Part shown: positions 1 to 64,000 of the stretch, piece by piece
How the letters are laid out: the number at the start of each line of letters is the position of its first letter
How positions within the stretch are numbered: the stretch's first letter is position 1
Source of the DNA: a virus
Length of the DNA: 64,000 bases
IMG/VR virus record: IMGVR_UViG_3300036792_000267
Span: 62,001 to 126,000 of that record
Reading direction: 5' to 3' (one strand)
Made by a program: the position numbers and the translations under genes
Notes under the pieces: generated by a model
The model's input: only the letters and a program-made list of their open reading frames with translations
Told to the model about the DNA's origin: nothing
Databases searched by the model: none

Positions 1-39
1 TGACACCGCCTTCGGGCTCAGCCCCCTGCCGTCTTTCAA

Positions 40-113
40 GTCCGGTTAGCTCAGCCTGGGAGAGCGCTGCCTCCACACGGCAGGCGTCGGGGGTTCAAAT
101 CCCTCACTGGACA
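40..113 (+). tRNA. tRNA-Val (anticodon CAC)
   Basis: A full cloverleaf can be drawn: acceptor 40-46 with 106-112, D stem GCTC/GAGC, anticodon stem CTGCC/GGCAG and a T loop TTCAAAT. The 7-nt anticodon loop TCCACAC puts CAC at positions 34-36, reading GUG. Position 33, almost always U, is C here. No CCA is encoded. It is the first of six tRNAs packed head to tail. Confidence 0.85.
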
Positions 114-114
114 C

Positions 115-188
115 GGTGGGATTTGCCGTCGAGGGAAGGCGCAGGGTTGTGGTCCCTGCAAGGCGGGTCCGACTCCCGTATCTCACCC
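115..188 (+). tRNA. tRNA-His (anticodon GTG)
   Basis: The acceptor stem GGTGGGA pairs with TCTCACC (one G-T pair). The anticodon stem CAGGG/CCCTG encloses the loop TTGTGGT with anticodon GTG, reading CAC. The T loop is TCCGACT. The discriminator base is C, as expected for histidine tRNA. It starts one base after the preceding tRNA ends. Confidence 0.88.
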
Positions 189-191
189 CAA

Positions 192-271
192 AGCGACAGT
201 GGGCGGCGGCACGCCCAGCGGCCTGTAAAGCCGTGGCCTTGGCAGACCTGGGTCGGCACCAGGTGTCGCTA
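192..271 (+). tRNA. tRNA-Tyr (anticodon GTA), somewhat degenerate
   Basis: The acceptor AGCGACA pairs with TGTCGCT over 7 bp. The D stem is GGGC/GCCC and the anticodon loop CTGTAAA carries GTA. A 12-nt variable region with a short GCC/GGC stem fits the long variable arm of bacterial tRNA-Tyr. The T loop GTCGGCA lacks the usual T54 and A58, and position 8 is G instead of T, so it may be a weakened copy. Confidence 0.72.
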
Positions 272-302
272 CGTTAAGGTTTTCCCGAGAAAAGGAGAGC
301 CT

Positions 303-374
303 ATGCCCAGGTACACGATTCCCTGCGTCGCCCACTGTGAAAGCGGGGCATTAACGCAGGTCTTGCGCTCGTAG
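303..374 (+). CDS. possible 23-aa peptide between tRNAs
   Basis: An ATG follows a good ribosome binding site (AAAGGAGA, 6-7 nt spacing) and opens a 23-codon frame (begins MPRYTIPC) whose last 10 bases overlap tRNA-Arg(CCG). The same stretch holds CCTGCGT and ACGCAGG, which could pair as a hairpin. It may be a leader peptide, a structured spacer or the remains of a lost tRNA. I do not recognise the peptide. Confidence 0.22.
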   Translation: MPRYTIPCVAHCESGALTQVLRS

Positions 375-438
375 CTCAGTGGACAGAGCACCGGCTTCCG
401 GAGCCGGGTTGTCGGAGGTTCGAGTCCTCTCGGGCGCG
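365..438 (+). tRNA. tRNA-Arg (anticodon CCG)
   Basis: The acceptor GCGCTCG pairs with CGGGCGC, the anticodon stem is CCGGC/GCCGG and the loop TTCCGGA gives CCG, reading CGG. The T loop is TTCGAGT. All positions look canonical and CCA is not encoded. CGG is common in GC-rich genes, so this may support late gene translation. Confidence 0.9.
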
Positions 439-442
439 CTAT

Positions 443-519
443 GGCGGTATGGCCGAGTGCGGTTCAGGCACACGTCTGCAAAACGTGGTACCCGGGTTCG
501 ACCCCCGGTACCGCCTCCA
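443..519 (+). tRNA. tRNA-Cys (anticodon GCA), with encoded CCA
   Basis: The acceptor GGCGGTA pairs with TACCGCC, the anticodon stem is CACGT/ACGTG and the loop CTGCAAA carries GCA. The discriminator base is T, as usual for tRNA-Cys, and CCA is encoded at 517-519, unlike the neighbouring tRNAs. The T loop is TTCGACC. Confidence 0.9.
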
Positions 520-520
520 T

Positions 521-594
521 GACCCTGTAGCTCAGCTGGACAGAGCTGCTTCCCCCTAAGGAGCGAGTCGCTGGTTCGAGTCCAGCCAGGGCCA
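521..594 (+). tRNA. tRNA-Arg (anticodon CCT)
   Basis: The cloverleaf has D stem GCTC/GAGC, anticodon stem GCTTC/GGAGC (one T-G pair) and T stem GCTGG/CCAGC with loop TTCGAGT. The anticodon loop CCCCTAA gives CCT, reading the rare codon AGG, with C instead of U at position 33. The acceptor has one A-C mismatch at its second pair. Confidence 0.8.
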
Positions 595-639
595 CGTACG
601 CCGGTGCTCACGCTGTGGCAGTTCCGAGGTCCAATTACT

Positions 640-671
640 CCCCGTCGTCCCCTGGGACTGGCGGGGATTTT
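640..671 (+). terminator. intrinsic terminator after the tRNA cluster
   Basis: An outer stem CCCCG/CGGGG (640-644 with 662-666) surrounds an inner hairpin GTCCC/GGGAC, followed by ATTTT. It sits 45 bp after the last tRNA, where the cluster transcript should stop. Confidence 0.55.
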
Positions 672-690
672 CCTTGTGCTTATGGTGTAA

Positions 691-750
691 GGCAGGAGGC
701 CGGGTACGTGACTCGGCTTCGCGGATCGAGAACGGAACCGGCCTCCTGCC
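691..750. repeat. 13-bp perfect inverted repeat
   Basis: The arms at 691-703 (GGCAGGAGGCCGG) and 738-750 are exact reverse complements around 34 nt that contain a nested CTCG/CGAG pair. There is no T run, so it is not a classical terminator. The 595-903 gap holds this element, the upstream terminator and presumably the promoter of the secreted-protein gene, whose hexamers I could not identify. Confidence 0.7.
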
Positions 751-903
751 CCATCAGAGTACATTCGCCTCATTGTCCCGGTTCATCCCGTAGCCCGGGT
801 TTGGTCACGGTTCAGTTAACTTGTGGCAAGAAACACGGTTCCTGCGCCATAGTGGACTGTTTCCCCGCGGTCAGCGCGGGGGTTGGAGTGAGGGGAACGC
901 TCT

Positions 904-1848
904 ATGAAGTTTGGCAGGCGGCTTGCTGCCGCCGTAGTTGTGCCTTTTCTCGCGCTGGGGGGCGGCCTGGCCGCTGCCGGGGTCGCGAGCGCCGCGCCCG
1001 TCCCGACCGGCTACACGGCCTGGATCGGCCATGACCAGGTTGAGGTTTCCAGCCTCGGGGTGAACGCCGCCGCTGCCGTCAACGCCGCCGGCACGCTGAG
1101 CCTGACGGTGGGCTCGCCGAGCGCGAGCACCTACGCCCAGGCCGTGGTTGACCTTCCGGCAGGTAGCGTCCTGTCGCACTTCGCGCCGGAGTTCGTGACC
1201 GACAACTACAACGCGGGCTCCCCGCGGTGGGTCATCGAGTTGGCCAACGGCAAGAACCTGTTCGGCTACCCGGCGCAGGAGGGCGGCCAGTGGGAGGAGA
1301 GCTGGAGCGGCGCCCCGCACCTTTACACCAGCTACAACCAGGCGGTGACTGACGCCGGCGGGTACGGCCAGGTGGTGAAGAGCGCGTTCATCGTGGCGGA
1401 CGGCGACCAGGCGCCGGGCACAACCGACACCATCTCGCATGTCAGCTACGGCGGCACGGACCTGACGGTGAAGCCGGTTTACGCGCCGGTGCCGCGCCTG
1501 TCCCACGGCCACGCGGTGGCCACTGCGGCGACGAGCGAGGAAGTGCTGTTCACCCTGTCCGGGGCCCCGAGCTGGGTCCGGTTCTACATCGTGGGGCCGG
1601 GAGCCATCAACGGTCACGTCGGCTGGGTGAACGCCCAGCTCGGGGTGAACATCGGCTACTACTTCGGCCTTGAGGCGCACCACGGCTACGCGGTCTACTA
1701 CCAGCCGGTGGTTGCCCAGGGCAGCGCGGTGCCGGTCCCCGGTTCGCACATGGGCTACGTGTACTTCGTCAGCGGCGCCAACGTCGGCGCGACTGCGGCT
1801 TACACCGGCCCGTCCTCGATCGCCGGGATGTACCGCCTGGCTGCGTAG
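904..1848 (+). CDS. secreted protein of unknown function
   Basis: The 314-aa product begins with a clear Sec signal peptide: a basic start (MKFGRR), a hydrophobic core and an alanine-rich cleavage site near residues 26-32 (ASA before APV). The mature part is rich in Gly, Tyr and Trp with no cysteine cluster, suggesting an extracellular beta-rich fold. The start follows a GGAGTGAGGGG binding site. It stands alone between the tRNA terminator and its own strong terminator, so it is probably transcribed independently of the head operon. An exported protein beside phage head genes could act at the host surface, for example in exclusion, or be carried as cargo. No known family is recognised. Confidence 0.8.
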   Translation: MKFGRRLAAAVVVPFLALGGGLAAAGVASAAPVPTGYTAWIGHDQVEVSSLGVNAAAAVNAAGTLSLTVGSPSASTYAQAVVDLPAGSVLSHFAPEFVTDNYNAGSPRWVIELANGKNLFGYPAQEGGQWEESWSGAPHLYTSYNQAVTDAGGYGQVVKSAFIVADGDQAPGTTDTISHVSYGGTDLTVKPVYAPVPRLSHGHAVATAATSEEVLFTLSGAPSWVRFYIVGPGAINGHVGWVNAQLGVNIGYYFGLEAHHGYAVYYQPVVAQGSAVPVPGSHMGYVYFVSGANVGATAAYTGPSSIAGMYRLAA

Positions 1849-1879
1849 CAGGAGACCCACAACCGCATAAACAACCAGC

Positions 1880-1915
1880 AGAGCCCCCGGCCCACCCCCG
1901 GGGGCTCTGCGTTTT
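1880..1915 (+). terminator. strong intrinsic terminator
   Basis: An 11-bp perfect stem AGAGCCCCCGG/CCGGGGGCTCT (1880-1890 with 1898-1908) with a 7-nt loop is followed by TGCGTTTT. It separates the secreted-protein gene from the head operon and lies directly upstream of a CGATTG promoter-like hexamer. Confidence 0.88.
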
Positions 1916-1916
1916 C

Positions 1917-1922
1917 CGATTG
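1917..1922 (+). promoter_or_regulatory. CGATTR start-associated element (CGATTG)
   Basis: The hexamer is followed by 7 nt (CCCGTGC) and then the ATG at 1930. It comes just after a terminator, where a new promoter is needed, and the gene lacks a Shine-Dalgarno sequence. Confidence 0.6.
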
Positions 1923-1929
1923 CCCGTGC

Positions 1930-2229
1930 ATGCGCCTTCAGGGAATGTGGCACGAGTTCATGGCCGACGCCGGCAATGCGCCGGGCCAGCAGCAGGGAGA
2001 CGTCATCGTCACCCTGATGGAGCCGGTCGGCGGGGTTCAGGAGGTCACCGTGCCGAGTGGTGACGTGACCGTCGCGGCCGAGGCCGGCAACCTCATCGGC
2101 GTGCAGCTCAAGACCCCGGACGGGCGGCACCTGTTCATCAGTGCCGCCAACCTCGCCGGGATGATCGACGCCCCGGCCAGCGAGGACAAGGACAAGCCCG
2201 CACGGCCCCCCAGGCAGCCAGGGAAGTAA
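1930..2229 (+). CDS. hypothetical protein, first gene of head operon
   Basis: The 99-aa product is small and neutral with a charged, proline-rich tail (DKDKPARPPRQPGK). A central stretch (VTVPSGDVTVAAEAGNLIGV) could form a small beta domain. There is no ribosome binding site; the start is fixed by the CGATTG element. It lies just upstream of the portal gene, a place often taken by small terminase or head accessory proteins, but no family is recognised. An internal ATG at 1945 is a less likely start. Confidence 0.7.
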   Translation: MRLQGMWHEFMADAGNAPGQQQGDVIVTLMEPVGGVQEVTVPSGDVTVAAEAGNLIGVQLKTPDGRHLFISAANLAGMIDAPASEDKDKPARPPRQPGK

Positions 2230-2235
2230 GCCCCC

Positions 2236-2241
2236 CGATTA
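2236..2241 (+). promoter_or_regulatory. CGATTR start-associated element (CGATTA)
   Basis: Seven nucleotides (AGGGGTC) separate the hexamer from the portal ATG at 2249. The AGGGG in the spacer could double as a weak ribosome binding site. Confidence 0.55.
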
Positions 2242-2248
2242 AGGGGTC

Positions 2249-3853
2249 ATGACTACACCAGGCGGCGGCCAGGGCTCCTACAGCGCCAGCGTGCAGCCGC
2301 CTGGTGGCATGGGGGTCAGCAGCCAGGGTTACGGCCAGGAGGGCTACGTCCTTCAGGATGAGCAGTCGCTCGTCCGGCCGCCTGACGAGGCGCTTAACTT
2401 CGCCACCGGCGTCCCGTATTTTCTACCCTTCGCAACCCCGTACCGGGATTCGTGGGAAGTCTTCCGCGACGACCCGGTGTCGATCCGCCAGCTGGTCACC
2501 ATGCGCCGCCGCGACGGCCAGGCCAGGGCGCTGTACCGGCTGCTGACCAAGCCCCTGCTGAGCGCGATGAAGAACGCCGACGTGGTGCCTGCCGACGGCG
2601 TGGTGGGCGGGGTCGAGGAAGCGCAGTTCTGCAAGGACCTGCTGTTCGCGCCGCGGGCGCAGGGCGGGATGACGCACAGCTTCGACAAGTTCGTCAAGCA
2701 GATGCTGCTCGCGCTGTTCAACGGGTTCAGCGCCTGGGAGATGGTCTACTGGCGGCCGAAGACGGGGCCGAACAAGGGCAAGTGGACGCTGCGGAAGATC
2801 GACTGGCGGCCGAGTGAGACGCTGACGTTCCTCCTTGACGGCCAGGGCGAGTTCAACGGCTTCCGGCAGCGCACGTTCTTCCAGGGCCGCACCATTGACG
2901 TCAAGATCGAGAAAGAAACTGCGCTGTACTACGCGCACGAGGAAGCCGAACGCCCGTTCTACGGCGTATCGATGTTCGAAAGCGCCTTTTACCACTACGA
3001 CAAGAAGGAAAAGCTCTACTATATCGCGCACCTGGCTGCGCAAAGGGCCGCCGTGGGACTGCGCGTGGGCACGATGGTGCCGAATGCCGCAGCGGAAGAC
3101 AAGAACAACTTCATCCGCGCGCTTGCTCAGCTGGGGCTCGCGCAGTACATCGCGCTGCCCACCGCCGACTGGACGGTGCAGACGCTCAACGAGGCTGCGG
3201 CCCGCTTTGACTTCCTCGGGTTGATCAACCACCACAATTCGCAGATGTCAAAGAGCGTTCTCGCTCAGTGGTTCGACAATGAGCAGGGCGGCGGCCAGGG
3301 GGATAGCACACTGGTCGACTTCGGGAAGCAAGACGACGTGACCTATTTCCTCATGCTGGAAGGCATCCTGGAGGAAATGGCACAGGTCGTCACCGACCAC
3401 ATCTTCCCGCGCTTTGTCGACTGGAATTTCGGGTCGGGCAAGTACCCGCAGTTCAAGTGGGGCCCGCTGACCGAGGAGGCCAAGAGCGCGATCAAGGACG
3501 CGTTCCTCCAGCTGGCCGTTGCCGGCCAGCAGGCGAACGTCACGCCGGAGTTCATGCTGGCGCTGGAGCAGCGGGAGGCCACTGACTTCGGGTTCGACAT
3601 CGACTACGACAAGATCAAGGCCGAGCGCGAGAAGCAGCAGAAGCAGCTGCTTGACCAGCAGAAGAAGCAGGCGCAGCAGGCCCAGCAGCAGGCGCAGAAC
3701 CCGGTGCAGGCTGGGAAGGGCGGGTCGCAGCAGCAGCCGGTGGTGCACATCAAGGTGCCGGTCGGCTCGCAGACCTCGGCCACCGGCACGTCGGCGTCCT
3801 CTGGCGGCAGCGCGGTTGGCCAGACCACCAAGGGGAACGGGCTGGGCGGGTGA
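2249..3853 (+). CDS. phage portal protein
   Basis: The 534-aa product matches the DUF935/SPP1-like portal type. A Gly-rich N-terminus is followed by a region on early contact with capsid (EVFRDDPVSIRQLVTMRRRD), a core with PFYGVSMFESAFYHYDKKEK around residues 235-255, and the long stem helices. The C-terminus is a Gln-rich helix (residues 455-490, QQKQLLDQQKKQAQQ) and then a flexible Ser/Thr/Gly tail. Portals form the dodecameric DNA gate at the capsid vertex and dock the terminase and the connector. The length fits the family. It overlaps the next gene by 4 bp. Confidence 0.92.
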   Translation: MTTPGGGQGSYSASVQPPGGMGVSSQGYGQEGYVLQDEQSLVRPPDEALNFATGVPYFLPFATPYRDSWEVFRDDPVSIRQLVTMRRRDGQARALYRLLTKPLLSAMKNADVVPADGVVGGVEEAQFCKDLLFAPRAQGGMTHSFDKFVKQMLLALFNGFSAWEMVYWRPKTGPNKGKWTLRKIDWRPSETLTFLLDGQGEFNGFRQRTFFQGRTIDVKIEKETALYYAHEEAERPFYGVSMFESAFYHYDKKEKLYYIAHLAAQRAAVGLRVGTMVPNAAAEDKNNFIRALAQLGLAQYIALPTADWTVQTLNEAAARFDFLGLINHHNSQMSKSVLAQWFDNEQGGGQGDSTLVDFGKQDDVTYFLMLEGILEEMAQVVTDHIFPRFVDWNFGSGKYPQFKWGPLTEEAKSAIKDAFLQLAVAGQQANVTPEFMLALEQREATDFGFDIDYDKIKAEREKQQKQLLDQQKKQAQQAQQQAQNPVQAGKGGSQQQPVVHIKVPVGSQTSATGTSASSGGSAVGQTTKGNGLGG

Positions 3854-4155
3854 GCGCGCACGATGCCATGGTGGCGCTCGCCCGCGACCTTATCGAGGAG
3901 ATTGCCGCCGGGCGCGCGGTCGAGCTGGCGGCCGGCATGGGGGTTCCCGGCCAGCCAGCCGCCCCCGACCCGTCGCTGCTGCCGAAGACCGCGCCGACGG
4001 GAGCCGCCGCCGTGTACCCGCAGCTCGGCCAGGCCCTGGTGACCCGGCCGGGCGACACCATCTCCGGGCTCGCCTACACGCACCTCACGCCTAACCCGCC
4101 ACCCGGTCAGCCCGGTCAGCCGCCGCGACCGGGGCAGCCGATTGCCGGGCAGTGA
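3850..4155 (+). CDS. hypothetical protein, proline-rich C-terminus
   Basis: The 101-aa product starts at a GTG overlapping the portal stop (GTGA). The N-terminal half is helical. A central stretch RPGDTISGLAYTHL resembles the first half of a LysM motif but is too short for a full domain. The tail is Pro/Gly/Gln-rich and probably disordered. Its place between portal and MuF-like genes suggests a head accessory role. Confidence 0.7.
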   Translation: MSAHDAMVALARDLIEEIAAGRAVELAAGMGVPGQPAAPDPSLLPKTAPTGAAAVYPQLGQALVTRPGDTISGLAYTHLTPNPPPGQPGQPPRPGQPIAGQ

Positions 4156-4631
4156 GCGACGCCCGGCAGATGCAACAGACCGCCCCGTACCCTGATGAGC
4201 TGGCCTGCCTGGTTGAGTGCTTGTGCTACCGACGGCACCTGGGCTGGAGCGTGTGGCTGGAAGACGACTGCGTACGCGACCCGGCCTCAACGCACAGGGG
4301 GGAGTCGCGTGGCCTGACGCTGGTGGTGCAGCGGTGCGGGCCCAACACTTACCACCCCGAGCACATGATGACGGTTAACCACTACTTCCCGGTGCCACCC
4401 GCCTCTTACAAGCTCGCGTCGTGGCAGAGGTGGCTGTTCGACCGGCTGGGTGACGTGGACACCCATGAGCGCATGGAGGACTTCGCGGTTGCCGACCACC
4501 CTGGCAGCGCGAACATGACTCGTCCGTACAAGCCCAACCACGGCCCAGGTGAAGACCCGTATCGCGTGTGCGAGTTCACCACTGACGAGGCGCGGCGCAC
4601 GTCGTTCCGCGGGGACCTGAACCCCGAGTAG
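4152..4631 (+). CDS. hypothetical head-region protein
   Basis: The 159-aa product begins at a GTG overlapping the previous stop. It contains three early cysteines (residues 19-26), many Trp and His residues, and a conserved-looking core (SWQRWLFDRLGDVDTHERME). It is translationally coupled inside the portal-to-MuF block, so a role in the virion or its assembly is plausible. I recognise no family. Confidence 0.72.
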   Translation: MSDARQMQQTAPYPDELACLVECLCYRRHLGWSVWLEDDCVRDPASTHRGESRGLTLVVQRCGPNTYHPEHMMTVNHYFPVPPASYKLASWQRWLFDRLGDVDTHERMEDFAVADHPGSANMTRPYKPNHGPGEDPYRVCEFTTDEARRTSFRGDLNPE

Positions 4632-4632
4632 C

Positions 4633-5640
4633 GTGGCCTCGCTCGGGCAGGAGCTTGCCTCCGCTGTCCGCCAGTCGGTTGCCGAGGCGGCCGGCTACCT
4701 GGCGCTGGTCACCCGCAACAACCCCACGGGGACGGCCGAGGACCTGCTGCGCCGGCCTGACACTGACGCGGTGCTGCAGCAGGCCCTGGACGAGGCACGG
4801 GAGTCGGCCAGGGAAGTAGTCCAGCAGGCGTGGTACTCCGCAGGGGGCGTGACCGGCGAAGACGAGACGCTGGGTCACCTGCTGGACGATATCGGCCGGA
4901 TTTTCGGGAACCTAGCCCACCTGCGCGGCCTGGTACGGCACGCGCACGCGTCGGTTCCCCGGCGCCCGTTCACCCGCGGCGTGCACGCTCCAGGCGAGCA
5001 CCCGGACCAGCGCGCGGCCGAGGAGCGCGGTGACGCGGTGCGGGACGCGCTGCTTAACTGGGGCCGCCAGGCCGCGCTCCGTGCCCGGATGGCGGCGCAC
5101 ATGGCCGAGGGCACTGGGGCTGCCGCCGCGGTCCTGGCTGACGCGATCGAGCGCGAAGCCCAGGGGGAAAAGCTGCGCAAGCGGTGGCGGGCGCATACTG
5201 AGAGCCCGACATGCTGTCACTGGTGCCGCAAGCTGAACGGGGTGACGATTGGCCTGCGCGAGAGTTTCGCCCCGTTCCTGGGCGGCCCGGCCGTCATGCC
5301 GCAGTCGCGGCAGCGCCACGTGGCCTCCCCGGCCGGGGAGCGGAGGTACGGGCTGCCGGCAGGCGCCAGGATCGTCCTCACGCACCCGCCGCGCCCGTAC
5401 CACGGTAGGCTTCAGGGGCCGTTGCTCCATCCTTTCTGCAGGTGCTGGCTGGAAATCGTACGTACTGGCGACAAAGGTGACGTATCTCCTGATAGCGGGC
5501 CGGCCTCGGCCGGGTTCATCTCCGCGGATGACGTACGGGACATGCCCGAAGACGAGTACCAGGCCGACCTCGCGTTCATGGAGGCTGCCGTCCACGAGCT
5601 TGACCAAATGCTGAAAAGACTGGCTGAGGGCGGTGGCTGA
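4633..5640 (+). CDS. MuF-like minor head protein
   Basis: The 335-aa product has a long alpha-helical N-terminal half and a C-terminal MuF/SPP1-gp7 type domain. The signature is a CHWCRKLNG motif near residue 195 (zinc-ribbon-like CxxC), later TH-rich segments, and HPFCRCWLEIV at about residue 275. Proteins of this family bind the portal and are packaged in small numbers; some carry toxin domains, but none is visible here. It starts at GTG, 2 nt after the previous stop, and overlaps the next gene by 8 bp. Confidence 0.85.
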   Translation: MASLGQELASAVRQSVAEAAGYLALVTRNNPTGTAEDLLRRPDTDAVLQQALDEARESAREVVQQAWYSAGGVTGEDETLGHLLDDIGRIFGNLAHLRGLVRHAHASVPRRPFTRGVHAPGEHPDQRAAEERGDAVRDALLNWGRQAALRARMAAHMAEGTGAAAAVLADAIEREAQGEKLRKRWRAHTESPTCCHWCRKLNGVTIGLRESFAPFLGGPAVMPQSRQRHVASPAGERRYGLPAGARIVLTHPPRPYHGRLQGPLLHPFCRCWLEIVRTGDKGDVSPDSGPASAGFISADDVRDMPEDEYQADLAFMEAAVHELDQMLKRLAEGGG

Positions 5641-5866
5641 CAAGACACGCCAGTGGTTCGCGGACAGCAACGTCTCCTATGCCCTCGGGGTTCTCGCCTT
5701 GTTCGAGCACGCCCGCGAGCACCGGGTGCACTACATCTACGGGCCGCTCGACCTTCACTCCATGACCGACGGCGGGCTGACGGTCTCCGGCACCGAGCAA
5801 GAGCTTGAGCAGGCTGCCGCGGTGCTTGGCAACGTGCCCGGCCTGGTGGAGTACCAGCCCGATTAG
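5633..5866 (+). CDS. small hypothetical head-region protein
   Basis: The 77-aa product starts at a GTG overlapping the MuF-like gene. It looks like a small alpha/beta protein (YALGVLALFEHAREHRVHYI, then GPLDLHSMTDGGLTVSGT). It ends in Asp followed by TAG, and that GATTAG is part of the CGATTA element for the next gene. Function unknown. Confidence 0.72.
   Translation: MADKTRQWFADSNVSYALGVLALFEHAREHRVHYIYGPLDLHSMTDGGLTVSGTEQELEQAAAVLGNVPGLVEYQPD
5860..5865 (+). promoter_or_regulatory. CGATTR start-associated element (CGATTA)
   Basis: The hexamer includes the stop codon of the previous gene and is followed by 7 nt (GCCGCAT) and the GTG at 5873. No Shine-Dalgarno sequence is present. Confidence 0.5.
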
Positions 5867-5872
5867 CCGCAT

Positions 5873-6214
5873 GTGAGCGAATGGACGACCCGCGGCGAAG
5901 GCGAGTGGGCGGTGCGCGAGGAGCCTGCACCGGAAGAGGAAAGCAGCCCCCAGGCCGGCGCTGGCCCGGAGACTGCTGACATTGACGAGGACGCGGCCCC
6001 TGACGCTGACGGGTTACGAGGCGAAGGCGCGCGGGTCCTGGTTAACGAGCAGCCAGAACGTGGTTTCGCTGGCGGTTACCTCGGCTGGCTTGCTTCCGAT
6101 CCCTGTGCCGTTAGGGCCGCCGCCGTTTGCGAAGGACTTGTCCACTTGCCGTTCTCCTGCCGTAGAAATTTGCACGGTTCGCTGCAACGGAACTTATCCT
6201 GCACAGAACGCTAG
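5873..6214 (+). CDS. acidic hypothetical protein, uncertain C-terminal half
   Basis: The 113-aa frame begins with about 45 very acidic residues (EEPAPEEESSPQ...DIDEDAAPDAD). After roughly base 6010 the codon pattern weakens, and another frame (from 5982, running on to 6458) looks equally plausible for about 40 codons. Base composition is lower in G+C from 6040 to 6230. The frame may be shifted here, or the second half may be noncoding. Scaffold-like acidic segments are common just before the protease, but the function is unknown. Confidence 0.5.
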   Translation: MSEWTTRGEGEWAVREEPAPEEESSPQAGAGPETADIDEDAAPDADGLRGEGARVLVNEQPERGFAGGYLGWLASDPCAVRAAAVCEGLVHLPFSCRRNLHGSLQRNLSCTER

Positions 6215-6233
6215 ACCCAAGTCAAGAGGAAGC

Positions 6234-6458
6234 ATGATCGCCAAGCTGAACGGGGACGTGCCGGGGGAAATCGCCGAGATCGCCGGGCATCTGCAGGCAG
6301 CCGGGCTGGATGACGCGGCGGCCAGGGTGCGCGAGGCCGCGGAGCTGGCCGGCACTGACCCCGGGCAGGCGCAGGACATCCTGCGGGAAGCCTCTGACGC
6401 CCTCATGGCGCAGGTGCCCGCCTACAGCCACCGGCGCAAGGTCCCTTCATCCGATTAG
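6234..6458 (+). CDS. small helical protein before the head protease
   Basis: The 74-aa product starts at an ATG with a GAGGA binding site 4 nt upstream. The sequence is nearly all helix (DVPGEIAEIAGHLQAAGLDD, then VREAAELAGTDPGQAQDIL). The longer frame beginning at 5982 also covers it, but the binding site favours this start. It ends with Asp-TAG inside the next CGATTA element. Function unknown. Confidence 0.68.
   Translation: MIAKLNGDVPGEIAEIAGHLQAAGLDDAAARVREAAELAGTDPGQAQDILREASDALMAQVPAYSHRRKVPSSD
6452..6457 (+). promoter_or_regulatory. CGATTR start-associated element (CGATTA)
   Basis: Seven nucleotides (GGGGTGC) lead to the ATG of the protease gene at 6465. The string CGATTR-NNN-GTGCATG occurs here and also at 1917 and 16013. 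Confidence 0.62.
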
Positions 6459-6464
6459 GGGTGC

Positions 6465-7583
6465 ATGGCCGATGACCTGCGCTACATCGTGCCGGCCCCC
6501 GGTGGCGACACCTACGAGCCGGTCGCCGACGTCCCGGTAGCCCTCGCCCGTTCCCGCCGGGTCCAGGGGAAGCTGTTCGAGAAGCACATTCTCAACAAGG
6601 GCCCGCTGCTGCACCCGAAAACCGGCAAGGTCATCAACGTCGATGACGCGTTCGTCGCGACGATGCAGGCCAACTTCACCAAGGGCTACTGCGACATCGT
6701 GCAGCTCCCGCTCGCCAACGACCAGAACGAGCACGTGGAGGGCCCGGCCGCCAACCTGGGCGAGGTGGTCGGCATCAAGGAGCGCGGTGGCAAGGTCTAC
6801 GCGCTGGTAGACGCCCGCCAGGACGCCGACAAGTTCGGCAAGACCTACCTGGGCGCGAGCGCGTTCCTGTCGACCAACTACACCGACTCGGCCACCGGCA
6901 ACAAGGTGGGGCCGACGCTGCTTCACGTGGCGGTCACCAACCGGCCTTACGTCACCGGACTGGACGACTACAAGGAAGTCCTGGCCGCGTCAGCCGATAG
7001 CACGGGAGAAGTCGTCGTACTCACAGCCGTGCCGGAGGAAACCGTGCCGATGACCAGGGAAGAGCTGCTTGCCGCTCTGAAGAACGAGCACGGCATCGAC
7101 GTTGCCGCCCTGCAGGCGTCCGCTGCCGCGCCGCCCGCGCCGGACACCGCCGGGCTGACCGCCTCGGTGGTCCAGGCGCTGAAGGACGGCGGGTACGTGT
7201 CGCTGACCGTCGACCCGGGCCAGGTGAGCCTGGGCGACGTGACCGCCGCGGTGGTGGAGCTGGCCGCCGACAACAAGGGCCTGCGCGGCGAGGTGGACGA
7301 GCTGAAGCTGGCTGCCGCCACGACCGAGGTGGACAGCTACATCGGTACCGGGCGGCTGCTCCCGAAGGCGAAGAACGTGGCCATCCAGATGGCGCTGTCC
7401 AACCGCGACGGGCTGGACGCCATCCTCGCCCCCGCTGACCGCCCGTACGTGAAGCTCGACCAGCAGGTGGGGCTGTCCGGCCCGGACGGCGAGCAGCGGC
7501 AGGAGCAGGACATCGACGCCGAGGTGATGCGCCTGGCGGCGCAGCACAAGGAGTTCTTCACGCCGGACGGCACCCGGAACTAG
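6465..7583 (+). CDS. head maturation protease / scaffold (Mu I-like)
   Basis: The 372-aa product matches the Mu gp I type (phage I-like) family. The N-terminal protease half (residues 1-180) carries conserved elements ASAFLSTNYTD and LLHVAVTNRPYVTGLDDYKE. The C-terminal half (from residue 195, PMTREELLAALKNEHGIDV) is Ala-rich and helical with a coiled coil near residues 265-285, as in a scaffold. Such proteins guide procapsid assembly and then cleave themselves. It directly precedes decoration and capsid genes, as in other phages with E-type capsids. Confidence 0.87.
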   Translation: MADDLRYIVPAPGGDTYEPVADVPVALARSRRVQGKLFEKHILNKGPLLHPKTGKVINVDDAFVATMQANFTKGYCDIVQLPLANDQNEHVEGPAANLGEVVGIKERGGKVYALVDARQDADKFGKTYLGASAFLSTNYTDSATGNKVGPTLLHVAVTNRPYVTGLDDYKEVLAASADSTGEVVVLTAVPEETVPMTREELLAALKNEHGIDVAALQASAAAPPAPDTAGLTASVVQALKDGGYVSLTVDPGQVSLGDVTAAVVELAADNKGLRGEVDELKLAAATTEVDSYIGTGRLLPKAKNVAIQMALSNRDGLDAILAPADRPYVKLDQQVGLSGPDGEQRQEQDIDAEVMRLAAQHKEFFTPDGTRN

Positions 7584-7613
7584 CCGGGTTTTTCACCACG
7601 AGGAGCGCGGCAG

Positions 7614-8303
7614 ATGCCATCCAACGACTCGTTCGAGTTTGACTACCCGCCGGGTTACGTCAAGCCGACGCACGAGTACGGCCAGGGGTTCGGCGACGAG
7701 TTCCATGCTGAGGCGGTACAGGAACTCCTACTCAGCTATGCCGGGTTCACCCAGCGCGGTGTCACCCTGGCAGCCGGGCAGGGCGTACTGCCGACGGGCA
7801 CGATCATCGCCCGGCACACCGCCTCGGGGAAGTACTTCTCCTACCAGGCGGGCGCGACTGACGGGCGTCAGGTCCCGGTCGGCGTGCTGCGCGACGGGCG
7901 CGACACCGGCGGCCCCGGCGCGGCGAGCCTGTCGGCCTACAACTCCGGCACCAACGGGGTGAACCCGGACGCCATCACGCTGGTCGGCGGCGCGGTCATC
8001 TTCCCGGCGAGCCCGGGAGGCAAGACGGCCACTGACGCGCTCGGCAACATGGTCATCCGCGGCATCCTCAACGGCAACGTGGTCTCCGGCACCGACACGA
8101 CCAACATCATCAACGGCAGCGGGCTGGGCTCCGGCGCCGGCCAGGCGATGGTGCTGCTCGGCGCGCGCTACGTGCCCTACGGCGGCGCGGTCTCCGGCGC
8201 TTCCCTGGGTGCCCCGTTCCCTGGCGGCCCGATGGACGGCGTTCCCCCGTCGAACGCGGGCGTGGTGCCGACCGGCGTCGGGACCAACGCCTTCATCTTC
8301 TAG
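7614..8303 (+). CDS. head decoration protein (lambda gpD-like)
   Basis: The 229-aa product has the gpD-type beta core: GVTLAAGQGVLPTGTIIARH, then SYQAGATDGRQVPVGVLRDG, then a later TLVGGAVIFPAS strand. It is about twice the length of lambda gpD because of N- and C-terminal extensions. The family binds the outside of the capsid three-fold sites and stabilises it after expansion. A GAGGAG binding site lies 12 nt upstream of the ATG. A hairpin follows the gene. Confidence 0.85.
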   Translation: MPSNDSFEFDYPPGYVKPTHEYGQGFGDEFHAEAVQELLLSYAGFTQRGVTLAAGQGVLPTGTIIARHTASGKYFSYQAGATDGRQVPVGVLRDGRDTGGPGAASLSAYNSGTNGVNPDAITLVGGAVIFPASPGGKTATDALGNMVIRGILNGNVVSGTDTTNIINGSGLGSGAGQAMVLLGARYVPYGGAVSGASLGAPFPGGPMDGVPPSNAGVVPTGVGTNAFIF

Positions 8304-8309
8304 TTCGGA

Positions 8310-8335
8310 AGGCCTGCTGCCCCGGCAGCAGGCCT
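8310..8335 (+). terminator. 12-bp hairpin after decoration gene
   Basis: AGGCCTGCTGCC and its exact complement are separated by only 2 nt (8322-8323). No T run follows, so it is either a weak attenuator that sets the ratio of decoration to downstream transcripts or an mRNA 3'-end stabiliser. Confidence 0.6.
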
Positions 8336-8448
8336 CTCGCGTGCCAGCCGATAGCGACGGCGTGTGGGTAACCCGGGCAGACCTCAGGGCGCTGGAGCAG
8401 CGCCTTGACCAGAGGCTGTCTCAGATCGACGCCAAACTAGGAGCAGTC

Positions 8449-8691
8449 ATGGCATCGCAGGACGACATCGACGCGGCGGTTGCGCAGATCAACACCACCA
8501 TGGGTGACCTGCAGGCGCAGTCGGCCGCCATTGGCACCGACGTGACCAACATCCAGGCCGCGCTGGCGGCCCTCCCGCAGAACGTGGACACCTCGGCCCT
8601 CAACGCCGCGGTTGCCTCGCTCGCGCAGAACCAGGCGAGCCTCGACTCGGCTGTGGGCGGCCTCAACAACGTGCTCCCGCCTGCCCCGTGA
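8449..8691 (+). CDS. small coiled-coil structural protein
   Basis: The 80-aa product is a repetitive helix (VAQINTTMGDLQAQSAAIGT, then LNAAVASLAQNQASLDSAV) with a heptad-like pattern, ending LPPAP. The ATG has an AGGAG site 5 nt upstream. An in-frame GTG at 8341 would give 116 aa, but that start has no binding site. Genes of this type often sit beside actinophage capsid genes and may be minor head proteins; the exact role is unknown. Confidence 0.78.
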   Translation: MASQDDIDAAVAQINTTMGDLQAQSAAIGTDVTNIQAALAALPQNVDTSALNAAVASLAQNQASLDSAVGGLNNVLPPAP

Positions 8692-8721
8692 TACTGCCAG
8701 CTGCGTAGTAAGCTGCCGTCG

Positions 8722-8764
8722 CCAGGCCCCCGGGACGCCCGTCCGCTGGGGGCCTGGTCCTTTT
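8722..8764 (+). terminator. intrinsic terminator
   Basis: CCAGGCCCCC (8722-8731) pairs with GGGGGCCTGG (8748-8757) and is followed by TCCTTTT. It ends the decoration/coiled-coil transcript and abuts the end of the convergent endonuclease gene. Confidence 0.85.
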
Positions 8765-9470
8765 AGGCGGCGGCCTCTAGCGCCATCCGGGCCTGGTGCC
8801 GCTCTATGTAGTCGGCTGCAGCCCGTAGCAAGTCGGGGTCGTCGTTGAACATGCCGAGAGCGACGTTGAGGTTCCGGCGGATTAGCCCGCGTAGGCATTT
8901 CCCGCAGCTCCGGTCACCGGGACAGCAACTGCGGTCGTGATCGACGGCGAGGGGGTAAACCTTGCCGGTGCGCTTGCTGACCGAGGTCTCAGGTCGGCCG
9001 CTGATCTCGCAGACGCCGGCCTGCTCAGCTAGTTTTTGGTCGTACCAGCCTGGCGGAAGGCTGTAGACACGATCTCGGTTCTTGGCCCCTTCGCCGTTTG
9101 CGCTGAGGCAGTCCCAGCATTTCCGGCGGTTCTGGTGAGTGGGGTTCACTCTGCAGGTGGCGCAGAGTTTCCCTTGCGCCCGGCAAGCTCCGCACTCGTT
9201 GCGCTCCTTGTCGCCGGGGCTCTTATCTCGCCCGCAGGTAACGCACTTGATTCGGCAGGCCGGGCAACGTTGAGCCTTTGCTCGGTTGTTGCCGCGGTAG
9301 GGCTGGCCGCATGATTCGCAGGGGCGTTCAGCTGTGGCGTATCCGCTGCGCTTACGGACTTTGGCGGCGGCGCACAGGGAGCAGTACGAGCTGAGGGCTC
9401 CTGATGGATAGCGGTGCCGTGGCCGCGTTTTGCAGGTCGGGCAGATGGGTTCGTTTCCGGAGACATTCAC
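8763..9470 (-). CDS. endonuclease VII-type HNH homing endonuclease
   Basis: The 235-aa product has a string of CxxC zinc knuckles in its first 120 residues (CPTCKTRP, CESCGQPY, CPACRIKCVTCG). A C-terminal recombination-endonuclease-VII domain follows: LPPGWYDQKLAEQAGVCEI, the metal-binding core AVDHDRSCCPG, then CGKCLRGLIRRNLNVALG. Enzymes of this family cut DNA and in phages often act as free-standing homing endonucleases. It is one of few minus-strand genes and sits between the capsid gene and its normal upstream neighbours. The start is GTG at 9470. Confidence 0.86.
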   Translation of the reverse strand: MNVSGNEPICPTCKTRPRHRYPSGALSSYCSLCAAAKVRKRSGYATAERPCESCGQPYRGNNRAKAQRCPACRIKCVTCGRDKSPGDKERNECGACRAQGKLCATCRVNPTHQNRRKCWDCLSANGEGAKNRDRVYSLPPGWYDQKLAEQAGVCEISGRPETSVSKRTGKVYPLAVDHDRSCCPGDRSCGKCLRGLIRRNLNVALGMFNDDPDLLRAAADYIERHQARMALEAAA

Positions 9471-9497
9471 ATTCTCTACTACGTCTGGCCGACTTAC

Positions 9498-9503
9498 CGA
9501 TTA
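9498..9503 (+). promoter_or_regulatory. CGATTR element upstream of capsid gene
   Basis: CGATTA lies 135 bp before the capsid GTG at 9638. If transcription starts about 8 nt downstream, as inferred for the leaderless genes, it gives a 127-nt leader with a GCTCC/GGAGC hairpin. The endonuclease gene ends its 5' side 28 bp away. Confidence 0.45.
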
Positions 9504-9637
9504 GACGGGGCAAGCGCTCAGGCGTTAGGCCAGCCAGGTGGCTCCTCTACGAGGGAGCGGCGCAGGCCGGGCTCGGAACTTCGGGTCGCTGTGGAACTTA
9601 ACAGCACCTGCCGGCAATGGTCGGCTGACCGGAGGAG

Positions 9638-10883
9638 GTGAGCCCGATCCCTGACATCAGTCTTTTGGAGCCCGTAGTGCTCCGAGGGGTCGTTTTAAGT
9701 TGAGAAGTTTGTAACGCCAGAAACGTTGCTGCTGCTCAACCGCCTGGACCAGACCCCGTGGCCCTTCCCGTCCGCCACCTGGGACGTGGTGAAGGGATCG
9801 AGAGCGGTCGCCAAGCCGAACGTGCCCAACTCTGAGGCGCACATCATCTCCCGGCTCGGCAGGAGCCAGGAAAGCGCGAGCTTCATCTACTTGCGCGAGA
9901 AGAAGGTCTTTGAGCCGACCACGCTGCACTGGCTGCGGACGCCGGGCGAGATCGCCCGCATCAACGCCGAGCGCGCGGTGCTGAGGGAGATCAACGACCT
10001 CAACCAGCGGTTCGACAACTTCGCCGAGTGGAGCGCCTGGCAAGCGCTGGGCGGCGCGATCCAGTACAACTACGGCGACGTCCAGGCCCTGGTGGACTAC
10101 AAGTTCCCGCGCAGCCACTTCGTCACCCCGGCCACGCCGTGGGTCACTAACACCGCGCTCGGCTACTACACCACCGGCGGCGCCACCGCGGCCGGCGCGG
10201 GAACCAACAGCGGCCAGCCGGGCCAGCCGACCACCCTGGGCCAGGCCCAGACCTCGCTGACCGCGGCCGGCGGCACCATCACCTACGCGACCCCGGTGTC
10301 GATCATCGAAGACGTGCGGTCGTGGAAGCGGCTGCTGGCCGTGCACGGCCGGGTGCCGGCGAAGGAAGTTTTCGCCACCAGCGTCACCATGGCCGGCCTG
10401 ATGGAAGCGTGGGTGTCCGCCACGCAGGCGTCTACCGTGTCGATCCCGGCGACCATGATGAGCGACCGGATGAAGGACGAATTTTACTCGACCGGCATCA
10501 TGACCGGCTTCATGGGCCTCGTCTGGACCACGGTGGAGCAGGTCTTCGAGTCCGACCTCGGCAACCTGACCTTCTTCGTGCCGGATGGCATGATCTACCT
10601 GGGCAACTACACCGACCAGCGGCCAGTGGAGGTCCTGGTCGGCCCGACTGCCGACGACGAGGCCCCCGAAGGTTTTACCGGAAAATATGCCAAGACCTGG
10701 AAGGAGAAGGACCCGTCCGCTCGTCAGTACCTGTTGGAGTGGCACATGCTCCCGATCATCACCAGGCCTGAGCAGATGCTGGTAGCCACCAACGTCATCT
10801 CTGCGGGCGGCAGCGTCACCGTCCCGGCCGGCTACTACAACGGCGGGGCCGGCACTGGCGGAAGCAACGCGCCGGTCGACTAG
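9638..10883 (+). CDS. major capsid protein (E type), frame interrupted near codon 19
   Basis: The main frame (from 9699; 385 aa if begun at a TTG at 9726) is a lambda-gpE-type major capsid protein: NRLDQTPWPFPSATWDVVKG, VYLREKKVFEPTTLHWL-like core, NDLNQRFDNFAEW, and IMTGFMGLVWTTVEQVF. Its true N-terminus seems to lie in another frame: GTG 9638, after GGAGGAG, reads SPIPDISLLEPVVLRGVV and then hits TGA at 9701. The capsid frame resumes with EKFVTPETLLL. Deleting 7 nt (TTAAGTT) would join them exactly. Either a ribosomal hop or frameshift, an internal TTG start, or a mutation or assembly error must be invoked. Confidence 0.8.
9692..9701 (+). promoter_or_regulatory. candidate translational bypass site GTT-TTAA-GTT
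   Basis: In the upstream capsid frame GTT (9692-9694) is followed by TTA, the rarest leucine codon in actinomycetes, then AGT and TGA. An identical GTT at 9699-9701 opens the downstream frame. A hop between the two GTT codons would yield the expected RGVVEKFVTPE. Matched take-off and landing codons are the hallmark of T4 gene 60 type bypassing. This is inference from sequence alone. Confidence 0.35.
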
Positions 10884-10918
10884 CCTTGGCAGCAGCTCTC
10901 GCCGGAGCTGAGTTATAA

Positions 10919-10959
10919 GCAGAACGACCCTCGGGGACATAAACCGGGGGTCGTTCTGC
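10919..10959 (+). terminator. strong hairpin after capsid gene
   Basis: GCAGAACGACCC (10919-10930) pairs perfectly with GGGTCGTTCTGC (10948-10959). There is no T tract. It probably ends or stabilises the abundant capsid mRNA. Confidence 0.75.
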
Positions 10960-11106
10960 GTCCAGGCGTAGTAGTTACCGTGCCGTGGCACGAGGCCCAC
11001 CCCCTCGGACCCGGCACTGGCGACGAGGGAGGGCCGGGAGCACCGCTGGCCATTGCCTGGGTCTTGGCAGAGCCGCTGCCGTCCCTCCCGACTCGCGGGC
11101 AGCCGC

Positions 11107-11112
11107 CGATTG
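11107..11112 (+). promoter_or_regulatory. CGATTR start-associated element (CGATTG)
   Basis: Seven nucleotides (CCCCGGC) separate it from the ATG at 11120. It restarts expression after the capsid hairpin and identifies the start of a gene whose frame is open further upstream. Confidence 0.6.
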
Positions 11113-11119
11113 CCCCGGC

Positions 11120-11839
11120 ATGGCAGGACTGAGCGGCGAGCAGGCCGTTATCGACGTGGTGGCCGTGTCTGAGCGGCTGTGCCCGAGCACGGTCAGCTCC
11201 AACGAAACAGCCTCAAGATTGGAACTGCCGCCCGAAGCTCCAACAGAGATTGAGGCTCCCTGCGCGCTCGGGCACCCCAACCCGCCCGGTTCCCGGTTCT
11301 GCGGGGCGTGCGGGCTCCCGGCCGGCGCGGCCATTCCGGTGCGCGGCGAGCCCGTGCAGCCTAAGCCCGCCGGCATGCTGACCCCGGCCGAATTGGCTGA
11401 GCGGGAACGCCAGCACGCGGAGGCGGTCGCCGCCGCCGCCCGGTTCGAAAACGCGCCCCAGCAGTTCGTGCCGGCTGAGGGCGAGGCCGTGCTCATTCAC
11501 TTCGTGGCCGACGGGCTGACCGCGTTCGGCAGGCAGTGGTACCGCGGCCAGGAGCTGGCGATCGGCCCGGACCACCCGCGCTGGCCCGAGGCCCGGGGGT
11601 GGGTCACCCTGGACAAGTACGGGCAGATCGATCGATGGGGAGAGCAGAAGTTCGACTTCGGCCCGTGGCCCGGCCGCAAGAGCTACACCGATGCGGCGGG
11701 GTCGTTTGAGCAGCTGCGCAGCACTGACGCGGCGGGCAACAAGGTCACCTTCGCCGGCCCGTCTGAAGAGCAGCTGCGCGCCGCTGACGAGGCTGAGCGC
11801 AGGCGCGGCCGGGCAGTTCCCGCTCCGGCGATGATGTGA
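11120..11839 (+). CDS. hypothetical protein with zinc ribbon
   Basis: The 239-aa product contains a zinc-ribbon-like motif near residues 47-65 (C-x-LGHPNPPGSRFCGACG) after a low-complexity acidic stretch. A central module follows (VLIHFVADGLTAFGRQWYRG, then WVTLDKYGQIDRWGEQKF) that resembles a small beta-barrel. The C-terminus is charged. It follows the capsid gene, so a head-tail connection or head completion role is likely. The frame is open to 10985, but the CGATTG element favours the ATG at 11120. Confidence 0.72.
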   Translation: MAGLSGEQAVIDVVAVSERLCPSTVSSNETASRLELPPEAPTEIEAPCALGHPNPPGSRFCGACGLPAGAAIPVRGEPVQPKPAGMLTPAELAERERQHAEAVAAAARFENAPQQFVPAEGEAVLIHFVADGLTAFGRQWYRGQELAIGPDHPRWPEARGWVTLDKYGQIDRWGEQKFDFGPWPGRKSYTDAAGSFEQLRSTDAAGNKVTFAGPSEEQLRAADEAERRRGRAVPAPAMM

Positions 11840-11845
11840 GGCACC

Positions 11846-12190
11846 GTGACGTTCCCCGTAGGGCTGACCACGATCGAGGTCACTGGCCAGAACCTCCGCG
11901 ACTTCGGCGGCGGCTCGCTGTCCGGCACCGTAATTTTCACCGCCAGCGAGCCAGTCGCCGATCCGGCCGCTGAGGTGCTGCTGTTCGGCTCGGCTGCGTC
12001 CCAGGTGGTGGACGGGGTGCTGACGCCGGTCACGATCCCGACGACTGACTGCGTGTCGCCCGCCTTCACCTACACCATCTCGATGAAGCTGGACGAGCCC
12101 GACGCCAGCCCGTCGCCGTGGGCCGGGGTGTCCATCCCGCACACGCTGGGCGCGAGCGTCGACCTGGCCCAGCTGCTGGTGTCTGCATGA
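11846..12190 (+). CDS. hypothetical beta-rich virion protein
   Basis: The 114-aa product starts at GTG (GAGGCACC upstream). It alternates hydrophobic and polar residues in strands (TTIEVTGQNLRDFGGGSLSG, then VIFTASEPV, then FTYTISMKLDEPD), suggesting an Ig-like or beta-sandwich fold, as in head fibres or neck proteins. It overlaps the next gene by 4 bp (ATGA), so the two are probably translated together. Confidence 0.72.
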   Translation: MTFPVGLTTIEVTGQNLRDFGGGSLSGTVIFTASEPVADPAAEVLLFGSAASQVVDGVLTPVTIPTTDCVSPAFTYTISMKLDEPDASPSPWAGVSIPHTLGASVDLAQLLVSA

Positions 12191-12765
12191 CCTGGCCCGT
12201 GCCCACCCCGGCGGAGCTGGCGAAGTACACCGGCCGGCCGCTGACCAGCTACACGAACTACGTCAACTCGGCGCTGCTGCAGGCGACCATGATGTTCACC
12301 ATCCTGGCCGAGCGGGGCGCCGACGACTACGCCGGGATGCAGCCAGACTTCCAGCAGCTCGCCAACATGGGCGTCATGGCGATGGCCGACTACCTGTACC
12401 TGCGCTGGCCTTACCAGCAGGTGATTGCCAGCCCGCTGCAGTCCGAGAACATCGGGTCTTACGAGTACAGCAAGCCGGTCGCTGAGCAGGCGCGCAACGC
12501 GCAGGCCATAGAGGTCACCGCCGAGCGCACCGGCGTGGACATGTTCGACCTGGCGGTGCGGCGGCTCGCCAGGCGCCAGGCGATGAACGGCGTCTTCTAC
12601 GGCCAGCTAACGGGTTTCGAGCATTACGGGCGCGACGACCTCGCCTACGTCAAGTTCGACCCGGAGGAAGGCCGCATGGTGCTTGTCGGGCCTGCAGATA
12701 GAGATCAGATTGATGTTCAATTCTTCTCAGTCTCAGCCGAGATGTTTCCAGCAGATCCATCATAA
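12187..12765 (+). CDS. head-tail connector-like protein with recoded C-terminus
   Basis: The 192-aa product is mostly helical (TPAELAKYTGRPLTSYTNYV; LLQATMMFTILAERGADDYA), the pattern of phage adaptor (gp6/gp15-type) proteins, but similarity cannot be proven by eye. The last 24 or so codons (12694-12762, ...DRDQIDVQFFSVSAEMFPAD) use A- and T-ending codons unlike the rest of the gene. They abut an HNH gene 27 bp downstream, which suggests the end was replaced when the endonuclease arrived. Confidence 0.7.
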   Translation: MTWPVPTPAELAKYTGRPLTSYTNYVNSALLQATMMFTILAERGADDYAGMQPDFQQLANMGVMAMADYLYLRWPYQQVIASPLQSENIGSYEYSKPVAEQARNAQAIEVTAERTGVDMFDLAVRRLARRQAMNGVFYGQLTGFEHYGRDDLAYVKFDPEEGRMVLVGPADRDQIDVQFFSVSAEMFPADPS

Positions 12766-12791
12766 CTAGCTGGACATGCTATTGTCGGTAC

Positions 12792-13481
12792 ATGGGGCGT
12801 GTGCCGACGAGGTTCGTTGAGGTAGGCCAGCGGTTTGGCCGGGGTACGGTCATCGACTCGGACGTGCGAGTTCCTTATGAGGCCCCGTCCGGATACAGCA
12901 AGAACTGGCGGTGCGCTCGGCTCCGGTGCGATTGTGGAACCGAGTACGTGGCCCAGATGGGCGCATTGTTCCGGGGTAAGCGCATCTCGTGCGGGTGCGC
13001 TCGGCGCAAGCAGCGCGACCCGGAGGCCGTGGCTCGACAACGCGCCACGCTTGAAGCACGGGGCAAGGTCACTGAGCATCCGCTCTACAGCACCTGGGCC
13101 AACATGATGCGGCGCTGCTACAAGGAGGCCAACGGCCAGTACCCCAACTACGGTGCGCGGGGCATCAAGGTTCATGAGTCGTGGCATGACAGTCGGACTT
13201 TCGTAGGCGACATCGATCGTCTGCTTGGCCCGCGCCCGAAGGGTTGCACGCTTGACCGGAAGGACAACGACGGCAACTACGAGCCGGGCAACGTGCAGTG
13301 GAGTACCGGCCCCGCGCAAAGCCGCAACACGCGCCGGGCGCTGACAGGCTCGGTCCGCTACCGGGGCAAGGGCCGGTGGGGGTTCCGCTTGAGTGCAGGC
13401 GGCTACTTTTCTGAGGCGGAAGCTTTGGCTGCCCAACGGCTAGCTATTGAGGCGCTGACCGAAGCCGGAGTGCTCCGTTAG
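12792..13481 (+). CDS. HNH homing endonuclease with AP2-like tail
   Basis: The 229-aa product has an N-terminal DNA-binding part (VGQRFGRGTVIDSD; a CDCG...CGCARRK zinc knuckle). A central HNH-type core follows: HPLYSTWANMMRRCYKEANG, YGARGIKVHESW, then CTLDRKDNDGNYEPGNVQW. A C-terminal AP2-like segment (VRYRGKGRWGFRLSAGGYFS) probably contacts DNA. It is the first of three relatives here (also 20555 and 22858), consistent with spread of one homing family within the genome. No ribosome binding site is obvious. Confidence 0.85.
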   Translation: MGRVPTRFVEVGQRFGRGTVIDSDVRVPYEAPSGYSKNWRCARLRCDCGTEYVAQMGALFRGKRISCGCARRKQRDPEAVARQRATLEARGKVTEHPLYSTWANMMRRCYKEANGQYPNYGARGIKVHESWHDSRTFVGDIDRLLGPRPKGCTLDRKDNDGNYEPGNVQWSTGPAQSRNTRRALTGSVRYRGKGRWGFRLSAGGYFSEAEALAAQRLAIEALTEAGVLR

Positions 13482-13504
13482 CCTGTCCCCAGGTTGTGGA
13501 CAGG
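13482..13504 (+). terminator. short hairpin after HNH gene
   Basis: CCTGTCC and GGACAGG pair around a 9-nt loop just past the stop codon. A related TTGTGGACA is repeated right after it. The T tract is missing, so terminator function is doubtful. Confidence 0.35.
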
Positions 13505-13539
13505 CTTGTGGACAACCGGGCTGAGGCGTAACAGGGAGT

Positions 13540-13986
13540 ATGGCTGAATCCCGTCGTCGTCTGCTGGTCACCGGGTCACAGGACTGGGACGATTTCGCCA
13601 CCGTCCGGCGCGTGCTGAAGAAGCTGTGGGACTATGACCCGGATATCCTGCTGGTCAGCGGCGCGTGCCCGCGCGGGGCGGACCTGATGTGCGAGACGGT
13701 TTGGGACGAGTACCTGGGCGGCGGCGTAGAGCGCCACCCGGCGGACTGGTACCCGGACGGCCGGTACGACAACAGGGCCGGCATCCGCCGCAACGAGGAG
13801 ATGGTGCGCCTGGGCGTGTGGGGGTGCGTCGCCTTCGGGCGGTCCTGCGAGCGCGTCGCGTGCCGGGGGAAGCTCGCTGATGAGAAGTGGCCTTTCCACG
13901 TTACGCACGGCACGGAGCATTGCTCGCGCTACGCTGAGGCTCATGGCATTCCGGTGAAGAGGTTCACTCCGATCCTGGCGGTATGA
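13540..13986 (+). CDS. SLOG-family protein (YspA/DUF2493-like)
   Basis: The 148-aa product carries the SLOG Rossmann-like signatures: a first strand and loop RLLVTGSQDWDD at residues 7-18, then ILLVSGACPRGADLM at 38-52. The remainder has several cysteines and a HxxDWYPDG segment. SLOG proteins bind nucleotides or nucleotide-derived signals; no catalytic partner is adjacent. The start follows AGGGAGT. It sits between connector genes with an HNH gene in front and two tiny genes behind, so it looks like inserted cargo rather than a structural gene. Confidence 0.8.
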   Translation: MAESRRRLLVTGSQDWDDFATVRRVLKKLWDYDPDILLVSGACPRGADLMCETVWDEYLGGGVERHPADWYPDGRYDNRAGIRRNEEMVRLGVWGCVAFGRSCERVACRGKLADEKWPFHVTHGTEHCSRYAEAHGIPVKRFTPILAV

Positions 13987-14132
13987 ATGGTCCGGTGCAC
14001 GAGCGCGTTACGATTCAGGACGTCTGGGCCTTTATTGCCCCTGCAGGTTGGGCTACCCAGTGGTACTGGCCAGAGGGGGTTCACGGCAAGGTGTGGAACT
14101 TCTTTCACGGGCGCGGCTGGCAGGTGGTGTGA
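13983..14132 (+). CDS. 49-aa tryptophan-rich protein
   Basis: An ATG overlapping the previous stop (ATGA) opens a 49-codon frame with five Trp, several aromatic and few charged residues (begins MNGPVHERVTIQDVW; ends HGRGWQVV). It overlaps the next gene by one base (TGATG). The tight coupling on both sides supports a real gene. Function unknown. Confidence 0.62.
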   Translation: MNGPVHERVTIQDVWAFIAPAGWATQWYWPEGVHGKVWNFFHGRGWQVV

Positions 14133-14272
14133 TGGTTCACCGGGGAATCCCCGAGCACGGCTCCTGGTGGCGGCTCGGCCGCGACATGCTGTGGCTGGCC
14201 GTTCTCGCCGGGGCCGGCTCCGTGGTGTTCATCCTCGGTGACCTGGTGATCTACGGCCGGGTGAACTGGTGA
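14132..14272 (+). CDS. 46-aa single-pass membrane protein
   Basis: The frame starts at the ATG within TGATG and encodes a short polar N-terminus, one membrane helix (MLWLAVLAGAGSVVFILGDL) and a short tail. Its stop overlaps the next GTG. Small membrane proteins in phage cargo positions often act in superinfection exclusion, but nothing here proves it. Confidence 0.65.
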   Translation: MVHRGIPEHGSWWRLGRDMLWLAVLAGAGSVVFILGDLVIYGRVNW

Positions 14273-14583
14273 CCAGGTACAGGGACCCGCTCCCGCCGGG
14301 AGTGCGGCAGAAGGTCGCGAAGATGTCGCTGGTGCTGCAGTACGCCGACGGCTATATCGCGGTCGTGCAGGGCGAGGACCTGTACGCCACGGCGACATTC
14401 CCGCTTGCCCTCGGGCCTGACGCCGAGGTGCAGGTCATCCGTGAGCTGTCTCTGGTGCCCTCGGTCTTCGAGACCAGGAAGCTGGTGCTGGAGGTCGACC
14501 TGGTGCCCGGCAAGCCGAGCCGTCCTGCCCTGCGCATGCAGTGCGCCTTTACCGACGAGGACCCGCCGATTCCCAGTGCGTGA
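14269..14583 (+). CDS. hypothetical connector-region protein
   Basis: The 104-aa product begins at a GTG overlapping the upstream stop. It reads as a small mixed alpha/beta protein (MSLVLQYADGYIAVVQGEDL; later VFETRKLVLEVDLVPGKPS). It is coupled to the next gene by GTGA. Position suggests head-tail joining; no family is recognised. Confidence 0.7.
   Translation: MTRYRDPLPPGVRQKVAKMSLVLQYADGYIAVVQGEDLYATATFPLALGPDAEVQVIRELSLVPSVFETRKLVLEVDLVPGKPSRPALRMQCAFTDEDPPIPSA
14567..14572 (+). promoter_or_regulatory. CGATT start-associated element, variant CGATTC
   Basis: CGATTC is followed by 7 nt (CCAGTGC) and the GTG at 14580. Spacing matches the other copies, but the last base differs and it lies inside coding sequence, so chance is possible. 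Confidence 0.3.
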
Positions 14584-15074
14584 CCACGCCGCAGCCTTAC
14601 CAGCCGTTCGCGCCTGGCCAGGGCATGCGGATCTTCTACAGCAGCACCTGCCAGGTGCTCCGCTCCAACTCCTCGCTCGACGTCGGCGGCGGCATGTCGT
14701 TCACCTGGGACCCGGTAACCGACGTGGTGGACCGTTACCTGAACACGCCGGGGATGCTGCAGTGCCGCCTTGACCTGACCTTCCTGCGGCCGGGCAAGGA
14801 CCAGCCCGCGCCCATCGTGGCCGGCCGCGCCCCGGACCGGGTGGGCGTCTGCTACTTCGACCTGGTGCCCGACGCCGAGGGCGCGTCGCAGGTGCGGGCC
14901 GGCGACCGCCTGCGGTGCGTGAGCGGCCCCATCTTCGGCACGTTCGAGATCCGGCTCATCCCCGACGTCGCGCAGTCCCTCATCGGCGCGCACCACATCG
15001 AGGTACAGGTTGTCGAGGTCAGCCAGATGCTCAAGCCGGGCACCTCGCCGACGCCCTTCGGGTCACCGGAGTGA
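14580..15074 (+). CDS. head closure / stopper-like protein
   Basis: The 164-aa product is beta-rich: RIFYSSTCQVLRSNSSLDVG, MLQCRLDLTFLRPGKDQPAP, RAGDRLRCVSGPIFGTFEIR. A short barrel with a pattern 'R.GDRL...GPIFGTFEIR' is typical of head-completion proteins that plug the portal after packaging. The assignment rests on fold impression and on position between connector and tail terminator. GTG start, overlapping the previous gene by 4 bp. Confidence 0.6.
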   Translation: MTTPQPYQPFAPGQGMRIFYSSTCQVLRSNSSLDVGGGMSFTWDPVTDVVDRYLNTPGMLQCRLDLTFLRPGKDQPAPIVAGRAPDRVGVCYFDLVPDAEGASQVRAGDRLRCVSGPIFGTFEIRLIPDVAQSLIGAHHIEVQVVEVSQMLKPGTSPTPFGSPE

Positions 15075-15085
15075 GGAGGATCGAC

Positions 15086-15241
15086 ATGCGCTGGGGCGTG
15101 CACTGGGGGAAGCGCAAGGAGAACGGCGTCTGGCGGGCGTCAGTGCCACGTCGGCGCTTCATGTTTCGCGGGCACGACTCGCTGTTCATCGCGGCAGGCT
15201 GCTGGCGGCTGCGCCTGATGAAGCCGGGGTGGTGCCCGTGA
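15086..15241 (+). CDS. 51-aa basic protein
   Basis: An ATG follows the strong site GAGGAGGA by 5 nt. The product is rich in Arg, Lys and Trp (MRWGVHWGKRKENGVW; FMFRGHDSLFIAAG; ends PGWCP). Its stop overlaps the next GTG. It may be a tiny assembly factor; function unknown. Confidence 0.68.
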   Translation: MRWGVHWGKRKENGVWRASVPRRRFMFRGHDSLFIAAGCWRLRLMKPGWCP

Positions 15242-15594
15242 GCGCGCCGTGGTGGCACCCGGAAGCCAACCCGCTGCGCGACATTCAAGAGGTTGCGCGT
15301 GAGCTGGAGCGGCAGTACGCGTCTGGTTTTAGTGCGCCGCAGCCTATGGGACTCCCTGAGCCCGTAGTGGTGGTAGCACCGCGCTTCAAGGAGGCGCTGA
15401 CGTGGGCGTGCCGGGAAAGGCTGGCGCGGAGGCGGTGGCACTGGGCCCGGCTGCCGGAGGAGCTGTACGGCCTGCTCGGCGGCACCGTCGTACTGGTCAA
15501 CAGCTCCAGGCTGGCGGGCGACCCGGGTGAGTGGTTCTCGGTGATGCAGGTCCTCGGCCGGACGGGCACGGTTATCCGGCAGGAAGTTACCTGA
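15238..15594 (+). CDS. hypothetical connector-region protein
   Basis: The 118-aa product starts at GTG within GTGA and has a helical N-terminus (LRDIQEVARELERQYASG), a basic middle (CRERLARRRWHWARLPEEL) and a beta-like end (GGTVVLVNSSRLAGDPGEWF). It is coupled to both neighbours. No family recognised. Confidence 0.72.
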   Translation: MSAPWWHPEANPLRDIQEVARELERQYASGFSAPQPMGLPEPVVVVAPRFKEALTWACRERLARRRWHWARLPEELYGLLGGTVVLVNSSRLAGDPGEWFSVMQVLGRTGTVIRQEVT

Positions 15595-16019
15595 TGGCTG
15601 AGTATTTCGTGGTCTACCTGAACGGCGCGGGCGACGAGCTGGACCGGCTGGCCCGCGGCCCCGACGCGCAGACCATCGCGCGCATGGAGGCGGCGCTCAT
15701 GCTGGGCTACGCCATCACCGAGGGGCGGGTGCACGTCATCACCGGCGACCTGCTCGCCTCCGGCCACCCGGCCTCCAGCTTCGACAAGTACACCTGGTCA
15801 GGCGAGATCGACTACGACCGCTACCCGGGCATCTTCGAGCTGGCGCGCGGCGACGTCGCGACGAAGTACCACCCCTATCCGGGCAGGCACTACTTCTTCG
15901 ACCCGGGCGGGCACGAGTTCGAGAAGGGCGTGCGGCAGGCGTTCTGGGACTGGGTGACGGACGACAAGGGCGGCAAGGCTCCCGACGGCGGCCTGCCGTG
16001 GAAGTCCGGCGGCGATTAG
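15594..16019 (+). CDS. tail completion-like protein
   Basis: The 141-aa product starts in a TGATG overlap. It has a helical N-terminal half (DELDRLARGPDAQTIARMEA) and a C-terminal part with HPYPGRHYFFDPGGHEFEKG. HK97-gp10-like tail completion proteins sit at this place in other siphophages; similarity is only suggestive. It ends with Asp-TAG inside the next CGATTA element. Confidence 0.62.
   Translation: MAEYFVVYLNGAGDELDRLARGPDAQTIARMEAALMLGYAITEGRVHVITGDLLASGHPASSFDKYTWSGEIDYDRYPGIFELARGDVATKYHPYPGRHYFFDPGGHEFEKGVRQAFWDWVTDDKGGKAPDGGLPWKSGGD
16013..16018 (+). promoter_or_regulatory. CGATTR start-associated element (CGATTA)
   Basis: The hexamer spans the stop codon of the previous gene. 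Seven nucleotides (GCTGTGC) lead to ATG 16026, giving the same GTGCATG junction as at 1930 and 6465. Confidence 0.6.
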
Positions 16020-16025
16020 CTGTGC

Positions 16026-16547
16026 ATGGATGACGTGGCGACCGGGAGTGTCAAGTACCTGTCCGGGTTCGCCGACGTCACCGCGCTGCTCGGCTCCTAC
16101 CCGCTGACCGACCCGCCCGGGTTCGCGGGCAAGCCCTGGCTGTTCAGCGACATGAACCAGGGCGTGCTCAAAGTCATGGAGGGCTCCTCGGCCGCGGCAG
16201 TGGTGTGCGCCGACTTCGGCGGCTGGGAGGTGCCGGTGCCCGGGTCCAGCGCCCGGTACCGGCGGCTGCGCGTGGATATCTGGATTGACCCGCAGCGCGA
16301 CGCCGGCATGAACGTCGCCGAGTCCTCCTCCGTGACCGCCAACCGCGGCCTGGCGGTGTTCAACGCCCTTCAGTACCGCCTCCACCGCCTTGACCCGGAC
16401 GCGGTGGTGTGGGGCGACCTGGTGACGGTTGGCTGCCAGCTGCTCACTGAGCCCGTCTTCCAGCCCATCGCCGACGGCGACTACCTGCTGCGCGGGACCG
16501 CCTACTACGGCGTGGAGTACAGCGGCTGGAGCGACGCGGCCGAATAG
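16026..16547 (+). CDS. tail terminator-like protein
   Basis: The 173-aa product has an alpha/beta layout typical of tail terminators (lambda gpU-type): a helical N-terminus (SVKYLSGFADVTALLGSYPL), strands with RYRRLRVDIWIDPQRDAGM, a helix with RGLAVFNALQYRLHRLDPDA and a final strand (DYLLRGTAYYGVEYSG). Such proteins cap the tail tube and join it to the head. It is the last gene before the inserted glycosyltransferase. Confidence 0.68.
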   Translation: MDDVATGSVKYLSGFADVTALLGSYPLTDPPGFAGKPWLFSDMNQGVLKVMEGSSAAAVVCADFGGWEVPVPGSSARYRRLRVDIWIDPQRDAGMNVAESSSVTANRGLAVFNALQYRLHRLDPDAVVWGDLVTVGCQLLTEPVFQPIADGDYLLRGTAYYGVEYSGWSDAAE

Positions 16548-16616
16548 TTACCCAGGGTCGCGTCATTACCGCCGGCGCGGCGCGTGCAGTCACCGTAACC
16601 GCGAGGGGGAGGGCCC

Positions 16617-17834
16617 GTGCCAGCCGACCGGCCGTTGAAAATCCTGCTGAAGTCCCCGTTTAGCCAGTTTTCGGGGTACGGCATGGACGGCTTCAGCCTC
16701 GCCCGCGCGCTGCACCGCTGGGGGTGCGACGTCTACCTGCAGCCGACCTGGCTGGACGTGCCGGTCCCGCGCGATCTGCTGCCGCTGTTCGCCAAGGAGC
16801 TGCGCGCCCCGTTTGACCTGCTCATCAACCACTGGGACCCAAGCCACCTGTTCATCACCCCTGAGGCCCGCCAGTGCGCCCGGGTGGCCGTGGCCTGGAC
16901 CATGTGGGAGTTCGCCGGCGGGCCAGGGAAGAACGGCAAGGGTGTGTCCGGCCTGGTGCCGCACTGCGAGGCGCGCTCCACCCTGCGCAAGCGGCTCAAG
17001 TGGTTTGACCTGGTGCTCGGCTACGACCCGGTGAGCCTGGAGGCGATTGAGCCCTACATCCCGCCGAAGGTGCACAGCGGCGTGCTGCAGGGCGGCTACG
17101 ACGCCGGGGAGTGGAAGAAAACCGAGCGCGACTGGTTCAGCGAGCGGTTCGGGTTCATCATGCACGGGGCACTCAACGACCGCAAGCAGCCGTGGACGGC
17201 GATCGAGGCTTTCCAGGCGCTGAAGTTCGAGAAGGGCGCGGACTTCGAGGGGGCGACGCTGGCCCTGCACACCAGCGCGCCGGGCAAGCTGTGGCCCGAG
17301 CTGAACGAGCCGTTCAAGGCCACCAAGATCCGCGTGTTCGTGGACGCGTTCGACCGGCCCACGCTGGACGACTTCTACGCCGCCGGGCACTGCCTGCTCG
17401 CGCCGTCCCGCGGCGAGGGCAAGAACCTGCCCGCCCTGGAGTTCATGACGACTGGCGGGGTGGTGGCGGCCACCGACTTCGGCGGCCACAAGCAGTGGCT
17501 GAACGCCGACTACGCCTACCCGCTGGGCTATGACCTGAAGCCGACGTTCGATGACAAGCCCTGGGGCGCGCACGACGCCCGGGTGAGCGTGGAGCACCTG
17601 AAAGAGGTCATCTGGCACATCTACACCCACCGGGCCGAGGCCAGGCAGAAGGCCGAGCTGGCGTCCCGGGTCATCCCGCAGATGTGCGACTGGTCGGTAG
17701 TGGCGGAGAGCCTGTTCCGGCGCATCGGCGACCAGGTGGCCGGACCGGGGCCGGAGGTGGCCGCCCAGGCGTTCGCCTGCCGTCGCGAGCCGGAGCCCGG
17801 CCCGTCGGCTGCCATGCCCGGCTGGCACCAGTGA
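16617..17834 (+). CDS. GT4-type glycosyltransferase
   Basis: The 405-aa product is a GT-B glycosyltransferase of the GT4 type. The N-terminal Rossmann half starts KILLKSPFSQFSGYGMDGFS. The C-terminal half holds the sugar-nucleotide site SRGEGKNLPALEFMTTGG with the E-x7-E pair at E267 and E275, then VVAATDFGGHKQWL. It transfers a sugar from a nucleotide donor; the acceptor is unknown, but virion proteins are likely since the gene sits between tail terminator and tail genes. GTG start with GAGGGGGAGGG upstream; stop overlaps the next GTG. Confidence 0.88.
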   Translation: MPADRPLKILLKSPFSQFSGYGMDGFSLARALHRWGCDVYLQPTWLDVPVPRDLLPLFAKELRAPFDLLINHWDPSHLFITPEARQCARVAVAWTMWEFAGGPGKNGKGVSGLVPHCEARSTLRKRLKWFDLVLGYDPVSLEAIEPYIPPKVHSGVLQGGYDAGEWKKTERDWFSERFGFIMHGALNDRKQPWTAIEAFQALKFEKGADFEGATLALHTSAPGKLWPELNEPFKATKIRVFVDAFDRPTLDDFYAAGHCLLAPSRGEGKNLPALEFMTTGGVVAATDFGGHKQWLNADYAYPLGYDLKPTFDDKPWGAHDARVSVEHLKEVIWHIYTHRAEARQKAELASRVIPQMCDWSVVAESLFRRIGDQVAGPGPEVAAQAFACRREPEPGPSAAMPGWHQ

Positions 17835-18097
17835 CCGCCGTGGAGGAGATCGAGGTCCGCTGCCCGGTCCCGGTGCAATTGCCGAACGGGCACAGCCTGC
17901 CCGGCAGGCTGCTGATGAAGCTGCTGGTACGGGGCGAGTTCCCGTCGTTCGTGCACCCGGACAACCTTATTGAGCTGGCTTGCGACGAGTGCCGGGTGCA
18001 GTTGCGCAAGCGGGGTGTCAGCGTGAACCGGGTGCTGCACAGGTACGACCTCGCCGGGCAGCTTGTGGAGACACTGACTGACGGCGAGGTGATTTGA
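17831..18097 (+). CDS. small cysteine-containing protein
   Basis: The 88-aa product starts at a GTG overlapping the glycosyltransferase stop. It holds CPVPVQLPNGHSLPG near the start and a CDECRVQLRKRG motif (CxxC) near residue 58, followed by VLHRYDLAGQLVET. With another Cys it could form a small zinc site. Function unknown; coupled to the glycosyltransferase. Confidence 0.72.
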   Translation: MTAVEEIEVRCPVPVQLPNGHSLPGRLLMKLLVRGEFPSFVHPDNLIELACDECRVQLRKRGVSVNRVLHRYDLAGQLVETLTDGEVI

Positions 18098-18125
18098 ATG
18101 TAGCCTCACGACCGGAGGCGATTTA

Positions 18126-18584
18126 ATGAACGACCGGAGACTAAGGCTCGCTGACGAGGCCTCGGAAACCAGGCCGGAGGCCCTGCCCATCAAGCAGGTC
18201 AAGTGCCGGGCGGGCCACCACAAGTTCGCGATGGACGACTGGGAGCCGCCAGCTGCCATCCCCCGCGGGGTGAGCGTGATGTTCGCCAGCGAGGGCCGGT
18301 ACAAGCTGATGGAGCCGTGCCTGTCCTGCATGGCGGCGACCCGGGTGACTTACACGCACCCTGGCGGCGGCATCGACGGGTTCCTGAAATCCGGCATCGT
18401 CTACGGCTCCAACTGGGTGCGGATGGCCATGAGCCAGCCGCGCGGCCGGCGGGTCATGCGCGATGAGCGCTGCCGCCGCGGGGCGGCGCAGTTGCGGGAC
18501 TTCATCGGCCGGGCTGTCACGGACCTGGCTGAGCCTGATGACCCGCGGTCCGCGGTCGCCCCGGTGCAGTTCAGGAGCGTCTAG
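18126..18584 (+). CDS. hypothetical zinc-ribbon-like protein
   Basis: The 152-aa product has two Cys/His pairs, CRAGHHKF near residue 27 and CLSCMAATRV near residue 62, spaced like a zinc ribbon, and a basic C-terminal half (RGRRVMRDERCRRGAAQLRD). GGAGG lies 7 nt upstream of the ATG. It overlaps the Lsr2-like gene by one base. Confidence 0.72.
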   Translation: MNDRRLRLADEASETRPEALPIKQVKCRAGHHKFAMDDWEPPAAIPRGVSVMFASEGRYKLMEPCLSCMAATRVTYTHPGGGIDGFLKSGIVYGSNWVRMAMSQPRGRRVMRDERCRRGAAQLRDFIGRAVTDLAEPDDPRSAVAPVQFRSV

Positions 18585-19069
18585 TGCAGACGGTCGAGGT
18601 CAAGCTCTGGGACGACCTGCATCACCGGCAGGACAGGGAGAAGGTCCCCGCTGAGGTCCAGGTAGAACTGACGTACAGGACCGAGAAGGTTTCTAAGTGC
18701 GTCCGGCTGGACCTGACTGCCGCGCACGGTGATGAGCTGGCTAAGCTGCTCGCCCCCTACCTGGCGGCTGGCCAGTCCCCCGAGGCCGAGGACAGCGCGC
18801 GCGAGGTAAAAAGCGGCGGCAAGATCCGTCGCGGCCCTCCGGGCGGCCCTGGCGGGTCGGCGGCGCGGAAGTGGCGCGAGAACCTGCGCGCGTGGTCGGA
18901 CGGCCTGGGGCTGGTCAACCGGGATGACCCGGGCTACCCTGCCTGGCAGACCACTAGCGGCAAGCACTACTACCCGGCTGACCTGGAGGACGCGTTCATC
19001 CTGCACAAGGACGGGCACGAGGAAGAGGCGCTGGCGCTGGTCGCGAAGTTCAAGCCGCAGGCCGCTTAG
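18584..19069 (+). CDS. Lsr2-like nucleoid protein
   Basis: The 161-aa product has the Lsr2 arrangement: an N-terminal dimerisation domain with VEVKLWDDLHHRQD (compare the VTLVDDLDG start of Lsr2) and strand pairs to about residue 60, a flexible Gly/Arg linker (KIRRGPPGGPGGSAARKW), then a helical C-terminus (ENLRAWSDGLGLVNR). Lsr2 bridges AT-rich foreign DNA and silences it; phage copies may counter or mimic the host protein. The C-terminal region is longer than in host Lsr2 and no clear RGR hook is visible, so DNA binding may differ. GTG start. Confidence 0.72.
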   Translation: MQTVEVKLWDDLHHRQDREKVPAEVQVELTYRTEKVSKCVRLDLTAAHGDELAKLLAPYLAAGQSPEAEDSAREVKSGGKIRRGPPGGPGGSAARKWRENLRAWSDGLGLVNRDDPGYPAWQTTSGKHYYPADLEDAFILHKDGHEEEALALVAKFKPQAA

Positions 19070-19078
19070 TTGGGCGGG

Positions 19079-19309
19079 ATGCGGTTCATGCCCGCGGGAG
19101 TGCACCGCGAGCGGCAGGGCGATGACTGGTACGTCATCTGGCTGGGCCCGGCCCGCGCCGAGGGCAGCATCGTCATCGGCCGGACTAAGCGGCTGAGACG
19201 GCACCTGTGGCACCGCTGCTTCCCTGAGTCAGGTGCCGCCTGCCGGGAAGTGAAAGGGCACGTAGCCGGCATCGAGTGGCTGCTGGAGGTGCACAGGCAG
19301 TCCGATTAG
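19079..19309 (+). CDS. small basic hypothetical protein
   Basis: The 76-aa product (from ATG 19079; a TTG at 19070 would add three residues) is rich in Arg, His and Trp (GVHRERQGDDWYVIWLGPAR; TKRLRRHLWHRCFPESGAAC). It ends with Asp-TAG within the next CGATTA element. No family recognised and no clear binding site. Confidence 0.6.
   Translation: MRFMPAGVHRERQGDDWYVIWLGPARAEGSIVIGRTKRLRRHLWHRCFPESGAACREVKGHVAGIEWLLEVHRQSD
19303..19308 (+). promoter_or_regulatory. CGATTR start-associated element (CGATTA)
   Basis: It includes the upstream stop codon; 7 nt (GGCGGGC) lead to GTG 19316. The start codon is GTG here, yet the spacing is unchanged. Confidence 0.58.
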
Positions 19310-19315
19310 GCGGGC

Positions 19316-19906
19316 GTGCACTACCGAGCCGTGCCCGGCTGGCCAGCGCCCATTGTGGTAGCCCGGCCACGGCCAGGGGACTTCTGCTGCGTCCCCGTCA
19401 GCGGCCCGGTGGGCCTCGGCATCACCGTCGGCCAGTGGCTGGACGGCGACGCGTTCCAGTTCTACGACCACACCGAGATCTACATCGGCAAGGCGGATGC
19501 CGCCGGGCCCTACGGTTACACGGTCAGCGCCTACCCGGACGGCCACGGCAAGCGGCCCCTGCCCTGCCCGTCGTGGCAGCTGCCCGGCTCGCTGTGGTCA
19601 TCCGGGCTGGTCGACCTGACCGGCGCGCAGCGGACCGGCATCACCGCCTGGGCGATGGCGCACCAGGACACCACCTACTCGTTCCTGGACTACGGCGCGC
19701 TGGCGCTGCACGCGCTGCACGTCCCGGCCCCTGGCCTGCGCGAGTTCATAAAAAGCACCGGGCACATGATTTGCGGCCAGTGGACGGACGCGGGCTACCG
19801 CTTTGGCGGCGAGGTGCAGCTTTTCGATGACAAGCGCTGGGAGGGCTACGTCAAGCCAGGCGATTTGGCCAAGCTCCTGCAAGCCCGGCTCGTCCAGGCG
19901 GCTTAG
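19316..19906 (+). CDS. permuted NlpC/P60-type papain-like hydrolase
   Basis: The 196-aa product fits the circularly permuted NlpC/P60 (YiiX/LRAT-like) group: His52 in YDHTEIYIG comes first and the candidate nucleophile Cys153 in HMICGQWTDAGYRFGG comes later. Members cut or transfer acyl or amide bonds in peptidoglycan peptides or lipids. There is no signal peptide. It opens a block of cell-wall and membrane genes, so a part in lysis or DNA entry is likely. Confidence 0.75.
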   Translation: MHYRAVPGWPAPIVVARPRPGDFCCVPVSGPVGLGITVGQWLDGDAFQFYDHTEIYIGKADAAGPYGYTVSAYPDGHGKRPLPCPSWQLPGSLWSSGLVDLTGAQRTGITAWAMAHQDTTYSFLDYGALALHALHVPAPGLREFIKSTGHMICGQWTDAGYRFGGEVQLFDDKRWEGYVKPGDLAKLLQARLVQAA

Positions 19907-19986
19907 CGGTTTCCCCTGCGGCCTCCGTGATCTTGGTGTTACCGTCGCGGAACCCGCACCTGACGCCAGCATGCCCGGGAGATGCC

Positions 19987-20535
19987 ATGTACGCACTGCC
20001 CCCCGCCACCGTTACCGTGCACCCCGGCGACACGCTGTCAGCCATCGCCGGCCGCGCCTGCGGCGACCCGGCCGACTACCTCGCCCTGGCCTACAACAAC
20101 GACGTGGCCAACCCTGACCTCATCTACGCCGGGCAGGTTTTCCAGGTGGCCTGCCAGGCCGCCGCCCAGGCCATCGCCGACCGCTATAACCTGCTCGGCA
20201 GTGCCCCGCAGCCTGTCCACTACGCGTCGCAGCCCAGCCAGGCACCGCAGCAGCCCGTGTCCCAGCCTGTGGTGACCTCGGTGTCCGGCACCATCGGCTC
20301 CAGCTCGATGCAGTCGTGCATCATCGCCCGCGAGTCCGGCGGCAACGCGCAGGCCGTGAACCCGTCTTCTGGCGCCGGGGGCCTCTACCAGTTCCTGCCG
20401 TCCACCTGGCAGGCTCTCGGGCACAGCGGCCTGCCCGAGAATGCTTCTGTCGCCGAGCAGAACCAGGCGTACGCGCAGGAGGTCGCGCAGGACGGCTACA
20501 GCGCGTGGACCGCGTACGACGGATGCACCCCTTGA
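19987..20535 (+). CDS. LysM plus Rpf/transglycosylase-like cell-wall enzyme
   Basis: The 182-aa product has an N-terminal LysM (residues 8-55: VTVHPGDTLSAIAGRACGDP, ending LIYAGQVFQV), a Gln/Pro/Ser linker, and a C-terminal transglycosylase-like domain as in Rpf proteins with Glu116 in IIARESGGNAQAVNPSSGAG followed by GLYQFLPSTWQAL. It should bind and cut glycan strands; probable endolysin. No signal peptide. A CGGGAG site precedes the ATG. Confidence 0.85.
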   Translation: MYALPPATVTVHPGDTLSAIAGRACGDPADYLALAYNNDVANPDLIYAGQVFQVACQAAAQAIADRYNLLGSAPQPVHYASQPSQAPQQPVSQPVVTSVSGTIGSSSMQSCIIARESGGNAQAVNPSSGAGGLYQFLPSTWQALGHSGLPENASVAEQNQAYAQEVAQDGYSAWTAYDGCTP

Positions 20536-20554
20536 CGTTTGCTAAACTGGAGGC

Positions 20555-21088
20555 GTGAGCAAGAGACTTCCCCCGCTTCCGGTAGGCGAGCGCTTCGGGC
20601 GCTGGACGGTGGCTGGCGAATCCTTCATGAAGGACGCCGGCCACCGTGCTGTCCCCTGTGCCTGTGCGTGCGGTACACGCCAGGATGTCCTCGTATTCAG
20701 CCTGCGTAACGGCACGTCCCAGAGCTGTGGCTGCCTCAAGCGTGAACAGGTGGCGACCCTGGCTCAGCGCACGCTCACGACTCACGGGCGTGCGGGTGGC
20801 GGCGGGGACCCGCTTTACCGGCTGTGGCGGAGGATCAACCGGCGGTGCTATGACCCGAACTCCACGCAGTACCGCTGGTACGGGGCCCGGGGCATCAGTG
20901 TGTGGGAGCCGTGGCGGCATGACGCCGGGGCGTTCATCGCATACATCGAACAGCACCTCGGCCCGCGTCCGGCAGGCATGTCGCTCGACCGTGAGGACAA
21001 CGACGGGAACTACGAGCCTGGCAACCTGCGCTGGGCTACTCAGTACGAACAGGTGCACAACAGCCGGAGAGTATTGAAGGCGGGTTAA
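20555..21088 (+). CDS. HNH homing endonuclease
   Basis: The 177-aa product has a zinc-knuckle start (CACACGTRQDV...CGCLKREQ), then DPLYRLWRRINRRCYDPNS, YGARGISVWEPW and SLDREDNDGNYEPGNLRWAT, the same core as the genes at 12792 and 22858. The AP2-like tail is missing. GTG start with GGAGG upstream. It is inserted between two cell-wall enzyme genes and ends 9 bp before a CGATTG promoter-like hexamer. Confidence 0.85.
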   Translation: MSKRLPPLPVGERFGRWTVAGESFMKDAGHRAVPCACACGTRQDVLVFSLRNGTSQSCGCLKREQVATLAQRTLTTHGRAGGGGDPLYRLWRRINRRCYDPNSTQYRWYGARGISVWEPWRHDAGAFIAYIEQHLGPRPAGMSLDREDNDGNYEPGNLRWATQYEQVHNSRRVLKAG

Positions 21089-21096
21089 GCACCCTC

Positions 21097-21102
21097 CGAT
21101 TG
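21097..21102 (+). promoter_or_regulatory. CGATTR element upstream of peptidase gene
   Basis: CGATTG lies 50 bp before ATG 21153, which has its own GGAGG site. A start 8 nt downstream (about 21110) would fall inside the left arm of the following hairpin. Confidence 0.45.
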
Positions 21103-21103
21103 G

Positions 21104-21133
21104 AAGGGCGAGCCAGGAGTTTGGCTCGCCCTT
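21104..21133 (+). terminator. 12-bp hairpin before peptidase gene
   Basis: AAGGGCGAGCCA (21104-21115) pairs with TGGCTCGCCCTT (21122-21133) around GGAGTT. It would act fully only on read-through from the HNH gene, since a transcript begun at the CGATTG element lacks half of the left arm. Confidence 0.7.
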
Positions 21134-21152
21134 CACCATGTCTGGAGGCAGC

Positions 21153-21950
21153 ATGCCACGGCAGGCAGGTAAGTACGGACGACTCCCCCCTGACCCCGGC
21201 CGCCGCCGGCTGACCCTGGAGAAGTACCTGGACTCGCGGGTCCAGCTGTCCCGGTCCGGGCTGCCCCCGGTGCCGCTGGCCGCTGACGTCGACCGCGCCA
21301 GCGCGGTGCAGGACTGGCCGGTGTACCTCAACAACGATCTGGGCGATTGCACGATCGCGGCGATCGGCCACATGTACGGCGCGTGGACCGAGTACGCGTC
21401 CAGGGCTGAGGCACTGTTCGCCGACGACCAGATTCAGGCGGTGTACTCGCGCGTCGGCGGTTACGTGCCCGGCGACCCGTCGACTGACAACGGGTGCGTC
21501 ATGCAGGACGTGCTCGCCGACCAGCAGTCCAACGGCATCACCGACCAGGCCGGCAAGCTTCACCAGGTGGCGGGCTACGCGGCGTTCGGCAACCCGGCTG
21601 ACGAGGTACTGCTCGGGCAGGTGCTCGACGTCTTCGGCACCGTGTACGTCGGCATCAACGTCCAGCAGCAGATGGAGACCGAGTTCGCCGGCCAGCAGCC
21701 GTGGACCTGGGACCCGGCCGCGGACACCATCGGCGGCCACGCTATCTGCCTGCAGCGCCGCCTCGGCAGCGGGAACGCGCCGCTTGAGTACGTCACCTGG
21801 GGCGCTCTCCAGCCGGCCACCACCAGCTTCCAGGCGAACGCCGCCGAAGAGGCGTGGGCGGTGGTGACGCAGGACTGGCTGCAGGCCAACGGCACCACCG
21901 TGGAGGGCCTGGACCTGCAGCAGCTGCTCGCGGACATGAGGCACGTCTGA
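21153..21950 (+). CDS. papain-like cysteine peptidase
   Basis: The 265-aa product shows a papain-type pair: Cys66 in NNDLGDCTIAAIGHM at a helix start, and His196 in TIGGHAICL on a strand, followed by EYVTWGAL. The N-terminal 45 residues look like a propeptide or linker. Such enzymes in actinophages are found near lysis and tail genes and could cut peptidoglycan peptides or host proteins. GGAGG precedes ATG 21153; an upstream ATG at 21138 lacks one. It lies 4 bp before the next gene. Confidence 0.78.
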   Translation: MPRQAGKYGRLPPDPGRRRLTLEKYLDSRVQLSRSGLPPVPLAADVDRASAVQDWPVYLNNDLGDCTIAAIGHMYGAWTEYASRAEALFADDQIQAVYSRVGGYVPGDPSTDNGCVMQDVLADQQSNGITDQAGKLHQVAGYAAFGNPADEVLLGQVLDVFGTVYVGINVQQQMETEFAGQQPWTWDPAADTIGGHAICLQRRLGSGNAPLEYVTWGALQPATTSFQANAAEEAWAVVTQDWLQANGTTVEGLDLQQLLADMRHV

Positions 21951-21953
21951 GTC

Positions 21954-22481
21954 GTGAACGCGACCGCCATCGCCATCCTGGGCGTCGTGGGCGCGCTGCT
22001 GGGCGGCGGTGGCGCAGTCCTGGGCGTCCTCTACGCCAGGGCGCGCAACGCACGAGACGACCTGAAGGCGGAGGTCAAGGCGGCGGAGGCTGCCAAGGCC
22101 GAGCGGGACGCGACGCACGTACTCGCGCAGTCGGCGTATGCCCTGGCCGAAGCGGGACGCACGGAAGCCCGCGGGCTTCGCTCGGAGGTGACAGCTCAAG
22201 ACTCCCGGCTGGCCATCTTGGAATCCAAGATGGACGTCTTTTGGAGAAATGTGGCTTTCGACGTGAGCAAGATTCTGCACAGCCCGCACCCGGGGTGGGA
22301 AGAGCTGGATGCCCTGCTGGAGAAGTTCCAGGCTCGCGACATCACTGACCTGGAAATGGCCGACTTGGAGACCCAGCTGCGGGACATGGTTGAGGGCCGG
22401 TGGGTGCCGACCGAGGTAACGCGCGCGGACCAGGTGGCCGCGAGCCTGCTACTGCGGGCGATTGAGCAGACGAGGGTGTGA
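21954..22481 (+). CDS. membrane-anchored coiled-coil protein
   Basis: The 175-aa product has one N-terminal membrane helix (residues 4-27, Gly-rich IAILGVVGALLGGGGAVLGV), a long helical coil (DDLKAEVKAAEAAKAERDAT) and a mixed C-terminal domain. Together with the following membrane protein it may form the holin or spanin-like part of the lysis block, but this is inferred from place and shape. GTG start. Confidence 0.68.
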   Translation: MNATAIAILGVVGALLGGGGAVLGVLYARARNARDDLKAEVKAAEAAKAERDATHVLAQSAYALAEAGRTEARGLRSEVTAQDSRLAILESKMDVFWRNVAFDVSKILHSPHPGWEELDALLEKFQARDITDLEMADLETQLRDMVEGRWVPTEVTRADQVAASLLLRAIEQTRV

Positions 22482-22823
22482 GTGATGCCTGAAGCTGCCG
22501 CGCACAAGCTGCAAGACGTGGTTGACGACATAACCGGGTACAAGCGCCGGACCAGGTGGTGGAGGTGGGGCACGGCCCTGGTCGCCGTGGCCGCCGTCCT
22601 GCTGTACGTCCGGGTGCACCAGAGCCAGATAGACAACTGCGTAGCCGGCAACCAGACCAAGGTCCAGCAGGCGCAGTTGTGGGACACGCTGTTCGACCTG
22701 GCGGCCAAGGGGAGCACCGGGCCGCCGAGCGCGCAGACGCAGAAGCTGACGTCGGAGTTCCTGGGCGACGTCAAGGCTACTTACGCGCCTGTCGACTGCG
22801 CCGCGCGCTACCCGTTCTGGTGA
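22482..22823 (+). CDS. single-pass membrane protein, holin candidate
   Basis: The 113-aa product has a basic N-terminus (GYKRRTRWWRW), one membrane helix (GTALVAVAAVLLYVRV) and an outer domain with two Cys (residues 52 and 106). Its start GTGATG follows the previous stop directly. It closes the cell-wall gene block before an HNH gene, and no other holin is evident. Confidence 0.62.
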   Translation: MMPEAAAHKLQDVVDDITGYKRRTRWWRWGTALVAVAAVLLYVRVHQSQIDNCVAGNQTKVQQAQLWDTLFDLAAKGSTGPPSAQTQKLTSEFLGDVKATYAPVDCAARYPFW

Positions 22824-22857
22824 CAGCGCTCTGTTGTCCTTTCCGCGTATTAAAGGT

Positions 22858-23427
22858 ATGGGCAAAAGACTCGACATACCCGTAGGCACGAGATTCGGGA
22901 AGCTGGAAGTCATCGGAGAGGGCGAGCCGAAGGCGTACGGGAAGGACCGGCCGAGCCGCACACTGCGGTGCCGGTGCGAATGCGGGAACGTGGTGGACGT
23001 TACCGTGCGCAAGTTGGTGCACTTGGGCCAGATCTCGTGTAGTCGGTCGTGCGGTAACACCAAGCACGGGCTCGCGCGGCGCAGTACCAGGGACCCTATC
23101 TATAACTGCTGGCAGAGCATCTGGGCACGGACGAACAACCCGAAGGCGACCGGCTACAAGTACTGGGGCGGGCGCGGCATCAGGATGCACGAGCCCTGGA
23201 AAGACCCGGCAGTGTTCAAGGCCGAGGTGGAGGCCGAGATCGGCTTGCGCCCGAGCCAGGACATGAGCGTGGAGCGCATCGACGTTAACGGGCACTACGT
23301 GCCAGGGAACATTATGTGGCTGCCTAAGTCGAAGCAGCCCCTGAGCCGACGTCCTGTCTACAACAGCACGGACGTGGAGGCGATGCTGGCCGCGCACCAC
23401 TGTGCGTGCTGCTCGCGCACCCCTTAA
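22858..23427 (+). CDS. HNH homing endonuclease
   Basis: The 189-aa product begins MGKRLDIPVGTRFGKLEVIG, with a CRCECGNVVDV...CSRSCG zinc knuckle, and then the family core DPIYNCWQSIWARTNNPKAT, WGGRGIRMHEPW, SVERIDVNGHYVPGNIMW. The DND of its relatives is changed to DVN, which may alter metal binding. AAAGGT precedes the ATG. It sits just upstream of the tail-tube gene and ends 9 bp before a CGATTA element. Confidence 0.83.
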   Translation: MGKRLDIPVGTRFGKLEVIGEGEPKAYGKDRPSRTLRCRCECGNVVDVTVRKLVHLGQISCSRSCGNTKHGLARRSTRDPIYNCWQSIWARTNNPKATGYKYWGGRGIRMHEPWKDPAVFKAEVEAEIGLRPSQDMSVERIDVNGHYVPGNIMWLPKSKQPLSRRPVYNSTDVEAMLAAHHCACCSRTP

Positions 23428-23436
23428 AAGCACAAC

Positions 23437-23442
23437 CGATTA
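23437..23442 (+). promoter_or_regulatory. CGATTR element upstream of tail-tube gene
   Basis: CGATTA lies 42 bp before ATG 23485. The predicted start near 23450 removes most of the left arm of the hairpin that covers the ribosome binding site. Confidence 0.5.
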
Positions 23443-23443
23443 A

Positions 23444-23476
23444 ACCTCCCGAAGGCGCAACCGGCCATCGGGAGGT
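23444..23476 (+). promoter_or_regulatory. hairpin sequestering the tail-tube ribosome binding site
   Basis: ACCTCCCGA (23444-23452) pairs perfectly with TCGGGAGGT (23468-23476), and the right arm contains GGGAGG, the ribosome binding site of ATG 23485. A transcript from upstream would hide the site; one from the CGATTA element would not. Confidence 0.6.
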
Positions 23477-23484
23477 CTGTCGTT

Positions 23485-24144
23485 ATGCCGACTGCCAGCA
23501 ACACTTATGCCGGCACCCCGTTCGAGGGCTTTTCGCTGAGCCACGCCGCGATTCTCAACGGCTCTACCGGAGCTGAAGGTGCCACTGTCTACGGCGTGCG
23601 GAACGGCACGATCTCGACGGACCAGGGCAACTTCGAAAACACCGGCGACGACGTCGTGTTGTCCGAACACTTCTGGATAAATTTTGCGAATGTGACCATT
23701 GAAGAGGGTTATATCCCCTTCAGCACGATCGCCTACATCACCGGCACGACGGTCACCAGCTCCGGCGCAGCGGGCGCGGACTACTACGCCATCCCGCTGT
23801 GGACCCTGGCAAGCATGAACCAGGTGACCCAGCCGCTGGCTATCCGCGTGCCGTCCAAGGACGCCGGCGGACAGATCCGGACGCTGGACTTCATCCTGTA
23901 CCGCGTACAGTTCCAGCCGTTCAACTTCACCGGCCCGAGCTACAAGACGGGCCTGAGCTGCAGCATCGCGGGCCGCGCGCTGTTCAGCACTGTCAACGAG
24001 GTCGGCGCGTCGCTGCCTGCCGCTTACGGCGGCACCTCCGGCTCGGCCGGCACCGCCATCGGCCGCCTCGTGTCCCTGCCGGGCACTGAGACGGGCGCGT
24101 TCGTGCCGGAGCCGTTCGGGGCCGGCGGCGGGACGGTGGTCTGA
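23485..24144 (+). CDS. major tail tube protein
   Basis: The 219-aa product fits a siphophage tail tube: small size, beta-rich (VVLSEHFWINFANVTIEEGY; AGGQIRTLDFILYRVQFQPF), Gly/Thr-rich, and placed two genes before the tail chaperone and the tape measure. It stacks as hexamers to form the tube. A GGGAGG site lies 10 nt upstream. Confidence 0.8.
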   Translation: MPTASNTYAGTPFEGFSLSHAAILNGSTGAEGATVYGVRNGTISTDQGNFENTGDDVVLSEHFWINFANVTIEEGYIPFSTIAYITGTTVTSSGAAGADYYAIPLWTLASMNQVTQPLAIRVPSKDAGGQIRTLDFILYRVQFQPFNFTGPSYKTGLSCSIAGRALFSTVNEVGASLPAAYGGTSGSAGTAIGRLVSLPGTETGAFVPEPFGAGGGTVV

Positions 24145-24146
24145 CC

Positions 24147-24359
24147 GTGGCAGGCAGGCACCGCAGGAAGGGCGAGGACAAGGCCGCCGAGCCCCTGCCG
24201 GGCACGGCGGCCATGGGCCAGGGCCAGCCAGAGGCCGGGGTGGAAGCCCCGGACGAGGACATGCCCGAGCAGCCGGACAACGTGGTGACCGGCGGCGAGG
24301 CTCTGGAAGAGCAGCAGCGCAACCCCGACCTGGACGACAACAGCGGAGCCCGCCCGTAG
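24147..24359 (+). CDS. small acidic hypothetical protein
   Basis: The 70-aa product starts at GTG 2 nt after the tail-tube stop. It has a basic first 10 residues and is then acidic and probably disordered (PDEDMPEQPDNVVTGGEALE). It may be a tail assembly accessory; function unknown. Confidence 0.65.
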   Translation: MAGRHRRKGEDKAAEPLPGTAAMGQGQPEAGVEAPDEDMPEQPDNVVTGGEALEEQQRNPDLDDNSGARP

Positions 24360-24393
24360 CTGCGTAAGCTGGCTGTTGGCTGAGGAAGGCCGA

Positions 24394-24438
24394 GAACGGC
24401 GCGCTTGGGCACAGGGGAGACCCTGAAGCGCGCCGTTC
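24394..24438 (+). terminator. 13-bp hairpin after tail-tube operon
   Basis: GAACGGCGCGCTT (24394-24406) and its exact complement (24426-24438) enclose 19 nt. No T run. It separates the abundant tail-tube mRNA from the chaperone gene and is followed by a CGATTG element. Confidence 0.72.
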
Positions 24439-24448
24439 GCATGTCCGC

Positions 24449-24454
24449 CGATTG
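24449..24454 (+). promoter_or_regulatory. CGATTR element upstream of tail chaperone gene
   Basis: CGATTG is followed by TCCCGGC and then ATC, one base away from the ATG found at this spacing elsewhere. The chaperone starts 32 nt further at 24494. The leader shares CCCGAGAGTCCC with that at 35461. Confidence 0.45.
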
Positions 24455-24493
24455 TCCCGGCATCAGCCCCGAGAGTCCCTGAGAGGACCCGTT

Positions 24494-25174
24494 ATGCCGG
24501 ATAACAGTGAACTGGATCGTATCGATCCACAGCCGGAGACGTGCAAGCTGTCCACCGGCTTCGAGGTCGACATCGTGCGGATGCGCACCCGCCAGTTCTT
24601 CCGCTTGCTGCGCGTGCTGACCCACGGGGCAGGCCCCGCGCTCACCCAGTCCGGGCTCGACTTCGCGGCCGGAGGCGAGGAGTTCACCCAGAAGCTGCTC
24701 ATGCTCGTGGTGATGTCCATCCCCGACGCCGAGCAGGAGGCCATCGGCTTCCTGGCGTCAATGTGCCGGCCGTCCGGCATCACGGACAAGGCTGCCTCCC
24801 AGCTGACCAAGCAGGAAAACGAGGCCAACCAGGCGCTGTGGACCCGGTTCAACGAGGAGCTGCACAACCCTGACCTGGAGGACACCCTCGACCTGGTTGA
24901 GATTATCGTCCGGCAGGAGTCGCCTGAGCTGCAGGCCCTGGGGAAAAAACTCCAGCGGACGTTCAAGATCTTCCAGGCGACGGGCCAGGACAGGGAGGCC
25001 CCGGAGCCGGAGGCGAGCCCGCAGGAGATCAACTCGCCGGAGCGTTCGCCTCAGCTTTCGACGTCCTCAGCCACGAGTACGGGTGGACCGACGAGTACGT
25101 CCTCGACCTCCCGGTCTGCCGGCTCCGGCAGTGCCTCGAAGCGGCGGGCGCACGCCGGAAGCGAGAGCAGCTAA
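24494..25174 (+). CDS. tail assembly chaperone (gpG-like)
   Basis: The 226-aa product is a helical tail chaperone: VDIVRMRTRQFFRLLRVLTH, a body with DAEQEAIGFLASMCRPSGI, and ...DTLDLVEIIVRQESPELQAL. The last ~50 codons become Ser/Thr-rich and are out of the frame that carries the conserved second part, as is usual for a frameshifted chaperone. It binds the tape measure protein and recruits tube subunits. Chosen start ATG 24494 has GAGAGGA upstream. Confidence 0.85.
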   Translation: MPDNSELDRIDPQPETCKLSTGFEVDIVRMRTRQFFRLLRVLTHGAGPALTQSGLDFAAGGEEFTQKLLMLVVMSIPDAEQEAIGFLASMCRPSGITDKAASQLTKQENEANQALWTRFNEELHNPDLEDTLDLVEIIVRQESPELQALGKKLQRTFKIFQATGQDREAPEPEASPQEINSPERSPQLSTSSATSTGGPTSTSSTSRSAGSGSASKRRAHAGSESS

Positions 25175-25506
25175 GCCGCCTGCGGCTGGCCGAATGGCAG
25201 GTGAAGATGGTGTGCCAGTTCATCGGCGCGCAGGCCATGGTGGACACCAAGGCGCACGGCGGCAAGAACCCGCTGGTGGAGCTGGCCGCATCCATCGACA
25301 TCTTCGGCGGCAAGTCCCCCGAGGAGCAGGAGCTTGACCGCATTCGCGGGCCGAAGGTGGCCGACTCGGTTGAGGACGACCCGCGGTTCGGCAAGGTGGC
25401 CGCCGACCCCGACGCCGGCGTGGAGGCCGCGAATGCGAGCGGTTCGTATGAGGCTTTCATGGCCATGATGGGCGGACCGCCGCCTATGCCGGGCCGCGGG
25501 GGGTGA
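24494..25506 (+). CDS. tail assembly chaperone frameshift product (gpGT-like)
   Basis: A second frame (-1 relative to the first) is open from before 24950 to 25506 and encodes conserved T-type sequence: FDVLSHEYGWTDEYVLDLPV, RLRQCLEAAGARRKREQLSR, LAEWQVKMVCQFIGAQAMVD, then a Gly/Pro-rich end. It has no start of its own, so a programmed -1 shift is expected, giving a minor fusion of about 337 aa. Both forms are normally needed for tail assembly. Confidence 0.78.
24940..24950 (+). promoter_or_regulatory. candidate -1 frameshift site GGGGAAAAAAC
   Basis: The run is read in frame as CTG GGG AAA AAA CTC. A -1 slip of GGG or of the second AAA keeps most base pairs and enters the open T frame. It is not a textbook X-XXY-YYZ heptamer in this register, so the exact site is uncertain. 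Confidence 0.5.
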
Positions 25507-25510
25507 GGGC

Positions 25511-26230
25511 GTGGGCGTAGTAGTCAGCATGGTACGTAATTCATCAATGCTGTCCGACGAGTCTTGGCTGCGCGAGCGCTACCTCGTTGACGAACTGTCC
25601 ACCACCGCCATTGCGGCGCTGGCCAACTGCTCTCAGGCCACGGTGTGCAACCGGCTGGCCGGGTACGGAATCCCGCGGCGTCCCCGAGGTCGCTTTACGC
25701 AGAGCCGGATCGACGCTGACGGCCGAGAGTGCACGGCTTGCGGTGACTACAAAGCGTGGAACGAGTACTCGCCTAGCAAGCCGACGCAGCCAGGCGGCCG
25801 GTACTCCGTCTGCAAGGTCTGCTGGAACGGCACGCGCGGTGGCGGCCCCGGTAACCGGAATGGCGAGTACCGTGCGTGGGCACTCAAGCGCATGGGCATC
25901 ACGCAAGCCGAGTACGACTGGCTGCTAGCCCTGCAGAAGGGCGTGTGCGCTCTCCATGGTGGCCCGGAGACTAGGAAGGGTGCGCTGTACCTTTCCGTCG
26001 ACCACGACCACAACTGCTGTCCGCCGGTAAAGGTCGGGCAGACCCGGTGCTGCAAGAAGTGCATCCGCGGCCTGCTCTGCCACGACTGCAACCACATGGT
26101 CGGCCTAGCTGAGAAGCTAGGTCAGGCGTGGCGGTTCCCTGATTACCTGGGCTCGCGCCCCTTCATGGGGAAGGGGGTGGTGCTCATGACGCCTTATTCT
26201 GAGCCTCTGAGCCACAGTTGTGGCTTATGA
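25511..26230 (+). CDS. endonuclease VII-type HNH homing endonuclease
   Basis: The 239-aa frame starts at GTG 25511 (reads GVVVSMVRNSS), but the endonuclease itself probably begins at ATG 25550 (MLSDESWLRERYLV). It has an N-terminal helix-turn-helix (LSTTAIAALANCSQATVCNR), a CTACGDYKAWNEYSP...CKVC knuckle and an endonuclease-VII core: GITQAEYDWLLALQKGVCAL, SVDHDHNCCPP, CCKKCIRGLLCHDCNHMVG. It sits exactly where the tape measure gene should begin, and its first ~11 codons may be the displaced tape-measure start. Confidence 0.83.
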   Translation: MGVVVSMVRNSSMLSDESWLRERYLVDELSTTAIAALANCSQATVCNRLAGYGIPRRPRGRFTQSRIDADGRECTACGDYKAWNEYSPSKPTQPGGRYSVCKVCWNGTRGGGPGNRNGEYRAWALKRMGITQAEYDWLLALQKGVCALHGGPETRKGALYLSVDHDHNCCPPVKVGQTRCCKKCIRGLLCHDCNHMVGLAEKLGQAWRFPDYLGSRPFMGKGVVLMTPYSEPLSHSCGL

Positions 26231-26249
26231 GGGACCAGAATACTGGTTA

Positions 26250-26281
26250 GATCGCTTTGGTATGTAATTTACAAGGCGATC
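26250..26281 (+). terminator. hairpin after HNH gene
   Basis: GATCGCTTTG pairs with CAAGGCGATC over 10 positions (one T-G pair) around an AT-rich loop. It lies between the endonuclease stop and the tape measure gene, in a short stretch of unusually low G+C. Confidence 0.55.
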
Positions 26282-26312
26282 GGTTTAACATTCAGGTGAC
26301 TTCGGCGACCTG

Positions 26313-29300
26313 ATGCGGGACGCGGCGCAGGCTAAGGCCGCGCTGCAGGGGATGGGCGATGCGGCCAAGGCGGAGACCGCGGCCGAGGTGGCGGGCGCGA
26401 CCCAGGCCGCCGCCGCGCGCGGCAAGGGCATCACGTCCATCCAGCAGGAGACGCAGGCCCTTAACCAGCTCGCCAACGCCGCCAAGCAGACCAACGTCCA
26501 GCTGCTCTACGGCGGCCGGAATGACATGACCCAGCACCTGAGCGACCTGGCTCAGGAGCTGAACTACACCACCTTGCTCAACCGGCAGAAGTGGCTCGGC
26601 TTCTCCTCCGTCCAGCAGGCCATGTCGTACCGCCAGCAGATGTATAACCTGGCGCTGCTGGAGAACAAAGCGCACTTCGCCGGCTACCTGACCGCGGACC
26701 AGTACCTGGGCTTCCTGCAGCGCGAGACCGCCCAGACCGCGGCGCTGTCGGCCGCCATCCGCGACCGCAGCGCGGCCATCGGCGCCGAGACCCAGATGCT
26801 GCTCGCGCACGCCAACGCGCTGCAGGGCACCCACGCGACGGCAGGCAGCCTGGGCGAGGGCCTGAGCACGGTCAACGCCTACAACGTGGCGCTGGTCGGG
26901 CTGCCGGACACGGTGGTCACCAAGGCCGTCCTTGATGACAGCCAGGCGATGTCGCAGCTGGCTGCCTACCGCGCGGCGCTGACCTCGCTTCCCAACGCGG
27001 AGACCACCGACATCACCTCGGTTGCCACCCGGCTGGGCGGCGTCCCGCTGACGGGCGCGCGCCAGGCGGTGCCGGTCAGCGTCCGCCCCGAGATCGACTA
27101 CGCCGCGATCAACAAGATGCTGTCCCAGGCGGTCGCCGGGGCGCACCCGGAGGCGCTGCGCGCGCCGCTGGCCATCACCGGGTCGGGAGCGGCGGATTCC
27201 GCGCTGTCGGCCACGGCGGATTCCGCGCTGTCGGCCACGGCGGACGACGCCGGCGCGCTGTCGGCGTCCATGTCCGAGCTGAGCGACAAGGCGGCCATTT
27301 CCGCCGAGGCAATCAGCAAGTTCCAGGACTCCCTCGCGCTGGCCGCGGTCGACGCCCGCGCGCTGGAGCAGGGACTCGGGCGCCTGTCGGCCGCCGAGCA
27401 GCTGCTGTCTGAGGTTAACGCCCAGTTCGTGCCGCAGAAAGGCCGCAAGAAGGCGGCGGCTGCCGACCCGGCGCAGAACCTCGCTGACCTGTACGGGCTG
27501 CAGGACGTCGCCGGCGCGCTGCGCGAGGGCGCGATCTCCGACGCGCCGCGCGGCTACCCGCTGTCCGCCCCGGGCATGAAGATCATCCCGCCGACGCAGG
27601 CGGGAGAAGAAGACCTGTGGTCGGGGCTGTCCAAGTACATGCAGGGCGGCAAGGCCGCGGGGACTGCCACCGAGAAGGTTGCCGTCGAGGGCGGCCAGGA
27701 GGCCGAGGCGACCCTCGACAAGATCGCCGTCCAGATGGAGTGGCTGGACCATGAGGATGCCAAGCCGAAGCTAGAGCTGGAAGGCGGCCAGGAGGCGCTA
27801 GACGACGCCTACCACCTGGACGGCGTACTCGTCGGCCTGACTTACGAGCGCGCGGAGCCGGAAGTCGCCCTGCAAGGCGGAGCCGAGGCGCTGGGAGAAG
27901 TCACCGCCCTGGACGAGGGGCTGCACGAGATCCCGCACGAGACTGACACCGTCCTGGTGGTCGAGTCCTCCGGGGCCTCCAGCGAGGTCCGCGATTACAG
28001 CCGCGACATTGAGGACATCGAGCGTGAGGTGGGCACTCGCGCCGACTTCGAGGACACCGAGGCGGAGAGCGGGCTGTCGCGCTGGCTGACCGCCCTGGCT
28101 GCGGCGGTCCAGCACAAGTACGACTTCTACGCCAGCTTCAACGACGACGCGGCCAAGGCCGAGCTGGCCGGGTGGATCAGCGAGCTTGAGGCGGCACGCG
28201 CCGAGGAGAACCGCATCACCGCCGGCATGGGCGGTGCCTCCGGTGGCGGTGGCGGCGGAGGGCCGCCTGTTCCCCCTGCTGCCGCCGGCGACGCGCCCAA
28301 CCCGGATGACCGGGCGATGTGGGAGGCCGTCGCCGCCGAGATGGCCAAGGTAGACGCCCTCTTCAAGAACACCGGCCGTGACGCCGCTGCCGCCGGGGCC
28401 GCCGCGTCCAAGGCCGGCCGGGACGGCGCGCAGGCGGTCACCTCGATGGTGCTGCCGCTGACCAACGGCGCGCGCGGCTGGTTCGGCCTGCTCACCCAGG
28501 TCAACCTGTTCGGCGGCCTGCTGCCCGGCATCCTGGGCCACACCACGGCCCTGCACTTCGTCCTTGACGCGATCATCGAGACGATCGCCATCCTGCTGCC
28601 GGCCATCGTCACCATGGCAGCCGGGCTGACCGCGTTCGGCATCGCTGGCTACGACGCCGGCAAGGCGGTCTACGAGCGCCTGACGGCGATTCACACCGCG
28701 GCCGACGCCACCGGCCAGTCCATCCCGCCGCTGACCGGGAACCTGGAGAAGCTGCACGACACGGTGCGCCCGCAGGTCTGGCAGTTGTATGGCGACGCCA
28801 TCACCGTCGCGGGGGCGAAGTCCGGGCTCTTCAACCAGCTGGCCATCCAGACCGGGAACGTGGTCGACCGGCTGGCCGCGCGGCTGACGGTGGACCTGGT
28901 GCAGGGTGGCCAGGGGCTGAAGACGTTCCTGTCGGTCGGCGCGGAGAACCTGGCCAAGCTCGGCACCATCTTCGACAACCTCGGCAAGGCCCTGATGGCG
29001 TTCATCAAGGTCACCGAGGACACCCACATTGACCAGATTTTCCTGGCCATCTTCGTGGCGCTGTCCCAGTTCCTGGTGCTCATCACCAAGCTGCCCACCC
29101 CGTTGCTCGCCGCCGTGGTCGCGCTGCACGCGTTCTGGCTGTGGGGCGGCCTGCTGGCCACCGTGGTCCTGCAGATGCTCAACCCGCTGCGCTCGCTGGC
29201 ACTGGCGCTGGGCGCGGTCGACGCCGCCTCAGTGAACGGCGGCCTGGCCAGCCTGACCAAGGACGCGTCGGCCTGGCAGCGGCTGAAGGCCGGCCTGACC

Positions 29301-32300
29301 GACATCGCAGCCGGGTTCGGCGCACTGCCGGCCCGGTTCAGCCTGAGCAGCAAGGCGGCCGGCGAAGCTGAAGTCGCCTTCGATGACATGGGCAACGCGC
29401 TGGTGGCTACTGACGCGGAGATGGCGGCCGGCGCCACGTCCGGCGGCGGCCTGCTCTCGGTGCTCGGGCGGCTCGTCCCGGCCGGCGGCGCTGCCGCCGG
29501 GGCTGCCGCGCTGCTGGGCAGCGCGCTGGCCGCCGCCTACGTCTACCTGGCGCTGCTGCCCGACGCGACCCAGAAGTGGATCAACTCCCTCAACCAGACG
29601 CTGGCTAAGACCACCGCGTTCACTGTGGTCTCCGCGACGGTCGGTGACCTGGCGGCGGTCACCCAGCAACTGGCAAAGGCCCAGGCCGACGGGACAGGCA
29701 ACGCCTCTGAGCTGGCCGGGGCGCAGCGCGGCCTGTCCAGTGACCTGTCCAACGAGCTGGGGCACGTCGGGGCGGTGTCCAAGGCTTACGGCACCGACTT
29801 CCTGGGCGCGCTGGAGCTGCTGAACGCGGCCGGGGTGAAGACCTCCGACATCTTCTCCGCCCAGGGCAAGGCCTGGGAGGCGGACCTGCAGCAGGTCCAG
29901 GGCCTGGTGCAGGGCTACAAGGCGATGGGCCAGGGGCTGTCCGCGCTGCAGCAGGACGTCTCGGTCCAGCTGGTGACCACCAGCGACCAGGTAACCGCCA
30001 TGGGCAACCTGAACAAGGCCTGGGACGCCTGGACCAAGACCGTCGGCGGGGCCCCCAGCACGTTCATCGCCCTGGCCCAGGGCTTCGCCACGTTCAACAC
30101 GGATGCCGCGGCGGCCGGGGCCGCTATGACCGGGCTGAACGCGCCCAGCCTCACCCTGCAGAGCGACTTCCAGTCCAACTACAACAACGTCCAGGCGTTT
30201 TTCGACGCGTTCCGCAACGACCAGGCGCTCACCGGGGCGGGCGACTTCACCAAGTTCGTCAAGGACGCGGTAGCCAGCCTCATCCCGATGGCGGGTGGCT
30301 CCAAGGAGGCCGCCGCCCAGATCTCCGCCCTCGCCCAGGAGGCCGGCGGGCCGGCCACGACCAACATCAAGACGCTGCAGCAGTGGGTCGGCAACATCAA
30401 GGACCCGCTGCTGCAGATGTATAAGGCCAGCAATGACGCAGCGATCGGGGCCTCAAGCCTGAGCCAGGACGCGGCCCGGCTGACCTCCACCCTGCAGCAG
30501 CAGCTCAACCCGGCCATGGCATCGGCCATCTTCAACGCCCACGGCGGCCAGGCCGTCTTCAACGCGTTCGCCGACGCCCTGGCCAAGGGCGGGCCGAGCA
30601 GCGGCGCGACCATCACCGCGGCGCACAACGTGGCCCGCGAGCTGCTGGCGGTGTCCGGCTCCAGCGCTAACGCCAAGGCGAACTTCGTCGGGTTCACCGA
30701 GGCGATGGGGCTGAGCGCCAAGCAGGCTAACGCCCTGTGGGCCCAGGTCACCAAGATCCCGGCCAACGCCAGGACCACCTACACCCTGGACGCGGAGCAG
30801 GCGCTGCAGAAGGCGGAAAAGCTCTCCGCGGAGCTGCCGCACCTGACCGGCCAGAAGAAGCTCCAGGTTGAGGCAGAGGTCAAGGACCTGCAGTTGCAGG
30901 CCATGAACGACAAGCTCAAGGCCGCCAAGGGGGACGTCAGCGACCTCAACAACGCGAGCCTGAGCAAGCTGCGCGGCCAGCTCGCGTCCACCGCCGGCTC
31001 TGCGGCCGACCTCGTCAAGCCCGGCGAAGTCGACACCATCCTCAAGTCGTTCAAGGACGGCACGTTCTACGAGGTCACGTTCCTGGCGTGGATTCCGCAG
31101 GTCCAGCGCGCCCTGAACGTGGTGAACCACGATGTCGGGCAGTTTTTCGCTCATGACATCCCGGTGGCGTTCGGCGTCACCAGCCACGCCTTCGAGGCGG
31201 CGTGGGACGGGATGGTCAACTGGTTCACCCAGTCGGTGCCGCACGGGCTGGAGACGGCCTGGGGCACCGTGTCGTCGTTCTTCGACAAGGCGTTCACCCA
31301 CGACATCCCCGCGGCGTGGGACTCCGCCTGGGGCACCCTGGTCTCCCCGGTCACTCACGCGTTCGATGACGTGAAAACCTGGGTCTCCTCCAATTTCGAC
31401 ACCTGGTGGAAGACCCATGGCCAGGGCGTCATGGCCATCTGGGACACCTTGTGGGGGGAGATCTCCGGGGCGGCCATCAAGGCGTTCGACCTGGTAGAGA
31501 CCGGGGCCACCGGCTTCCGGCACGTCCTCACCGCCATCTTCACCAGCGGCCCCGTCAAGCAGGTCTGGTCCGGGTTCTCCGGTGCAGCCGCCGACACCTG
31601 GCATTTCATCGAGTCCCTGGCCACTGCCGCCTGGCAGATGGCGGTCGCCGGCGCGCGGGCCACCTGGAACGAGGTCGCCGCGCTAGGCAAGGCGGCCTGG
31701 GACCTGGTGGTCGCGGCGGCCAGGGCTGCCTGGGACATCATCTGGGCCCTGATCGGCGCCGAGGTCAAGTCCGCGGCAGCCATCGCGACCGCGTCGTTCA
31801 AGGTGCTGTGGGACCAGGTGGTCGCGCTGGCCAAGGTCGGCTGGGACACCATCGTCCTGATCATCAACGAGGTCATTGACCTCTTCACCGGGCACTGGGC
31901 CACGGCGTGGAAGGACCTGCAGGCGTACGGCATCCAGGTGTGGAACGCCGTCAAGACAGCCGGCATCCAGACGTGGAACGCGATCTCGACTGCGGCGACC
32001 CAGGTGTGGAACGCGATCTGGAACGCCGTCAAGACGGCTGCCACCCAGACCTGGAACGCGTTCAAGACCGGCGGCCAGCAGGCGTGGTCCGCGATCTGGC
32101 ACTCGCTGCAGGCCACGTTCATCAACCCGCTGGCGGCTTTCTTCACCTCCACCGTGCCCAAGTGGTGGGACAGCTTCGCGAACTTCGCGTCCTCTACCTG
32201 GACCAAGGTGTGGTCCGGCTTCCAGAAGAACGTCCTGCAGCCGATCGAGGGCTTCTTCACCTCGACACTGCCCAACGCCATGTGGAACTCCCTCAAGGGC

Positions 32301-34589
32301 GGGATTGACCACGTAATCTCCGGGCTGAACACGGTCATCGGCTGGATCAACGCGGTGACTTCGGTCGTGGGCGTGCACATCTCCCCGATCTCGATGCTCG
32401 CGGCCGGCGGCGTGGCCCCGCAGCGGATGGCGCACGGCAGCGTGCCGGGGACGGGCGACGAGGACGGCACGCACATCATCGCGATGGGCGGGGAGTACAT
32501 CCTGCGCAAGCCCGCCAGGATGGCCCTGCAGGCCGCCTACGGGCCCCAGTTCCTCGATGAGCTGAACCAGGCGGACTCCTGGCTGGGCTCGGGCTCGCGC
32601 GGCAGCACGGCCACCCAGCAGCGCCGTCCGGGCCGGTACGCGTCCGGTGGCATCCCGGTCATCTCCGACATCGGCAACTGGCTGGGCGACGCGGGCAGCG
32701 CCGTCGCCGGGGCCGCCTCCTCCGTCTGGCACGGCGTCGCCGACGCGGCCGGCGAGGTCGCCAAGTTCGGGGAGAAGGCCGTCTTCGACGCCATGTGGTC
32801 GGTCTCCGGCGCCCCGGCGGAGAAGGCGATGGAGGCGCTGGGCACGCCCGGTGACATGGGCGCGGCGTGGCTGCAGACCATCCACAACGGGGTGGAGAAC
32901 TACGTCACCGCCCAGACCGCCAAGGCGCAGGCGTCCAGCAAGTCGACCGGCTCCATCACCGGCGCCGGGGTGTCCAACTCCTCGGCCTACGCGGCCCTGC
33001 AGTCGGCGGCGGCCAAGAAGGGCTGGACCGGGGCCCAGTGGGCCGCGCTCAACGACGTGGAGATGGCCGAGGCAGGCTACAGCCTCACCGCCACCAACCC
33101 GAGCAGCGGCGCGTACGGCATGGCCCAGTTTATTAACGGACCGGGAGAGTACGCACAGTACGGCGGTAATTCGACAACAGCAGCGGGACAAGCGGTAGCG
33201 ATGGTAAATTACATCGCACAAAGATACGGAAATCCAGAGAGCGCATGGGCTCATGAGGTCGCGTACCACTGGTATGCCGCAGGCGGGCCGGTCATCGACG
33301 CCATCCGCGCCGTCACCGGCAACGTCAACGAGCAGGAGGCGATGGCCCTCGGCTCGTGGCTGCTGACCAGGATGAACCCGGCGGGTACCGCGCCGCACTA
33401 CAGCGAGTCCGGGGCCTGGCTGATTAACACCGCCAAGAACAAGGCCGTCACCCAGACGCAGGCGCTCAACGCCAACAACGCTGCCCGGTACCTCGCGCCG
33501 TACTACGCCAAGGCCATCCTCGGGTCCACCCCGGCGTCGTGGAAGGCGACCCCGGCGACCGCCGCACTCAAGGCCGACGCCGCCGTGGCCGCCGCTACCG
33601 GCACGCACTGGTCCACCCCGTCGGCCGCCACCCTCGCAGCCGGGTGGAACGCCGTGTCGACCGACCTGGGCCCGGCCGTCAAGCAGGTCACAGCGGCGGC
33701 CAGCACCAGTGACACCGCCGCCTACCAGGCTGCTGCCGCGCAGCTGTACCCCGACTGGGAGGGCGCGCTCAACCCCTGGAAGACGCTGAGCGCGCTCCAC
33801 CAGCCCAAGGGCGTATCGGCCCCGGACTGGGCGTCGTGGCTGGCCCAGCGCGCCGTCATCGCCAACCGGGTGAGCGTGGCCGGCAGCTACGTCGCGCCGC
33901 TGTTCGATGACCTGAAAGTCAACCCGCAGGAGCTGACCGCGGCCATGTGGTCGCACACCGACTCCAGCGTGCGGCGCTGGCAGGCGGCGATGGACGTGGC
34001 CGGCTGGGCCAAGTCCAAGGAGCCGGCGCTCTACAGCCCGATCCAGTCCAACCTGGCCAAGCTGGAGCCCGAGATCGTCAAGGCGGGCAACGCGTGGATC
34101 AACGTCTGGGGCACCACCCATACCCCGCCGCCGGGCGGAGGAGGCGGGTCCTCCGGCGGCGGAGGCGGAGGCACGATCGGCCCCGGCAGCGGCCCTGGTG
34201 GCAGCGCCGGGTCTACGGTCATCGACCTCGCCCCGCTCATCACTGGCGGCCCCAAGGTGGCCAACGCCGGGGATTACGGCTTCAACATTGCCGCGGGCGG
34301 CGGTGTCCCCGGCAATGTCGCGGCGATGTTCTCCGGCGGCATGGCCATGGCGGCTGGCGGGGTGGTGCCCAACCTGTTCGTGCCGGGCCTGTCGGCCAAC
34401 CTTTCGCGGCAGCTCACCGCCGCCACCTCCGGCCAGTTGCCGCGCACCCTGTCGGATGCGGCCGGCAACCGGGTGGGCCTGCAGGTCGAGAACCTGACGA
34501 TTTCCAATCCTGTTGCCGAAAAGCCGTCTGACTCCATCACCAGAGCCAGCAACAGGCTGGCATTCCTTGGCGGGAGGGGGATGGTCTGA
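26313..34589 (+). CDS. tape measure protein with lysozyme-like domain
   Basis: The 2758-aa product sets tail length and enters the cell wall ahead of DNA. It has an Ala-rich coiled N-terminus, Gly linkers near residues 640 and 2610, hydrophobic segments around 740-786 (FVLDAIIETIAILLPAIVTM) and 1060-1085, a Trp-rich amphipathic repeat zone at about 1630-1995, and a transglycosylase-like domain at about 2225-2335 (NDVEMAEAGYSLTATNPSSG, then AYGMAQFING). ATG 26313 has no good binding site, and the frame is open 8 codons further up (HSGDFGDL), so the native start seems lost. About 150 bp in the lysozyme-like domain has atypical codons. Confidence 0.9.
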   Translation: MRDAAQAKAALQGMGDAAKAETAAEVAGATQAAAARGKGITSIQQETQALNQLANAAKQTNVQLLYGGRNDMTQHLSDLAQELNYTTLLNRQKWLGFSSVQQAMSYRQQMYNLALLENKAHFAGYLTADQYLGFLQRETAQTAALSAAIRDRSAAIGAETQMLLAHANALQGTHATAGSLGEGLSTVNAYNVALVGLPDTVVTKAVLDDSQAMSQLAAYRAALTSLPNAETTDITSVATRLGGVPLTGARQAVPVSVRPEIDYAAINKMLSQAVAGAHPEALRAPLAITGSGAADSALSATADSALSATADDAGALSASMSELSDKAAISAEAISKFQDSLALAAVDARALEQGLGRLSAAEQLLSEVNAQFVPQKGRKKAAAADPAQNLADLYGLQDVAGALREGAISDAPRGYPLSAPGMKIIPPTQAGEEDLWSGLSKYMQGGKAAGTATEKVAVEGGQEAEATLDKIAVQMEWLDHEDAKPKLELEGGQEALDDAYHLDGVLVGLTYERAEPEVALQGGAEALGEVTALDEGLHEIPHETDTVLVVESSGASSEVRDYSRDIEDIEREVGTRADFEDTEAESGLSRWLTALAAAVQHKYDFYASFNDDAAKAELAGWISELEAARAEENRITAGMGGASGGGGGGGPPVPPAAAGDAPNPDDRAMWEAVAAEMAKVDALFKNTGRDAAAAGAAASKAGRDGAQAVTSMVLPLTNGARGWFGLLTQVNLFGGLLPGILGHTTALHFVLDAIIETIAILLPAIVTMAAGLTAFGIAGYDAGKAVYERLTAIHTAADATGQSIPPLTGNLEKLHDTVRPQVWQLYGDAITVAGAKSGLFNQLAIQTGNVVDRLAARLTVDLVQGGQGLKTFLSVGAENLAKLGTIFDNLGKALMAFIKVTEDTHIDQIFLAIFVALSQFLVLITKLPTPLLAAVVALHAFWLWGGLLATVVLQMLNPLRSLALALGAVDAASVNGGLASLTKDASAWQRLKAGLTDIAAGFGALPARFSLSSKAAGEAEVAFDDMGNALVATDAEMAAGATSGGGLLSVLGRLVPAGGAAAGAAALLGSALAAAYVYLALLPDATQKWINSLNQTLAKTTAFTVVSATVGDLAAVTQQLAKAQADGTGNASELAGAQRGLSSDLSNELGHVGAVSKAYGTDFLGALELLNAAGVKTSDIFSAQGKAWEADLQQVQGLVQGYKAMGQGLSALQQDVSVQLVTTSDQVTAMGNLNKAWDAWTKTVGGAPSTFIALAQGFATFNTDAAAAGAAMTGLNAPSLTLQSDFQSNYNNVQAFFDAFRNDQALTGAGDFTKFVKDAVASLIPMAGGSKEAAAQISALAQEAGGPATTNIKTLQQWVGNIKDPLLQMYKASNDAAIGASSLSQDAARLTSTLQQQLNPAMASAIFNAHGGQAVFNAFADALAKGGPSSGATITAAHNVARELLAVSGSSANAKANFVGFTEAMGLSAKQANALWAQVTKIPANARTTYTLDAEQALQKAEKLSAELPHLTGQKKLQVEAEVKDLQLQAMNDKLKAAKGDVSDLNNASLSKLRGQLASTAGSAADLVKPGEVDTILKSFKDGTFYEVTFLAWIPQVQRALNVVNHDVGQFFAHDIPVAFGVTSHAFEAAWDGMVNWFTQSVPHGLETAWGTVSSFFDKAFTHDIPAAWDSAWGTLVSPVTHAFDDVKTWVSSNFDTWWKTHGQGVMAIWDTLWGEISGAAIKAFDLVETGATGFRHVLTAIFTSGPVKQVWSGFSGAAADTWHFIESLATAAWQMAVAGARATWNEVAALGKAAWDLVVAAARAAWDIIWALIGAEVKSAAAIATASFKVLWDQVVALAKVGWDTIVLIINEVIDLFTGHWATAWKDLQAYGIQVWNAVKTAGIQTWNAISTAATQVWNAIWNAVKTAATQTWNAFKTGGQQAWSAIWHSLQATFINPLAAFFTSTVPKWWDSFANFASSTWTKVWSGFQKNVLQPIEGFFTSTLPNAMWNSLKGGIDHVISGLNTVIGWINAVTSVVGVHISPISMLAAGGVAPQRMAHGSVPGTGDEDGTHIIAMGGEYILRKPARMALQAAYGPQFLDELNQADSWLGSGSRGSTATQQRRPGRYASGGIPVISDIGNWLGDAGSAVAGAASSVWHGVADAAGEVAKFGEKAVFDAMWSVSGAPAEKAMEALGTPGDMGAAWLQTIHNGVENYVTAQTAKAQASSKSTGSITGAGVSNSSAYAALQSAAAKKGWTGAQWAALNDVEMAEAGYSLTATNPSSGAYGMAQFINGPGEYAQYGGNSTTAAGQAVAMVNYIAQRYGNPESAWAHEVAYHWYAAGGPVIDAIRAVTGNVNEQEAMALGSWLLTRMNPAGTAPHYSESGAWLINTAKNKAVTQTQALNANNAARYLAPYYAKAILGSTPASWKATPATAALKADAAVAAATGTHWSTPSAATLAAGWNAVSTDLGPAVKQVTAAASTSDTAAYQAAAAQLYPDWEGALNPWKTLSALHQPKGVSAPDWASWLAQRAVIANRVSVAGSYVAPLFDDLKVNPQELTAAMWSHTDSSVRRWQAAMDVAGWAKSKEPALYSPIQSNLAKLEPEIVKAGNAWINVWGTTHTPPPGGGGGSSGGGGGGTIGPGSGPGGSAGSTVIDLAPLITGGPKVANAGDYGFNIAAGGGVPGNVAAMFSGGMAMAAGGVVPNLFVPGLSANLSRQLTAATSGQLPRTLSDAAGNRVGLQVENLTISNPVAEKPSDSITRASNRLAFLGGRGMV

Positions 34590-35452
34590 TGGTCGCTGCC
34601 CCAGTCGGCGCGTTCTTCCCCAACGAATTGTGGTACTGGAACGGAAACCCCCTCAATCAACCATATTGGAACATCGCCACGTTCGGGGGAAGCAGGTTCG
34701 GCCTGCCCACGCTGCGCGGCCAGGACTACGCAGTGCCTTACCGGGCCGGCCAGAGCTGGCGGGCCAAGTACCCCGATGAGCGCACCATCACGCTCACCAT
34801 GTGGACTGACAGCCAGATGTCGGCTAGCCAGTCTTACCCGGCAGGCGACCCGCGCCGGGCGTTCAACGACAACTGGCAGCAGTTGCGCGGGATGTTCTTC
34901 ACCCGCGGTTCCCAGGGCAGCGTGCAAGGCCAGCTCACCCGCAACTGGTTCCTGACGGTCAGCGGCTCGCCGGTCATGGTCCAGTCCACCGCCATGGCGG
35001 AGATCGCCGGCTCGATGGACCCGACGATGAACGGGCGGCTGAGTGCCGCGTTCTCCGTTGACCTGCTGCTGAACGACCCGTACTTCTACGGCGGCGCACG
35101 GAACCAGGCCACCTCCGGCGGCGGGGCGACTATTAACGCGCTGGGCGAGGGCGTGGTGGGCGAGGGCTACGCCAGCGCGGTCAACGCCTTCACGGTGAAG
35201 ATCACGACACCTTGCACCGTCACCAACTCCACCGCCGGGGTGAGCTTCACCCACACCGGGGCGGGCGTGGTGTCGTGGCCGGTCACGGTCGACGTGCTGC
35301 GCTACACCGCCACAGATAACGTCGGCAACAACGTGGTCGGCGGGCTGAGCCATGTCGGCAGCCGGATGTGGATGTGCCTGCTCACCGGCTCGAATACGAT
35401 CTCGGTCAGCGCCGGCACGGCCACGTTCAACTGGCACGACTGCTACGTCTGA
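34589..35452 (+). CDS. distal tail protein (Dit-like)
   Basis: The 287-aa product begins directly in the tape measure stop (TGATG). It has the Dit layout: an N-terminal beta region with LPTLRGQDYAVPYRAGQSWR and KYPDERTITLTMWTDSQM, a middle helix (RRAFNDNWQQLRGMFF) and a C-terminal galectin-like beta part. Dit forms the ring joining tail tube to the tip. The first 30 codons use more A/T-ending codons than the rest. Confidence 0.82.
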   Translation: MVAAPVGAFFPNELWYWNGNPLNQPYWNIATFGGSRFGLPTLRGQDYAVPYRAGQSWRAKYPDERTITLTMWTDSQMSASQSYPAGDPRRAFNDNWQQLRGMFFTRGSQGSVQGQLTRNWFLTVSGSPVMVQSTAMAEIAGSMDPTMNGRLSAAFSVDLLLNDPYFYGGARNQATSGGGATINALGEGVVGEGYASAVNAFTVKITTPCTVTNSTAGVSFTHTGAGVVSWPVTVDVLRYTATDNVGNNVVGGLSHVGSRMWMCLLTGSNTISVSAGTATFNWHDCYV

Positions 35453-35460
35453 CCAGCGTC

Positions 35461-35466
35461 CGATTA
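35461..35466 (+). promoter_or_regulatory. CGATTR element upstream of tail fibre gene
   Basis: CGATTA lies 45 bp before GTG 35512. The following leader carries CCCGAGAGTCCC, shared with the chaperone leader at about 24467, and a GGGAGG site. Confidence 0.42.
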
Positions 35467-35511
35467 CACCGCCCGAGAGTCCCCGCGAGGGCCGAGGGAG
35501 GTGCAGCTGCG

Positions 35512-36426
35512 GTGGTGCAGTGGCGTTATTACTCGAACGTAGCCGTGCAGGACACCACCGCCGCGGCGCTGTCCACCTCGGCCACCTCGATTGTCACCGG
35601 CTCCGGTGCCCCGCAGGGCTACCCGACCAGCTTCCCGTTCACGCTGTCGCTTGAACCCGGGACCGCCAACTTCGAGCTTGTCAGTGTCACCGCCGGCGCG
35701 GGCACCAGCGCCACCCCGTGGACGGTGACGCGCGGCTATGACGGCACCCTGGGCCGGACGCACGCGGCGGGCGTTAACCTGGTGCACAGCTGGAGCGCGG
35801 GTGACCTGACCGAGGCCGCCCAGCACTACGCGATGGGCTCGGGCAGCGGGGTGCACGGCCTGCCGGCGTCGGCGTGGGCGGGCAACGCGGCGGTCACCCT
35901 CAACGAGACCACGCTGGCCAACTCGACCACCAACGTCATCTCCTGGTCAGGCCTCCCGGCCACCTACCAGCACCTGCTCATCCTGGTGCAGGCCCGGCTG
36001 ACCGAGACCACCGCGCTGACCGACGACATCTCGCTGACGTTCAACGGCGACACCGGCGCGCACTACAGCTCGCTCACCATGTCGGCGACCAACACCTCCG
36101 GCTCGCTGGTGGGCCCGGCCGCGGCCACCGCGTTCGCCACGGCAAACATCCCCGCCTTCCGGGTGGCCGCCAGCCAGGGCGGGGCGCCGGCCAACGCCGG
36201 GTCGGGCTTCGCGTGGGTGCCCAACTACGCCAGCGCGGCCTTCAACAAGAACGTCCTCGCCTTCAGCGGGGCAGGCAACGGCACCTCCGCCATGGTTGAC
36301 GGGCGGCTGCGCTGGGGTTTCTGGAACCCGTCGGCGCAGGCTGCGGTCACCGCCGTGTCGCTCACCGCCCCGGCCGGGTCCAACTTCCTGACCGGCAGCA
36401 CCTTCGCCATCTACGGAGTCGGCTGA
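35512..36426 (+). CDS. minor tail / fibre protein
   Basis: The 304-aa product begins VVQWRYYSNVAVQDTTAAAL and has two Thr/Ser/Gly-rich beta domains: a collar-like N-terminal part (TPWTVTRGYDGTLGRTHAAG) and a jelly-roll-like C-terminal part (LTDDISLTFNGDTGAHYSSL). It follows Dit, where tail-tip and receptor-binding proteins lie. GTG start chosen for the GAGGGAGG site about 10 nt upstream. Confidence 0.75.
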   Translation: MVQWRYYSNVAVQDTTAAALSTSATSIVTGSGAPQGYPTSFPFTLSLEPGTANFELVSVTAGAGTSATPWTVTRGYDGTLGRTHAAGVNLVHSWSAGDLTEAAQHYAMGSGSGVHGLPASAWAGNAAVTLNETTLANSTTNVISWSGLPATYQHLLILVQARLTETTALTDDISLTFNGDTGAHYSSLTMSATNTSGSLVGPAAATAFATANIPAFRVAASQGGAPANAGSGFAWVPNYASAAFNKNVLAFSGAGNGTSAMVDGRLRWGFWNPSAQAAVTAVSLTAPAGSNFLTGSTFAIYGVG

Positions 36427-36629
36427 TGGCGACGGAGCGGATTGTCGACCTGGAGCGCCAGCGGTACGCCGACCGCGAGTTCGAGGGCCCGCTGCCTGTG
36501 TCCGGGTCCCTGGAGGAGGCGCAACGGGCGAGCCGGCAGCGCCTTGCCCTGGCCAGGCTGCGTGCCAGCGCGGCTCAGCACCACGAGCTGGCCAGGGACA
36601 TCCTCATCCTCCTGGGGCTGGACGAATGA
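36426..36629 (+). CDS. small helical tail-region protein
   Basis: The 67-aa product starts in a TGATG overlap. It is highly charged and helical (RIVDLERQRYADREFEGPLP; SAAQHHELARDILILLGLDE). It overlaps the next gene by 4 bp (ATGA). It may be a tail-tip chaperone; unknown. Confidence 0.68.
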   Translation: MATERIVDLERQRYADREFEGPLPVSGSLEEAQRASRQRLALARLRASAAQHHELARDILILLGLDE

Positions 36630-36775
36630 GCGAGCCGGTGACCGTGACCGATTACGACGAGTGCCAGGTGACCGAGGGGCTTGAGCTGGGCCTGCAGGGC
36701 CGCGGCCTCGTTCCCTACCCGGCCGTTCCGGGGCCGCCCCCGCGCCCGGTGCCGAGCGAGGAGGAAGCGCAGTGA
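36626..36775 (+). CDS. 49-aa acidic, proline-rich protein
   Basis: An ATG within ATGA opens a 49-codon frame (MSEPVTVTDYDECQVTEGLE; PAVPGPPPRPVPSEEEAQ) whose stop overlaps the next GTG. Coupling on both sides supports translation. Function unknown. Confidence 0.62.
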   Translation: MSEPVTVTDYDECQVTEGLELGLQGRGLVPYPAVPGPPPRPVPSEEEAQ

Positions 36776-37407
36776 CGCACCGGGAGTTCGCGGCGGTACA
36801 GACGGGCCTGGTCATCCGCAAGTGGGACGCGAGCCAGACAGAGTGGGTTGTCCGCAGGGAGCGGGGGGACGCCGCCGTCGGCCTGATGCGTGCCGGCCGC
36901 AACGTCAGTGTCTCGCCGGAGACATTCGCGCGCTACAGCGTGGAGCCGTATGAGACCTGGCAGCAGGAGAACGTCAACAACATCCTGCAGGCCGGGTGGG
37001 TGGCGCTGCTCGGCGGCATCGCCGGCACGTCCATCACCACCAAGTACTCCGCCTCAGTCGGCCGCATCGGGGTGGGGGACTCCACCACGGCGGTCGCCTA
37101 CACGCAGACCGACCTGCAGGCGAGCACCAACAAGTACTACCAGCTGGTCTCCGGCGCTCCCGCCATCTCCACCGGCAGCTCCCCGCCCACCCTGGTCTTC
37201 GCCGCCACGTTCGGCACCGGCAACGGCAACTTCGCGTGGAACGAGTTCATCACCGACGAGGGCACGGCGAGCAACGCCGGCCCGGTGGTGGCGGTCTGCC
37301 TCAACCGGGGCCAGGTCGCCATGGGCACCAAGGCCAGCGGCCAGACGTGGACGGCGACCGAGACCATCAGCTTCGGCTACCCGAGTGCTTCCGGCGTGGT
37401 CGTCTAG
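36772..37407 (+). CDS. minor tail protein
   Basis: The 211-aa product begins MTHREFAAVQTGLVIRKWDA at a GTG overlapping the previous stop. A helical start is followed by a Gly/Thr-rich beta domain (SVGRIGVGDSTTAVAYTQTD; FGTGNGNFAWNEFITDEGTA) typical of phage tail proteins that contact fibres. No exact family. Confidence 0.72.
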   Translation: MTHREFAAVQTGLVIRKWDASQTEWVVRRERGDAAVGLMRAGRNVSVSPETFARYSVEPYETWQQENVNNILQAGWVALLGGIAGTSITTKYSASVGRIGVGDSTTAVAYTQTDLQASTNKYYQLVSGAPAISTGSSPPTLVFAATFGTGNGNFAWNEFITDEGTASNAGPVVAVCLNRGQVAMGTKASGQTWTATETISFGYPSASGVVV

Positions 37408-37454
37408 CTCCCCCCGGGCTGCGCCTTACCGCGCCTGAAGGGAGGTAACCGCGG

Positions 37455-40400
37455 GTGGCTCCCTCAGTCGTTCAGGCGCTGGCCGTTTCCAACTCCCTGA
37501 CGGGCACGCTCGGCACGCCGACCACGGCAGGTAACTGCCTGGTCTACGTCATAATTACCGAGACCGGCACTAACGTCACCATGACGGTGACGGGTGCCAC
37601 CCTCGGCGGGTCGGCAGGAAACTTCGCGCAGGCGATCTCCAAGCAGTCAGGGTTCGCCAGCAGCGCCACCCAGTTCGTAGCCATCTGGGTTGACCGGAAC
37701 TGCGCGGGCGGGCAGACGGCGGTGGCCGTCGCCGGGACCAACCTGAACATCGGCGCTGGTACTGACAACGGCTACGTCGTCCTGGAGATCGCTGGCCTGG
37801 ACACCAGCAGCCCGGTGGACACCACGGCCCAGGCCAGCAACGCCGCCACTACGGGCACCGCCCTGTCCACCGGCTCGACCGGCACCACGGCGCAGGCGTC
37901 TGAGATCGCGGTCGGCGGCCTGTCCGGCTTCAACTCCCTGTCCTCCTACACCAGCGGCTACACGACCAGCGGCATCTCCGGTGGATTCAACACCGCCGGG
38001 TACAAGGTCTTGTCCGCCACGGGTACCCAGTCCTTCGGGTGCAACCAGTCGGCCACCGGCCCGTGGGCCGCCGCCGTCATCACGCTGAAAGCCGCGTCCG
38101 GAACGGTCCCGGTAGCGCAGGCTGACGTCGCGGGCGCTGCTGACGTCCTGGGTGCCAGTGCCGCCGCGCCCATTGCCGACGTCGCGGGCGCGGCGGAATC
38201 GATTGTCATCACCGTCCCGGCTGCGGATACTGCGGGAGCTGCTGACGTCCTGGCCGCTAACGCAGCCGCGCCGCAGGCCGACGCGGCGGGCGCCGCGGAC
38301 TCGGTGGTCATCGGGGTTCCCCCTGCTGACGCTGCGGGCGCCACGGACTCGGTGGCCATCTCCATCCCCGCCCCGCAGGCCGACGCGGCGGGCGCGGCCG
38401 ACTCGCTTTCCGTCGCCGTCATCGCGCCGATGACGGATGCCGGCGGCGCGAAAGACGCCGCCGCTAACATCACCCCCACGCCAGCCGACGCCGGCGGGGC
38501 GAAAGACGCCCTGACGGCTAACGCTGCCGTCCCGGCGAGGGATGCCGGCGGCGCAGCCGACGCCCTCGGCTACCTGGTGGGCGTCGCGCCGGGGGACGCG
38601 GCCGGCGCGACGGAAGCGGTGTCCGTTGTCGTCGGCATCACCGTGCGCGACGAGGCTGGCGCAGTTGACGCTACCGGGGTGGTGGGGGCGGGCACCGGGC
38701 CGACTGGCTTCGGGTCCGCCTTGCCGGCGTCGGTTCTCAACGCCTACACCGGGCCGGGCTACCAGGGCGGCCCGTCTGGTGCGGGGTCGATCGCCCCGAG
38801 CGCGCTGGGCAACGGCTGGGAGATCAACGTCCGGTCGGCGGCCGACTACACCACGCTGCTCGCGGTCATCCCCGGCTCGATGCTTGTGAACTGGCAGTTC
38901 GCCCGGATGCTCAACGACATCGGCTCGGGCACGGCGGTGCTCAACCAGGACGACCCGTGGTGGGAGCAGGTGACGCTGCCGGGCGGGCTGGCAACGGAGA
39001 CGCTGCTTGACGACGAGTGCCTGTGGCAAGTGTGGAAAGACGGGGTGTGCCGCTTCGAGTTCTTCGGGGAGACCATCACCGAGCAGCTGGTTGACGGCTC
39101 CGAGCAGCGCCAGGTCACCGTCACCGGGCCAGGCACGCTCACCTCGCTGAAGTGGGCCATGGTCGCCCCGCAGGGCTTCCCCGACATCGTGCTCAAGCTG
39201 GACGGCCTGCTGGACGCCTTCGATGAGGTCGACAACGCCGGCAACCCGGTGCTGGACACCAACATCTGGACCACGGCCTCGCCCGCCAGCGATGTCTACA
39301 TCACGCCGATCGCGGTCATCTACAACTACCCGACCGGGGCCGGCTACGCGCTGTCCACGCTGTACCCGTCGGGCTCGCTCACCCTGTCCGCCACGCCGGG
39401 GACCACTTACCTGGGGGCCAGCCCGTACGACGCCACGGACACCCTCATCAGCGTGGAGATCTCGCCTATCGGGGTGAGCGGCAGTTCCACCGACACCACC
39501 ACCCCGACCACTTACGGCACCGGGCTCGACGGGTCCGAGCTGACCCAGTTCTATATCCAGTCCAACTTCAACAGCAGCAACTACGCGATGATCGGCCTGT
39601 CCGCGACCGCCTTCTACGCCCAGCTGGGGTCCGGCGGCCAGGTGCAGACCAAGATCCTGCCTGCTTACGACACCCAGAGTCACGGCAACTGGATGATTAC
39701 CGAGCAGGCCGGCTCGGGCGGCGGCCCCGGGACCTTCTACTTCTGGACGTCGACTGACGGCCAGAACTGGGTCCTCCAGTGGCAGGTAGTGCACAGCTGG
39801 GACGCCACCAACGTGACGTTCTTCGTCACTGCCACCTACTCCACGGCAGGCAAGCAGACAGTTCAGATTTCCAACCTGAACTCTAACGTCACCACCCCGA
39901 GCTACCAGGGCTCGATCTACCTGGGCGAGCCCATGATGGGGGTCTGGCTCGACCAGTTCAGCCAGGCGCAGCGGCGCGGCACCATCCCGTTCGTCACCTC
40001 CACCGTCACCGCCGCCGCCGACAGCTTCGGCCGGGCGTGGAACGACACCGAGAACGTGCAGGCCACCAACGGCACTGACCTGTACTCGTTCCTCCAGGGC
40101 GCGACCGCGGTAGTCGACGCGGACTTCGTGATGAACCCCGGCTTCCAGCTTGTTGTGGGGGTGCCTGCCGCCGGCGAGGTCGCCGTTGGCGTGGACCGCT
40201 CGGGCTACCTCATCTTCCGCGAGGGCTATGACATCCAGGCCAGGCAGCGCACCCGCGCGCGTGACCAGATCGCCACCCTCATCGGCGGGGAGAACAGCGA
40301 CGGCCACGAGATCTCGGCTTACAGCCCGGCGTTCATCACCGAGTGGGGGCAGCGCGAGGCGTGGTTCCAGACCTCGGCCCAGGTCGACCCGGTCTCGATG

Positions 40401-42881
40401 GCCTACGCCACCGCCGCCAGCCTCGCGGAGAACGAGACCGAGGTGGTCAGCTGGACGTTCCAGTTGCTGCCCAACGTGCCGGGCAAGACGGTCTTCGACA
40501 ACTTCGACGTCGGCGACTGGGTGGGGCTAGAGCGCCCCGATTTCTCTGCCGTCGACACGGTGCGCGTGGTCGGCATCGCGGTGCAGTGCGACAGCTCCGG
40601 CGCCGAGACGCACGAGCTGACCTTCCAGAGCTACATCCAGTGGCTCGCCGAGCAGCTCACCTACCTGGCCAACAAGCTGGGCGGCGCGTTCGTCAACACC
40701 CTGGGCACTACGCCGGTCGCCCCGTCCAAGTACGGCACTGGCCAGGTCCCCACCTACTTCACCCCGGCCGCCACGCTGTCCGGCCTCGCCGACGTGTCCT
40801 CCACGGCGGGCACCGCCCAGGGCACCGCGCCGCTGGTCTACAACCCGGCCACCGGCCAGTACCAGCACGCCGGCTCCACCGACCCGGTGACCGGGCAGAC
40901 GATCCCGGTCACGGTGGCCACCCCGTCAGGCTCGGCCACCCTGGGCGACACCTCCGTGGTGGTCAACACCGGCAACGGCTCGACCACGGTGGGCCTGCAG
41001 GGCGACGGCACGGTGGCCACCGTCGCCACCGGGGGGTCCGCGCCGAGTGTGCCTGACGTGCCGGCCGTGGCCGGCATCGTGCAGGGCCTGGTGGTGAGCT
41101 GGGACGGCCTGCTGTCTGGCGCGCTGCCGCTGTCCAGCTTCTCCCACGTGGCTGTTTACGTCGGCACCACCAGCGGGTTCACCCCGTCCACATCCAACCA
41201 GGCTGGCTCGCTCAGCCAGGCGGGCGCGCTGAGCGTCGGGAACCTGACCGCCGGGTCCACCTACTACGTGAAGCTGGCCGCGCTCAGCAACTCGGGTGTC
41301 TCCTCGCCCCCCACCACCGGGATTACCGGCGTGCCCGGCACGGTGCCGACCTCGCTGCTCACCGGCCAGCTGCCGGCCAGCCTGCTGGGCAACAGCGCCG
41401 GCAACGCGCTCAACCCCAACCCGTACTTCAACGGCGGGGACCTGACCGGGTGGTTCGTCACCAACGGCACGGTGAGCGCCGCCGCGCCGCCGTCGGGAGC
41501 GCCGGGCGGCGCCCAGTTCGCAGCCCAGGTCTCCTCCACGTCCGCGAACTGCCTGCTGTCAGGTTCGCCTGACCCGTTCCCGGTCACGCCCGGCCAGCCG
41601 TACGTGATGACGGCCTGGGTCTACAACCCGGGCGGGACGTCGACCACGGTGGCCATCGGCTTCAACTGGGCGTCGGGCACCACCACGGTCAGCGTCGCGC
41701 CGGGCACGTGGGTGCCGCTCACCACCGTGCAGACCTGTCCGGGCGGGGTGACCAGCGCCTACCAGGTCATCGGCCCCACGGTTTCCGGCAAGACCATCTG
41801 GATACTGGGAGCCGTTGCCGCGGGCCAGGTGCCCGGCCAGCTCATCGCGGCGAACTCGGTGGCCGCGCAGCAGATCGCGGCGAACACCATCACCGCCGCG
41901 CAGATCGCCGCCAACACCATCACCGCAGCGCAGATCGCGGCGAACACCATCACCGCCAGCCAGATCGCCGCATCGACCATCACCGCAGCGCAGATCCTGG
42001 CATCGACCATCACCGCCAGCCAGATCGCGGCAGGCACCATCACCGCTGCCCAGATCGCAGCGAACACCATCACCGCCAGCCAGATCGCGGCGGGCACGGT
42101 CACCGCCACCCAGATTGCGGCGGGCATCGTGCTGGCCGGGGTGGTGAACGGCACCACCATCACGGGCTCCCAGTTTGTCGCCTTCGGGAGCACCGGCGAG
42201 ATCCTCGTTTACGCAGGCACGCCGGCATCAGGCAACCTCATCATGAGCGTGTCCGCCAACGCCGGCTCGGATGGCTTCTCGAACCCGTATAGCGCCGGCG
42301 TCTACGTCTACAACTCCAGTGGCGGCGCGATCGGCCTCACGGCGGCGGCCAACACCGCGCTGCAGCTGACGCCCGGCGTCACCCCGGCGGCGGTGACGGG
42401 CACCGCGCAGCTGTTCGCTAACTCCGGCGGACACGCCGTCGTGCAGGACGGCGGGGACGCCCAGGCCTACCAGATTCAGCGTCGCTCGCTGGTCGCCGGC
42501 TCTAACTCGGGGGCGCTGACTACCCCGTCCACTGTCTTCTCCACCATCTTCGGGCCGGCGCAGTACCGGGTGCACGGCCAGTGGTACGTCAACGCGACGT
42601 CCGGCGCGGTGTTCATGTGCAAGGTGATCGGCTCGGGGACCCTCGCCGGCATCGTCGGCGTCACCATCGCGGAAGGCGGCTCGTTTTCAGCCTGCGTGAC
42701 AGGCGGCCCCAACTCCAACATCGTCATTGCCGCCACGCTGGGCACGGCCACCTACCTGGTCACCCTGGACGGGGTGTTCGGCCAGACGGTCACCGGCCTG
42801 GTGGACTTCCAGGCCGGGTCTAACACCGGGACCAGCCTGGTGGTGGCCCAGTACTCATTCCTGGAAGTGATGCCTGTCTAG
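37455..42881 (+). CDS. giant tail-tip/fibre protein with two repeat arrays
   Basis: The 1808-aa product appears to be a mosaic. Residues 1-215 form a beta domain. Residues about 221-412 hold eleven 16-18-residue repeats built on ADAAGAAD. Residues about 450-1080 resemble the gp37-like tail-tip domain (WEINVRSAADYTTLLAVIPG; AVLNQDDPWWEQVTLPGG). A fibronectin-III-like domain spans about 1195-1290 (VQGLVVSWDGLLSG; YYVKLAALSNSGVSS). A carbohydrate-binding-like beta domain follows, then about ten 10-residue repeats (QIAANTITAA) at 1461-1560 and a C-terminal head domain, likely the receptor-binding part. GTG start with AAGGGAGG upstream. Confidence 0.85.
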   Translation: MAPSVVQALAVSNSLTGTLGTPTTAGNCLVYVIITETGTNVTMTVTGATLGGSAGNFAQAISKQSGFASSATQFVAIWVDRNCAGGQTAVAVAGTNLNIGAGTDNGYVVLEIAGLDTSSPVDTTAQASNAATTGTALSTGSTGTTAQASEIAVGGLSGFNSLSSYTSGYTTSGISGGFNTAGYKVLSATGTQSFGCNQSATGPWAAAVITLKAASGTVPVAQADVAGAADVLGASAAAPIADVAGAAESIVITVPAADTAGAADVLAANAAAPQADAAGAADSVVIGVPPADAAGATDSVAISIPAPQADAAGAADSLSVAVIAPMTDAGGAKDAAANITPTPADAGGAKDALTANAAVPARDAGGAADALGYLVGVAPGDAAGATEAVSVVVGITVRDEAGAVDATGVVGAGTGPTGFGSALPASVLNAYTGPGYQGGPSGAGSIAPSALGNGWEINVRSAADYTTLLAVIPGSMLVNWQFARMLNDIGSGTAVLNQDDPWWEQVTLPGGLATETLLDDECLWQVWKDGVCRFEFFGETITEQLVDGSEQRQVTVTGPGTLTSLKWAMVAPQGFPDIVLKLDGLLDAFDEVDNAGNPVLDTNIWTTASPASDVYITPIAVIYNYPTGAGYALSTLYPSGSLTLSATPGTTYLGASPYDATDTLISVEISPIGVSGSSTDTTTPTTYGTGLDGSELTQFYIQSNFNSSNYAMIGLSATAFYAQLGSGGQVQTKILPAYDTQSHGNWMITEQAGSGGGPGTFYFWTSTDGQNWVLQWQVVHSWDATNVTFFVTATYSTAGKQTVQISNLNSNVTTPSYQGSIYLGEPMMGVWLDQFSQAQRRGTIPFVTSTVTAAADSFGRAWNDTENVQATNGTDLYSFLQGATAVVDADFVMNPGFQLVVGVPAAGEVAVGVDRSGYLIFREGYDIQARQRTRARDQIATLIGGENSDGHEISAYSPAFITEWGQREAWFQTSAQVDPVSMAYATAASLAENETEVVSWTFQLLPNVPGKTVFDNFDVGDWVGLERPDFSAVDTVRVVGIAVQCDSSGAETHELTFQSYIQWLAEQLTYLANKLGGAFVNTLGTTPVAPSKYGTGQVPTYFTPAATLSGLADVSSTAGTAQGTAPLVYNPATGQYQHAGSTDPVTGQTIPVTVATPSGSATLGDTSVVVNTGNGSTTVGLQGDGTVATVATGGSAPSVPDVPAVAGIVQGLVVSWDGLLSGALPLSSFSHVAVYVGTTSGFTPSTSNQAGSLSQAGALSVGNLTAGSTYYVKLAALSNSGVSSPPTTGITGVPGTVPTSLLTGQLPASLLGNSAGNALNPNPYFNGGDLTGWFVTNGTVSAAAPPSGAPGGAQFAAQVSSTSANCLLSGSPDPFPVTPGQPYVMTAWVYNPGGTSTTVAIGFNWASGTTTVSVAPGTWVPLTTVQTCPGGVTSAYQVIGPTVSGKTIWILGAVAAGQVPGQLIAANSVAAQQIAANTITAAQIAANTITAAQIAANTITASQIAASTITAAQILASTITASQIAAGTITAAQIAANTITASQIAAGTVTATQIAAGIVLAGVVNGTTITGSQFVAFGSTGEILVYAGTPASGNLIMSVSANAGSDGFSNPYSAGVYVYNSSGGAIGLTAAANTALQLTPGVTPAAVTGTAQLFANSGGHAVVQDGGDAQAYQIQRRSLVAGSNSGALTTPSTVFSTIFGPAQYRVHGQWYVNATSGAVFMCKVIGSGTLAGIVGVTIAEGGSFSACVTGGPNSNIVIAATLGTATYLVTLDGVFGQTVTGLVDFQAGSNTGTSLVVAQYSFLEVMPV
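38116..38690 (+). repeat. ADAAGAAD coding repeats (11 units)
   Basis: Eleven imperfect units of 16-18 codons each begin (A/T/R/G)D-x-(A/G)GA-x-(D/E) and end in a hydrophobic strand and Pro. The later units switch to DAGGAKD. The array may be a flexible or beta-solenoid stalk and is a likely place for unit gain or loss. Confidence 0.85.
41838..42135 (+). repeat. 30-bp tandem repeats (QIAANTITAA, about 10 units)
   Basis: Ten consecutive 10-codon units vary on QIA-A-(N/G/S)-T-(I/V)-TA-(A/S/T). The DNA repeats are close to identical over many units, so recombination between them is expected. Such repeats form trimeric fibre shafts in many phages. Confidence 0.9.
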
Positions 42882-42892
42882 GGGCAGGCTGC

Positions 42893-42898
42893 CGATCA
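42893..42898 (+). promoter_or_regulatory. CGATTR-type start-associated element (CGATCA)
   Basis: CGATCA, one base off the consensus, is followed by 7 nt (CCCGGGC) and ATG 42906. A small GCCTG/CAGGC hairpin lies just upstream. No Shine-Dalgarno sequence. Confidence 0.45.
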
Positions 42899-42905
42899 CC
42901 CGGGC

Positions 42906-43199
42906 ATGACTGTCGGACGCCAGACCACCAGCAGCGAATACGACCAGCTCATTACCAGTGTCGCCGTGCAGGTGCGCAACGCCATGCGGGCCGCTGCCAA
43001 CCTGTCTCAGCAGGTGAACGGCCAGGGAGCCGGGCTGGCAGCCCTGGAAGCCTCCGGGTACAACGCCGACGACGCGGCGACCGCGCTGTCCGCCATCGGC
43101 TACCTGAACACCCCGGCTCAGCTGTACTTCGGGGCAGCGACGCAGCCGTCTGCGTTTGACTTCGACCAGGAACTCAGCCAGTACTGGGGCGGGCAGTAG
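42906..43199 (+). CDS. small tail-region protein
   Basis: The 97-aa product is mainly helical (SSEYDQLITSVAVQVRNAMR; ALEASGYNADDAATALSAIG) and ends YWGGQ. It is the last gene of the fibre block. Its last 26 bp overlap the end of the minus-strand DivIVA-like gene. Similar small proteins follow fibres in other actinophages; function unknown. Confidence 0.72.
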   Translation: MTVGRQTTSSEYDQLITSVAVQVRNAMRAAANLSQQVNGQGAGLAALEASGYNADDAATALSAIGYLNTPAQLYFGAATQPSAFDFDQELSQYWGGQ

Positions 43200-43815
43200 C
43201 CGGCTCGGCAGTCGCCCCGGAGTGGACCATCTGCTCCCACTCTGACAGGTTTTTCAGCAGCTCATCGACCTGGCCGCCGAGGCCGGCGCGCATGGTGCCC
43301 GCCAGCCCGGCGAGGAAGTCCGCCTGCTTGCGGGCCTCGGCGGTCGCCGAGTCGATGATGCGCGCCTTCTCGGCCGTGCCCTCCTCGGCAGCCTGGCGGA
43401 GGACGTCGGCGGCCTGCTGGCGGGCGTGCTCGGTCATCTGCCCGATGTCGCGGCGCGCGTCGGTGACGACGCGCCGGGCTTCCTCCTGCGCGTCGGCGAC
43501 CAGCTGGTCGGCGTGCTGCTGGGCGACGGACAGGATGCTGATTGCCCGCTCGCCGTTCGCCGCGGCCGGGTGCGGCCCGGTGGTCCGGTTGCCGAGCAGC
43601 CCGGTCAGCCGCTTGATCTCGCGCAGGAACTCCTCGCGCTCGGTGTGCATGTCGTCCAGTGCCCGGTGCACCATCTCCAGCTCACTGCAGACTCGGGCGC
43701 GGAACGCCTCGACCTCGGCGGGCCGGTAACCGCCCAGTACCTGTGACGGGAAATGAGCCTGGCGCACCTCGTCGCCGGTAATCCTCGGGCCGCCGAGCAG
43801 GCTGGTCCCTCCCAT
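43174..43815 (-). CDS. DivIVA-like protein
   Basis: The 213-aa product starts with a DivIVA N-terminal domain: ITGDEVRQAHFPSQVLGGYR then PAEVEAFRARVCSELEMVHR. A long coiled coil follows (EEFLREIKRLTGLLG; QQHADQLVADAQEEARRVVT, and on to residue ~180). DivIVA/Wag31 marks hyphal tips and directs polar wall growth in actinomycetes. A phage copy could mislocate or block the host protein. It lies on the minus strand with its own GGGAGG-led start, in contrast to the late genes on the plus strand, so it may be made at another time. Confidence 0.8.
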   Translation of the reverse strand: MGGTSLLGGPRITGDEVRQAHFPSQVLGGYRPAEVEAFRARVCSELEMVHRALDDMHTEREEFLREIKRLTGLLGNRTTGPHPAAANGERAISILSVAQQHADQLVADAQEEARRVVTDARRDIGQMTEHARQQAADVLRQAAEEGTAEKARIIDSATAEARKQADFLAGLAGTMRAGLGGQVDELLKNLSEWEQMVHSGATAEPATARPSTG

Positions 43816-43937
43816 ATGTACGTCCCTCCCCTGCCTGCTGCAATTGCAGGCACAAGTCGGGAGGCTACACCTGTCAGACGGTCCAGGTAGTTACTTGCCC
43901 TAATGCAAGTACATGTACCTAAGCCGGTGACAGGCGA
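43816..43937. promoter_or_regulatory. divergent regulatory region with two palindromes
   Basis: Between the DivIVA-like gene and the rightward gene lie CTGCAATTGCAG (43838-43849), a perfect 12-bp palindrome within a longer inverted repeat, and ACTTGC/GCAAGT (43893-43898 with 43905-43910). Both look like operators. The plus strand also has ACATGTAC just downstream. Confidence 0.5.
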
Positions 43938-43943
43938 CGATTG
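43938..43943 (+). promoter_or_regulatory. CGATTR start-associated element (CGATTG)
   Basis: CGATTG plus 7 nt (CCCGGCC) leads to ATG 43951. This decides between that start and an ATG at 43903 that overlaps a palindrome. Confidence 0.58.
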
Positions 43944-43950
43944 CCCGGCC

Positions 43951-44604
43951 ATGACCTCCATCTCCGGCAGCGACGGCATCCGCTGGCACCCTGTGTGCAC
44001 GATCGAGAAGTACTCTGCTGACCAGGTGCGCTACGCCCGGGAGCGTGGCGAGCTGCCGTGGCTGAAGCAGTTCACCCTGCCCCCGCGGGCGGCGCTGTCC
44101 GGCGACCTGATGCGCATGCTGTTCCGCGAGCCCGAGGGCGGCACCGTCCGCGACGAGGGCAACGGCACGACGGTGAATGGCACCGCCAACCTGGCGCTGC
44201 TGCTCACCGGTGCCGGCGGGCACCCGCTGGCACCGGGCCGGGCGGTGTTCGGGGTGGGCGGGGAGGACACCGAGTTCAGCCGCGAGCACGTGCACCTGAG
44301 CCCGGCCGGCGGCGAGGAGCCGGGCACCACCTGGTACCGGCCGATGGACCCCGGCTACCCGCTGGTTGTCCGGCCGGGGATCGTGGAGGGCCAGGCCACG
44401 TTCCTTGAGCACGAGGCCTGCTTCGAATGGCACGAGTGGTGCTGGGGGACCGGGCCGGGCAGGCCGGCGGCGCACCACTCGCTGCGCGGTTGCTACGGCG
44501 GCGAGCAGCCGGTCATGATGAACCGCAAGGCTCACCCGGCCGGCTACGGGATGAAGGACCCGGGGGTGGCCTGGTGCTTCCGGACTGAAATTCACCTAAA
44601 GTGA
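43951..44604 (+). CDS. hypothetical tail-associated protein
   Basis: The 217-aa product has no recognised family. Notable stretches are GGTVRDEGNGTTVNGTANLA, GHPLAPGRAVFGVGGEDTEF, SREHVHLSPAGGEEPGTTWY and an aromatic FEWHEWCWGTGPGR. The His, Asp and Trp content would suit a sugar- or metal-binding virion protein. It follows the fibre block and ends before a long noncoding stretch, so it is probably the last late gene. Confidence 0.72.
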   Translation: MTSISGSDGIRWHPVCTIEKYSADQVRYARERGELPWLKQFTLPPRAALSGDLMRMLFREPEGGTVRDEGNGTTVNGTANLALLLTGAGGHPLAPGRAVFGVGGEDTEFSREHVHLSPAGGEEPGTTWYRPMDPGYPLVVRPGIVEGQATFLEHEACFEWHEWCWGTGPGRPAAHHSLRGCYGGEQPVMMNRKAHPAGYGMKDPGVAWCFRTEIHLK

Positions 44605-44642
44605 CGTGGTACGAGGCGCAGTGATTGCTCTATCCTTGAGTG

Positions 44643-44713
44643 AAGGCCCCCGGGTCAGTCAGGCGACGTGTCCGTTCGAGCGAAGTTGGTACTGGTCTCA
44701 CCCCGGGGGCCTT
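44643..44713 (+). terminator. long-loop terminator-like hairpin
   Basis: AAGGCCCCCGGG (44643-44654) pairs with CCCGGGGGCCTT (44702-44713), followed by TGCTATG. The 47-nt loop contains an arm of a second, competing hairpin (44689-44740). Confidence 0.6.
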
Positions 44714-44740
44714 TGCTATGCTCCGGCACGAGACCAGTAC
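44689..44740 (+). promoter_or_regulatory. alternative hairpin competing with the terminator
   Basis: GTACTGGTCTC (44689-44699) and its exact complement (44730-44740) can pair only if the preceding hairpin is open or a pseudoknot forms, because each encloses one arm of the other. This is the layout of attenuators and antiterminators. Confidence 0.5.
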
Positions 44741-44992
44741 AAAACTTCAGCTCGACATCGGCACTGTCGCCTTTTGCATTTTGAACGGGCAGACCGCCTT
44801 CCTGTCGGCGCTTGTGCTGGTGGAGAAGCCCTGGGGCAGCTCTCCCCATGCGGACGGCGACAGACAGCCGGGGCACGGGCCGCCACCCTCGAACTTTTTT
44901 CGAGTTCTGGGGTAGGGGGCGAGCCATGCCCCGGCATGACAATAACGGCCCCTGTGTGCCCGGTGCGGTAACGTCAGTGTCCGGAGGTGAGC
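44741..44992. other. noncoding stretch before the regulatory region
   Basis: No convincing gene is seen. The stretch holds CTCGAA/TTCGAG (hairpin with T-rich loop near 44885) and CATGCC/GGCATG (near 44927). Short open frames here have no binding site. It probably carries the promoter for the gene at 44993. Confidence 0.5.
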
Positions 44993-45313
44993 GTGCCAGT
45001 TGACCCTGACTTGTCGCTGCCAGGCCTGGCCGCGCGGGTGCGGCAGTTTCTCGGCCACATTGAGGACATGAGCGACGATGAGCGGGTGTTCCTGCTCGGC
45101 GCGTTCGAGGGGGCGGTGGCCCGGCAGCAGCATGACCTGGACAGCGACGAGGCGCAGGCTGCGGTGGGCCGCTCGGTGGCGGCGCTGGAGGAGGACTGCT
45201 CGCAGGCCTGGCCCGGCTGCGTTCGCGGCGGCCTTGTCTGCGACTGCCGGCTGCGGGCGGTGCGCGCGGTCAACGCCCTGAAAATGCACCTGTCGCCCAG
45301 CGCGGGAAAATAA
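44993..45313 (+). CDS. small cysteine-containing protein
   Basis: The 106-aa product starts at GTG 44993, 6 nt after GGAGG (GTG 44987 is too close to that site). It is helical (LAARVRQFLGHIEDMSDDER) and ends with a Cys cluster (CSQAWPGCVRGGLVCDCRLR). It converges on the GntR-type gene and shares a terminator with it. Function unknown. Confidence 0.68.
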   Translation: MPVDPDLSLPGLAARVRQFLGHIEDMSDDERVFLLGAFEGAVARQQHDLDSDEAQAAVGRSVAALEEDCSQAWPGCVRGGLVCDCRLRAVRAVNALKMHLSPSAGK

Positions 45314-45341
45314 AGAACTCCGGGCCGCGGCCCGGAGTTCT
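45314..45341. terminator. 13-bp hairpin between convergent genes
   Basis: AGAACTCCGGGCC and its exact complement are separated by 2 nt. Placed between convergent stop codons, it can serve both strands. Confidence 0.75.
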
Positions 45342-45364
45342 CGTGTCCGCACGACACGCACATG

Positions 45365-46105
45365 CTACGGCTCGATGTCGGCCTCCACCACCTGGCCGGG
45401 CGGCAGGATGAACTCGGTGTAGGCGAGCAGCTTCTCCCCGGCCCGCCAGCCGCTCACCCCGGCGAGCACGTAGGCACCGGCCTCCAGCCCCAGTGCCGGC
45501 AGCTCCCGCCGGTCGTCTTTCGCCTGCCGGCACTCGAATGCGACGCCCCCGGTCAGGCTGTCCGGGTCGATGCCGGCCCGGACGGCGATGAGGTGAGCTG
45601 CCCCCTTCGGGTCGGGCAGCGGCGCCCGCTCGCCCAGCTCGGGCACCCTGATGAACCAGTACGGGGAAACCCAGGTGACGCTCAGCATGTGCGGGCTGCC
45701 GTCGGCCAGGGCGGTGACCTCCTCGCGGCGGATGACGGTGGCCCCGCGCTCGGGCAGGTCCAGCATCGGCACGATGTAGTCCGGCGCGTCGACCAGGCCG
45801 GCCGCGGTGACGGTCACCACCTCGGAGGCCGGCGCGATGTCCAGCCGCATCCGCTGCTGCGGTGACAGCGCCGCCCGCGGCTTGTCCACGTAGGTGCCGG
45901 ACGGGTCGGTGCGCACCAGCCGCTCGGCCAGGTGCAGGTGGGCAACCGCCTGCTGGGCCACGGTGGGCGCCACCACCCACTCGGCGGCAATCGCCCTCAC
46001 CGACGGCAGCAGGTCACCCTCGCGCAGCGCCCCGCTCAGGATTTCTTCCTTGTAGTGCTCGGCGATCTGCTGCCAGAGCGGCTTGTTCCGCTGGGCTCGG
46101 GGCAC
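45365..46105 (-). CDS. GntR/HutC-family transcription regulator
   Basis: The 246-aa product has an N-terminal GntR winged helix (PLWQQIAEHYKEEILSGALR; LLPSVRAIAAEWVVAPTVAQ) and a C-terminal UTRA ligand domain (ERGATVIRREEVTALADGSP; LLAYTEFILPPG). In Streptomyces integrative plasmids such as pSAM2, a regulator of this family (KorSA) represses the neighbouring transfer and replication genes. Here it is divergent from HTH, DUF2637 and FtsK-like genes, the same order. GTG start with AGGAGG 5 nt upstream. Confidence 0.87.
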   Translation of the reverse strand: MPRAQRNKPLWQQIAEHYKEEILSGALREGDLLPSVRAIAAEWVVAPTVAQQAVAHLHLAERLVRTDPSGTYVDKPRAALSPQQRMRLDIAPASEVVTVTAAGLVDAPDYIVPMLDLPERGATVIRREEVTALADGSPHMLSVTWVSPYWFIRVPELGERAPLPDPKGAAHLIAVRAGIDPDSLTGGVAFECRQAKDDRRELPALGLEAGAYVLAGVSGWRAGEKLLAYTEFILPPGQVVEADIEP

Positions 46106-46126
46106 GGTGGCCTCCTGTTATTCGGA

Positions 46127-46210
46127 CGGTACGGGTACGCCTCGAATTTTACGCGCCTGCCGTCCAGTTCAGCGGAACATATTGCGTACCTGTACCGTTC
46201 ACCGTACAGT
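46127..46210. promoter_or_regulatory. divergent promoters with paired GntR-type operators
   Basis: CGGTACGGGTACG (46127-46139) and CGTACCTGTACCG (46185-46197) are inverted copies of one motif (12 of 13 match) and are probable operator sites. The second lies in the spacer of a plus-strand promoter TTGCGT-17 bp-TACAGT (46182-46210). A minus-strand -10, TAAAAT at 46151-46146, lies just upstream of the first site. Confidence 0.65.
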
Positions 46211-46259
46211 GAGGGAATCGCAGTGATTCCACTGGAGACCGGCGGAGGGTCGCAGGGAG

Positions 46260-46523
46260 ATGAGCAAGGGCACAGAGGCAGCAGGGGACCGGCTGGTCCG
46301 GTGGTCGGACGCTGCCCTTGAACTCGGCGTGTCCGTCGACACCCTGGAGGCATGGCTGGAGGACGGGATCGTGCCGTTGCGGCGTACCCCCGGGCTGCGG
46401 CTCACCTGGCGGTCGTGGGTGGACGCGGTGCTGGCCCCCAGCGAGCCGGGCACTGACGGCGACATCGCCAAGGTGACCGCCGCCTGGTGGGCGGCCCGCC
46501 GCCCGCTGGGGGAGGTGGCATGA
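46260..46523 (+). CDS. small helix-turn-helix protein (excisionase/MerR-like)
   Basis: The 87-aa product has a MerR-type recognition unit: LVRWSDAALELGVSVDTLEA, then WLEDGIVPLRRTPGLRLTWR. Excisionases and plasmid regulators share this fold. No integrase gene is in the window. It overlaps the next gene by 4 bp and is the first gene of the rightward module. Confidence 0.75.
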   Translation: MSKGTEAAGDRLVRWSDAALELGVSVDTLEAWLEDGIVPLRRTPGLRLTWRSWVDAVLAPSEPGTDGDIAKVTAAWWAARRPLGEVA

Positions 46524-47386
46524 TGCGCGAGTTTTCTGCTGCTGTGATTACGGCGGTCCGCGAGCGCGCCTCCGCGCTGGTCATCGGGCTGTCGCTGGCG
46601 ACCGTGGCACTGACCACGGGCTTCATTTCCTACACCCACATCAGCGCGCTGACCATCCACGAGCACCAGAGCTGGAAGAGCGCGCACCTGTACCCGCTGA
46701 CCGTGGACGGCCAGATCGCCATCGGCTCGGTCATCCTCATGGAGATGAAGGGCAAGCACCGCTGGTGGGGCCTGGTCGGCTTCCTGCCGGGCCTGGTCGA
46801 GTCCCTGGTGGCCAACTGGGCGAGCGGCTGGCAGGGCCACAACCTGGGCGCGGCCCTGTGGTCCACGGTCCCCGCGCAGGCGTTCGCCTGCTCCACGTTC
46901 CTGTTCGAGATGTGGCTGCGGTACCGCCGCCGGGCGCAGCCGTCCGCGGTCACGGAATCCGGTGACGCGGCGCCGCCCCGCACCGCTACGCTGCTCGCTG
47001 AGTCTTCCCCGCAGGCACCCGGGCCCGCCGCACCCGCGGCCCAGGAAGCCGCCCCGGTGGACGTGCACCTGCACGCCGCGCCGGCGGGAGCGCCGTGGGG
47101 CCTGGTGAGCCCCGCGGCTGCTCCCCTGCCTGTCCCGTCGTTCGCCGTCCCGGTGGCGGGGCCGTTCATGACGCTGGCCAGCCGGCCGAAGCCGGCCCGC
47201 CCGCGCCGCCCGCAGGCGGTGCCGGGCGAGAACGACGAGCGGCTGCCGCTGCCGCAGGACCCGGCGGAGCTGCGCGCGCTGGTCAACTCGATGAGCCGCA
47301 ACGCCCTGTGGCAGGGCTACCGGGTCTCCAAGCACGGCGCGGACAAGCTCCGCGATGACTACCTGGACGAGAGGGAGGTGGCCTGA
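46520..47386 (+). CDS. DUF2637-like membrane protein (Spd/transfer type)
   Basis: The 288-aa product has about four membrane helices in its first 140 residues (ASALVIGLSLATVALTTGFI; SYTHISALTIHEH; IAIGSVILMEMKGK; GLVGFLPGLVESLVANWASG), the pattern of DUF2637 proteins encoded on Streptomyces plasmids and conjugative elements. A Pro/Ala-rich cytoplasmic linker and a basic tail (LWQGYRVSKHGADKL) follow. In plasmids these proteins work with the TraB translocase in intramycelial spread. GGGGAGG lies 7 nt before the ATG. Confidence 0.8.
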   Translation: MMREFSAAVITAVRERASALVIGLSLATVALTTGFISYTHISALTIHEHQSWKSAHLYPLTVDGQIAIGSVILMEMKGKHRWWGLVGFLPGLVESLVANWASGWQGHNLGAALWSTVPAQAFACSTFLFEMWLRYRRRAQPSAVTESGDAAPPRTATLLAESSPQAPGPAAPAAQEAAPVDVHLHAAPAGAPWGLVSPAAAPLPVPSFAVPVAGPFMTLASRPKPARPRRPQAVPGENDERLPLPQDPAELRALVNSMSRNALWQGYRVSKHGADKLRDDYLDEREVA

Positions 47387-47387
47387 C

Positions 47388-49439
47388 ATGCCGTCGACCG
47401 ACACCACGCCGACCATTAAGCAGCAGGCCAGGCACGCCCGCAGCGAGACGCTGAGCGTGCTGGTCCGCATGGGCGTGCCGTGGGCCGTCTTCCTCGCGCT
47501 GACCGTCATGGGCAACGTGCTCTACATCGCGCTCGGCAAGTTCGTGGACCACGGGGAGTACATCGGGCTGACCGCCGCGCTGCTGCTGGCCTCCGGCATC
47601 GGCACGGCGGCGTTCGACATGCACCTGCGCCGCCACCGGATGTCGGCGGTCGGCCGCCTCATCGGCCCGGTCACCATCGGCGCTGGCGCCGCGATGGGCG
47701 GCGCGTTCCTGCTGGCCGGGTACTGGGTGCCGCTGGTGCTGGCGTGGGCGTTCGGCGGCATCTCCGGCTCGATCGGCTGGGACGCCTGGCTGCACCACGC
47801 CGCCCACCATGACCTGTCCGTCGGGTTCGGCGCGGCGACGGAGAAGGCGGGCCTGGGCACCGCGCGGGTGCTGCCCGCGACGGCCTCTGCCCGCAAGCCG
47901 GGTGACGCCCCGGCCAGGCCAGGGCGCAAGAGGGGCACGCCCGCCCGCCGCGTCCTGTCGGGCACGGTGGCGCTGGAGGGCGGCGAGGTCACCCCGGCCG
48001 ACGCCGCCGAGCGCGCCGCCAACCTGGAGGGCGCGCTCGGCTTCCCGCCGGGCGCGCTGGGCCTCACCCAGAACTTCCGGCAGGCCGGCTTCGCCGACTA
48101 CACCGTCTCCGACCCGGCGGTGCTCGCCGAGCCGTGGGCCTGGCCGGGCCCGAGCGCGCCCGGGGCGGGCATGGACACCTCGTTCCGGCTGGCGGTGCGC
48201 CAGGACGGCGAGCCGTGGCTGGTGAACTTCGTGCCGGTCTTCCACACCCGGGGGACCGGGATGACCGGCACCGGCAAGACGATGAGCTGGCTGTGGAACC
48301 GGCTGGCGGAGGGGGTGACCCGCGAGGGCTACGCCGCGGTCGCGGTGGACGTGACGAAGATGTGGCAGTTCCTCGGTCCCGTCCGGGCCGGCCTGCACGC
48401 CGCCGCGGTCGACCCGCCCTCCGCGCTGAAGCTGTTCGCGGCGCTGGAGCGGGTGCGGGTGGCCCGCCTGGACTACCTGGCGAAAAACCACATGACCGAG
48501 TGGACGATGGGCTGCGGCCTGTCTTACCTGGACATCGCGCTGGAGGAGCTGGGCGAGATCCTGAAGGCACTCGCCGAGGCGTCCAAGGCGAGTGCCCGCG
48601 CGCCGTTCGGCGGCCAGGACCGCGGTCGGGCGACGGCGTTCGACATGGACACCTGGTTCACCAACGTCCGCTCCGGCCGCTCCACCGGGATGAGCTGGAA
48701 CACCTCCAACCAGACCGGCAAGCACTCCAGCTTCCCGACCGACGTGCGCGGCAACTTCCACTCGCTCACCTTCGGGCTGGACGACGCCAACGACGTGAAG
48801 ATGGCACTGTCCGACCGGCAGATGCGGGCCGGGGTCCGCCCCACCCTGTGGGGCAGCAGCCAGCCGGGCACGGCGGTGGCCGACTTCGAGGGGATGACCG
48901 AGCACGAGGCAGCCATGCCGGTGCGGTTCTTCGACTGGGGCAAGTCCCCGGCGGCCGGCCACGCCATCGCCGCCTACATGGAAGGCTGGGAGGCGGCCGG
49001 CCGGCCGTGGGACGACGTGACCGGCGAGGCGTTCGAGGCTGAGCCGGCCGACCCGGCCAGCTACGGGCTGCCCGGCCCCGGCGGCACGCTGCCCGGCCCC
49101 GGCCGGCCGCGCAAGGACTCGACGGTGGTGGCCGGGCCGTGGAAGGGGGCCGCCCCCGGCCCGGCCGTCCACCCGCAGGACGAGGAGGCCATCAGGGCCG
49201 AGCGGGCGCTGTGGCAGCTGCTGCTGAAGATGTACGCCGAGGGAACCGACGTGACGGGGGCGCACGAGATCATGACCCGCAAGGAGTTCGCGGCCACGGT
49301 GAACCGCTCGCGCGGGTGGATCTACACCGCGATGAAGGGCTTCGCCAACACCGGTCAGGCGCAGGCGCTGACCGGCGGGACCCGCCAGCAGTGGCGGATC
49401 GTCCCGCAGGCGCAAGTGCAGGCCGAGGGCGAGGACTGA
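47388..49439 (+). CDS. FtsK/TraB-like DNA translocase
   Basis: The 683-aa product has three or four N-terminal membrane helices (residues 22-135), a linker, and a motor domain with a Walker A GMTGTGKT (Lys297). A hydrophobic-acidic candidate Walker B lies at about 377-391 (SYLDIALEELGEI), and later conserved blocks are MSWNTSNQTGKHSSFPTDVR and RPTLWGSSQPGTAV. The C-terminus holds a winged-helix-like region (KEFAATVNRSRGWIYTAMKG) that may recognise clt-like repeats. TraB of Streptomyces plasmids moves double-stranded DNA between hyphae. ATG 47388, with GGGAGG upstream, follows the DUF2637 gene by 1 nt. Confidence 0.82.
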   Translation: MPSTDTTPTIKQQARHARSETLSVLVRMGVPWAVFLALTVMGNVLYIALGKFVDHGEYIGLTAALLLASGIGTAAFDMHLRRHRMSAVGRLIGPVTIGAGAAMGGAFLLAGYWVPLVLAWAFGGISGSIGWDAWLHHAAHHDLSVGFGAATEKAGLGTARVLPATASARKPGDAPARPGRKRGTPARRVLSGTVALEGGEVTPADAAERAANLEGALGFPPGALGLTQNFRQAGFADYTVSDPAVLAEPWAWPGPSAPGAGMDTSFRLAVRQDGEPWLVNFVPVFHTRGTGMTGTGKTMSWLWNRLAEGVTREGYAAVAVDVTKMWQFLGPVRAGLHAAAVDPPSALKLFAALERVRVARLDYLAKNHMTEWTMGCGLSYLDIALEELGEILKALAEASKASARAPFGGQDRGRATAFDMDTWFTNVRSGRSTGMSWNTSNQTGKHSSFPTDVRGNFHSLTFGLDDANDVKMALSDRQMRAGVRPTLWGSSQPGTAVADFEGMTEHEAAMPVRFFDWGKSPAAGHAIAAYMEGWEAAGRPWDDVTGEAFEAEPADPASYGLPGPGGTLPGPGRPRKDSTVVAGPWKGAAPGPAVHPQDEEAIRAERALWQLLLKMYAEGTDVTGAHEIMTRKEFAATVNRSRGWIYTAMKGFANTGQAQALTGGTRQQWRIVPQAQVQAEGED

Positions 49440-49495
49440 CAGCGGTGCCCGCCGCGCGTAACAGGTGCATGAGCAAGACCGCGCAGGAGGAAGCA

Positions 49496-49687
49496 ATGAC
49501 CCCCCAGTACCAGACGCTGGCTGAGCTGAAGCAGGCCGTGGACGCCGGCGAGGTCGCCGGCACGATGACCCTGGACAACGACGAGGCGTTCTTCTACGCC
49601 GACGGGGTGTGCGTGTTCCGCGTTCACCCGTATGACCTGCTGCGCCAGTCCCTGGACCTGCTCGCCGTCCCGCACCAGGAGGCGTGA
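49496..49687 (+). CDS. small hypothetical protein
   Basis: The 63-aa product follows a very strong AGGAGGA site by 4 nt. It reads MTPQYQTLAELKQAVDAGEV and ends DLLRQSLDLLAVPHQEA, a small alpha/beta protein. It overlaps the next gene in TGATG. It is the first gene after the translocase. Confidence 0.75.
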   Translation: MTPQYQTLAELKQAVDAGEVAGTMTLDNDEAFFYADGVCVFRVHPYDLLRQSLDLLAVPHQEA

Positions 49688-50007
49688 TGCGAGTGACCCG
49701 GATCAGGCGCACCCGCTACCTGGCGCTGGCAATGCCGGGTGACCTGCGCGCTGGGCACCGCGTGAGGATAACCGCCGCCCACGGGGACCGGCTGGTGCAC
49801 GCGGAGAACTCGGCCCGTGTCTCCCCCGGCCTGGTAAGGCTCACGGTGACGGAGATGAGCTTCCGGGGCTTCTCCGACGTGGCCGTTCCCGGGGGACGCC
49901 GCCAGTCGTGCGGGAAATGCGGGGTGACCTGGCTGGGTAACCCGGGCAGCCCGTGCTGGTCCTGCGGCTCGTTCCTTGCCGGGCACCGCAGTGCGGGGGA
50001 AGCGTGA
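49687..50007 (+). CDS. small zinc-ribbon protein
   Basis: The 106-aa product starts at ATG 49687 (GGAGG 5 nt upstream). A basic beta-rich N-terminal part precedes a clear C-terminal zinc ribbon CGKCGVTWLGNPGSPCWSCG (two CxxC pairs, residues ~76-95). It overlaps the next gene by 4 bp. Likely a nucleic-acid- or protein-binding accessory. Confidence 0.75.
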   Translation: MRVTRIRRTRYLALAMPGDLRAGHRVRITAAHGDRLVHAENSARVSPGLVRLTVTEMSFRGFSDVAVPGGRRQSCGKCGVTWLGNPGSPCWSCGSFLAGHRSAGEA

Positions 50008-50231
50008 GCGGGACCCCCGGCCGCAGGATGCAGGCGGCCCTCGCCTACGTGGCGGCCCACCCGGGCTGCTCCAAGTCCGACGCGGTGCGCGACCTGGGCG
50101 GCATCCCGCTGCGCCTGACCCCGGTGGACCGCTTGATTCGCCTGGGCTGGGTGCGGGCAGAGGCAGTTGCCCCCGGCAAGGGCTACCAGTTGTACGTGAC
50201 CGAGCAGGGACGGGAGGCGGGAGCGCGGTGA
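50004..50231 (+). CDS. winged-helix DNA-binding protein
   Basis: The 75-aa product reads as a compact winged helix: MQAALAYVAAHPGCSKSDAV, RDLGGIPLRLTPVDRLIRLG, then a wing with GKGYQLYVTEQG. It could be a small transcription regulator of the early region. GTG start within GTGA. Confidence 0.72.
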   Translation: MSGTPGRRMQAALAYVAAHPGCSKSDAVRDLGGIPLRLTPVDRLIRLGWVRAEAVAPGKGYQLYVTEQGREAGAR

Positions 50232-50737
50232 GGTGCGCGCGCTGCGGTAAGCCCCTGTACCAGGACGCGGACGGCTGGTACAGCCAGGTCACCGTGACTG
50301 ACGACGAGGTGCCGGGCCTCGCATTCGCGGACCGCGTGCACGAGTGCGACGGGAAGCCTCATGACGTGGTGAGTGAGTCGCTGGACGTGAACCCCCGGCC
50401 GATGGAGGTCGCCGCCGCGTGGCTGCCCGCCGGGTGCCGGGTCAGCCTGCGAGGCAGGGACATCCCCAACCCGGACCTGGAGAACCCCCGGTACGTGGTG
50501 GCCGGCTGGCACGAGGTGTCCGGCGGCGCGCTCATCTGCGTGTACGGGGGCTGGCAGGGCATCCGTAACGGGCAGCGCAAGGATTCTCGCCCGGTGTGGG
50601 ACGAGGCCGCGACGTTCCTGCGGCAGGCTGCCCGGCAGGACAAGGGCCCGGTCGCCGTCTACGTGGCGATCGAGTCGCGGGAGAAGTACGGGCGGGCGTA
50701 CCTGGTCGCGGTGCGGGTCCGGAGCGCAGCCCGGTGA
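50228..50737 (+). CDS. hypothetical protein with N-terminal CxxC
   Basis: The 169-aa product begins with MRCARCGKPLY, a half zinc site completed perhaps by HECDGKPH near residue 38. The rest is a mixed domain (AAAWLPAGCRVSLRGRDIPN; VAVYVAIESREKYGRAYLVA). It is the last of four coupled small genes. No family recognised. Confidence 0.7.
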   Translation: MRCARCGKPLYQDADGWYSQVTVTDDEVPGLAFADRVHECDGKPHDVVSESLDVNPRPMEVAAAWLPAGCRVSLRGRDIPNPDLENPRYVVAGWHEVSGGALICVYGGWQGIRNGQRKDSRPVWDEAATFLRQAARQDKGPVAVYVAIESREKYGRAYLVAVRVRSAAR

Positions 50738-51097
50738 GCCCGTCAGCGGGGGCCCGTCAGGGGAAACTGCGTACCGGATGTGAACCGTGTACGGGCTACA
50801 CGCGGTGTACGAGGTACGCAAAGCCGAAGGCCAAACCACAAAGTGACCGGATGACACTGACAGTAACCGCCCCGGAGGGCCCCCCGGCTCCCCGCACCCT
50901 CGGGAGCAGCCCCAGGAGGGCCGCAGCGGCCCCGGGAGGGCACGGGGAGGCCCGCGTGCGCGCGAGGGGCGCGCTGTGGCCGCAGGGCGGCTCTGCGCGC
51001 CGTACATCGTGCGCTGAGGGGGGTCATGAACCGCAGGATATCCTGAGCCTGAGCGCCCGTCTCCCGGGCGTACTGCGGCCAGGAGGTCAACCGGGCT
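50738..51097. other. noncoding region with GTAC-rich inverted repeat
   Basis: No gene is supported. TGCGTACC (50768-50775) and GGTACGCA (50813-50820) are exact inverted arms around repeated GTGTAC/GTACAC words. These resemble the putative GntR operators at 46127 and 46185, so the same regulator may bind. Further on are GC-rich hairpins such as GGGCCGC/GCGGCCC at 50918-50932. An origin or a control region is possible. Confidence 0.5.
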
Positions 51098-51274
51098 ATG
51101 ACGACGCGTACCGCGCGGCTGTGGGCCGTCCTGGCGGGCCTGGCAGCGATCGTAGTGAGCACCCTGGCAGGCACCGTGCTCTCCGAGGTGCTGGCGGGGA
51201 TTGCCTGCATCCTCCTTGCGGCCTTCCTGGTGGCCCTCGACGGCCTGCGGAAACGCGGCCACACCCGCCGCTAG
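51098..51274 (+). CDS. 58-aa two-helix membrane protein
   Basis: ATG 51098 follows AGGAGG by 11 nt. The product has two hydrophobic helices (LWAVLAGLAAIVVSTLAGTV; EVLAGIACILLAAFLVALDG) and a basic tail (RKRGHTRR). Such small proteins may act as holin-like or exclusion factors. The frame is isolated between two noncoding stretches. Confidence 0.72.
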   Translation: MTTRTARLWAVLAGLAAIVVSTLAGTVLSEVLAGIACILLAAFLVALDGLRKRGHTRR

Positions 51275-51567
51275 CCGCAGGATGCGCGAAAAATACCCTG
51301 CCGTGCCGAATTTATTCTTCAGTCCTCACGGCCCCGAGCCGAAGATTCTTCGGCTGGGTACCCCGTCAGCCCGCGCCGGGTGCGTGTCAGGGTGATTGTG
51401 GTTGCCGCGCTGACCGGCTGACAGTGATTGCGCAGGTCAGCGGGCTGTGCTGTCGCGCGCTAAACGGAGGTTCAGCGCTGGCCGGGCCCCGTCTTCCTGG
51501 TTGCCGGCCCGTGAGCCCGGTTAACTTCTCGCAGGTCACTGAGTTGTACCTGAAACGGAGGGTCCCC
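51275..51567. other. noncoding stretch with 19-bp palindrome
   Basis: No gene is supported. AGCCGAAGA-T-TCTTCGGCT (51337-51355) is a perfect palindrome that could be an operator or a tight hairpin ending the upstream gene. The region upstream of it is locally AT-rich (AATTTATTCTTC). No promoter pair is clear. Confidence 0.5.
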
Positions 51568-52041
51568 GTGCCCAACTGGTTCCGCCGTGCCCGCGAGGCG
51601 CAGCGTGAGGTTACCCCGCTGGCCATGTACCGCGCCGGGCTGGTCGACTGGCCGGGGCCGGAGGTCACCCCGCTGGAGATGTACGGCGCGAAGCGCTCGC
51701 CTGACTTCTCCGGCTGGTGGGTGTACGCGCTCGCCGACAAGGAGGGGCGCGTGTGGCGTGCCGGGCAGTCGTCCCGCCTGTGGTCCCGCTGGCGCGACTA
51801 CTTCTACACCTACGGCGAGCGGTTCACCGCGTCGGACAAGTGGCTCATCCCGGTGGCGAACGAGGCCGAGGCCGACCTCATCGAGCTGGTGCTGATCCAC
51901 TTCTACGATCCTGAGTGCAACACCAAGGGGCGGCGCGCTGACCTGGAGGCCAAGGTCAGGGCGTGGGGGCGCGGCACCCAGCAGTACAAGCGCGGCGAAG
52001 GGTGGCCTGATCGTCTTGACCAGAAGCAAGTAACCCCCTAG
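51568..52041 (+). CDS. GIY-YIG-like endonuclease domain protein
   Basis: The 157-aa product starts at GTG with GGAGGG 5 nt upstream. After a basic region comes a GIY-YIG-like pattern: WWVYALADKEGRVWRAGQSS (two strands and a G-x-S turn), RLWSRWRDYF with the Arg typical of the family, and a helix with EAEADLIELVLIHFYDPECN holding the conserved Glu, then NTKG. The second motif is RAGQ rather than YIG, so activity is uncertain. It may be a homing or repair nuclease. Confidence 0.62.
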   Translation: MPNWFRRAREAQREVTPLAMYRAGLVDWPGPEVTPLEMYGAKRSPDFSGWWVYALADKEGRVWRAGQSSRLWSRWRDYFYTYGERFTASDKWLIPVANEAEADLIELVLIHFYDPECNTKGRRADLEAKVRAWGRGTQQYKRGEGWPDRLDQKQVTP

Positions 52042-52053
52042 ACTTGAGTCAAG
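52016..52053 (+). promoter_or_regulatory. SigA-like promoter with palindrome
   Basis: TTGACC (52016-52021), a 17-bp spacer and TAGACT (52039-52044) lie across the end of the GIY-YIG-like gene. CTTGAGTCAAG (52043-52053) overlaps the -10, whereas in most sister promoters the palindrome covers the -35. Confidence 0.7.
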
Positions 52054-52079
52054 CAACCGAGATTCGGGGAGGCACTTAC

Positions 52080-52289
52080 ATGGCAGACCAGCCCAGGCAG
52101 GGCGCCGCGCGGCTGACCCCTGCTGACCTGACCCTGCTGAGCAGGCAGAACGCGTCTTACGCCCGGACCGCCCGCGCAGCTGGCTGCCCGCGGATCGCTG
52201 CGCGGGCTGCTAAGGCCGCGGTCTACTACCGGGACCGGAGGGCAGCCCCCTCCCGGGACGCCCGCGCGATGAGGGGGCGAGCGGCGTGA
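52080..52289 (+). CDS. small basic early protein
   Basis: The 69-aa product (MADQPRQGAARLTPADLTLL; Arg/Ala-rich end) follows GGGGAGG by 8 nt. Its leader has the CAACCGAG block shared by the early genes. It overlaps the next GTG. Its basic Ala-rich character suggests nucleic-acid binding; unknown. Confidence 0.68.
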   Translation: MADQPRQGAARLTPADLTLLSRQNASYARTARAAGCPRIAARAAKAAVYYRDRRAAPSRDARAMRGRAA

Positions 52290-52759
52290 GGCGCAAGCTC
52301 GCCGTCGTCTTCGCCGCGGTCGTCCTGCTGGTCCTCTACCTGCACCGCTCCGTCGTCCACCAGGTCTGCGTGGACACGGCCCTCGGGCTGGCCTGCCTGG
52401 CCGGCCTCTGCCTGGCCGTGGCCGTCACGGTGCGCGCAGCCGGCCGCAAGCCGGTCCAGCCGGCCAGGAAGCGGGCAGTCGTCCAGCCGGCCGCGGTTGA
52501 GCGGCCGAGGGCCAGCCGGCCAGGCGACCCGTGCGCCGAGGCGTGCGGCCGGCCGGCCACCCGGATGTTCGAGCGGTGGCCGGTCTGCGAGAACTGCGGC
52601 GGCCGGCTGGACGCGGCAGCCGCGTGCGCGGCCGGCCGCAGGCTCGCCCCCGAGCCGGCCGAAGACGACATCCCGCACCTGACCCAGCCGCCGGTCATCC
52701 CCGCCGGGGAGACCATCGGCACCATCGACATGAGCGACTTCGAGAAGAGGGCATCGTGA
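52286..52759 (+). CDS. membrane protein with cytoplasmic zinc-like motif
   Basis: The 157-aa product has two N-terminal membrane helices (LAVVFAAVVLLVLYLHRSVV; LGLACLAGLCLAVAVTV) and a Pro/Ala linker. A Cys-rich part (CAEACGRPATRMFERWPVCE then NCGG) could bind zinc. The tail is acidic. Coupled to both neighbours by 4-bp overlaps. Confidence 0.7.
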   Translation: MRRKLAVVFAAVVLLVLYLHRSVVHQVCVDTALGLACLAGLCLAVAVTVRAAGRKPVQPARKRAVVQPAAVERPRASRPGDPCAEACGRPATRMFERWPVCENCGGRLDAAAACAAGRRLAPEPAEDDIPHLTQPPVIPAGETIGTIDMSDFEKRAS

Positions 52760-53040
52760 CTGACTTCTCCGCACTGGACCGCGCCGACGACTTCGTGTAT
52801 GCGGTGGGCCGTTGGATCGGCAACCGCGCCGCTGCCGTCGGCCTGGGTGCGTGGAACACCGCGCCCGAGCACGCGCCGCAGCGTGCCCGGGCTGCGCGCC
52901 TGATGGACCGCGCCGCCCTTCGCGTCGGCGCCGAGGTGCGCCGCCTGGAGGAGCGCGGCGGCACTGACCACCGTGACTCCATCGCCCACCTGCACAAGCG
53001 CAACCAGGCGCGGGACCTGGCGTCCCGCGCCGCCCGTTAG
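52756..53040 (+). CDS. hypothetical helical protein
   Basis: The 94-aa product starts at GTG in GTGA and is helical and basic (DDFVYAVGRWIGNRAAAVGL; APQRARAARLMDRAALRVGA). It resembles a small structural or DNA-associated protein but no family is recognised. Confidence 0.68.
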   Translation: MTDFSALDRADDFVYAVGRWIGNRAAAVGLGAWNTAPEHAPQRARAARLMDRAALRVGAEVRRLEERGGTDHRDSIAHLHKRNQARDLASRAAR

Positions 53041-53048
53041 GAGAAACC

Positions 53049-53228
53049 GTGACCGGACTCATTGTCGCCATTATCGTCATCGCCCTGGTCGTCCACCTGA
53101 CTGGCGGGCTGTTCCACCATGCCCGCTACCGCCGCGGCGGGCACCGCCTCAACATCGGCTGGTCGCTGCGGCGCGGGTGGTGGGCGGACACCCGCATCTT
53201 CGGCGGCAGCTACTACCACCGCCTGTAG
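53049..53228 (+). CDS. 59-aa membrane protein
   Basis: A GTG (GGAGAAACC upstream) opens a 59-codon frame with one membrane helix (GLIVAIIVIALVVHLTG), then a basic His/Arg/Trp-rich tail (FHHARYRRGGHRLNIGWSL). Function unknown. Confidence 0.65.
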   Translation: MTGLIVAIIVIALVVHLTGGLFHHARYRRGGHRLNIGWSLRRGWWADTRIFGGSYYHRL

Positions 53229-53240
53229 GAGGCACGGGCC

Positions 53241-53408
53241 ATGCCAGTCACTGACGAGGACATCGCCTCGCTGCTTTGCGACGCGGTCGCCATCATCGAC
53301 AACGTGCTGCCTGTTACCGGCAGCCCCGAACTCACCATTGAGGACACCCTGAACATGCGCGCTGCCGCCCTTCCCGTGGTACTGACCACGCTGCTGGGCC
53401 GGCAGTAG
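53241..53408 (+). CDS. 55-aa hypothetical protein
   Basis: An ATG 11 nt after AGGAGG opens a 55-codon frame (MPVTDEDIASLLCDAVAIID; LNMRAAALPVVLTTLLGRQ), two amphipathic helices. Position in a tight row of small early genes supports it. Function unknown. Confidence 0.63.
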   Translation: MPVTDEDIASLLCDAVAIIDNVLPVTGSPELTIEDTLNMRAAALPVVLTTLLGRQ

Positions 53409-53410
53409 CC

Positions 53411-53617
53411 ATGCAGGCCCTGCGAGCCGTAGCCGTCACCCTGCTGTCGATGCTGGCAGCGGCGCTGGCGGCTACAGCCGTCTTCGCGGTCGCTGACCGC
53501 TCCTGGTACGCGGCGGTGGCTTACGGGATCGACGCTCTTGCCGCCGCCCTGGCGGTGGCGCTGCTGTTCCGTGCCTACGTGCGGCACTCACCACGACACA
53601 AGGGAAGGCACGAATGA
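53411..53617 (+). CDS. 68-aa two-helix membrane protein
   Basis: The product has two membrane helices (VAVTLLSMLAAALAATAVFA; AYGIDALAAALAVALLFRAY) and a basic tail (SPRHKGRHE). The ATG lies 2 nt after the preceding stop, with no strong binding site. It overlaps the next gene by 4 bp. Confidence 0.66.
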   Translation: MQALRAVAVTLLSMLAAALAATAVFAVADRSWYAAVAYGIDALAAALAVALLFRAYVRHSPRHKGRHE

Positions 53618-54000
53618 GCATCATCGGTTACGTCCGCTGGCGGCGGAGTCCGGCGGGGCGCGAGGCCTACCGCGCCTACGCGCAGGGCCGCAAGGCTGTC
53701 GACCAGGCGGCCAGGACCGCGGGGTTCTGGGCCCGGAAGCGCGAGGCGCGCGCGTACCGTCGCGAGCACCCGCCTTACAACTCCCGCAGGGCCCGCCAGG
53801 CGCGGGCTGACGCGGCGCTCCGCCGGGCGCGCGAGGCCCCGCTCATGGTGCCGTCGCAGGTCACCGACCAGTGGTCCGACGGGCGCCAGCGGGTGACCGA
53901 CTACGACACCCGCACCGGGCGCAAGATCCGCGTGCACACGACCCGCAGCCGCGCCAGGGACGCTGACGGCATGCGGCCGAGGCAGCACCGCACCCGCTAG
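53614..54000 (+). CDS. basic hypothetical protein
   Basis: The 128-aa product is extremely rich in Arg and Ala (MSIIGYVRWRRSPAGREAYR; NSRRARQARADAALRRAREA), probably nucleic-acid-binding or membrane-associated. AAGGAA precedes the ATG. It closes the group begun at 52080. Confidence 0.68.
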   Translation: MSIIGYVRWRRSPAGREAYRAYAQGRKAVDQAARTAGFWARKREARAYRREHPPYNSRRARQARADAALRRAREAPLMVPSQVTDQWSDGRQRVTDYDTRTGRKIRVHTTRSRARDADGMRPRQHRTR

Positions 54001-54017
54001 GGATAGACTTTCATTAC

Positions 54018-54046
54018 TTTACTCAAGACAAGCCAACGGGTAGAGT
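54018..54046 (+). promoter_or_regulatory. SigA-like promoter giving a leaderless HNH mRNA
   Basis: TTTACT (54018-54023), a 17-bp spacer and TAGAGT (54041-54046) are followed by 7 nt and the ATG at 54054. The spacing between -10 and start codon equals that of the CGATTR elements. The sister palindrome is degenerate (ACTCAAGACAAG). Confidence 0.62.
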
Positions 54047-54053
54047 GAGAGCT

Positions 54054-54671
54054 ATGGCAACCGCGACCGCACCGGGCTACCGGACCAGCTACACCGTCAA
54101 GGCGCGCTCGCGTGCCGGAGAGCACGAGTTTCTTTCGTGCTCCCTTGTGGCATCTCGTGTCCTGGCTGTGGCTATTCCGCTGACGCAAGGCAAGACAGCG
54201 TTCATCGACCCTGAAGATGCCGCCCTGGTAGGTGTGTATGGCTGGGCTGCTCAGCGTCGTGAGAACAACCTCTGGTACGCCATCGCTTACGTCCGGGGAA
54301 GTGCCGCGAACGGCGGGACCGCGCGCTACGTCTACATGCACGCGCTGGTCAGCGGTGCGAGCCGGCCGGATCACATTGACCGTAACGGCTTGAACAACAC
54401 CAAGATCAATTTGCGTGTCGCCAACGGCGCGCAGAACAACGCCAACCAGGGCAAGCGGCAGGGCTGCTCCTCCCGGTTCAAGGGCGTGACCTACGTCGCG
54501 CGGACCGGCAAGTGGGCAGCCCAGCTGCACAGCGGCGGGCGCAAGCACCATCTCGGTTACTTCACTGAGGAAGAGGAGGCTGCTCGTGTCTACGATGACG
54601 CTGCCGTCCAGAAGTTCGGTGAGTTCGCGGCAACAAACGCCATGCTTGGCCTGCTCCCCGAGGAAGGCTGA
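54054..54671 (+). CDS. HNH endonuclease with AP2 domain
   Basis: The 205-aa product has an HNH core near residues 95-121 (YMHALVSGASRPDHIDRNGL, then NNTKINLRVA) and a C-terminal AP2 DNA-binding domain at 140-195 (SRFKGVTYVARTGKWAAQLH; HLGYFTEEEEAARVYDDAAV; FGEFAATN). This pairing is typical of phage free-standing homing endonucleases. It is the only HNH gene in the early region and belongs to a different branch from those in the late region. Confidence 0.87.
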   Translation: MATATAPGYRTSYTVKARSRAGEHEFLSCSLVASRVLAVAIPLTQGKTAFIDPEDAALVGVYGWAAQRRENNLWYAIAYVRGSAANGGTARYVYMHALVSGASRPDHIDRNGLNNTKINLRVANGAQNNANQGKRQGCSSRFKGVTYVARTGKWAAQLHSGGRKHHLGYFTEEEEAARVYDDAAVQKFGEFAATNAMLGLLPEEG

Positions 54672-54675
54672 GCCT

Positions 54676-55608
54676 GTGGAGGGAACGACCCACGCGGCCA
54701 CCGGGCTGCTGCTGGGGGCGGGCATCGGCCTGCTGACCACCGGCCCCCTGCGCGGCACCGGCACGGTCCACGACCTGGCCATAGCGCACGCTGTCGGCCG
54801 TGACCTGCTGTTCGGCGCGGTGACCGCGGGCATGGCCCTGCTGCCCGACGCCGACCACCCGGACGCCACGTTTGCCTACTCGGCTGGCGCGGTGAGCCAC
54901 GGCATCAGCCACCTGGTGGCAGTCGCCTTCGGCGGGCACCGGCAGGGCATGCACTCGCTGGTCGGCATCGCGTTCTGGTCGGCCGCCGCCGAGGCGTGCG
55001 CCGTGTGGTGGCCCAACCGCTGGGCGCTCGGCTTCCTGGCCGCGTTCATCGCCATCTGCGTGGTCGCCGGCCTGAAGGCAACCGGGTTCATGCGCCACGG
55101 CGGGCGCGGCCACAGGTCGCGCGGCGGCGGGCTGCGCCGCGCGCTCGCCGGGTGCGGCATCGCCGCCCTGGCGGTCACCTACGCCCGCGCTGACCTGTGG
55201 TGGCTGGTGGCGCTGGGCATGGCGCTGCATATCCTCGAAGACGAGTTCACCGGCCACGGCTGCGCGCTGCTGTGGCCCATCTCGCGTAAGCGGTTCGGCG
55301 GTGACGGCAGGCAGCCGGCGGGCAGCCGCCGCGCTCTCGCCCGCAAGCCCCGGTCCGGTTACAGCGAGGCCCGTGACCGCGCGCTCCGCCCGGTTGCCGC
55401 GTCCCCTGCCCGTAAGCCCCGGCTGGCTGCGGTCAAGCCGACGTGCCCCGCGTGCTGGATGGGCGAGTGCAGCGAGTGCAAGGACCGCGGGTGCGGCTGC
55501 CCTGAGCAGGGACCGGACGTGCACCAGCTGCGGCCGAAGCGCCGTGCGGCAGTGCCCGCGACGGCTGAGCCGCTACCGCCGCCGGAGGAAGATATTCCCC
55601 CCTATTAG
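54676..55608 (+). CDS. YdjM-like membrane metal-dependent hydrolase
   Basis: The 310-aa product has the motifs of the YdjM (DUF457) membrane hydrolases: THAATGLLLGAGIGLL with the first His, MALLPDADHPDATFAY, GHRQGMHSLVGIAFW and LHILEDEFTGHGCALLWPIS, spread over about five membrane helices. The last 100 residues are a cytoplasmic tail with a Cys cluster (CPACWMGECSECKDRGCGCP). In Escherichia coli the relative is LexA-controlled; substrate unknown. GTG start 4 nt after the HNH stop. Confidence 0.8.
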   Translation: MEGTTHAATGLLLGAGIGLLTTGPLRGTGTVHDLAIAHAVGRDLLFGAVTAGMALLPDADHPDATFAYSAGAVSHGISHLVAVAFGGHRQGMHSLVGIAFWSAAAEACAVWWPNRWALGFLAAFIAICVVAGLKATGFMRHGGRGHRSRGGGLRRALAGCGIAALAVTYARADLWWLVALGMALHILEDEFTGHGCALLWPISRKRFGGDGRQPAGSRRALARKPRSGYSEARDRALRPVAASPARKPRLAAVKPTCPACWMGECSECKDRGCGCPEQGPDVHQLRPKRRAAVPATAEPLPPPEEDIPPY

Positions 55609-55638
55609 CTTGACTGGAGTCAAGCGCTCACGTATGCT
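55608..55638 (+). promoter_or_regulatory. SigA-like promoter with palindromic operator
   Basis: GCTTGACTGGAGTCAAGC (55608-55625) contains the -35 TTGACT; 17 bp later lies TATGCT (55633-55638). The leader to GTG 55673 has CAACCGAGTGAAGGGCAGGC. Confidence 0.8.
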
Positions 55639-55672
55639 GGCAAGCACAGGCAACCGAGTGAAGGGCAGGCAC

Positions 55673-55897
55673 GTGAAGATCTTCCACCTGGAGCGCGAGG
55701 GTGTGCACTACGACGAGGCTGTGGGGTTCGTGGTCATTGCCCGTGACCTGGACCAGGCACGCGAGTACGCGTGCGGTCAGGCGGGCGACGAGGGCGCGAA
55801 CGCCTGGTACCGGCCGGACGTCAAAGTCGCGGTCATCGGCCGGTCCGCAGCCGGCGAGCAGGCCCGGGTTGTCTTGCGGGACTTCCACGCGGGCTAA
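55673..55897 (+). CDS. small early protein
   Basis: The 74-aa product (KIFHLEREGVHYDEAVGFVV; ANAWYRPDVKVAVIGRSAAG) looks like a small alpha/beta fold. Its GTG follows AAGGGCAGGC. It is a single-gene unit with its own promoter and terminator, suggesting a function needed at a set time. Unknown. Confidence 0.7.
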   Translation: MKIFHLEREGVHYDEAVGFVVIARDLDQAREYACGQAGDEGANAWYRPDVKVAVIGRSAAGEQARVVLRDFHAG

Positions 55898-55906
55898 CCC
55901 CTGAGC

Positions 55907-55952
55907 GAGCGGGCGCCTGCCTTCCACCCCGAGGACAGGCGCCCGCTCTTTT
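55907..55952 (+). terminator. strong intrinsic terminator
   Basis: GAGCGGGCGCCTG (55907-55919) pairs perfectly with CAGGCGCCCGCTC (55936-55948), followed by TTTT. The next promoter begins one base later. Confidence 0.9.
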
Positions 55953-55983
55953 GCTTGACCAGAGTCAAGCTGTAGCCTACGAT
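55953..55983 (+). promoter_or_regulatory. SigA-like promoter with palindromic operator
   Basis: GCTTGACCAGAGTCAAGC (55953-55970) holds the -35 TTGACC; after 17 bp comes TACGAT (55978-55983). The leader ends GGAGGGCAGGCAC before ATG 56014. Confidence 0.8.
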
Positions 55984-56013
55984 GTAGCCAGAAGCCAACT
56001 GGAGGGCAGGCAC

Positions 56014-56793
56014 ATGGCAATGACACCAGAGCAGATGCAGCGCCTTGAGCGGGACGCCTCGCTCATGGCGGTCGCGCACTCGCTGACCGCGGCCGAGCGG
56101 GTGCTGTTCCTCGGCAAGGTCGCGCGCCGGTACCCGCGCCTCCTGGGTGCGGACGTGGCCGACGTGCTCGATTTCACCAACGACTACGACGAGTTCCTTG
56201 ACCAGACCGAGCCGTTTTTCGAGCGGTTCGACGCGCAGATGCCGGACGTGCCGGGTGTCATCTTCGCGGCGCACGTCATCATCGTGATGGGCTGGAAGCT
56301 GACCCCCGGCCGGGTGTGGTCCCTCCTGCAGCGCGCCGGCGCGGTCGACGCGCCGCGTTACCCCGAGGTCGAGGTGGGCCTGTGGGTGCACGAGCACGAT
56401 CTTGGGGGAGGGCCGTGCACCGCCGACGCGAATGAAGCGCTGCTCAGGGCCCGCGCTGAGCAGGGCCTGCGCGCAGCAGGAATTTCCGAGAGTGAGATAA
56501 CGGAGTTCCGTGAGTCGGTGCGCCTGCGGCCGGGCAGCCTGACCCTGCAGCTGGGACTGCAGTGGAACGTGGCCGACATCGCGAAGTGGGTGACCTTGGT
56601 GGACCGCTTCACCGAGATGCCGCGCAAGGTCTACGACCCTATCCATGACCTGGCGGTGGTGCTGCACTGGGCGTCCGCTGAGCCGGGTGACCCGGATGAC
56701 CAGGCGCTGGCCAACCTCCGCTCGCACCTGGACATGCGCGCGCCCGAGACGATCGAGGCCAGCCTTAACTCGTTCTTCGGCAAGGAGGCCTGA
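56014..56793 (+). CDS. hypothetical early protein, all-helical
   Basis: The 259-aa product is helical and acidic throughout (MAMTPEQMQRLERDASLMAV; AERVLFLGKVARRYPRLLGA; FDAQMPDVPGVIFAAHVIIV). No Cys motif, no membrane segment and no known family. It heads a three-gene unit and has the canonical early leader. Confidence 0.7.
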   Translation: MAMTPEQMQRLERDASLMAVAHSLTAAERVLFLGKVARRYPRLLGADVADVLDFTNDYDEFLDQTEPFFERFDAQMPDVPGVIFAAHVIIVMGWKLTPGRVWSLLQRAGAVDAPRYPEVEVGLWVHEHDLGGGPCTADANEALLRARAEQGLRAAGISESEITEFRESVRLRPGSLTLQLGLQWNVADIAKWVTLVDRFTEMPRKVYDPIHDLAVVLHWASAEPGDPDDQALANLRSHLDMRAPETIEASLNSFFGKEA

Positions 56794-56794
56794 C

Positions 56795-57049
56795 ATGGAA
56801 GACAAGCAGCACAAGGGCCCGGGTCACGGCGACGTGGACCTCAGCCTGGCCGCCGTCACCCCGGACGGCGACCAGTACTACCGCTCGTGGACGATTTGCG
56901 AGTGCTCGGGGCTGTACCAGCGCCTGGATACCATCCTGGGCCCGCCGCAGCAGGAGAGCGTGGTGCCCGCGGAGGTGGTGCGCGCTACCGCCGCGGCGGT
57001 GCTGGCCGTGCCGGGGGCTGTGCGTTTTCTCGGTACGGAGGGCAACTGA
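56795..57049 (+). CDS. small hypothetical protein
   Basis: The 84-aa product (MEDKQHKGPGHGDVDLSLAA; YYRSWTICECSGLYQRLDTI) starts 1 nt after the previous stop with GGAGG upstream. It has two close Cys and a helical end. Unknown. Confidence 0.68.
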   Translation: MEDKQHKGPGHGDVDLSLAAVTPDGDQYYRSWTICECSGLYQRLDTILGPPQQESVVPAEVVRATAAAVLAVPGAVRFLGTEGN

Positions 57050-57050
57050 C

Positions 57051-57470
57051 GTGCACTGGATCAAGTTCACTACCTGCGAGATGGCCTACGGGCGCGACCA
57101 CGGCTACCTGGTCATCCGCGAGGAGTCGGGGGTGCGGCTCGGCCGCTTCTCCATCGACGCCGGCGCCCGTAACCTGCACGCCGTGGTCGCGCGGGAGGTG
57201 CTGGCGAGCGCCCTTGTCTTCCCGCTGGGCCGCGGGCCCGGCCGCCCTGGCGGTGACCCGGAGCTTGACGCCCTGGTGGCGTCGGCCAAGGTGTACGCCG
57301 AGCGGTTCGAGGCGGGGGAGAGCATGGTGGGCCCCGACTGGCGCGGCCGGGCCTGGCAGCATGATGACCAGGCAAAGCCGGACCCTAATGCCGGCCGCTG
57401 CCCTGGCCCCGGCGGGTGCCTCCCCGACGAGCCCTGCATCTACCGTGGCGACGACTGCGCGCCTCGCTGA
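57051..57470 (+). CDS. hypothetical protein with C-terminal cysteines
   Basis: The 139-aa product begins at GTG 1 nt after the previous stop. A mixed domain (GYLVIREESGVRLGRFSIDA) is followed by CPGPGGCLPDEPCIYRGDDC, four Cys that could form a zinc or disulphide knot. Unknown function. Confidence 0.7.
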   Translation: MHWIKFTTCEMAYGRDHGYLVIREESGVRLGRFSIDAGARNLHAVVAREVLASALVFPLGRGPGRPGGDPELDALVASAKVYAERFEAGESMVGPDWRGRAWQHDDQAKPDPNAGRCPGPGGCLPDEPCIYRGDDCAPR

Positions 57471-57487
57471 GCGGAATAGTTCTTCTG

Positions 57488-57517
57488 CTTGACTCCAGTC
57501 AAGACAATGGGTAACCT
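57488..57517 (+). promoter_or_regulatory. SigA-like promoter with palindromic operator
   Basis: CTTGACTCCAGTCAAG (57488-57503) contains the -35 TTGACT; 17 bp later is TAACCT (57512-57517). The leader to ATG 57553 contains GAAGGGCAGGCACC. Confidence 0.8.
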
Positions 57518-57552
57518 GGTGCCGTAAGCACTACTGAAGGGCAGGCACCCCG

Positions 57553-58056
57553 ATGACTGAGATCGAGACGCTTTCCGAGGACGCCATCGTCGTCCTGGCC
57601 GCGCTGCGCGACGCGTCCACCATCCGCCGCGAGCCGACCGCCGCGCACCCGAGCGGCTACCAGCGCTTTTTCACCGTCACCAACCTGGTGTCCGACGGGC
57701 TGCTATTCGGCGGGGACCTGCGCAACATGCGCGGCATCGCCGCCCTGGACAAGACCGCGCGCGGTCTCTACAAGAAGGGCCTGGTGCACGCGCAGACCTT
57801 GCACACGCGCCGCTACTACGCGCTGACCGACGCCGGGGAGGCGCTGCTGGCCAGGATCGAGAAGGAGGCCGGCGTTGACGGCCTGGTGGCCGCGGAGATC
57901 GAGCACCGCAAGGCCCGTGCCGAGGCCGAGGCCGCGCAGGCCCGTGCCCGCGACGCCATGGAGGCGCTGAGGCTGGCCCGCAAGGCGGCCGGAGCGCGCT
58001 ATTCGCTGGAGTCGCTGTTGGACGCGCGCCGCGAGCACCCGCTGAGCAGGAGGTAA
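57553..58056 (+). CDS. winged-helix-like DNA-binding protein
   Basis: The 167-aa product has an N-terminal winged helix (DAIVVLAALRDASTIRREPT; LDKTARGLYKKGLVHAQTLH; RRYYALTDAGEALLARIEKE) and a C-terminal coiled coil (HRKARAEAEAAQARARDAME). The pattern fits PadR-like regulators, where the coil makes the dimer. It is a candidate for control of the early promoters. Confidence 0.72.
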   Translation: MTEIETLSEDAIVVLAALRDASTIRREPTAAHPSGYQRFFTVTNLVSDGLLFGGDLRNMRGIAALDKTARGLYKKGLVHAQTLHTRRYYALTDAGEALLARIEKEAGVDGLVAAEIEHRKARAEAEAAQARARDAMEALRLARKAAGARYSLESLLDARREHPLSRR

Positions 58057-58060
58057 GACG

Positions 58061-58738
58061 ATGCCTAAGCAGTACGAGGACTACACCACCGGCCCGGACG
58101 GCGACGAGCACCACCCGGCTTTCGGCCTGGTCGCCCTTCACCGGATCAGCGCCAGCCCTGGCGCGGACCTGTTCCAGTCGGACGTCCGGCACCCGGAGTA
58201 CATGCGGGTCACGGTTCACGAGGCCACTCGCAAGCGCGACGGGTACCGCGACTGGGTGCACCCGGAGCGGGTGGTCTGCGAGATCAGCCTTTCGATGGCG
58301 CAGTTCGCATCGTTCGTGGCCAGCACCGGCCAGGGCAGCGGGGTCCCGTGCACGATCGAGTGGACCACCGCCGGCACGCACGAGCCGGGAGACCGGCCGG
58401 GGCTTCTGCCGGCACCGCGGCTCTCGCTCACCCATGACGAGGTGCGGGCGGCGGCGCACGAGGCGTTCAGGGGCATCAAGGCGGCCGAGTCGGCGTACTG
58501 GAACGCGGTGGACAACAAGGCACCGGCTGCGGAGCGCAAGCAGCTCCGGGCGAAGCTGAGTGCCGCGATCCGCAACGCCGAGCCGAACGTGGAGTACGCG
58601 GCCAAGACGCTGGACGAGCACGCCGGGGCCGTGGTGGAGCAGTCCCGCACCGACGTTGAGACCATGGTCTTTGAGGCGGCTAAGCGGGCTGGCATCGAGC
58701 CGGAGGCGATCGTCCGCGCCATCACCGATGGGTCGTGA
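58061..58738 (+). CDS. hypothetical early protein
   Basis: The 225-aa product has a beta-rich N-terminal half (ADLFQSDVRHPEYMRVTVHE; VVCEISLSMAQFASFVASTG) and a helical C-terminal half (SAAIRNAEPNVEYAAKTLDE). The N-terminal pattern resembles small beta-barrel early proteins but no family is certain. AGGAGG precedes the ATG. Confidence 0.7.
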   Translation: MPKQYEDYTTGPDGDEHHPAFGLVALHRISASPGADLFQSDVRHPEYMRVTVHEATRKRDGYRDWVHPERVVCEISLSMAQFASFVASTGQGSGVPCTIEWTTAGTHEPGDRPGLLPAPRLSLTHDEVRAAAHEAFRGIKAAESAYWNAVDNKAPAAERKQLRAKLSAAIRNAEPNVEYAAKTLDEHAGAVVEQSRTDVETMVFEAAKRAGIEPEAIVRAITDGS

Positions 58739-58742
58739 CACC

Positions 58743-59042
58743 GTGAAGTGGCCCTGGCGTAAGCTCGCACCCCGGCTGCCTGCCCGGAGGTGGTTCGCGG
58801 ACGATGACGGCACCTTCTACCGCAACTGCCCGCTCATCGACGCTGAGCGGGACGAGGTGATGGCGTGGCCGCTGCTCACGCCGGGCAAGTTCGGGGCCTT
58901 GGAGGCCGAGTGGCGCGAGACGTTCAAGGCTGGCGTGCAGCGTAAGGCTGCGCTTGACCCTGGTGACGTGGTGGTCACCCCCGCGCCGTTCCGCGAGGCG
59001 TATCCGCATCACCCGGGCTTGTGGGTGCTTGACGATGACTGA
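58743..59042 (+). CDS. hypothetical early protein
   Basis: The 99-aa product (KWPWRKLAPRLPARRWFADD; WPLLTPGKFGALEAEWRETF) has a basic start and mixed remainder. GTG 58743 is preferred; an in-frame ATG at 58728 would overlap the previous gene. No clear binding site. Unknown. Confidence 0.62.
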   Translation: MKWPWRKLAPRLPARRWFADDDGTFYRNCPLIDAERDEVMAWPLLTPGKFGALEAEWRETFKAGVQRKAALDPGDVVVTPAPFREAYPHHPGLWVLDDD

Positions 59043-59496
59043 CCGGGTTACGCGGGTGTACCGCCTGGACATTCAATATCCCGAGGGGAGCGACGCCCCC
59101 GGGTGGGTGCCCGCGTGCTGGCCTGAGTTCCTGGCGAACATCAAGGACAAGGCGCAGCGCCGTGCGTTGCGCCGCCGCGGGTTCCGCTGGCCGCGCGAGC
59201 ACCTGTACCTGTCGGCGTCGGGCGCGTGGTCGCGTGCCTGGCTGCTCATGTCGTTCGGCGCGGAGGTCTACGTGGAGGCGTCCGACCCGGTGACCTGGCC
59301 CGAGTGGCAGGACTCCAGCGCCAACGGGCGCGGCTGGGAGAGCGGCAGCACGGCGGCGCGCTGGGCGCCTCCGGAGCCGGAGGTAAGCGCAGCGGATGTC
59401 TTCCGCGAGCAGGCCGCCGGCTTCTGGGCTGCTTACTTCGAGGGCAAGGGGCCACCAGCCGACCGGGGGGCACTACAAGCTGAGGGAGAATCCTGA
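59035..59496 (+). CDS. hypothetical early protein
   Basis: The 153-aa product overlaps the previous gene by 8 bp. It is Trp- and Arg-rich (KDKAQRRALRRRGFRWPREH; ASGAWSRAWLLMSFGAEVYV) with an acidic, helical end. Unknown. Coupled to the next gene in TGATG. Confidence 0.68.
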   Translation: MTDRVTRVYRLDIQYPEGSDAPGWVPACWPEFLANIKDKAQRRALRRRGFRWPREHLYLSASGAWSRAWLLMSFGAEVYVEASDPVTWPEWQDSSANGRGWESGSTAARWAPPEPEVSAADVFREQAAGFWAAYFEGKGPPADRGALQAEGES

Positions 59497-59831
59497 TGTT
59501 CCGGAGGAAGACGGCACCTGAGCCGGAGCGCAGCCCGCACCCGGACCCGCGTGTTGAGGCGCAGCTGCAGCACGTCCTGGCCTTGTACGCCTCAGCTCAC
59601 CGGACTGAGGAACGCCTGGCGGACATCGCGGCGGAGCAGAAACTGCTTGACCAGAAAGCCCGTGCCTATGCCGACGAGCCTGGCACGTCGAAGCGACTGG
59701 CGGAGCAGTCAGGCCGGCTGCGTGCCGAGCGCGCGGAGCTGGAGGCGTTCATCGGCCAGGTGCACGAGGACATTACTTCCCGGCTGGTGAGCCTGGGGAA
59801 CGACGCCCTGTACCTGCACGCGGCATCGTGA
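59496..59831 (+). CDS. coiled-coil protein
   Basis: The 111-aa product is a charged coiled coil (VEAQLQHVLALYASAHRTEE; LDQKARAYADEPGTSKRLAE; GRLRAERAELEAFIGQVHED). It is likely an oligomer or partner-binding protein. It ends the unit that began at 57553. Confidence 0.68.
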   Translation: MFRRKTAPEPERSPHPDPRVEAQLQHVLALYASAHRTEERLADIAAEQKLLDQKARAYADEPGTSKRLAEQSGRLRAERAELEAFIGQVHEDITSRLVSLGNDALYLHAAS

Positions 59832-59843
59832 GTTAGTTATTTG

Positions 59844-59873
59844 CTTGACTGTAGTCAAGACACCCCGTAGACT
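59844..59873 (+). promoter_or_regulatory. SigA-like promoter with palindromic operator
   Basis: CTTGACTGTAGTCAAG (59844-59859) contains the -35 TTGACT; 17 bp later is TAGACT (59868-59873). The leader to ATG 59907 reads CAACCGAAGGGCAGGCACC. Confidence 0.82.
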
Positions 59874-59906
59874 GGTGCTGTAACCAACCGAAGGGCAGGC
59901 ACCCCG

Positions 59907-60209
59907 ATGACCGAGAACACCGCCGCTGACATGGCGCAGCTCCGCGAGCACGTGATTGAGGCCCGCGAGTCCGCGCAGTTCCTGGCGGTCGCGTACGGCG
60001 ACAGCGGGAGCGAAACGGGCGCGGCGAACGTCGAGGGCCAGGTGAAGGCCTATAACGACGTGCTGCGCATGATCGACCGTTACGTGCTGCAGCCGGGCGA
60101 GCGCCGCGCGGCCAACGGCGTCGTCATCGGCTCGGGCGCGCGCCCGGACATCCCGCGCTTCGGCGCCGACGAGACCGACAACGACTACCCGCCAGAGGCT
60201 CCGGAATGA
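59907..60209 (+). CDS. small early protein
   Basis: The 100-aa product (MTENTAADMAQLREHVIEAR; VEGQVKAYNDVLRMIDRYVL) is helical with a Gly/Asp-rich end. First gene of a nine-gene unit. Unknown. Confidence 0.7.
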   Translation: MTENTAADMAQLREHVIEARESAQFLAVAYGDSGSETGAANVEGQVKAYNDVLRMIDRYVLQPGERRAANGVVIGSGARPDIPRFGADETDNDYPPEAPE

Positions 60210-60481
60210 GCGGCGTCTCGGTTCAGGTGGGCCCGCGGTCGGTCGGCGAGCGCTGTGCGGCCTGGGGACTGGCAATCGCGCGGGACAGGTTCATGACCGT
60301 CCTGGTGGTTGCCGCTGTCGTGTTCGAGGCTGTTCTGGTCACGGTCATCATGCTGGCCAATGCTGCGGCGCGCGACTCCGGGCCCGCGGTCTTCACCCCG
60401 CCGACGGCGTTCTGCCCGGCAGGCCAGTACGTAACAAGTATCAGCGCGTCCGGGTGGCCGGTCTGCGTTCCCGGCCACTAG
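60206..60481 (+). CDS. single-pass membrane protein
   Basis: The 91-aa product has a cytoplasmic N-terminus, one membrane helix (FMTVLVVAAVVFEAVLVTVI) and an outer segment with two Cys (CPAGQYVTSISASGWPVC). It overlaps the previous gene by 4 bp. Unknown; possible envelope-level exclusion. Confidence 0.7.
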   Translation: MSGVSVQVGPRSVGERCAAWGLAIARDRFMTVLVVAAVVFEAVLVTVIMLANAAARDSGPAVFTPPTAFCPAGQYVTSISASGWPVCVPGH

Positions 60482-60493
60482 AAGGGCAGGCGC

Positions 60494-60712
60494 ATGGCAC
60501 TGAACGACGAGGATCTGCTGAAGCTCGTGAGTGAGCTGAACAGCGACTACAACGAGGACGTCGGCGAGTTCGGCGGTTACGTGACGTACAGCATCGACGC
60601 CGGCGTGCTCACGGTGAAGGCCCAGATGGCCACCGACGCGGACGGCCAGCAGCCCCTGGAGGCTACGGAGCGGTCCTGGCGGCTGGTTCCCGTACGTCCG
60701 GGTGGCGAGTGA
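60494..60712 (+). CDS. small acidic early protein
   Basis: The 72-aa product (MALNDEDLLKLVSELNSDYN; VTYSIDAGVLTVKAQMATDA) has the early GAAGGGCAGGC binding site but no promoter of its own. It resembles small inhibitor-like acidic proteins; unknown. Confidence 0.7.
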   Translation: MALNDEDLLKLVSELNSDYNEDVGEFGGYVTYSIDAGVLTVKAQMATDADGQQPLEATERSWRLVPVRPGGE

Positions 60713-60713
60713 A

Positions 60714-61127
60714 ATGCTGAAGATCACCTTCGCCCTTGACCAGGAGAATGACGGCATTGAGATCAGGCACGACGGCAGGCAGGTCTTCTGGGACAACGCG
60801 CCGGACGGCTGGACCTCGTACTTCCAGGTCATGCCGTGCGGCGTGCCCGTGCTGCTGGACTACGACAACGGCGACCCCCGCGAGCCGGACGACCGCGACT
60901 ACCCGCAAGGCGAGGGCACTGACTCGCGCCTCAAGCGCTGGCTGGTCGACAACGGCACCGACCCGCGTATCCGCGAGATCGAGTACGACGAGGACGACCA
61001 GCCGCTCACCGCGGCTGAGGACGTCACCATGTCTGGCGCGGACCTGCATTCCCTGCTGCTTCAGGTGGCCGAGCGGATGTACTGGTACGGCGCGGATGAC
61101 GTCGTTGAGCGGCACGGCATCCGGTGA
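60714..61127 (+). CDS. acidic hypothetical protein
   Basis: The 137-aa product (LKITFALDQENDGIEIRHDG; DYDNGDPREPDDRDYPQGEG; LLLQVAERMYWYGADDVVER) is acidic and beta-rich. A GTG at 60702 would add four residues. Overlaps the next gene by 4 bp. Strong acidity recalls DNA-mimic inhibitors but this is only an impression. Confidence 0.66.
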   Translation: MLKITFALDQENDGIEIRHDGRQVFWDNAPDGWTSYFQVMPCGVPVLLDYDNGDPREPDDRDYPQGEGTDSRLKRWLVDNGTDPRIREIEYDEDDQPLTAAEDVTMSGADLHSLLLQVAERMYWYGADDVVERHGIR

Positions 61128-61258
61128 TCCTCACCTTGTTCGAGGCTGCGCTGTCGGCCTGCGTGGCCGCGTGGCTCAAGATCTGCGAGAGCCTGCCTGA
61201 CCTGCTTGCGGTCATCTTCCTCGCCCGCGTGGGCCTGACCCTGGCGCGTGTCCGGTGA
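61124..61258 (+). CDS. 44-aa hydrophobic peptide
   Basis: A GTG in GTGA opens a 44-codon frame of two hydrophobic helices (ILTLFEAALSACVAAWLKIC; LLAVIFLARVGLTLARVR). Its stop overlaps the next GTG. Likely a small membrane peptide. Confidence 0.6.
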   Translation: MILTLFEAALSACVAAWLKICESLPDLLAVIFLARVGLTLARVR

Positions 61259-61494
61259 GCGGCGGCCTGACCCCGGGCGAGAGGGTGGCGGCCGGGCGCG
61301 CGTTCGCTGACGTGCACGACTGGGCGGGCAGCGCCTGGCGCAGCCTTGAGTCAGTGGTGGTGCCGCCGACCCGCGCGAGCGTGCTGGCGAGCGTCGATGA
61401 GCTGGCGAAGCGCCTGGAGGAGATTCGGCTGCAGCTGGACATGCCCGAACTTCCTTCGGCTAACTGGCAGTCTGCCGGAACCGGGTGGGTGTAG
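61255..61494 (+). CDS. small early protein
   Basis: The 79-aa product (LTPGERVAAGRAFADVHDWA; ASVLASVDELAKRLEEIRLQ) is helical. GTG start within GTGA. Unknown. Confidence 0.66.
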   Translation: MSGGLTPGERVAAGRAFADVHDWAGSAWRSLESVVVPPTRASVLASVDELAKRLEEIRLQLDMPELPSANWQSAGTGWV

Positions 61495-61496
61495 TC

Positions 61497-61724
61497 GTGG
61501 CCACCGACACCGGCAGCTACCTGCGCAAGCTCAAACAGCGCGGCTACACGGTGCCCGAGCGCAGGGACGGCCAGGGACACCGGCAGGTCTGGCACGGTAA
61601 CACGCTGGTGGCCACCATCTCGGTCTCCAATCCGGGCGGCCGGGGGTTCGCCAACCTGAAGGCTGAAATCCGCCGGTACGAGCAAAACAAGCCGACCAGG
61701 AAGACACGACAGAGGAGAACCTGA
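61497..61724 (+). CDS. HicA-like small protein
   Basis: The 75-aa product (ATDTGSYLRKLKQRGYTVPE; GQGHRQVWHGNTLVATISVS) resembles the HicA/dsRBD-like fold: a first helix with LRKLKQRGY, a charged strand, and G-x-GHRQVWH in place of the catalytic His region. HicA toxins cut mRNA; without a HicB partner this may be a solitary phage variant. GTG start. Confidence 0.5.
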   Translation: MATDTGSYLRKLKQRGYTVPERRDGQGHRQVWHGNTLVATISVSNPGGRGFANLKAEIRRYEQNKPTRKTRQRRT

Positions 61725-62029
61725 TGGAAGAGCCGAAGCCAGAGGACTACCTGTTCCTGCCCGTCGACCAGGTGGCCGCGCCCGTCAAGGGCGTTTACTT
61801 CCAGCGCTATGCCGACGCTTGGTGGGCCGTTCACCCGGACAAGGGCCTGGTCTTCTACAACCCGCGACGCGGTGACGGCCGGCGCAGGCACAGCTACTGG
61901 GGTGCCCCGCAGTGCAATACCGATGAGCGCATTGCCCGCGGGGTCTCGCGCGACCACCTCCCGTTCCCCGTGGAGGTCCGCAAGTTTCCGGTGGTCTTTG
62001 TCCAGGTCAACATCAGCGACTACGCTTAA
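61724..62029 (+). CDS. hypothetical early protein
   Basis: The 101-aa product (MEEPKPEDYLFLPVDQVAAP; RYADAWWAVHPDKGLVFYNP) is aromatic-rich. Starts in TGATG with GAGGAG upstream. Last gene of the unit begun at 59907. Unknown. Confidence 0.67.
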   Translation: MEEPKPEDYLFLPVDQVAAPVKGVYFQRYADAWWAVHPDKGLVFYNPRRGDGRRRHSYWGAPQCNTDERIARGVSRDHLPFPVEVRKFPVVFVQVNISDYA

Positions 62030-62031
62030 TA

Positions 62032-62062
62032 GCTTGACCCGAGTCAAGCCACAGCCTAGACT
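62032..62062 (+). promoter_or_regulatory. SigA-like promoter with palindromic operator
   Basis: GCTTGACCCGAGTCAAGC (62032-62049) contains the -35 TTGACC; 17 bp later is TAGACT (62057-62062). The leader to ATG 62094 reads CAACCGAGCGAAGGGCGGGC. Confidence 0.82.
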
Positions 62063-62093
62063 GCCCGTAGGCAACCGAGCGAAGGGCGGGCAT

Positions 62094-62513
62094 ATGAGCG
62101 GTACCAGGGAAGTGTGTGCGAGGAACTGCGGCAGTCGCAGCGCCATGTGGTTCTACCACGGCGAGTGGGTCTGTGACCGCTGCTACAAGGCCGAGGAGTT
62201 CAGGCCGGGTCACTGGAACACCGGCGACCAGATGCATTTTCTCGGGCTGTGCAACGACTGCGACGCGCGCTACGCGGCGGCCATGTCACTGGAGAAGGCC
62301 GAGCAGTGGTACCGCTCCGGCCACTTCAGCCAGGACGTCTACGAGGCCTACACCCACGTGTGGGCGACGTCGGCGTACCACTACAGCTCGCTAGGTGACA
62401 ACTCGCGGCGCTCGCCGGTTATCCCCGAGGTCGTGCGCCTGGTCGCCATCATGCGCGGCGAGCTGGCCTTGCGGGTGACCGTGAAGCGGAAGGGGACGCA
62501 TGCTCACCACTGA
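62094..62513 (+). CDS. early protein with zinc-finger-like cysteines
   Basis: The 139-aa product has Cys pairs at its start (CARNC; CDRCYKAEEF near residue 27; CNDCDARYAA near residue 53) that could bind one or two zinc ions. A helical, aromatic middle follows (EQWYRSGHFSQDVYEAYTHV). It heads a four-gene unit. Unknown. Confidence 0.7.
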   Translation: MSGTREVCARNCGSRSAMWFYHGEWVCDRCYKAEEFRPGHWNTGDQMHFLGLCNDCDARYAAAMSLEKAEQWYRSGHFSQDVYEAYTHVWATSAYHYSSLGDNSRRSPVIPEVVRLVAIMRGELALRVTVKRKGTHAHH

Positions 62514-62838
62514 GCAGCTAGACGAGACCGAACGGCGGTACCTGCCTGCCGACCAGCAGAAGTGCCGGGTCTGCGGCGCTTCCCTGGTGTTTTCTTCTAG
62601 CGGGGACCGCTTCGGGGGCGGCTCGCGCTACAACTGCTCCAGCGACGACGCGAGCCCGCTGCGCAGTACGCTGCCGTTGCGTGAGCGCCTGGAGCACTGG
62701 GACCGGAGCACCTGGTATGACCGCGGGGACGTGAACATGCTCGTTGTCGAGCTGGTGCGGGCGTACCGCGAGCTGGAGCCGCGGGCGGCCTGCCCGTGCT
62801 TCGACGCGGCCATGGAGGAGCGCTTGAGGAATGACTGA
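62500..62838 (+). CDS. early protein with zinc-ribbon-like start
   Basis: The 112-aa product overlaps the previous gene by 14 bp. It has CRVCGASLVFSSSGD followed by RYNCSSDDASPL, similar to zinc-ribbon proteins of actinophage early regions, then a helical end. AAGGGGA precedes the ATG. Confidence 0.68.
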   Translation: MLTTEQLDETERRYLPADQQKCRVCGASLVFSSSGDRFGGGSRYNCSSDDASPLRSTLPLRERLEHWDRSTWYDRGDVNMLVVELVRAYRELEPRAACPCFDAAMEERLRND

Positions 62839-63121
62839 GCCGAAGGAAGTTAGCCGCCTGGCCGAATCCCTGCGCGTGCTGGGATTCGGCCCGTTCGTGT
62901 TCGTGAGTGGCACGCCCGGCGGCGCGTGGGAGGTGGGCGTCGAGGGCGGTCACGTTCGTGCGGCGGCGGGCTTCGAGTTCCGCAACGGCCGGACCAGGCG
63001 CACTGACGGGACCATGGTCATCGACGGGAAGCCCGCGCCCCTGGCTGAGGACCTGGACGACCTGCGGCGCATTTGGGATGAGCACGAGGGGGGCGTGGCT
63101 GCCCCGCCGACCCCCCTGTAG
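62831..63121 (+). CDS. small early protein
   Basis: The 96-aa product (EVSRLAESLRVLGFGPFVFV; WEVGVEGGHVRAAAGFEFRN) looks like a small alpha/beta fold. GAGGA precedes the ATG, overlapping the previous stop. Unknown. Confidence 0.66.
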   Translation: MTEPKEVSRLAESLRVLGFGPFVFVSGTPGGAWEVGVEGGHVRAAAGFEFRNGRTRRTDGTMVIDGKPAPLAEDLDDLRRIWDEHEGGVAAPPTPL

Positions 63122-63126
63122 CCCTG

Positions 63127-63543
63127 GTGGAGATTTCCGACCCCGGCAGTCAGCCGGTGCCGCACATGGTCAGCTTCACCGCGGACAACATGAGGCGCGC
63201 AGCTGAGGCCGGGGCCGGGTTCGAGGTCCGCGTAGGCACTTCGGGCGCGCACTGGGTCCTTGGCATCGACCTGCCGGGCGGCGACGGCCTGCGGATCGTG
63301 TTTACCCGCTACCGGCGGGTGTGGGACCTGGACAGGGGCCAGTCCGTACAGGTCATTGTCGGCGGCGAGGACAGGTCAGCGCAGGCAGGCGGCGACGTCG
63401 AGGCGGCGATGGCCCTGCTGGCGGGCGGTTCTGCCTCCCCTCCGGCCGATTCGCCTCCTGGCAGGTCGGCAGTCGGCCGGCGCGAGTCCTCGCGGCCCAC
63501 TACCGGGGTAGCCACGCGGCGGATGGTGGTAATCCGCGAATGA
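63127..63543 (+). CDS. hypothetical early protein
   Basis: The 138-aa product (VSFTADNMRRAAEAGAGFEV; GDGLRIVFTRYRRVWDLDRG) has a mixed N-terminal domain and a Ser/Pro/Arg-rich disordered tail. GTG start after the previous stop. Unknown. Confidence 0.66.
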   Translation: MEISDPGSQPVPHMVSFTADNMRRAAEAGAGFEVRVGTSGAHWVLGIDLPGGDGLRIVFTRYRRVWDLDRGQSVQVIVGGEDRSAQAGGDVEAAMALLAGGSASPPADSPPGRSAVGRRESSRPTTGVATRRMVVIRE

Positions 63544-63547
63544 CATC

Positions 63548-63576
63548 TAGACGGACAGTAGCCGGTCAGTTACTCT
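63548..63576 (+). promoter_or_regulatory. possible promoter near right edge
   Basis: TAGACG (63548-63553), a 17-bp spacer and TACTCT (63571-63576) are followed 6 nt later by GTG 63583, so the mRNA could be leaderless. The -35 is a poor match and the palindrome is absent. Confidence 0.35.
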
Positions 63577-63579
63577 CAG

Positions 63580-64000
63580 GTGGTGGACGAATCGGTCGCA
63601 TCCCTGGCAGACCCCTCCCTCCGGGGGTTTATCCGCGAGATCCGGCGTATTCTCGTCCATCCTGACCTGGGCCTGGACCAGAAGCTCATCGCCGTGGCGG
63701 GCGCGGCGGACGAGCTGGCCCCTCCCCCGGGTCCCTCCCCGGCAACCCGGCTGGCCCTGATGCTGCGGCGCGGCGGTAAGCCGTTCACGCTGCTGGCCGC
63801 CGGGGTCGCCGGGGAGGAAGTCCGCGTGAAGCTTGACCGCCAGGAGACCCGGCCGCCGAACGACCGGGAGTGGCGGCTGCTGTCGCGACCCGGGCAGGTG
63901 CAGAGCCGGGCTGGCTCCCTGTACCTGCCCGGGTCCGGCCTGGTGGTGGCGGAGGTGACTTCCGTGGTGGTGCCGTTCCGCCTGGACGCCTACGCGCGCG
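63580..64000 (+). CDS. hypothetical protein, cut by the window edge
   Basis: The frame is open from GTG 63580 (or GTG 63583) to the last base; at least 140 codons are visible. It has a helical start (SLRGFIREIRRILVHPDLGL) and a later beta-rich part (LDRQETRPPNDREWRLLSRP; SLYLPGSGLVVAEVTSVVV). The C-terminus lies outside the window. No family recognised. Confidence 0.7.
   Translation, partial: MVDESVASLADPSLRGFIREIRRILVHPDLGLDQKLIAVAGAADELAPPPGPSPATRLALMLRRGGKPFTLLAAGVAGEEVRVKLDRQETRPPNDREWRLLSRPGQVQSRAGSLYLPGSGLVVAEVTSVVVPFRLDAYAR

Follow-up and report, generated by a model that had tools for sequence, protein, structure and literature searches.

In Streptomyces-type plasmids, a gene block of the kind considered here pumps double-stranded DNA between the cells of a filamentous bacterium. 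Of the proteins encoded by these plasmids, TraB alone is required for transfer; during spreading it interacts with the DNA-binding membrane protein SpdB2 (PMC4170104). The transfer of pSAM2 is under kil-kor control (PMC3218068, on KorSA). Streptomyces phage ZL12 (pZL12, NC_013420) is a partial precedent for a phage with a plasmid transfer block, since it carries an FtsK-like gene (gp71) and a GntR gene (gp80), although pZL12 is temperate, a plasmid-phage equipped with ParA, ParB and an integrase. The likeness of its FtsK-like protein to TraB is only distant (E 1e-6), and a single protein of the phage described below, and no virion gene, matches pZL12.

The TraB proteins closest to the phage protein (33-35% identity) are found in the Thermobispora bispora ZC4 plasmid NZ_CP039125 and the Nonomuraea plasmid pNon2 (NZ_LT559121), which share with the phage the order GntR/UTRA, small genes, TraB. 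NZ_CP039125 also carries phage portal, protease and capsid genes. Unlike the phage, both are resident plasmids with ParA and an integrase, and pNon2 has ParB as well; besides TraB, the only similarity between them and the phage is one weak HTH match (38 kb of pNon2 compared).

A transfer block in a phage genome

The window analyzed here comprises 64,000 nucleotides, positions 62,001 to 126,000 of record IMGVR_UViG_3300036792_000267 (G000), and was compared with six related phage contigs (G001-G006). At positions 45365-49439 of the window, a GntR repressor gene is divergent from genes for a small HTH protein, a DUF2637 membrane protein and a 683-aa TraB homologue. All of the reading frames in this module are open, the small HTH and DUF2637 genes overlap by ATGA at 46520-46523, and one base separates the DUF2637 stop from the TraB ATG; the coordinates, gene calls, tight spacing and intact genes given by the sequence-only reading are confirmed. 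Six phage contigs, 124-152 kb long, share the four-gene order, and the seventh contig stops at the repressor. In the phages compared, the module sits downstream of the tail genes in a fixed order. Judged from its sequence, the locus is a complete plasmid-type transfer block that is conserved across a phage group. The sequence-only reading had proposed a Streptomyces-type control-and-transfer block, and this claim is now stronger than first stated because of the conservation across the group and because a VirD4/TraG-type ATPase is encoded elsewhere in the genome. The proposed likeness to pSAM2 holds for the gene architecture (repressor, HTH, membrane protein, TraB) and not for the closest TraB relatives, which belong to Streptosporangiaceae plasmids, the TraB sequence comparison having been made with plasmids other than pSAM2.

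The module resembles the TraB/Spd/Kor modules of pSVH1, pIJ101 and pSAM2 in its divergent repressor, small genes, membrane partner and single FtsK-like TraB, and the phage TraB resembles theirs in having membrane segments, a motor and a winged helix. Unlike these plasmids and the AICEs, it is phage-borne, and no integrase, ParB, relaxase or clt repeats were found with it; the site-specific integrase of a pSAM2-like AICE was not found in G000-G006.

The G000 genome spans 151 kb with a 127-bp repeat at its ends, as left by circular assembly, and its gene content includes terminase, portal, capsid, tail and 36 tRNA genes. Virion and transfer genes thus lie on one molecule (portal and capsid assigned by collinearity with Magritte), and the same arrangement is seen in the other phage contigs. 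The phages of the group appear to be large, lytic-looking and siphovirus-like, and their hosts are probably mycelial actinobacteria of soil. The closest isolate found by terminase (47%) is Microbacterium phage Magritte (OR553905), which has collinear replication and virion genes and about 30 proteins in common with G000 but no TraB or coupling-ATPase match. In Magritte, the helicase follows within about 2 kb of the tail genes, whereas in G000 this place is taken by about 56 kb of additional genes, starting near the module.

The members of the group are all metagenome contigs, with no isolate among the deposited phages, as might be expected if the contig were a plasmid-phage chimera or the module a recent non-functional insertion. 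However, six contigs share one order, the frames of the six TraB proteins are intact at 38-80% mutual identity, the operator-promoter region is conserved, and G000 has its end repeat. This conservation of the module already contradicts an artefact or passenger, which we consider extremely improbable.

A temperate phage-plasmid would use the module to spread by conjugation and to maintain a plasmid-like prophage, and the GntR protein would be a silencing repressor. There are precedents in pZL12, which combines its FtsK-like and GntR genes with ParA/ParB and an integrase, and in the Thermobispora plasmid, which joins GntR, small genes and TraB with portal, capsid, integrase and ParA; a repressor-controlled module would also suit a quiet state. 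However, tyrosine integrase (PF00589), serine recombinase (PF00239) and ParB gave no match in any of the seven genomes, in searches that detected the integrases of both control phage-plasmids and the ParB of pZL12. Moreover, no close terminase relative that would indicate a prophage occurs in 84,980 bacterial genomes, and the core gene set is that of a large phage of lytic type, collinear with Magritte. Because neither these genes nor a close prophage was found, the plasmid-like persistence that had been suggested is unsupported, and we regard a phage-plasmid as distinctly unlikely.

Repressor, operator and promoter

The GntR-family repressor (45365..46105, minus strand), KorSA-like by position and domain, matches Pfam GntR over the cut-off (E 6.1e-9). 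It is 68-74% identical in G001, G002 and G003 and is also kept in G004-G006. It had been called a GntR/HutC repressor; the GntR domain stands, and a UTRA/HutC effector domain was not detected with Pfam. A GntR gene is likewise divergent from a TraB-type block in plasmids of T. bispora, S. mobaraensis and Streptomyces NBC_01508.

The predicted promoter of the transfer operon (46182..46210, plus strand) consists of TTGCGT (46182-46187), a 17-nt spacer and TACAGT (46205-46210). The pattern TTGCGN-17-TACAGT occurs once per genome in G000-G003, each time at the module promoter, and the promoter block is conserved in 7 genomes. The operator candidate CTGTACCGTTCACCGTACAG (46190..46209, no strand assigned) is a perfect 6+6 palindrome that overlaps the spacer and the -10, and this is its sole exact copy in the window and in the entire record. 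The palindrome is perfect in G000, G001, G003 and G004 and degenerate in G002, G005 and G006. A second conserved stretch (46115-46127) overlaps the ribosome-binding region of the repressor and is not clearly palindromic; the "paired operator-like sites" of the sequence-only reading are thus reduced to one. As read from these elements, a GntR/Kor-type repressor with a candidate operator is divergent from the transfer genes.

TraB and its candidate membrane partner

The first gene of the operon encodes a small HTH protein (46260..46523, plus strand) that is MerR/BldC/excisionase-like by weak matches (MerR E 0.0011, under the Pfam cut-off; PHROG excisionase/regulator E 0.0013), and the gene is kept in the sister phages. 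The membrane protein that follows (46520..47386, plus strand) matches Pfam DUF2637 at 25.5 bits against a cut-off of 22.8, as had been predicted, and its counterparts in G002 and G005 are also over the cut-off. The protein, aligned across five phages, has an HTH-like segment at its C-terminal end. DUF2637 occurs near TraB in several plasmids, and this protein is a candidate Spd-type partner of TraB.

The TraB homologue (47388..49439, plus strand; in-frame alternative start 47355), present in six phage contigs, has N-terminal membrane segments, an FtsK-like motor and a C-terminal winged helix. Its match to NCBIfam plasmid_TraB (E 2.9e-39) scores 135 bits where the strict equivalog cut-off is 800 bits, and the protein is therefore a divergent relative rather than a certified equivalog; the plasmid TraB proteins of T. 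bispora and pNon2 also fall under this cut-off (431 and 402 bits). In hhalign, the phage TraB aligns with the plasmid TraB profile (100%, E 2.2e-68) over 593 columns, full length and including the winged helix. These two matches bear out the FtsK/TraB-like translocase proposed earlier. Pfam FtsK_SpoIIIE gave no match to the G000 protein. Because the direct hhalign comparison of the phage TraB profile with E. coli FtsK is weak, the phage protein is linked to the FtsK motor by way of plasmid TraB, which matches E. coli FtsK at E 2.4e-10.

The Walker A motif GMTGTGKT (48258..48281, plus strand; residues 291-298) follows the pattern G-x4-[GA]-K-T common to all six aligned phage TraB proteins. The Walker B region (48543..48557, plus strand), in which Glu387 is invariant in the alignment of six, matches FtsK DEFAD via plasmid TraB EEAAD. 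For the N-terminal membrane segments, hydropathy gives three hydrophobic stretches in residues 21-127, and a low-confidence model shows four long helices. Structure prediction, with only six sequences in the alignment, gave a pLDDT of 44 for full TraB and 33 for the motor alone; the best-modelled part is the winged-helix domain (49182..49400, plus strand; residues about 599-671; pLDDT 60-84), with the predicted order helix-strand-helix-helix-helix-strand-strand. Foldseek matched this C-terminal domain to winged-helix proteins at prob 0.96, yet with E about 1. Fold assignment of TraB by Foldseek was dropped, the top match being the conjugation coupling protein TcpA at E 0.49, and a PDB sequence search returned nothing useful.

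A search of 50,697 deposited phage records gave no match to TraB at E<=1e-5. The Streptomyces phages closest in terminase, which likewise infect mycelial hosts, show no TraB match. The nearest relatives are from Nonomuraea plasmids, the Thermobispora phage-plasmid and Streptomyces (Streptosporangiaceae and Streptomyces), and the phage proteins group in a branch of their own (100/100), separate from the seven plasmid TraB proteins in the comparison. Between G000 and G002, TraB is 48% identical and the terminase 92%; the G005 terminase is 83% identical. This faster divergence of TraB than of virion proteins fits specificity switching, but it would fit relaxed use too. A dN/dS estimate (Nei-Gojobori) was dropped: with 97-99% G+C at third codon positions, the dS values are not credible.

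Strongly diversified TraB proteins beside undiversified terminases might also be expected of a weapon or shield, in which TraB expression harms or arrests the mycelium, in the manner of the kil/kor effect of plasmid tra genes that is exemplified by pSAM2 (PMC3218068), or shuts out rival plasmids or phages. Simple toxicity, however, would not require the catalytic and DNA-binding parts, all of which are retained, and no exclusion genes were recognised; we find this quite improbable.

Proposed role in the mycelium

We propose, at a probability of roughly 0.5, that the module is a plasmid transfer pump which the phages have captured and which carries replicated phage DNA from one mycelial compartment to another. 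We favor this because the phage protein has full-length homology to plasmid TraB with conserved ATPase motifs, a fixed order and place and a conserved promoter-operator; because GntR and DUF2637 genes pair with TraB in plasmids and the nearest TraB proteins come from Streptosporangiaceae and Streptomyces; and because Magritte is collinear in its core genes yet lacks the module. Against it stand the fast divergence of TraB, the mycelial-host Streptomyces phages without it, and the outcome of the suggested search for clt-like repeats, which revealed no array near TraB or common to the genomes in a search blind to degenerate sites. The only repeat clusters common to the genomes have a 30-nt period and lie inside tail-fibre coding sequence.

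According to this transfer-pump proposal, a phage lineage would have acquired a TraB module of plasmid type and retained it as an accessory under regulation. In the early phase of infection, the TTGCG-17-TACAGT promoter would be held shut by the GntR repressor. After derepression, TraB would form a hexamer anchored in the membrane at septa or at contacts between hyphae, aided in assembly by the DUF2637 protein in the plasmid role of SpdB2 and perhaps placed by a phage DivIVA-domain protein. Its winged helix would recognise phage DNA, and TraB would pump double-stranded phage DNA, once replicated, into adjacent compartments or hyphae; infection might in this way spread through the mycelium ahead of lysis. 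The conserved transfer block suggests that these viruses may have a second, particle-free way to move their DNA through a mycelium. Should the module act as it does in plasmids, a virus of multicellular bacteria would pass between cells inside the colony with no need to build particles. Such spread would be relevant to the ways in which phages get past mycelial barriers and to the containment of infection that is linked to development (PMC10117723), and it would show that a phage without a recognised plasmid life can cross the line between conjugation and viral infection. A bolder version, possible but doubtful, is that these lytic viruses have two infection routes, by particles outside the mycelium and, inside it, by pumping naked dsDNA through septa or hyphal contacts in a conjugation-like manner, DivIVA placing the pump and TraB alleles being exchanged between phages to change DNA specificity.

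The DivIVA-domain protein (43174..43815, minus strand; Pfam DivIVA E 3.8e-9, over the cut-off) adjoins the module, its membership being uncertain, and is a possible polar or septal localiser; homologues occur in G001-G003, and DivIVA was found in G006 too. Its proximity would also suit a TraB that acts inside one cell, as a membrane-anchored pump positioning, segregating or clearing DNA (phage replication products or the host chromosome) in a multigenomic hypha with no intercellular transfer. FtsK-family motors are capable of such work, and a second DNA-pump-like ATPase, a VirD4/TraG homologue, is present in five of the seven contigs. Nevertheless, a Spd-like partner and Kor-like control accompany TraB as in transfer plasmids, which argues for transfer rather than segregation, and a terminase for packaging is already there; we judge a single-cell role unlikely. 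Pfam scans, which covered the majority of the non-virion proteins with at least 85 aa, detected no relaxase or secretion-channel genes. The coupling ATPase itself (record 6384-8096; TraG-D_C E 1.5e-15) has a P-loop without the second Gly in all four proteins aligned. Between the DivIVA gene and the repressor lies a conserved protein of unassigned function (43951..44604, plus strand), also of uncertain module membership, that is 60-71% identical in G001-G003.

The four-gene block and its translocase

Each of the four genes that the sequence-only reading had likened to the transfer block of Streptomyces elements is present at 45365-49439. In the product of the minus-strand repressor gene (45365-46105), a GntR domain is recognised (E 6e-9); the small helix-turn-helix (HTH) protein gives a weak MerR/excisionase-like match, and the DUF2637 match is modest, yet above the Pfam cut-off. 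The HTH and DUF2637 genes overlap at ATGA, and TraB starts 1 base past the DUF2637 stop. The translocase matches the NCBIfam model plasmid_TraB in three stretches (E 2.9e-39) and does not match Pfam FtsK; its 135 bits lie under the cut-off of 800 for this strict equivalog, outside which it falls, and two plasmid TraB proteins also score under that cut-off.

In a profile alignment, the six phage TraB proteins match seven plasmid TraB proteins over 593 columns (100% probability, E 2.2e-68) that take in the membrane part as well as motor and C-terminal domain. The plasmid profile matches E. coli FtsK (E 2.4e-10), with Walker A GMTGAAKT aligned to GTTGSGKS and Walker B EEAAD to DEFAD. The phage Walker A motif is G-x4-[GA]-K-T in all six proteins, and Glu387 is invariant. 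Although AlphaFold2 gave no usable model of the phage TraB motor, these alignments and motifs uphold the proposed FtsK/TraB-like translocase at the sequence level. The phage block is homologous to the Streptomyces-type TraB module along its whole length and, by analogy, probably works like one; it is not a pSAM2-like element (AICE).

The carrier genome and its lifestyle

The 151,377-bp record (G000), whose bases 62001-126000 form the window, has a 127-bp direct repeat at both termini, such as assembly leaves when the DNA is circular or circularly permuted, and nearly all of its genes share a strand. Among its products are a terminase large subunit (tblastn against 348 phage records; best match, Microbacterium phage Magritte, 47%), portal, capsid, a 2758-aa protein of tape-measure size, RecA, DNA polymerase I, clamp, clamp loader, a DnaB-type helicase, two sigma-like factors and ribosomal protein bL12 (L7/L12; record 12156-12542). 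Approximately 30 of its proteins match, mostly collinearly, those of Magritte, a 133-kb siphovirus with no lysogeny genes in its annotation. Therefore, the record is a phage genome rather than a plasmid fragment. It also carries 36 tRNA genes (record 56197-62595, ending at window 40-595) and a 965-aa radical SAM protein (record 43488-46385); the bL12 gene, on the minus strand, runs opposite to nearly all others.

No tyrosine integrase, ParB or serine recombinase was found in the seven genomes (G000 and six sister contigs, G001-G006), whereas these searches picked up an integrase in both control phage-plasmids and ParB in pZL12; no close terminase relative occurs in 84,980 bacterial genomes. 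Thus, the suggested persistence like a phage-plasmid is unsupported and, on this evidence, the phage is not a phage-plasmid, although undetected persistence systems are possible. Two partial precedents, pZL12 and a Thermobispora bispora 'plasmid' (NZ_CP039125.1), carry an integrase and ParA. The latter joins phage virion genes to a GntR/small genes/TraB block, left unannotated; its bases 1-34646 are repeated at 108211-142855 (99.95%), so the real element may be about 108 kb. Literature searches, confined to an open-access library, turned up no phage that is reported to carry a TraB module while lacking plasmid functions.

Conservation and a coupling ATPase

Searches of viral contigs found TraB in five sisters, G001 (3300050821_010639), G002 (3300036790_000419), G004 (3300036831_000148), G005 (3300036792_000363) and G006 (3300035704_000001), all with the order repressor, HTH, membrane gene, TraB; the G006 membrane protein is different, longer and without a DUF2637 match. 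G003 stops 157 bases upstream of the repressor start codon, and its lack of the remaining block is uninformative because the contig ends there. TraB is absent from 14 other terminase relatives, mostly short contigs or more distant. The six phage proteins form one branch (100/100) against seven plasmid TraB. TraB is far more variable than the virion proteins (G000 vs. G002, 48% identity against 92% for terminase), and G002 TraB clusters with that of G005 (96/97), which together suggest that alleles have been exchanged between phages.

A 570-aa VirD4/TraG-type coupling ATPase homologue (record 6384-8096, plus strand, outside the window; TraG-D_C E 1.5e-15) has close relatives in G001-G004 and matches in 334 plasmid records and in no deposited phage. 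Its P-loop lacks the second glycine (GVPQ[ST][LI]KT in four aligned proteins; GVPQSLKT in G000). Such a gene adjoins a DUF2637 gene in one Streptomyces plasmid and lies near a MobF relaxase in another; the proteins scanned yielded neither a relaxase nor a T4SS channel.

Proposed working of the block

In plasmids, a single TraB protein moves double-stranded DNA and forms hexamers on 8-bp clt repeats, and SpdB2, a DNA-binding membrane protein, interacts with TraB in spread across septa (PMC4170104, PMC3218068, PMC3583192). The phage block retains every protein role: motor with winged helix, membrane partner (its C-terminus HTH-like), and repressor with its candidate operator. The conserved 154-bp divergent region between the repressor and HTH genes holds a promoter directed into the operon (TTGCGT-17-TACAGT), and a perfect palindrome, CTGTACCGTTCACCGTACAG, with one exact copy in the whole record, spans its spacer and -10, the layout of a candidate promoter-blocking operator. 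The most economical reading, by analogy, is that the phage probably pumps its own DNA, which the pump would carry from one compartment into the next.

The missing clt is one weak point of this pump reading. The only clustered repeat common to genomes, present in four, has a 30-nt period (ACCATCACCGCC..CAGATCGC; record 103871-104036, window about 41871-42036) and sits within the giant tail-fibre gene, at its 3′ end, where it most likely represents coding repeats. In G006, TraB is closely followed by a pair of AT-rich palindromic blocks (AGATATCTAGATATC; L060:12244-12393), nearly identical to each other, which are candidates for a cis site or a terminator.

In actinobacteria, DivIVA is a marker of septa and of the tips of hyphae, so the DivIVA-domain protein encoded 1.5 kb from the repressor gene could position the pump. 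In two sister phages, the DivIVA gene adjoins a complete minus-strand flavohaemoglobin gene (globin, FAD and NAD domains; L058:3867-5054 and L060:4785-5909), which was not seen in G000 and whose role is possibly nitric oxide detoxification.
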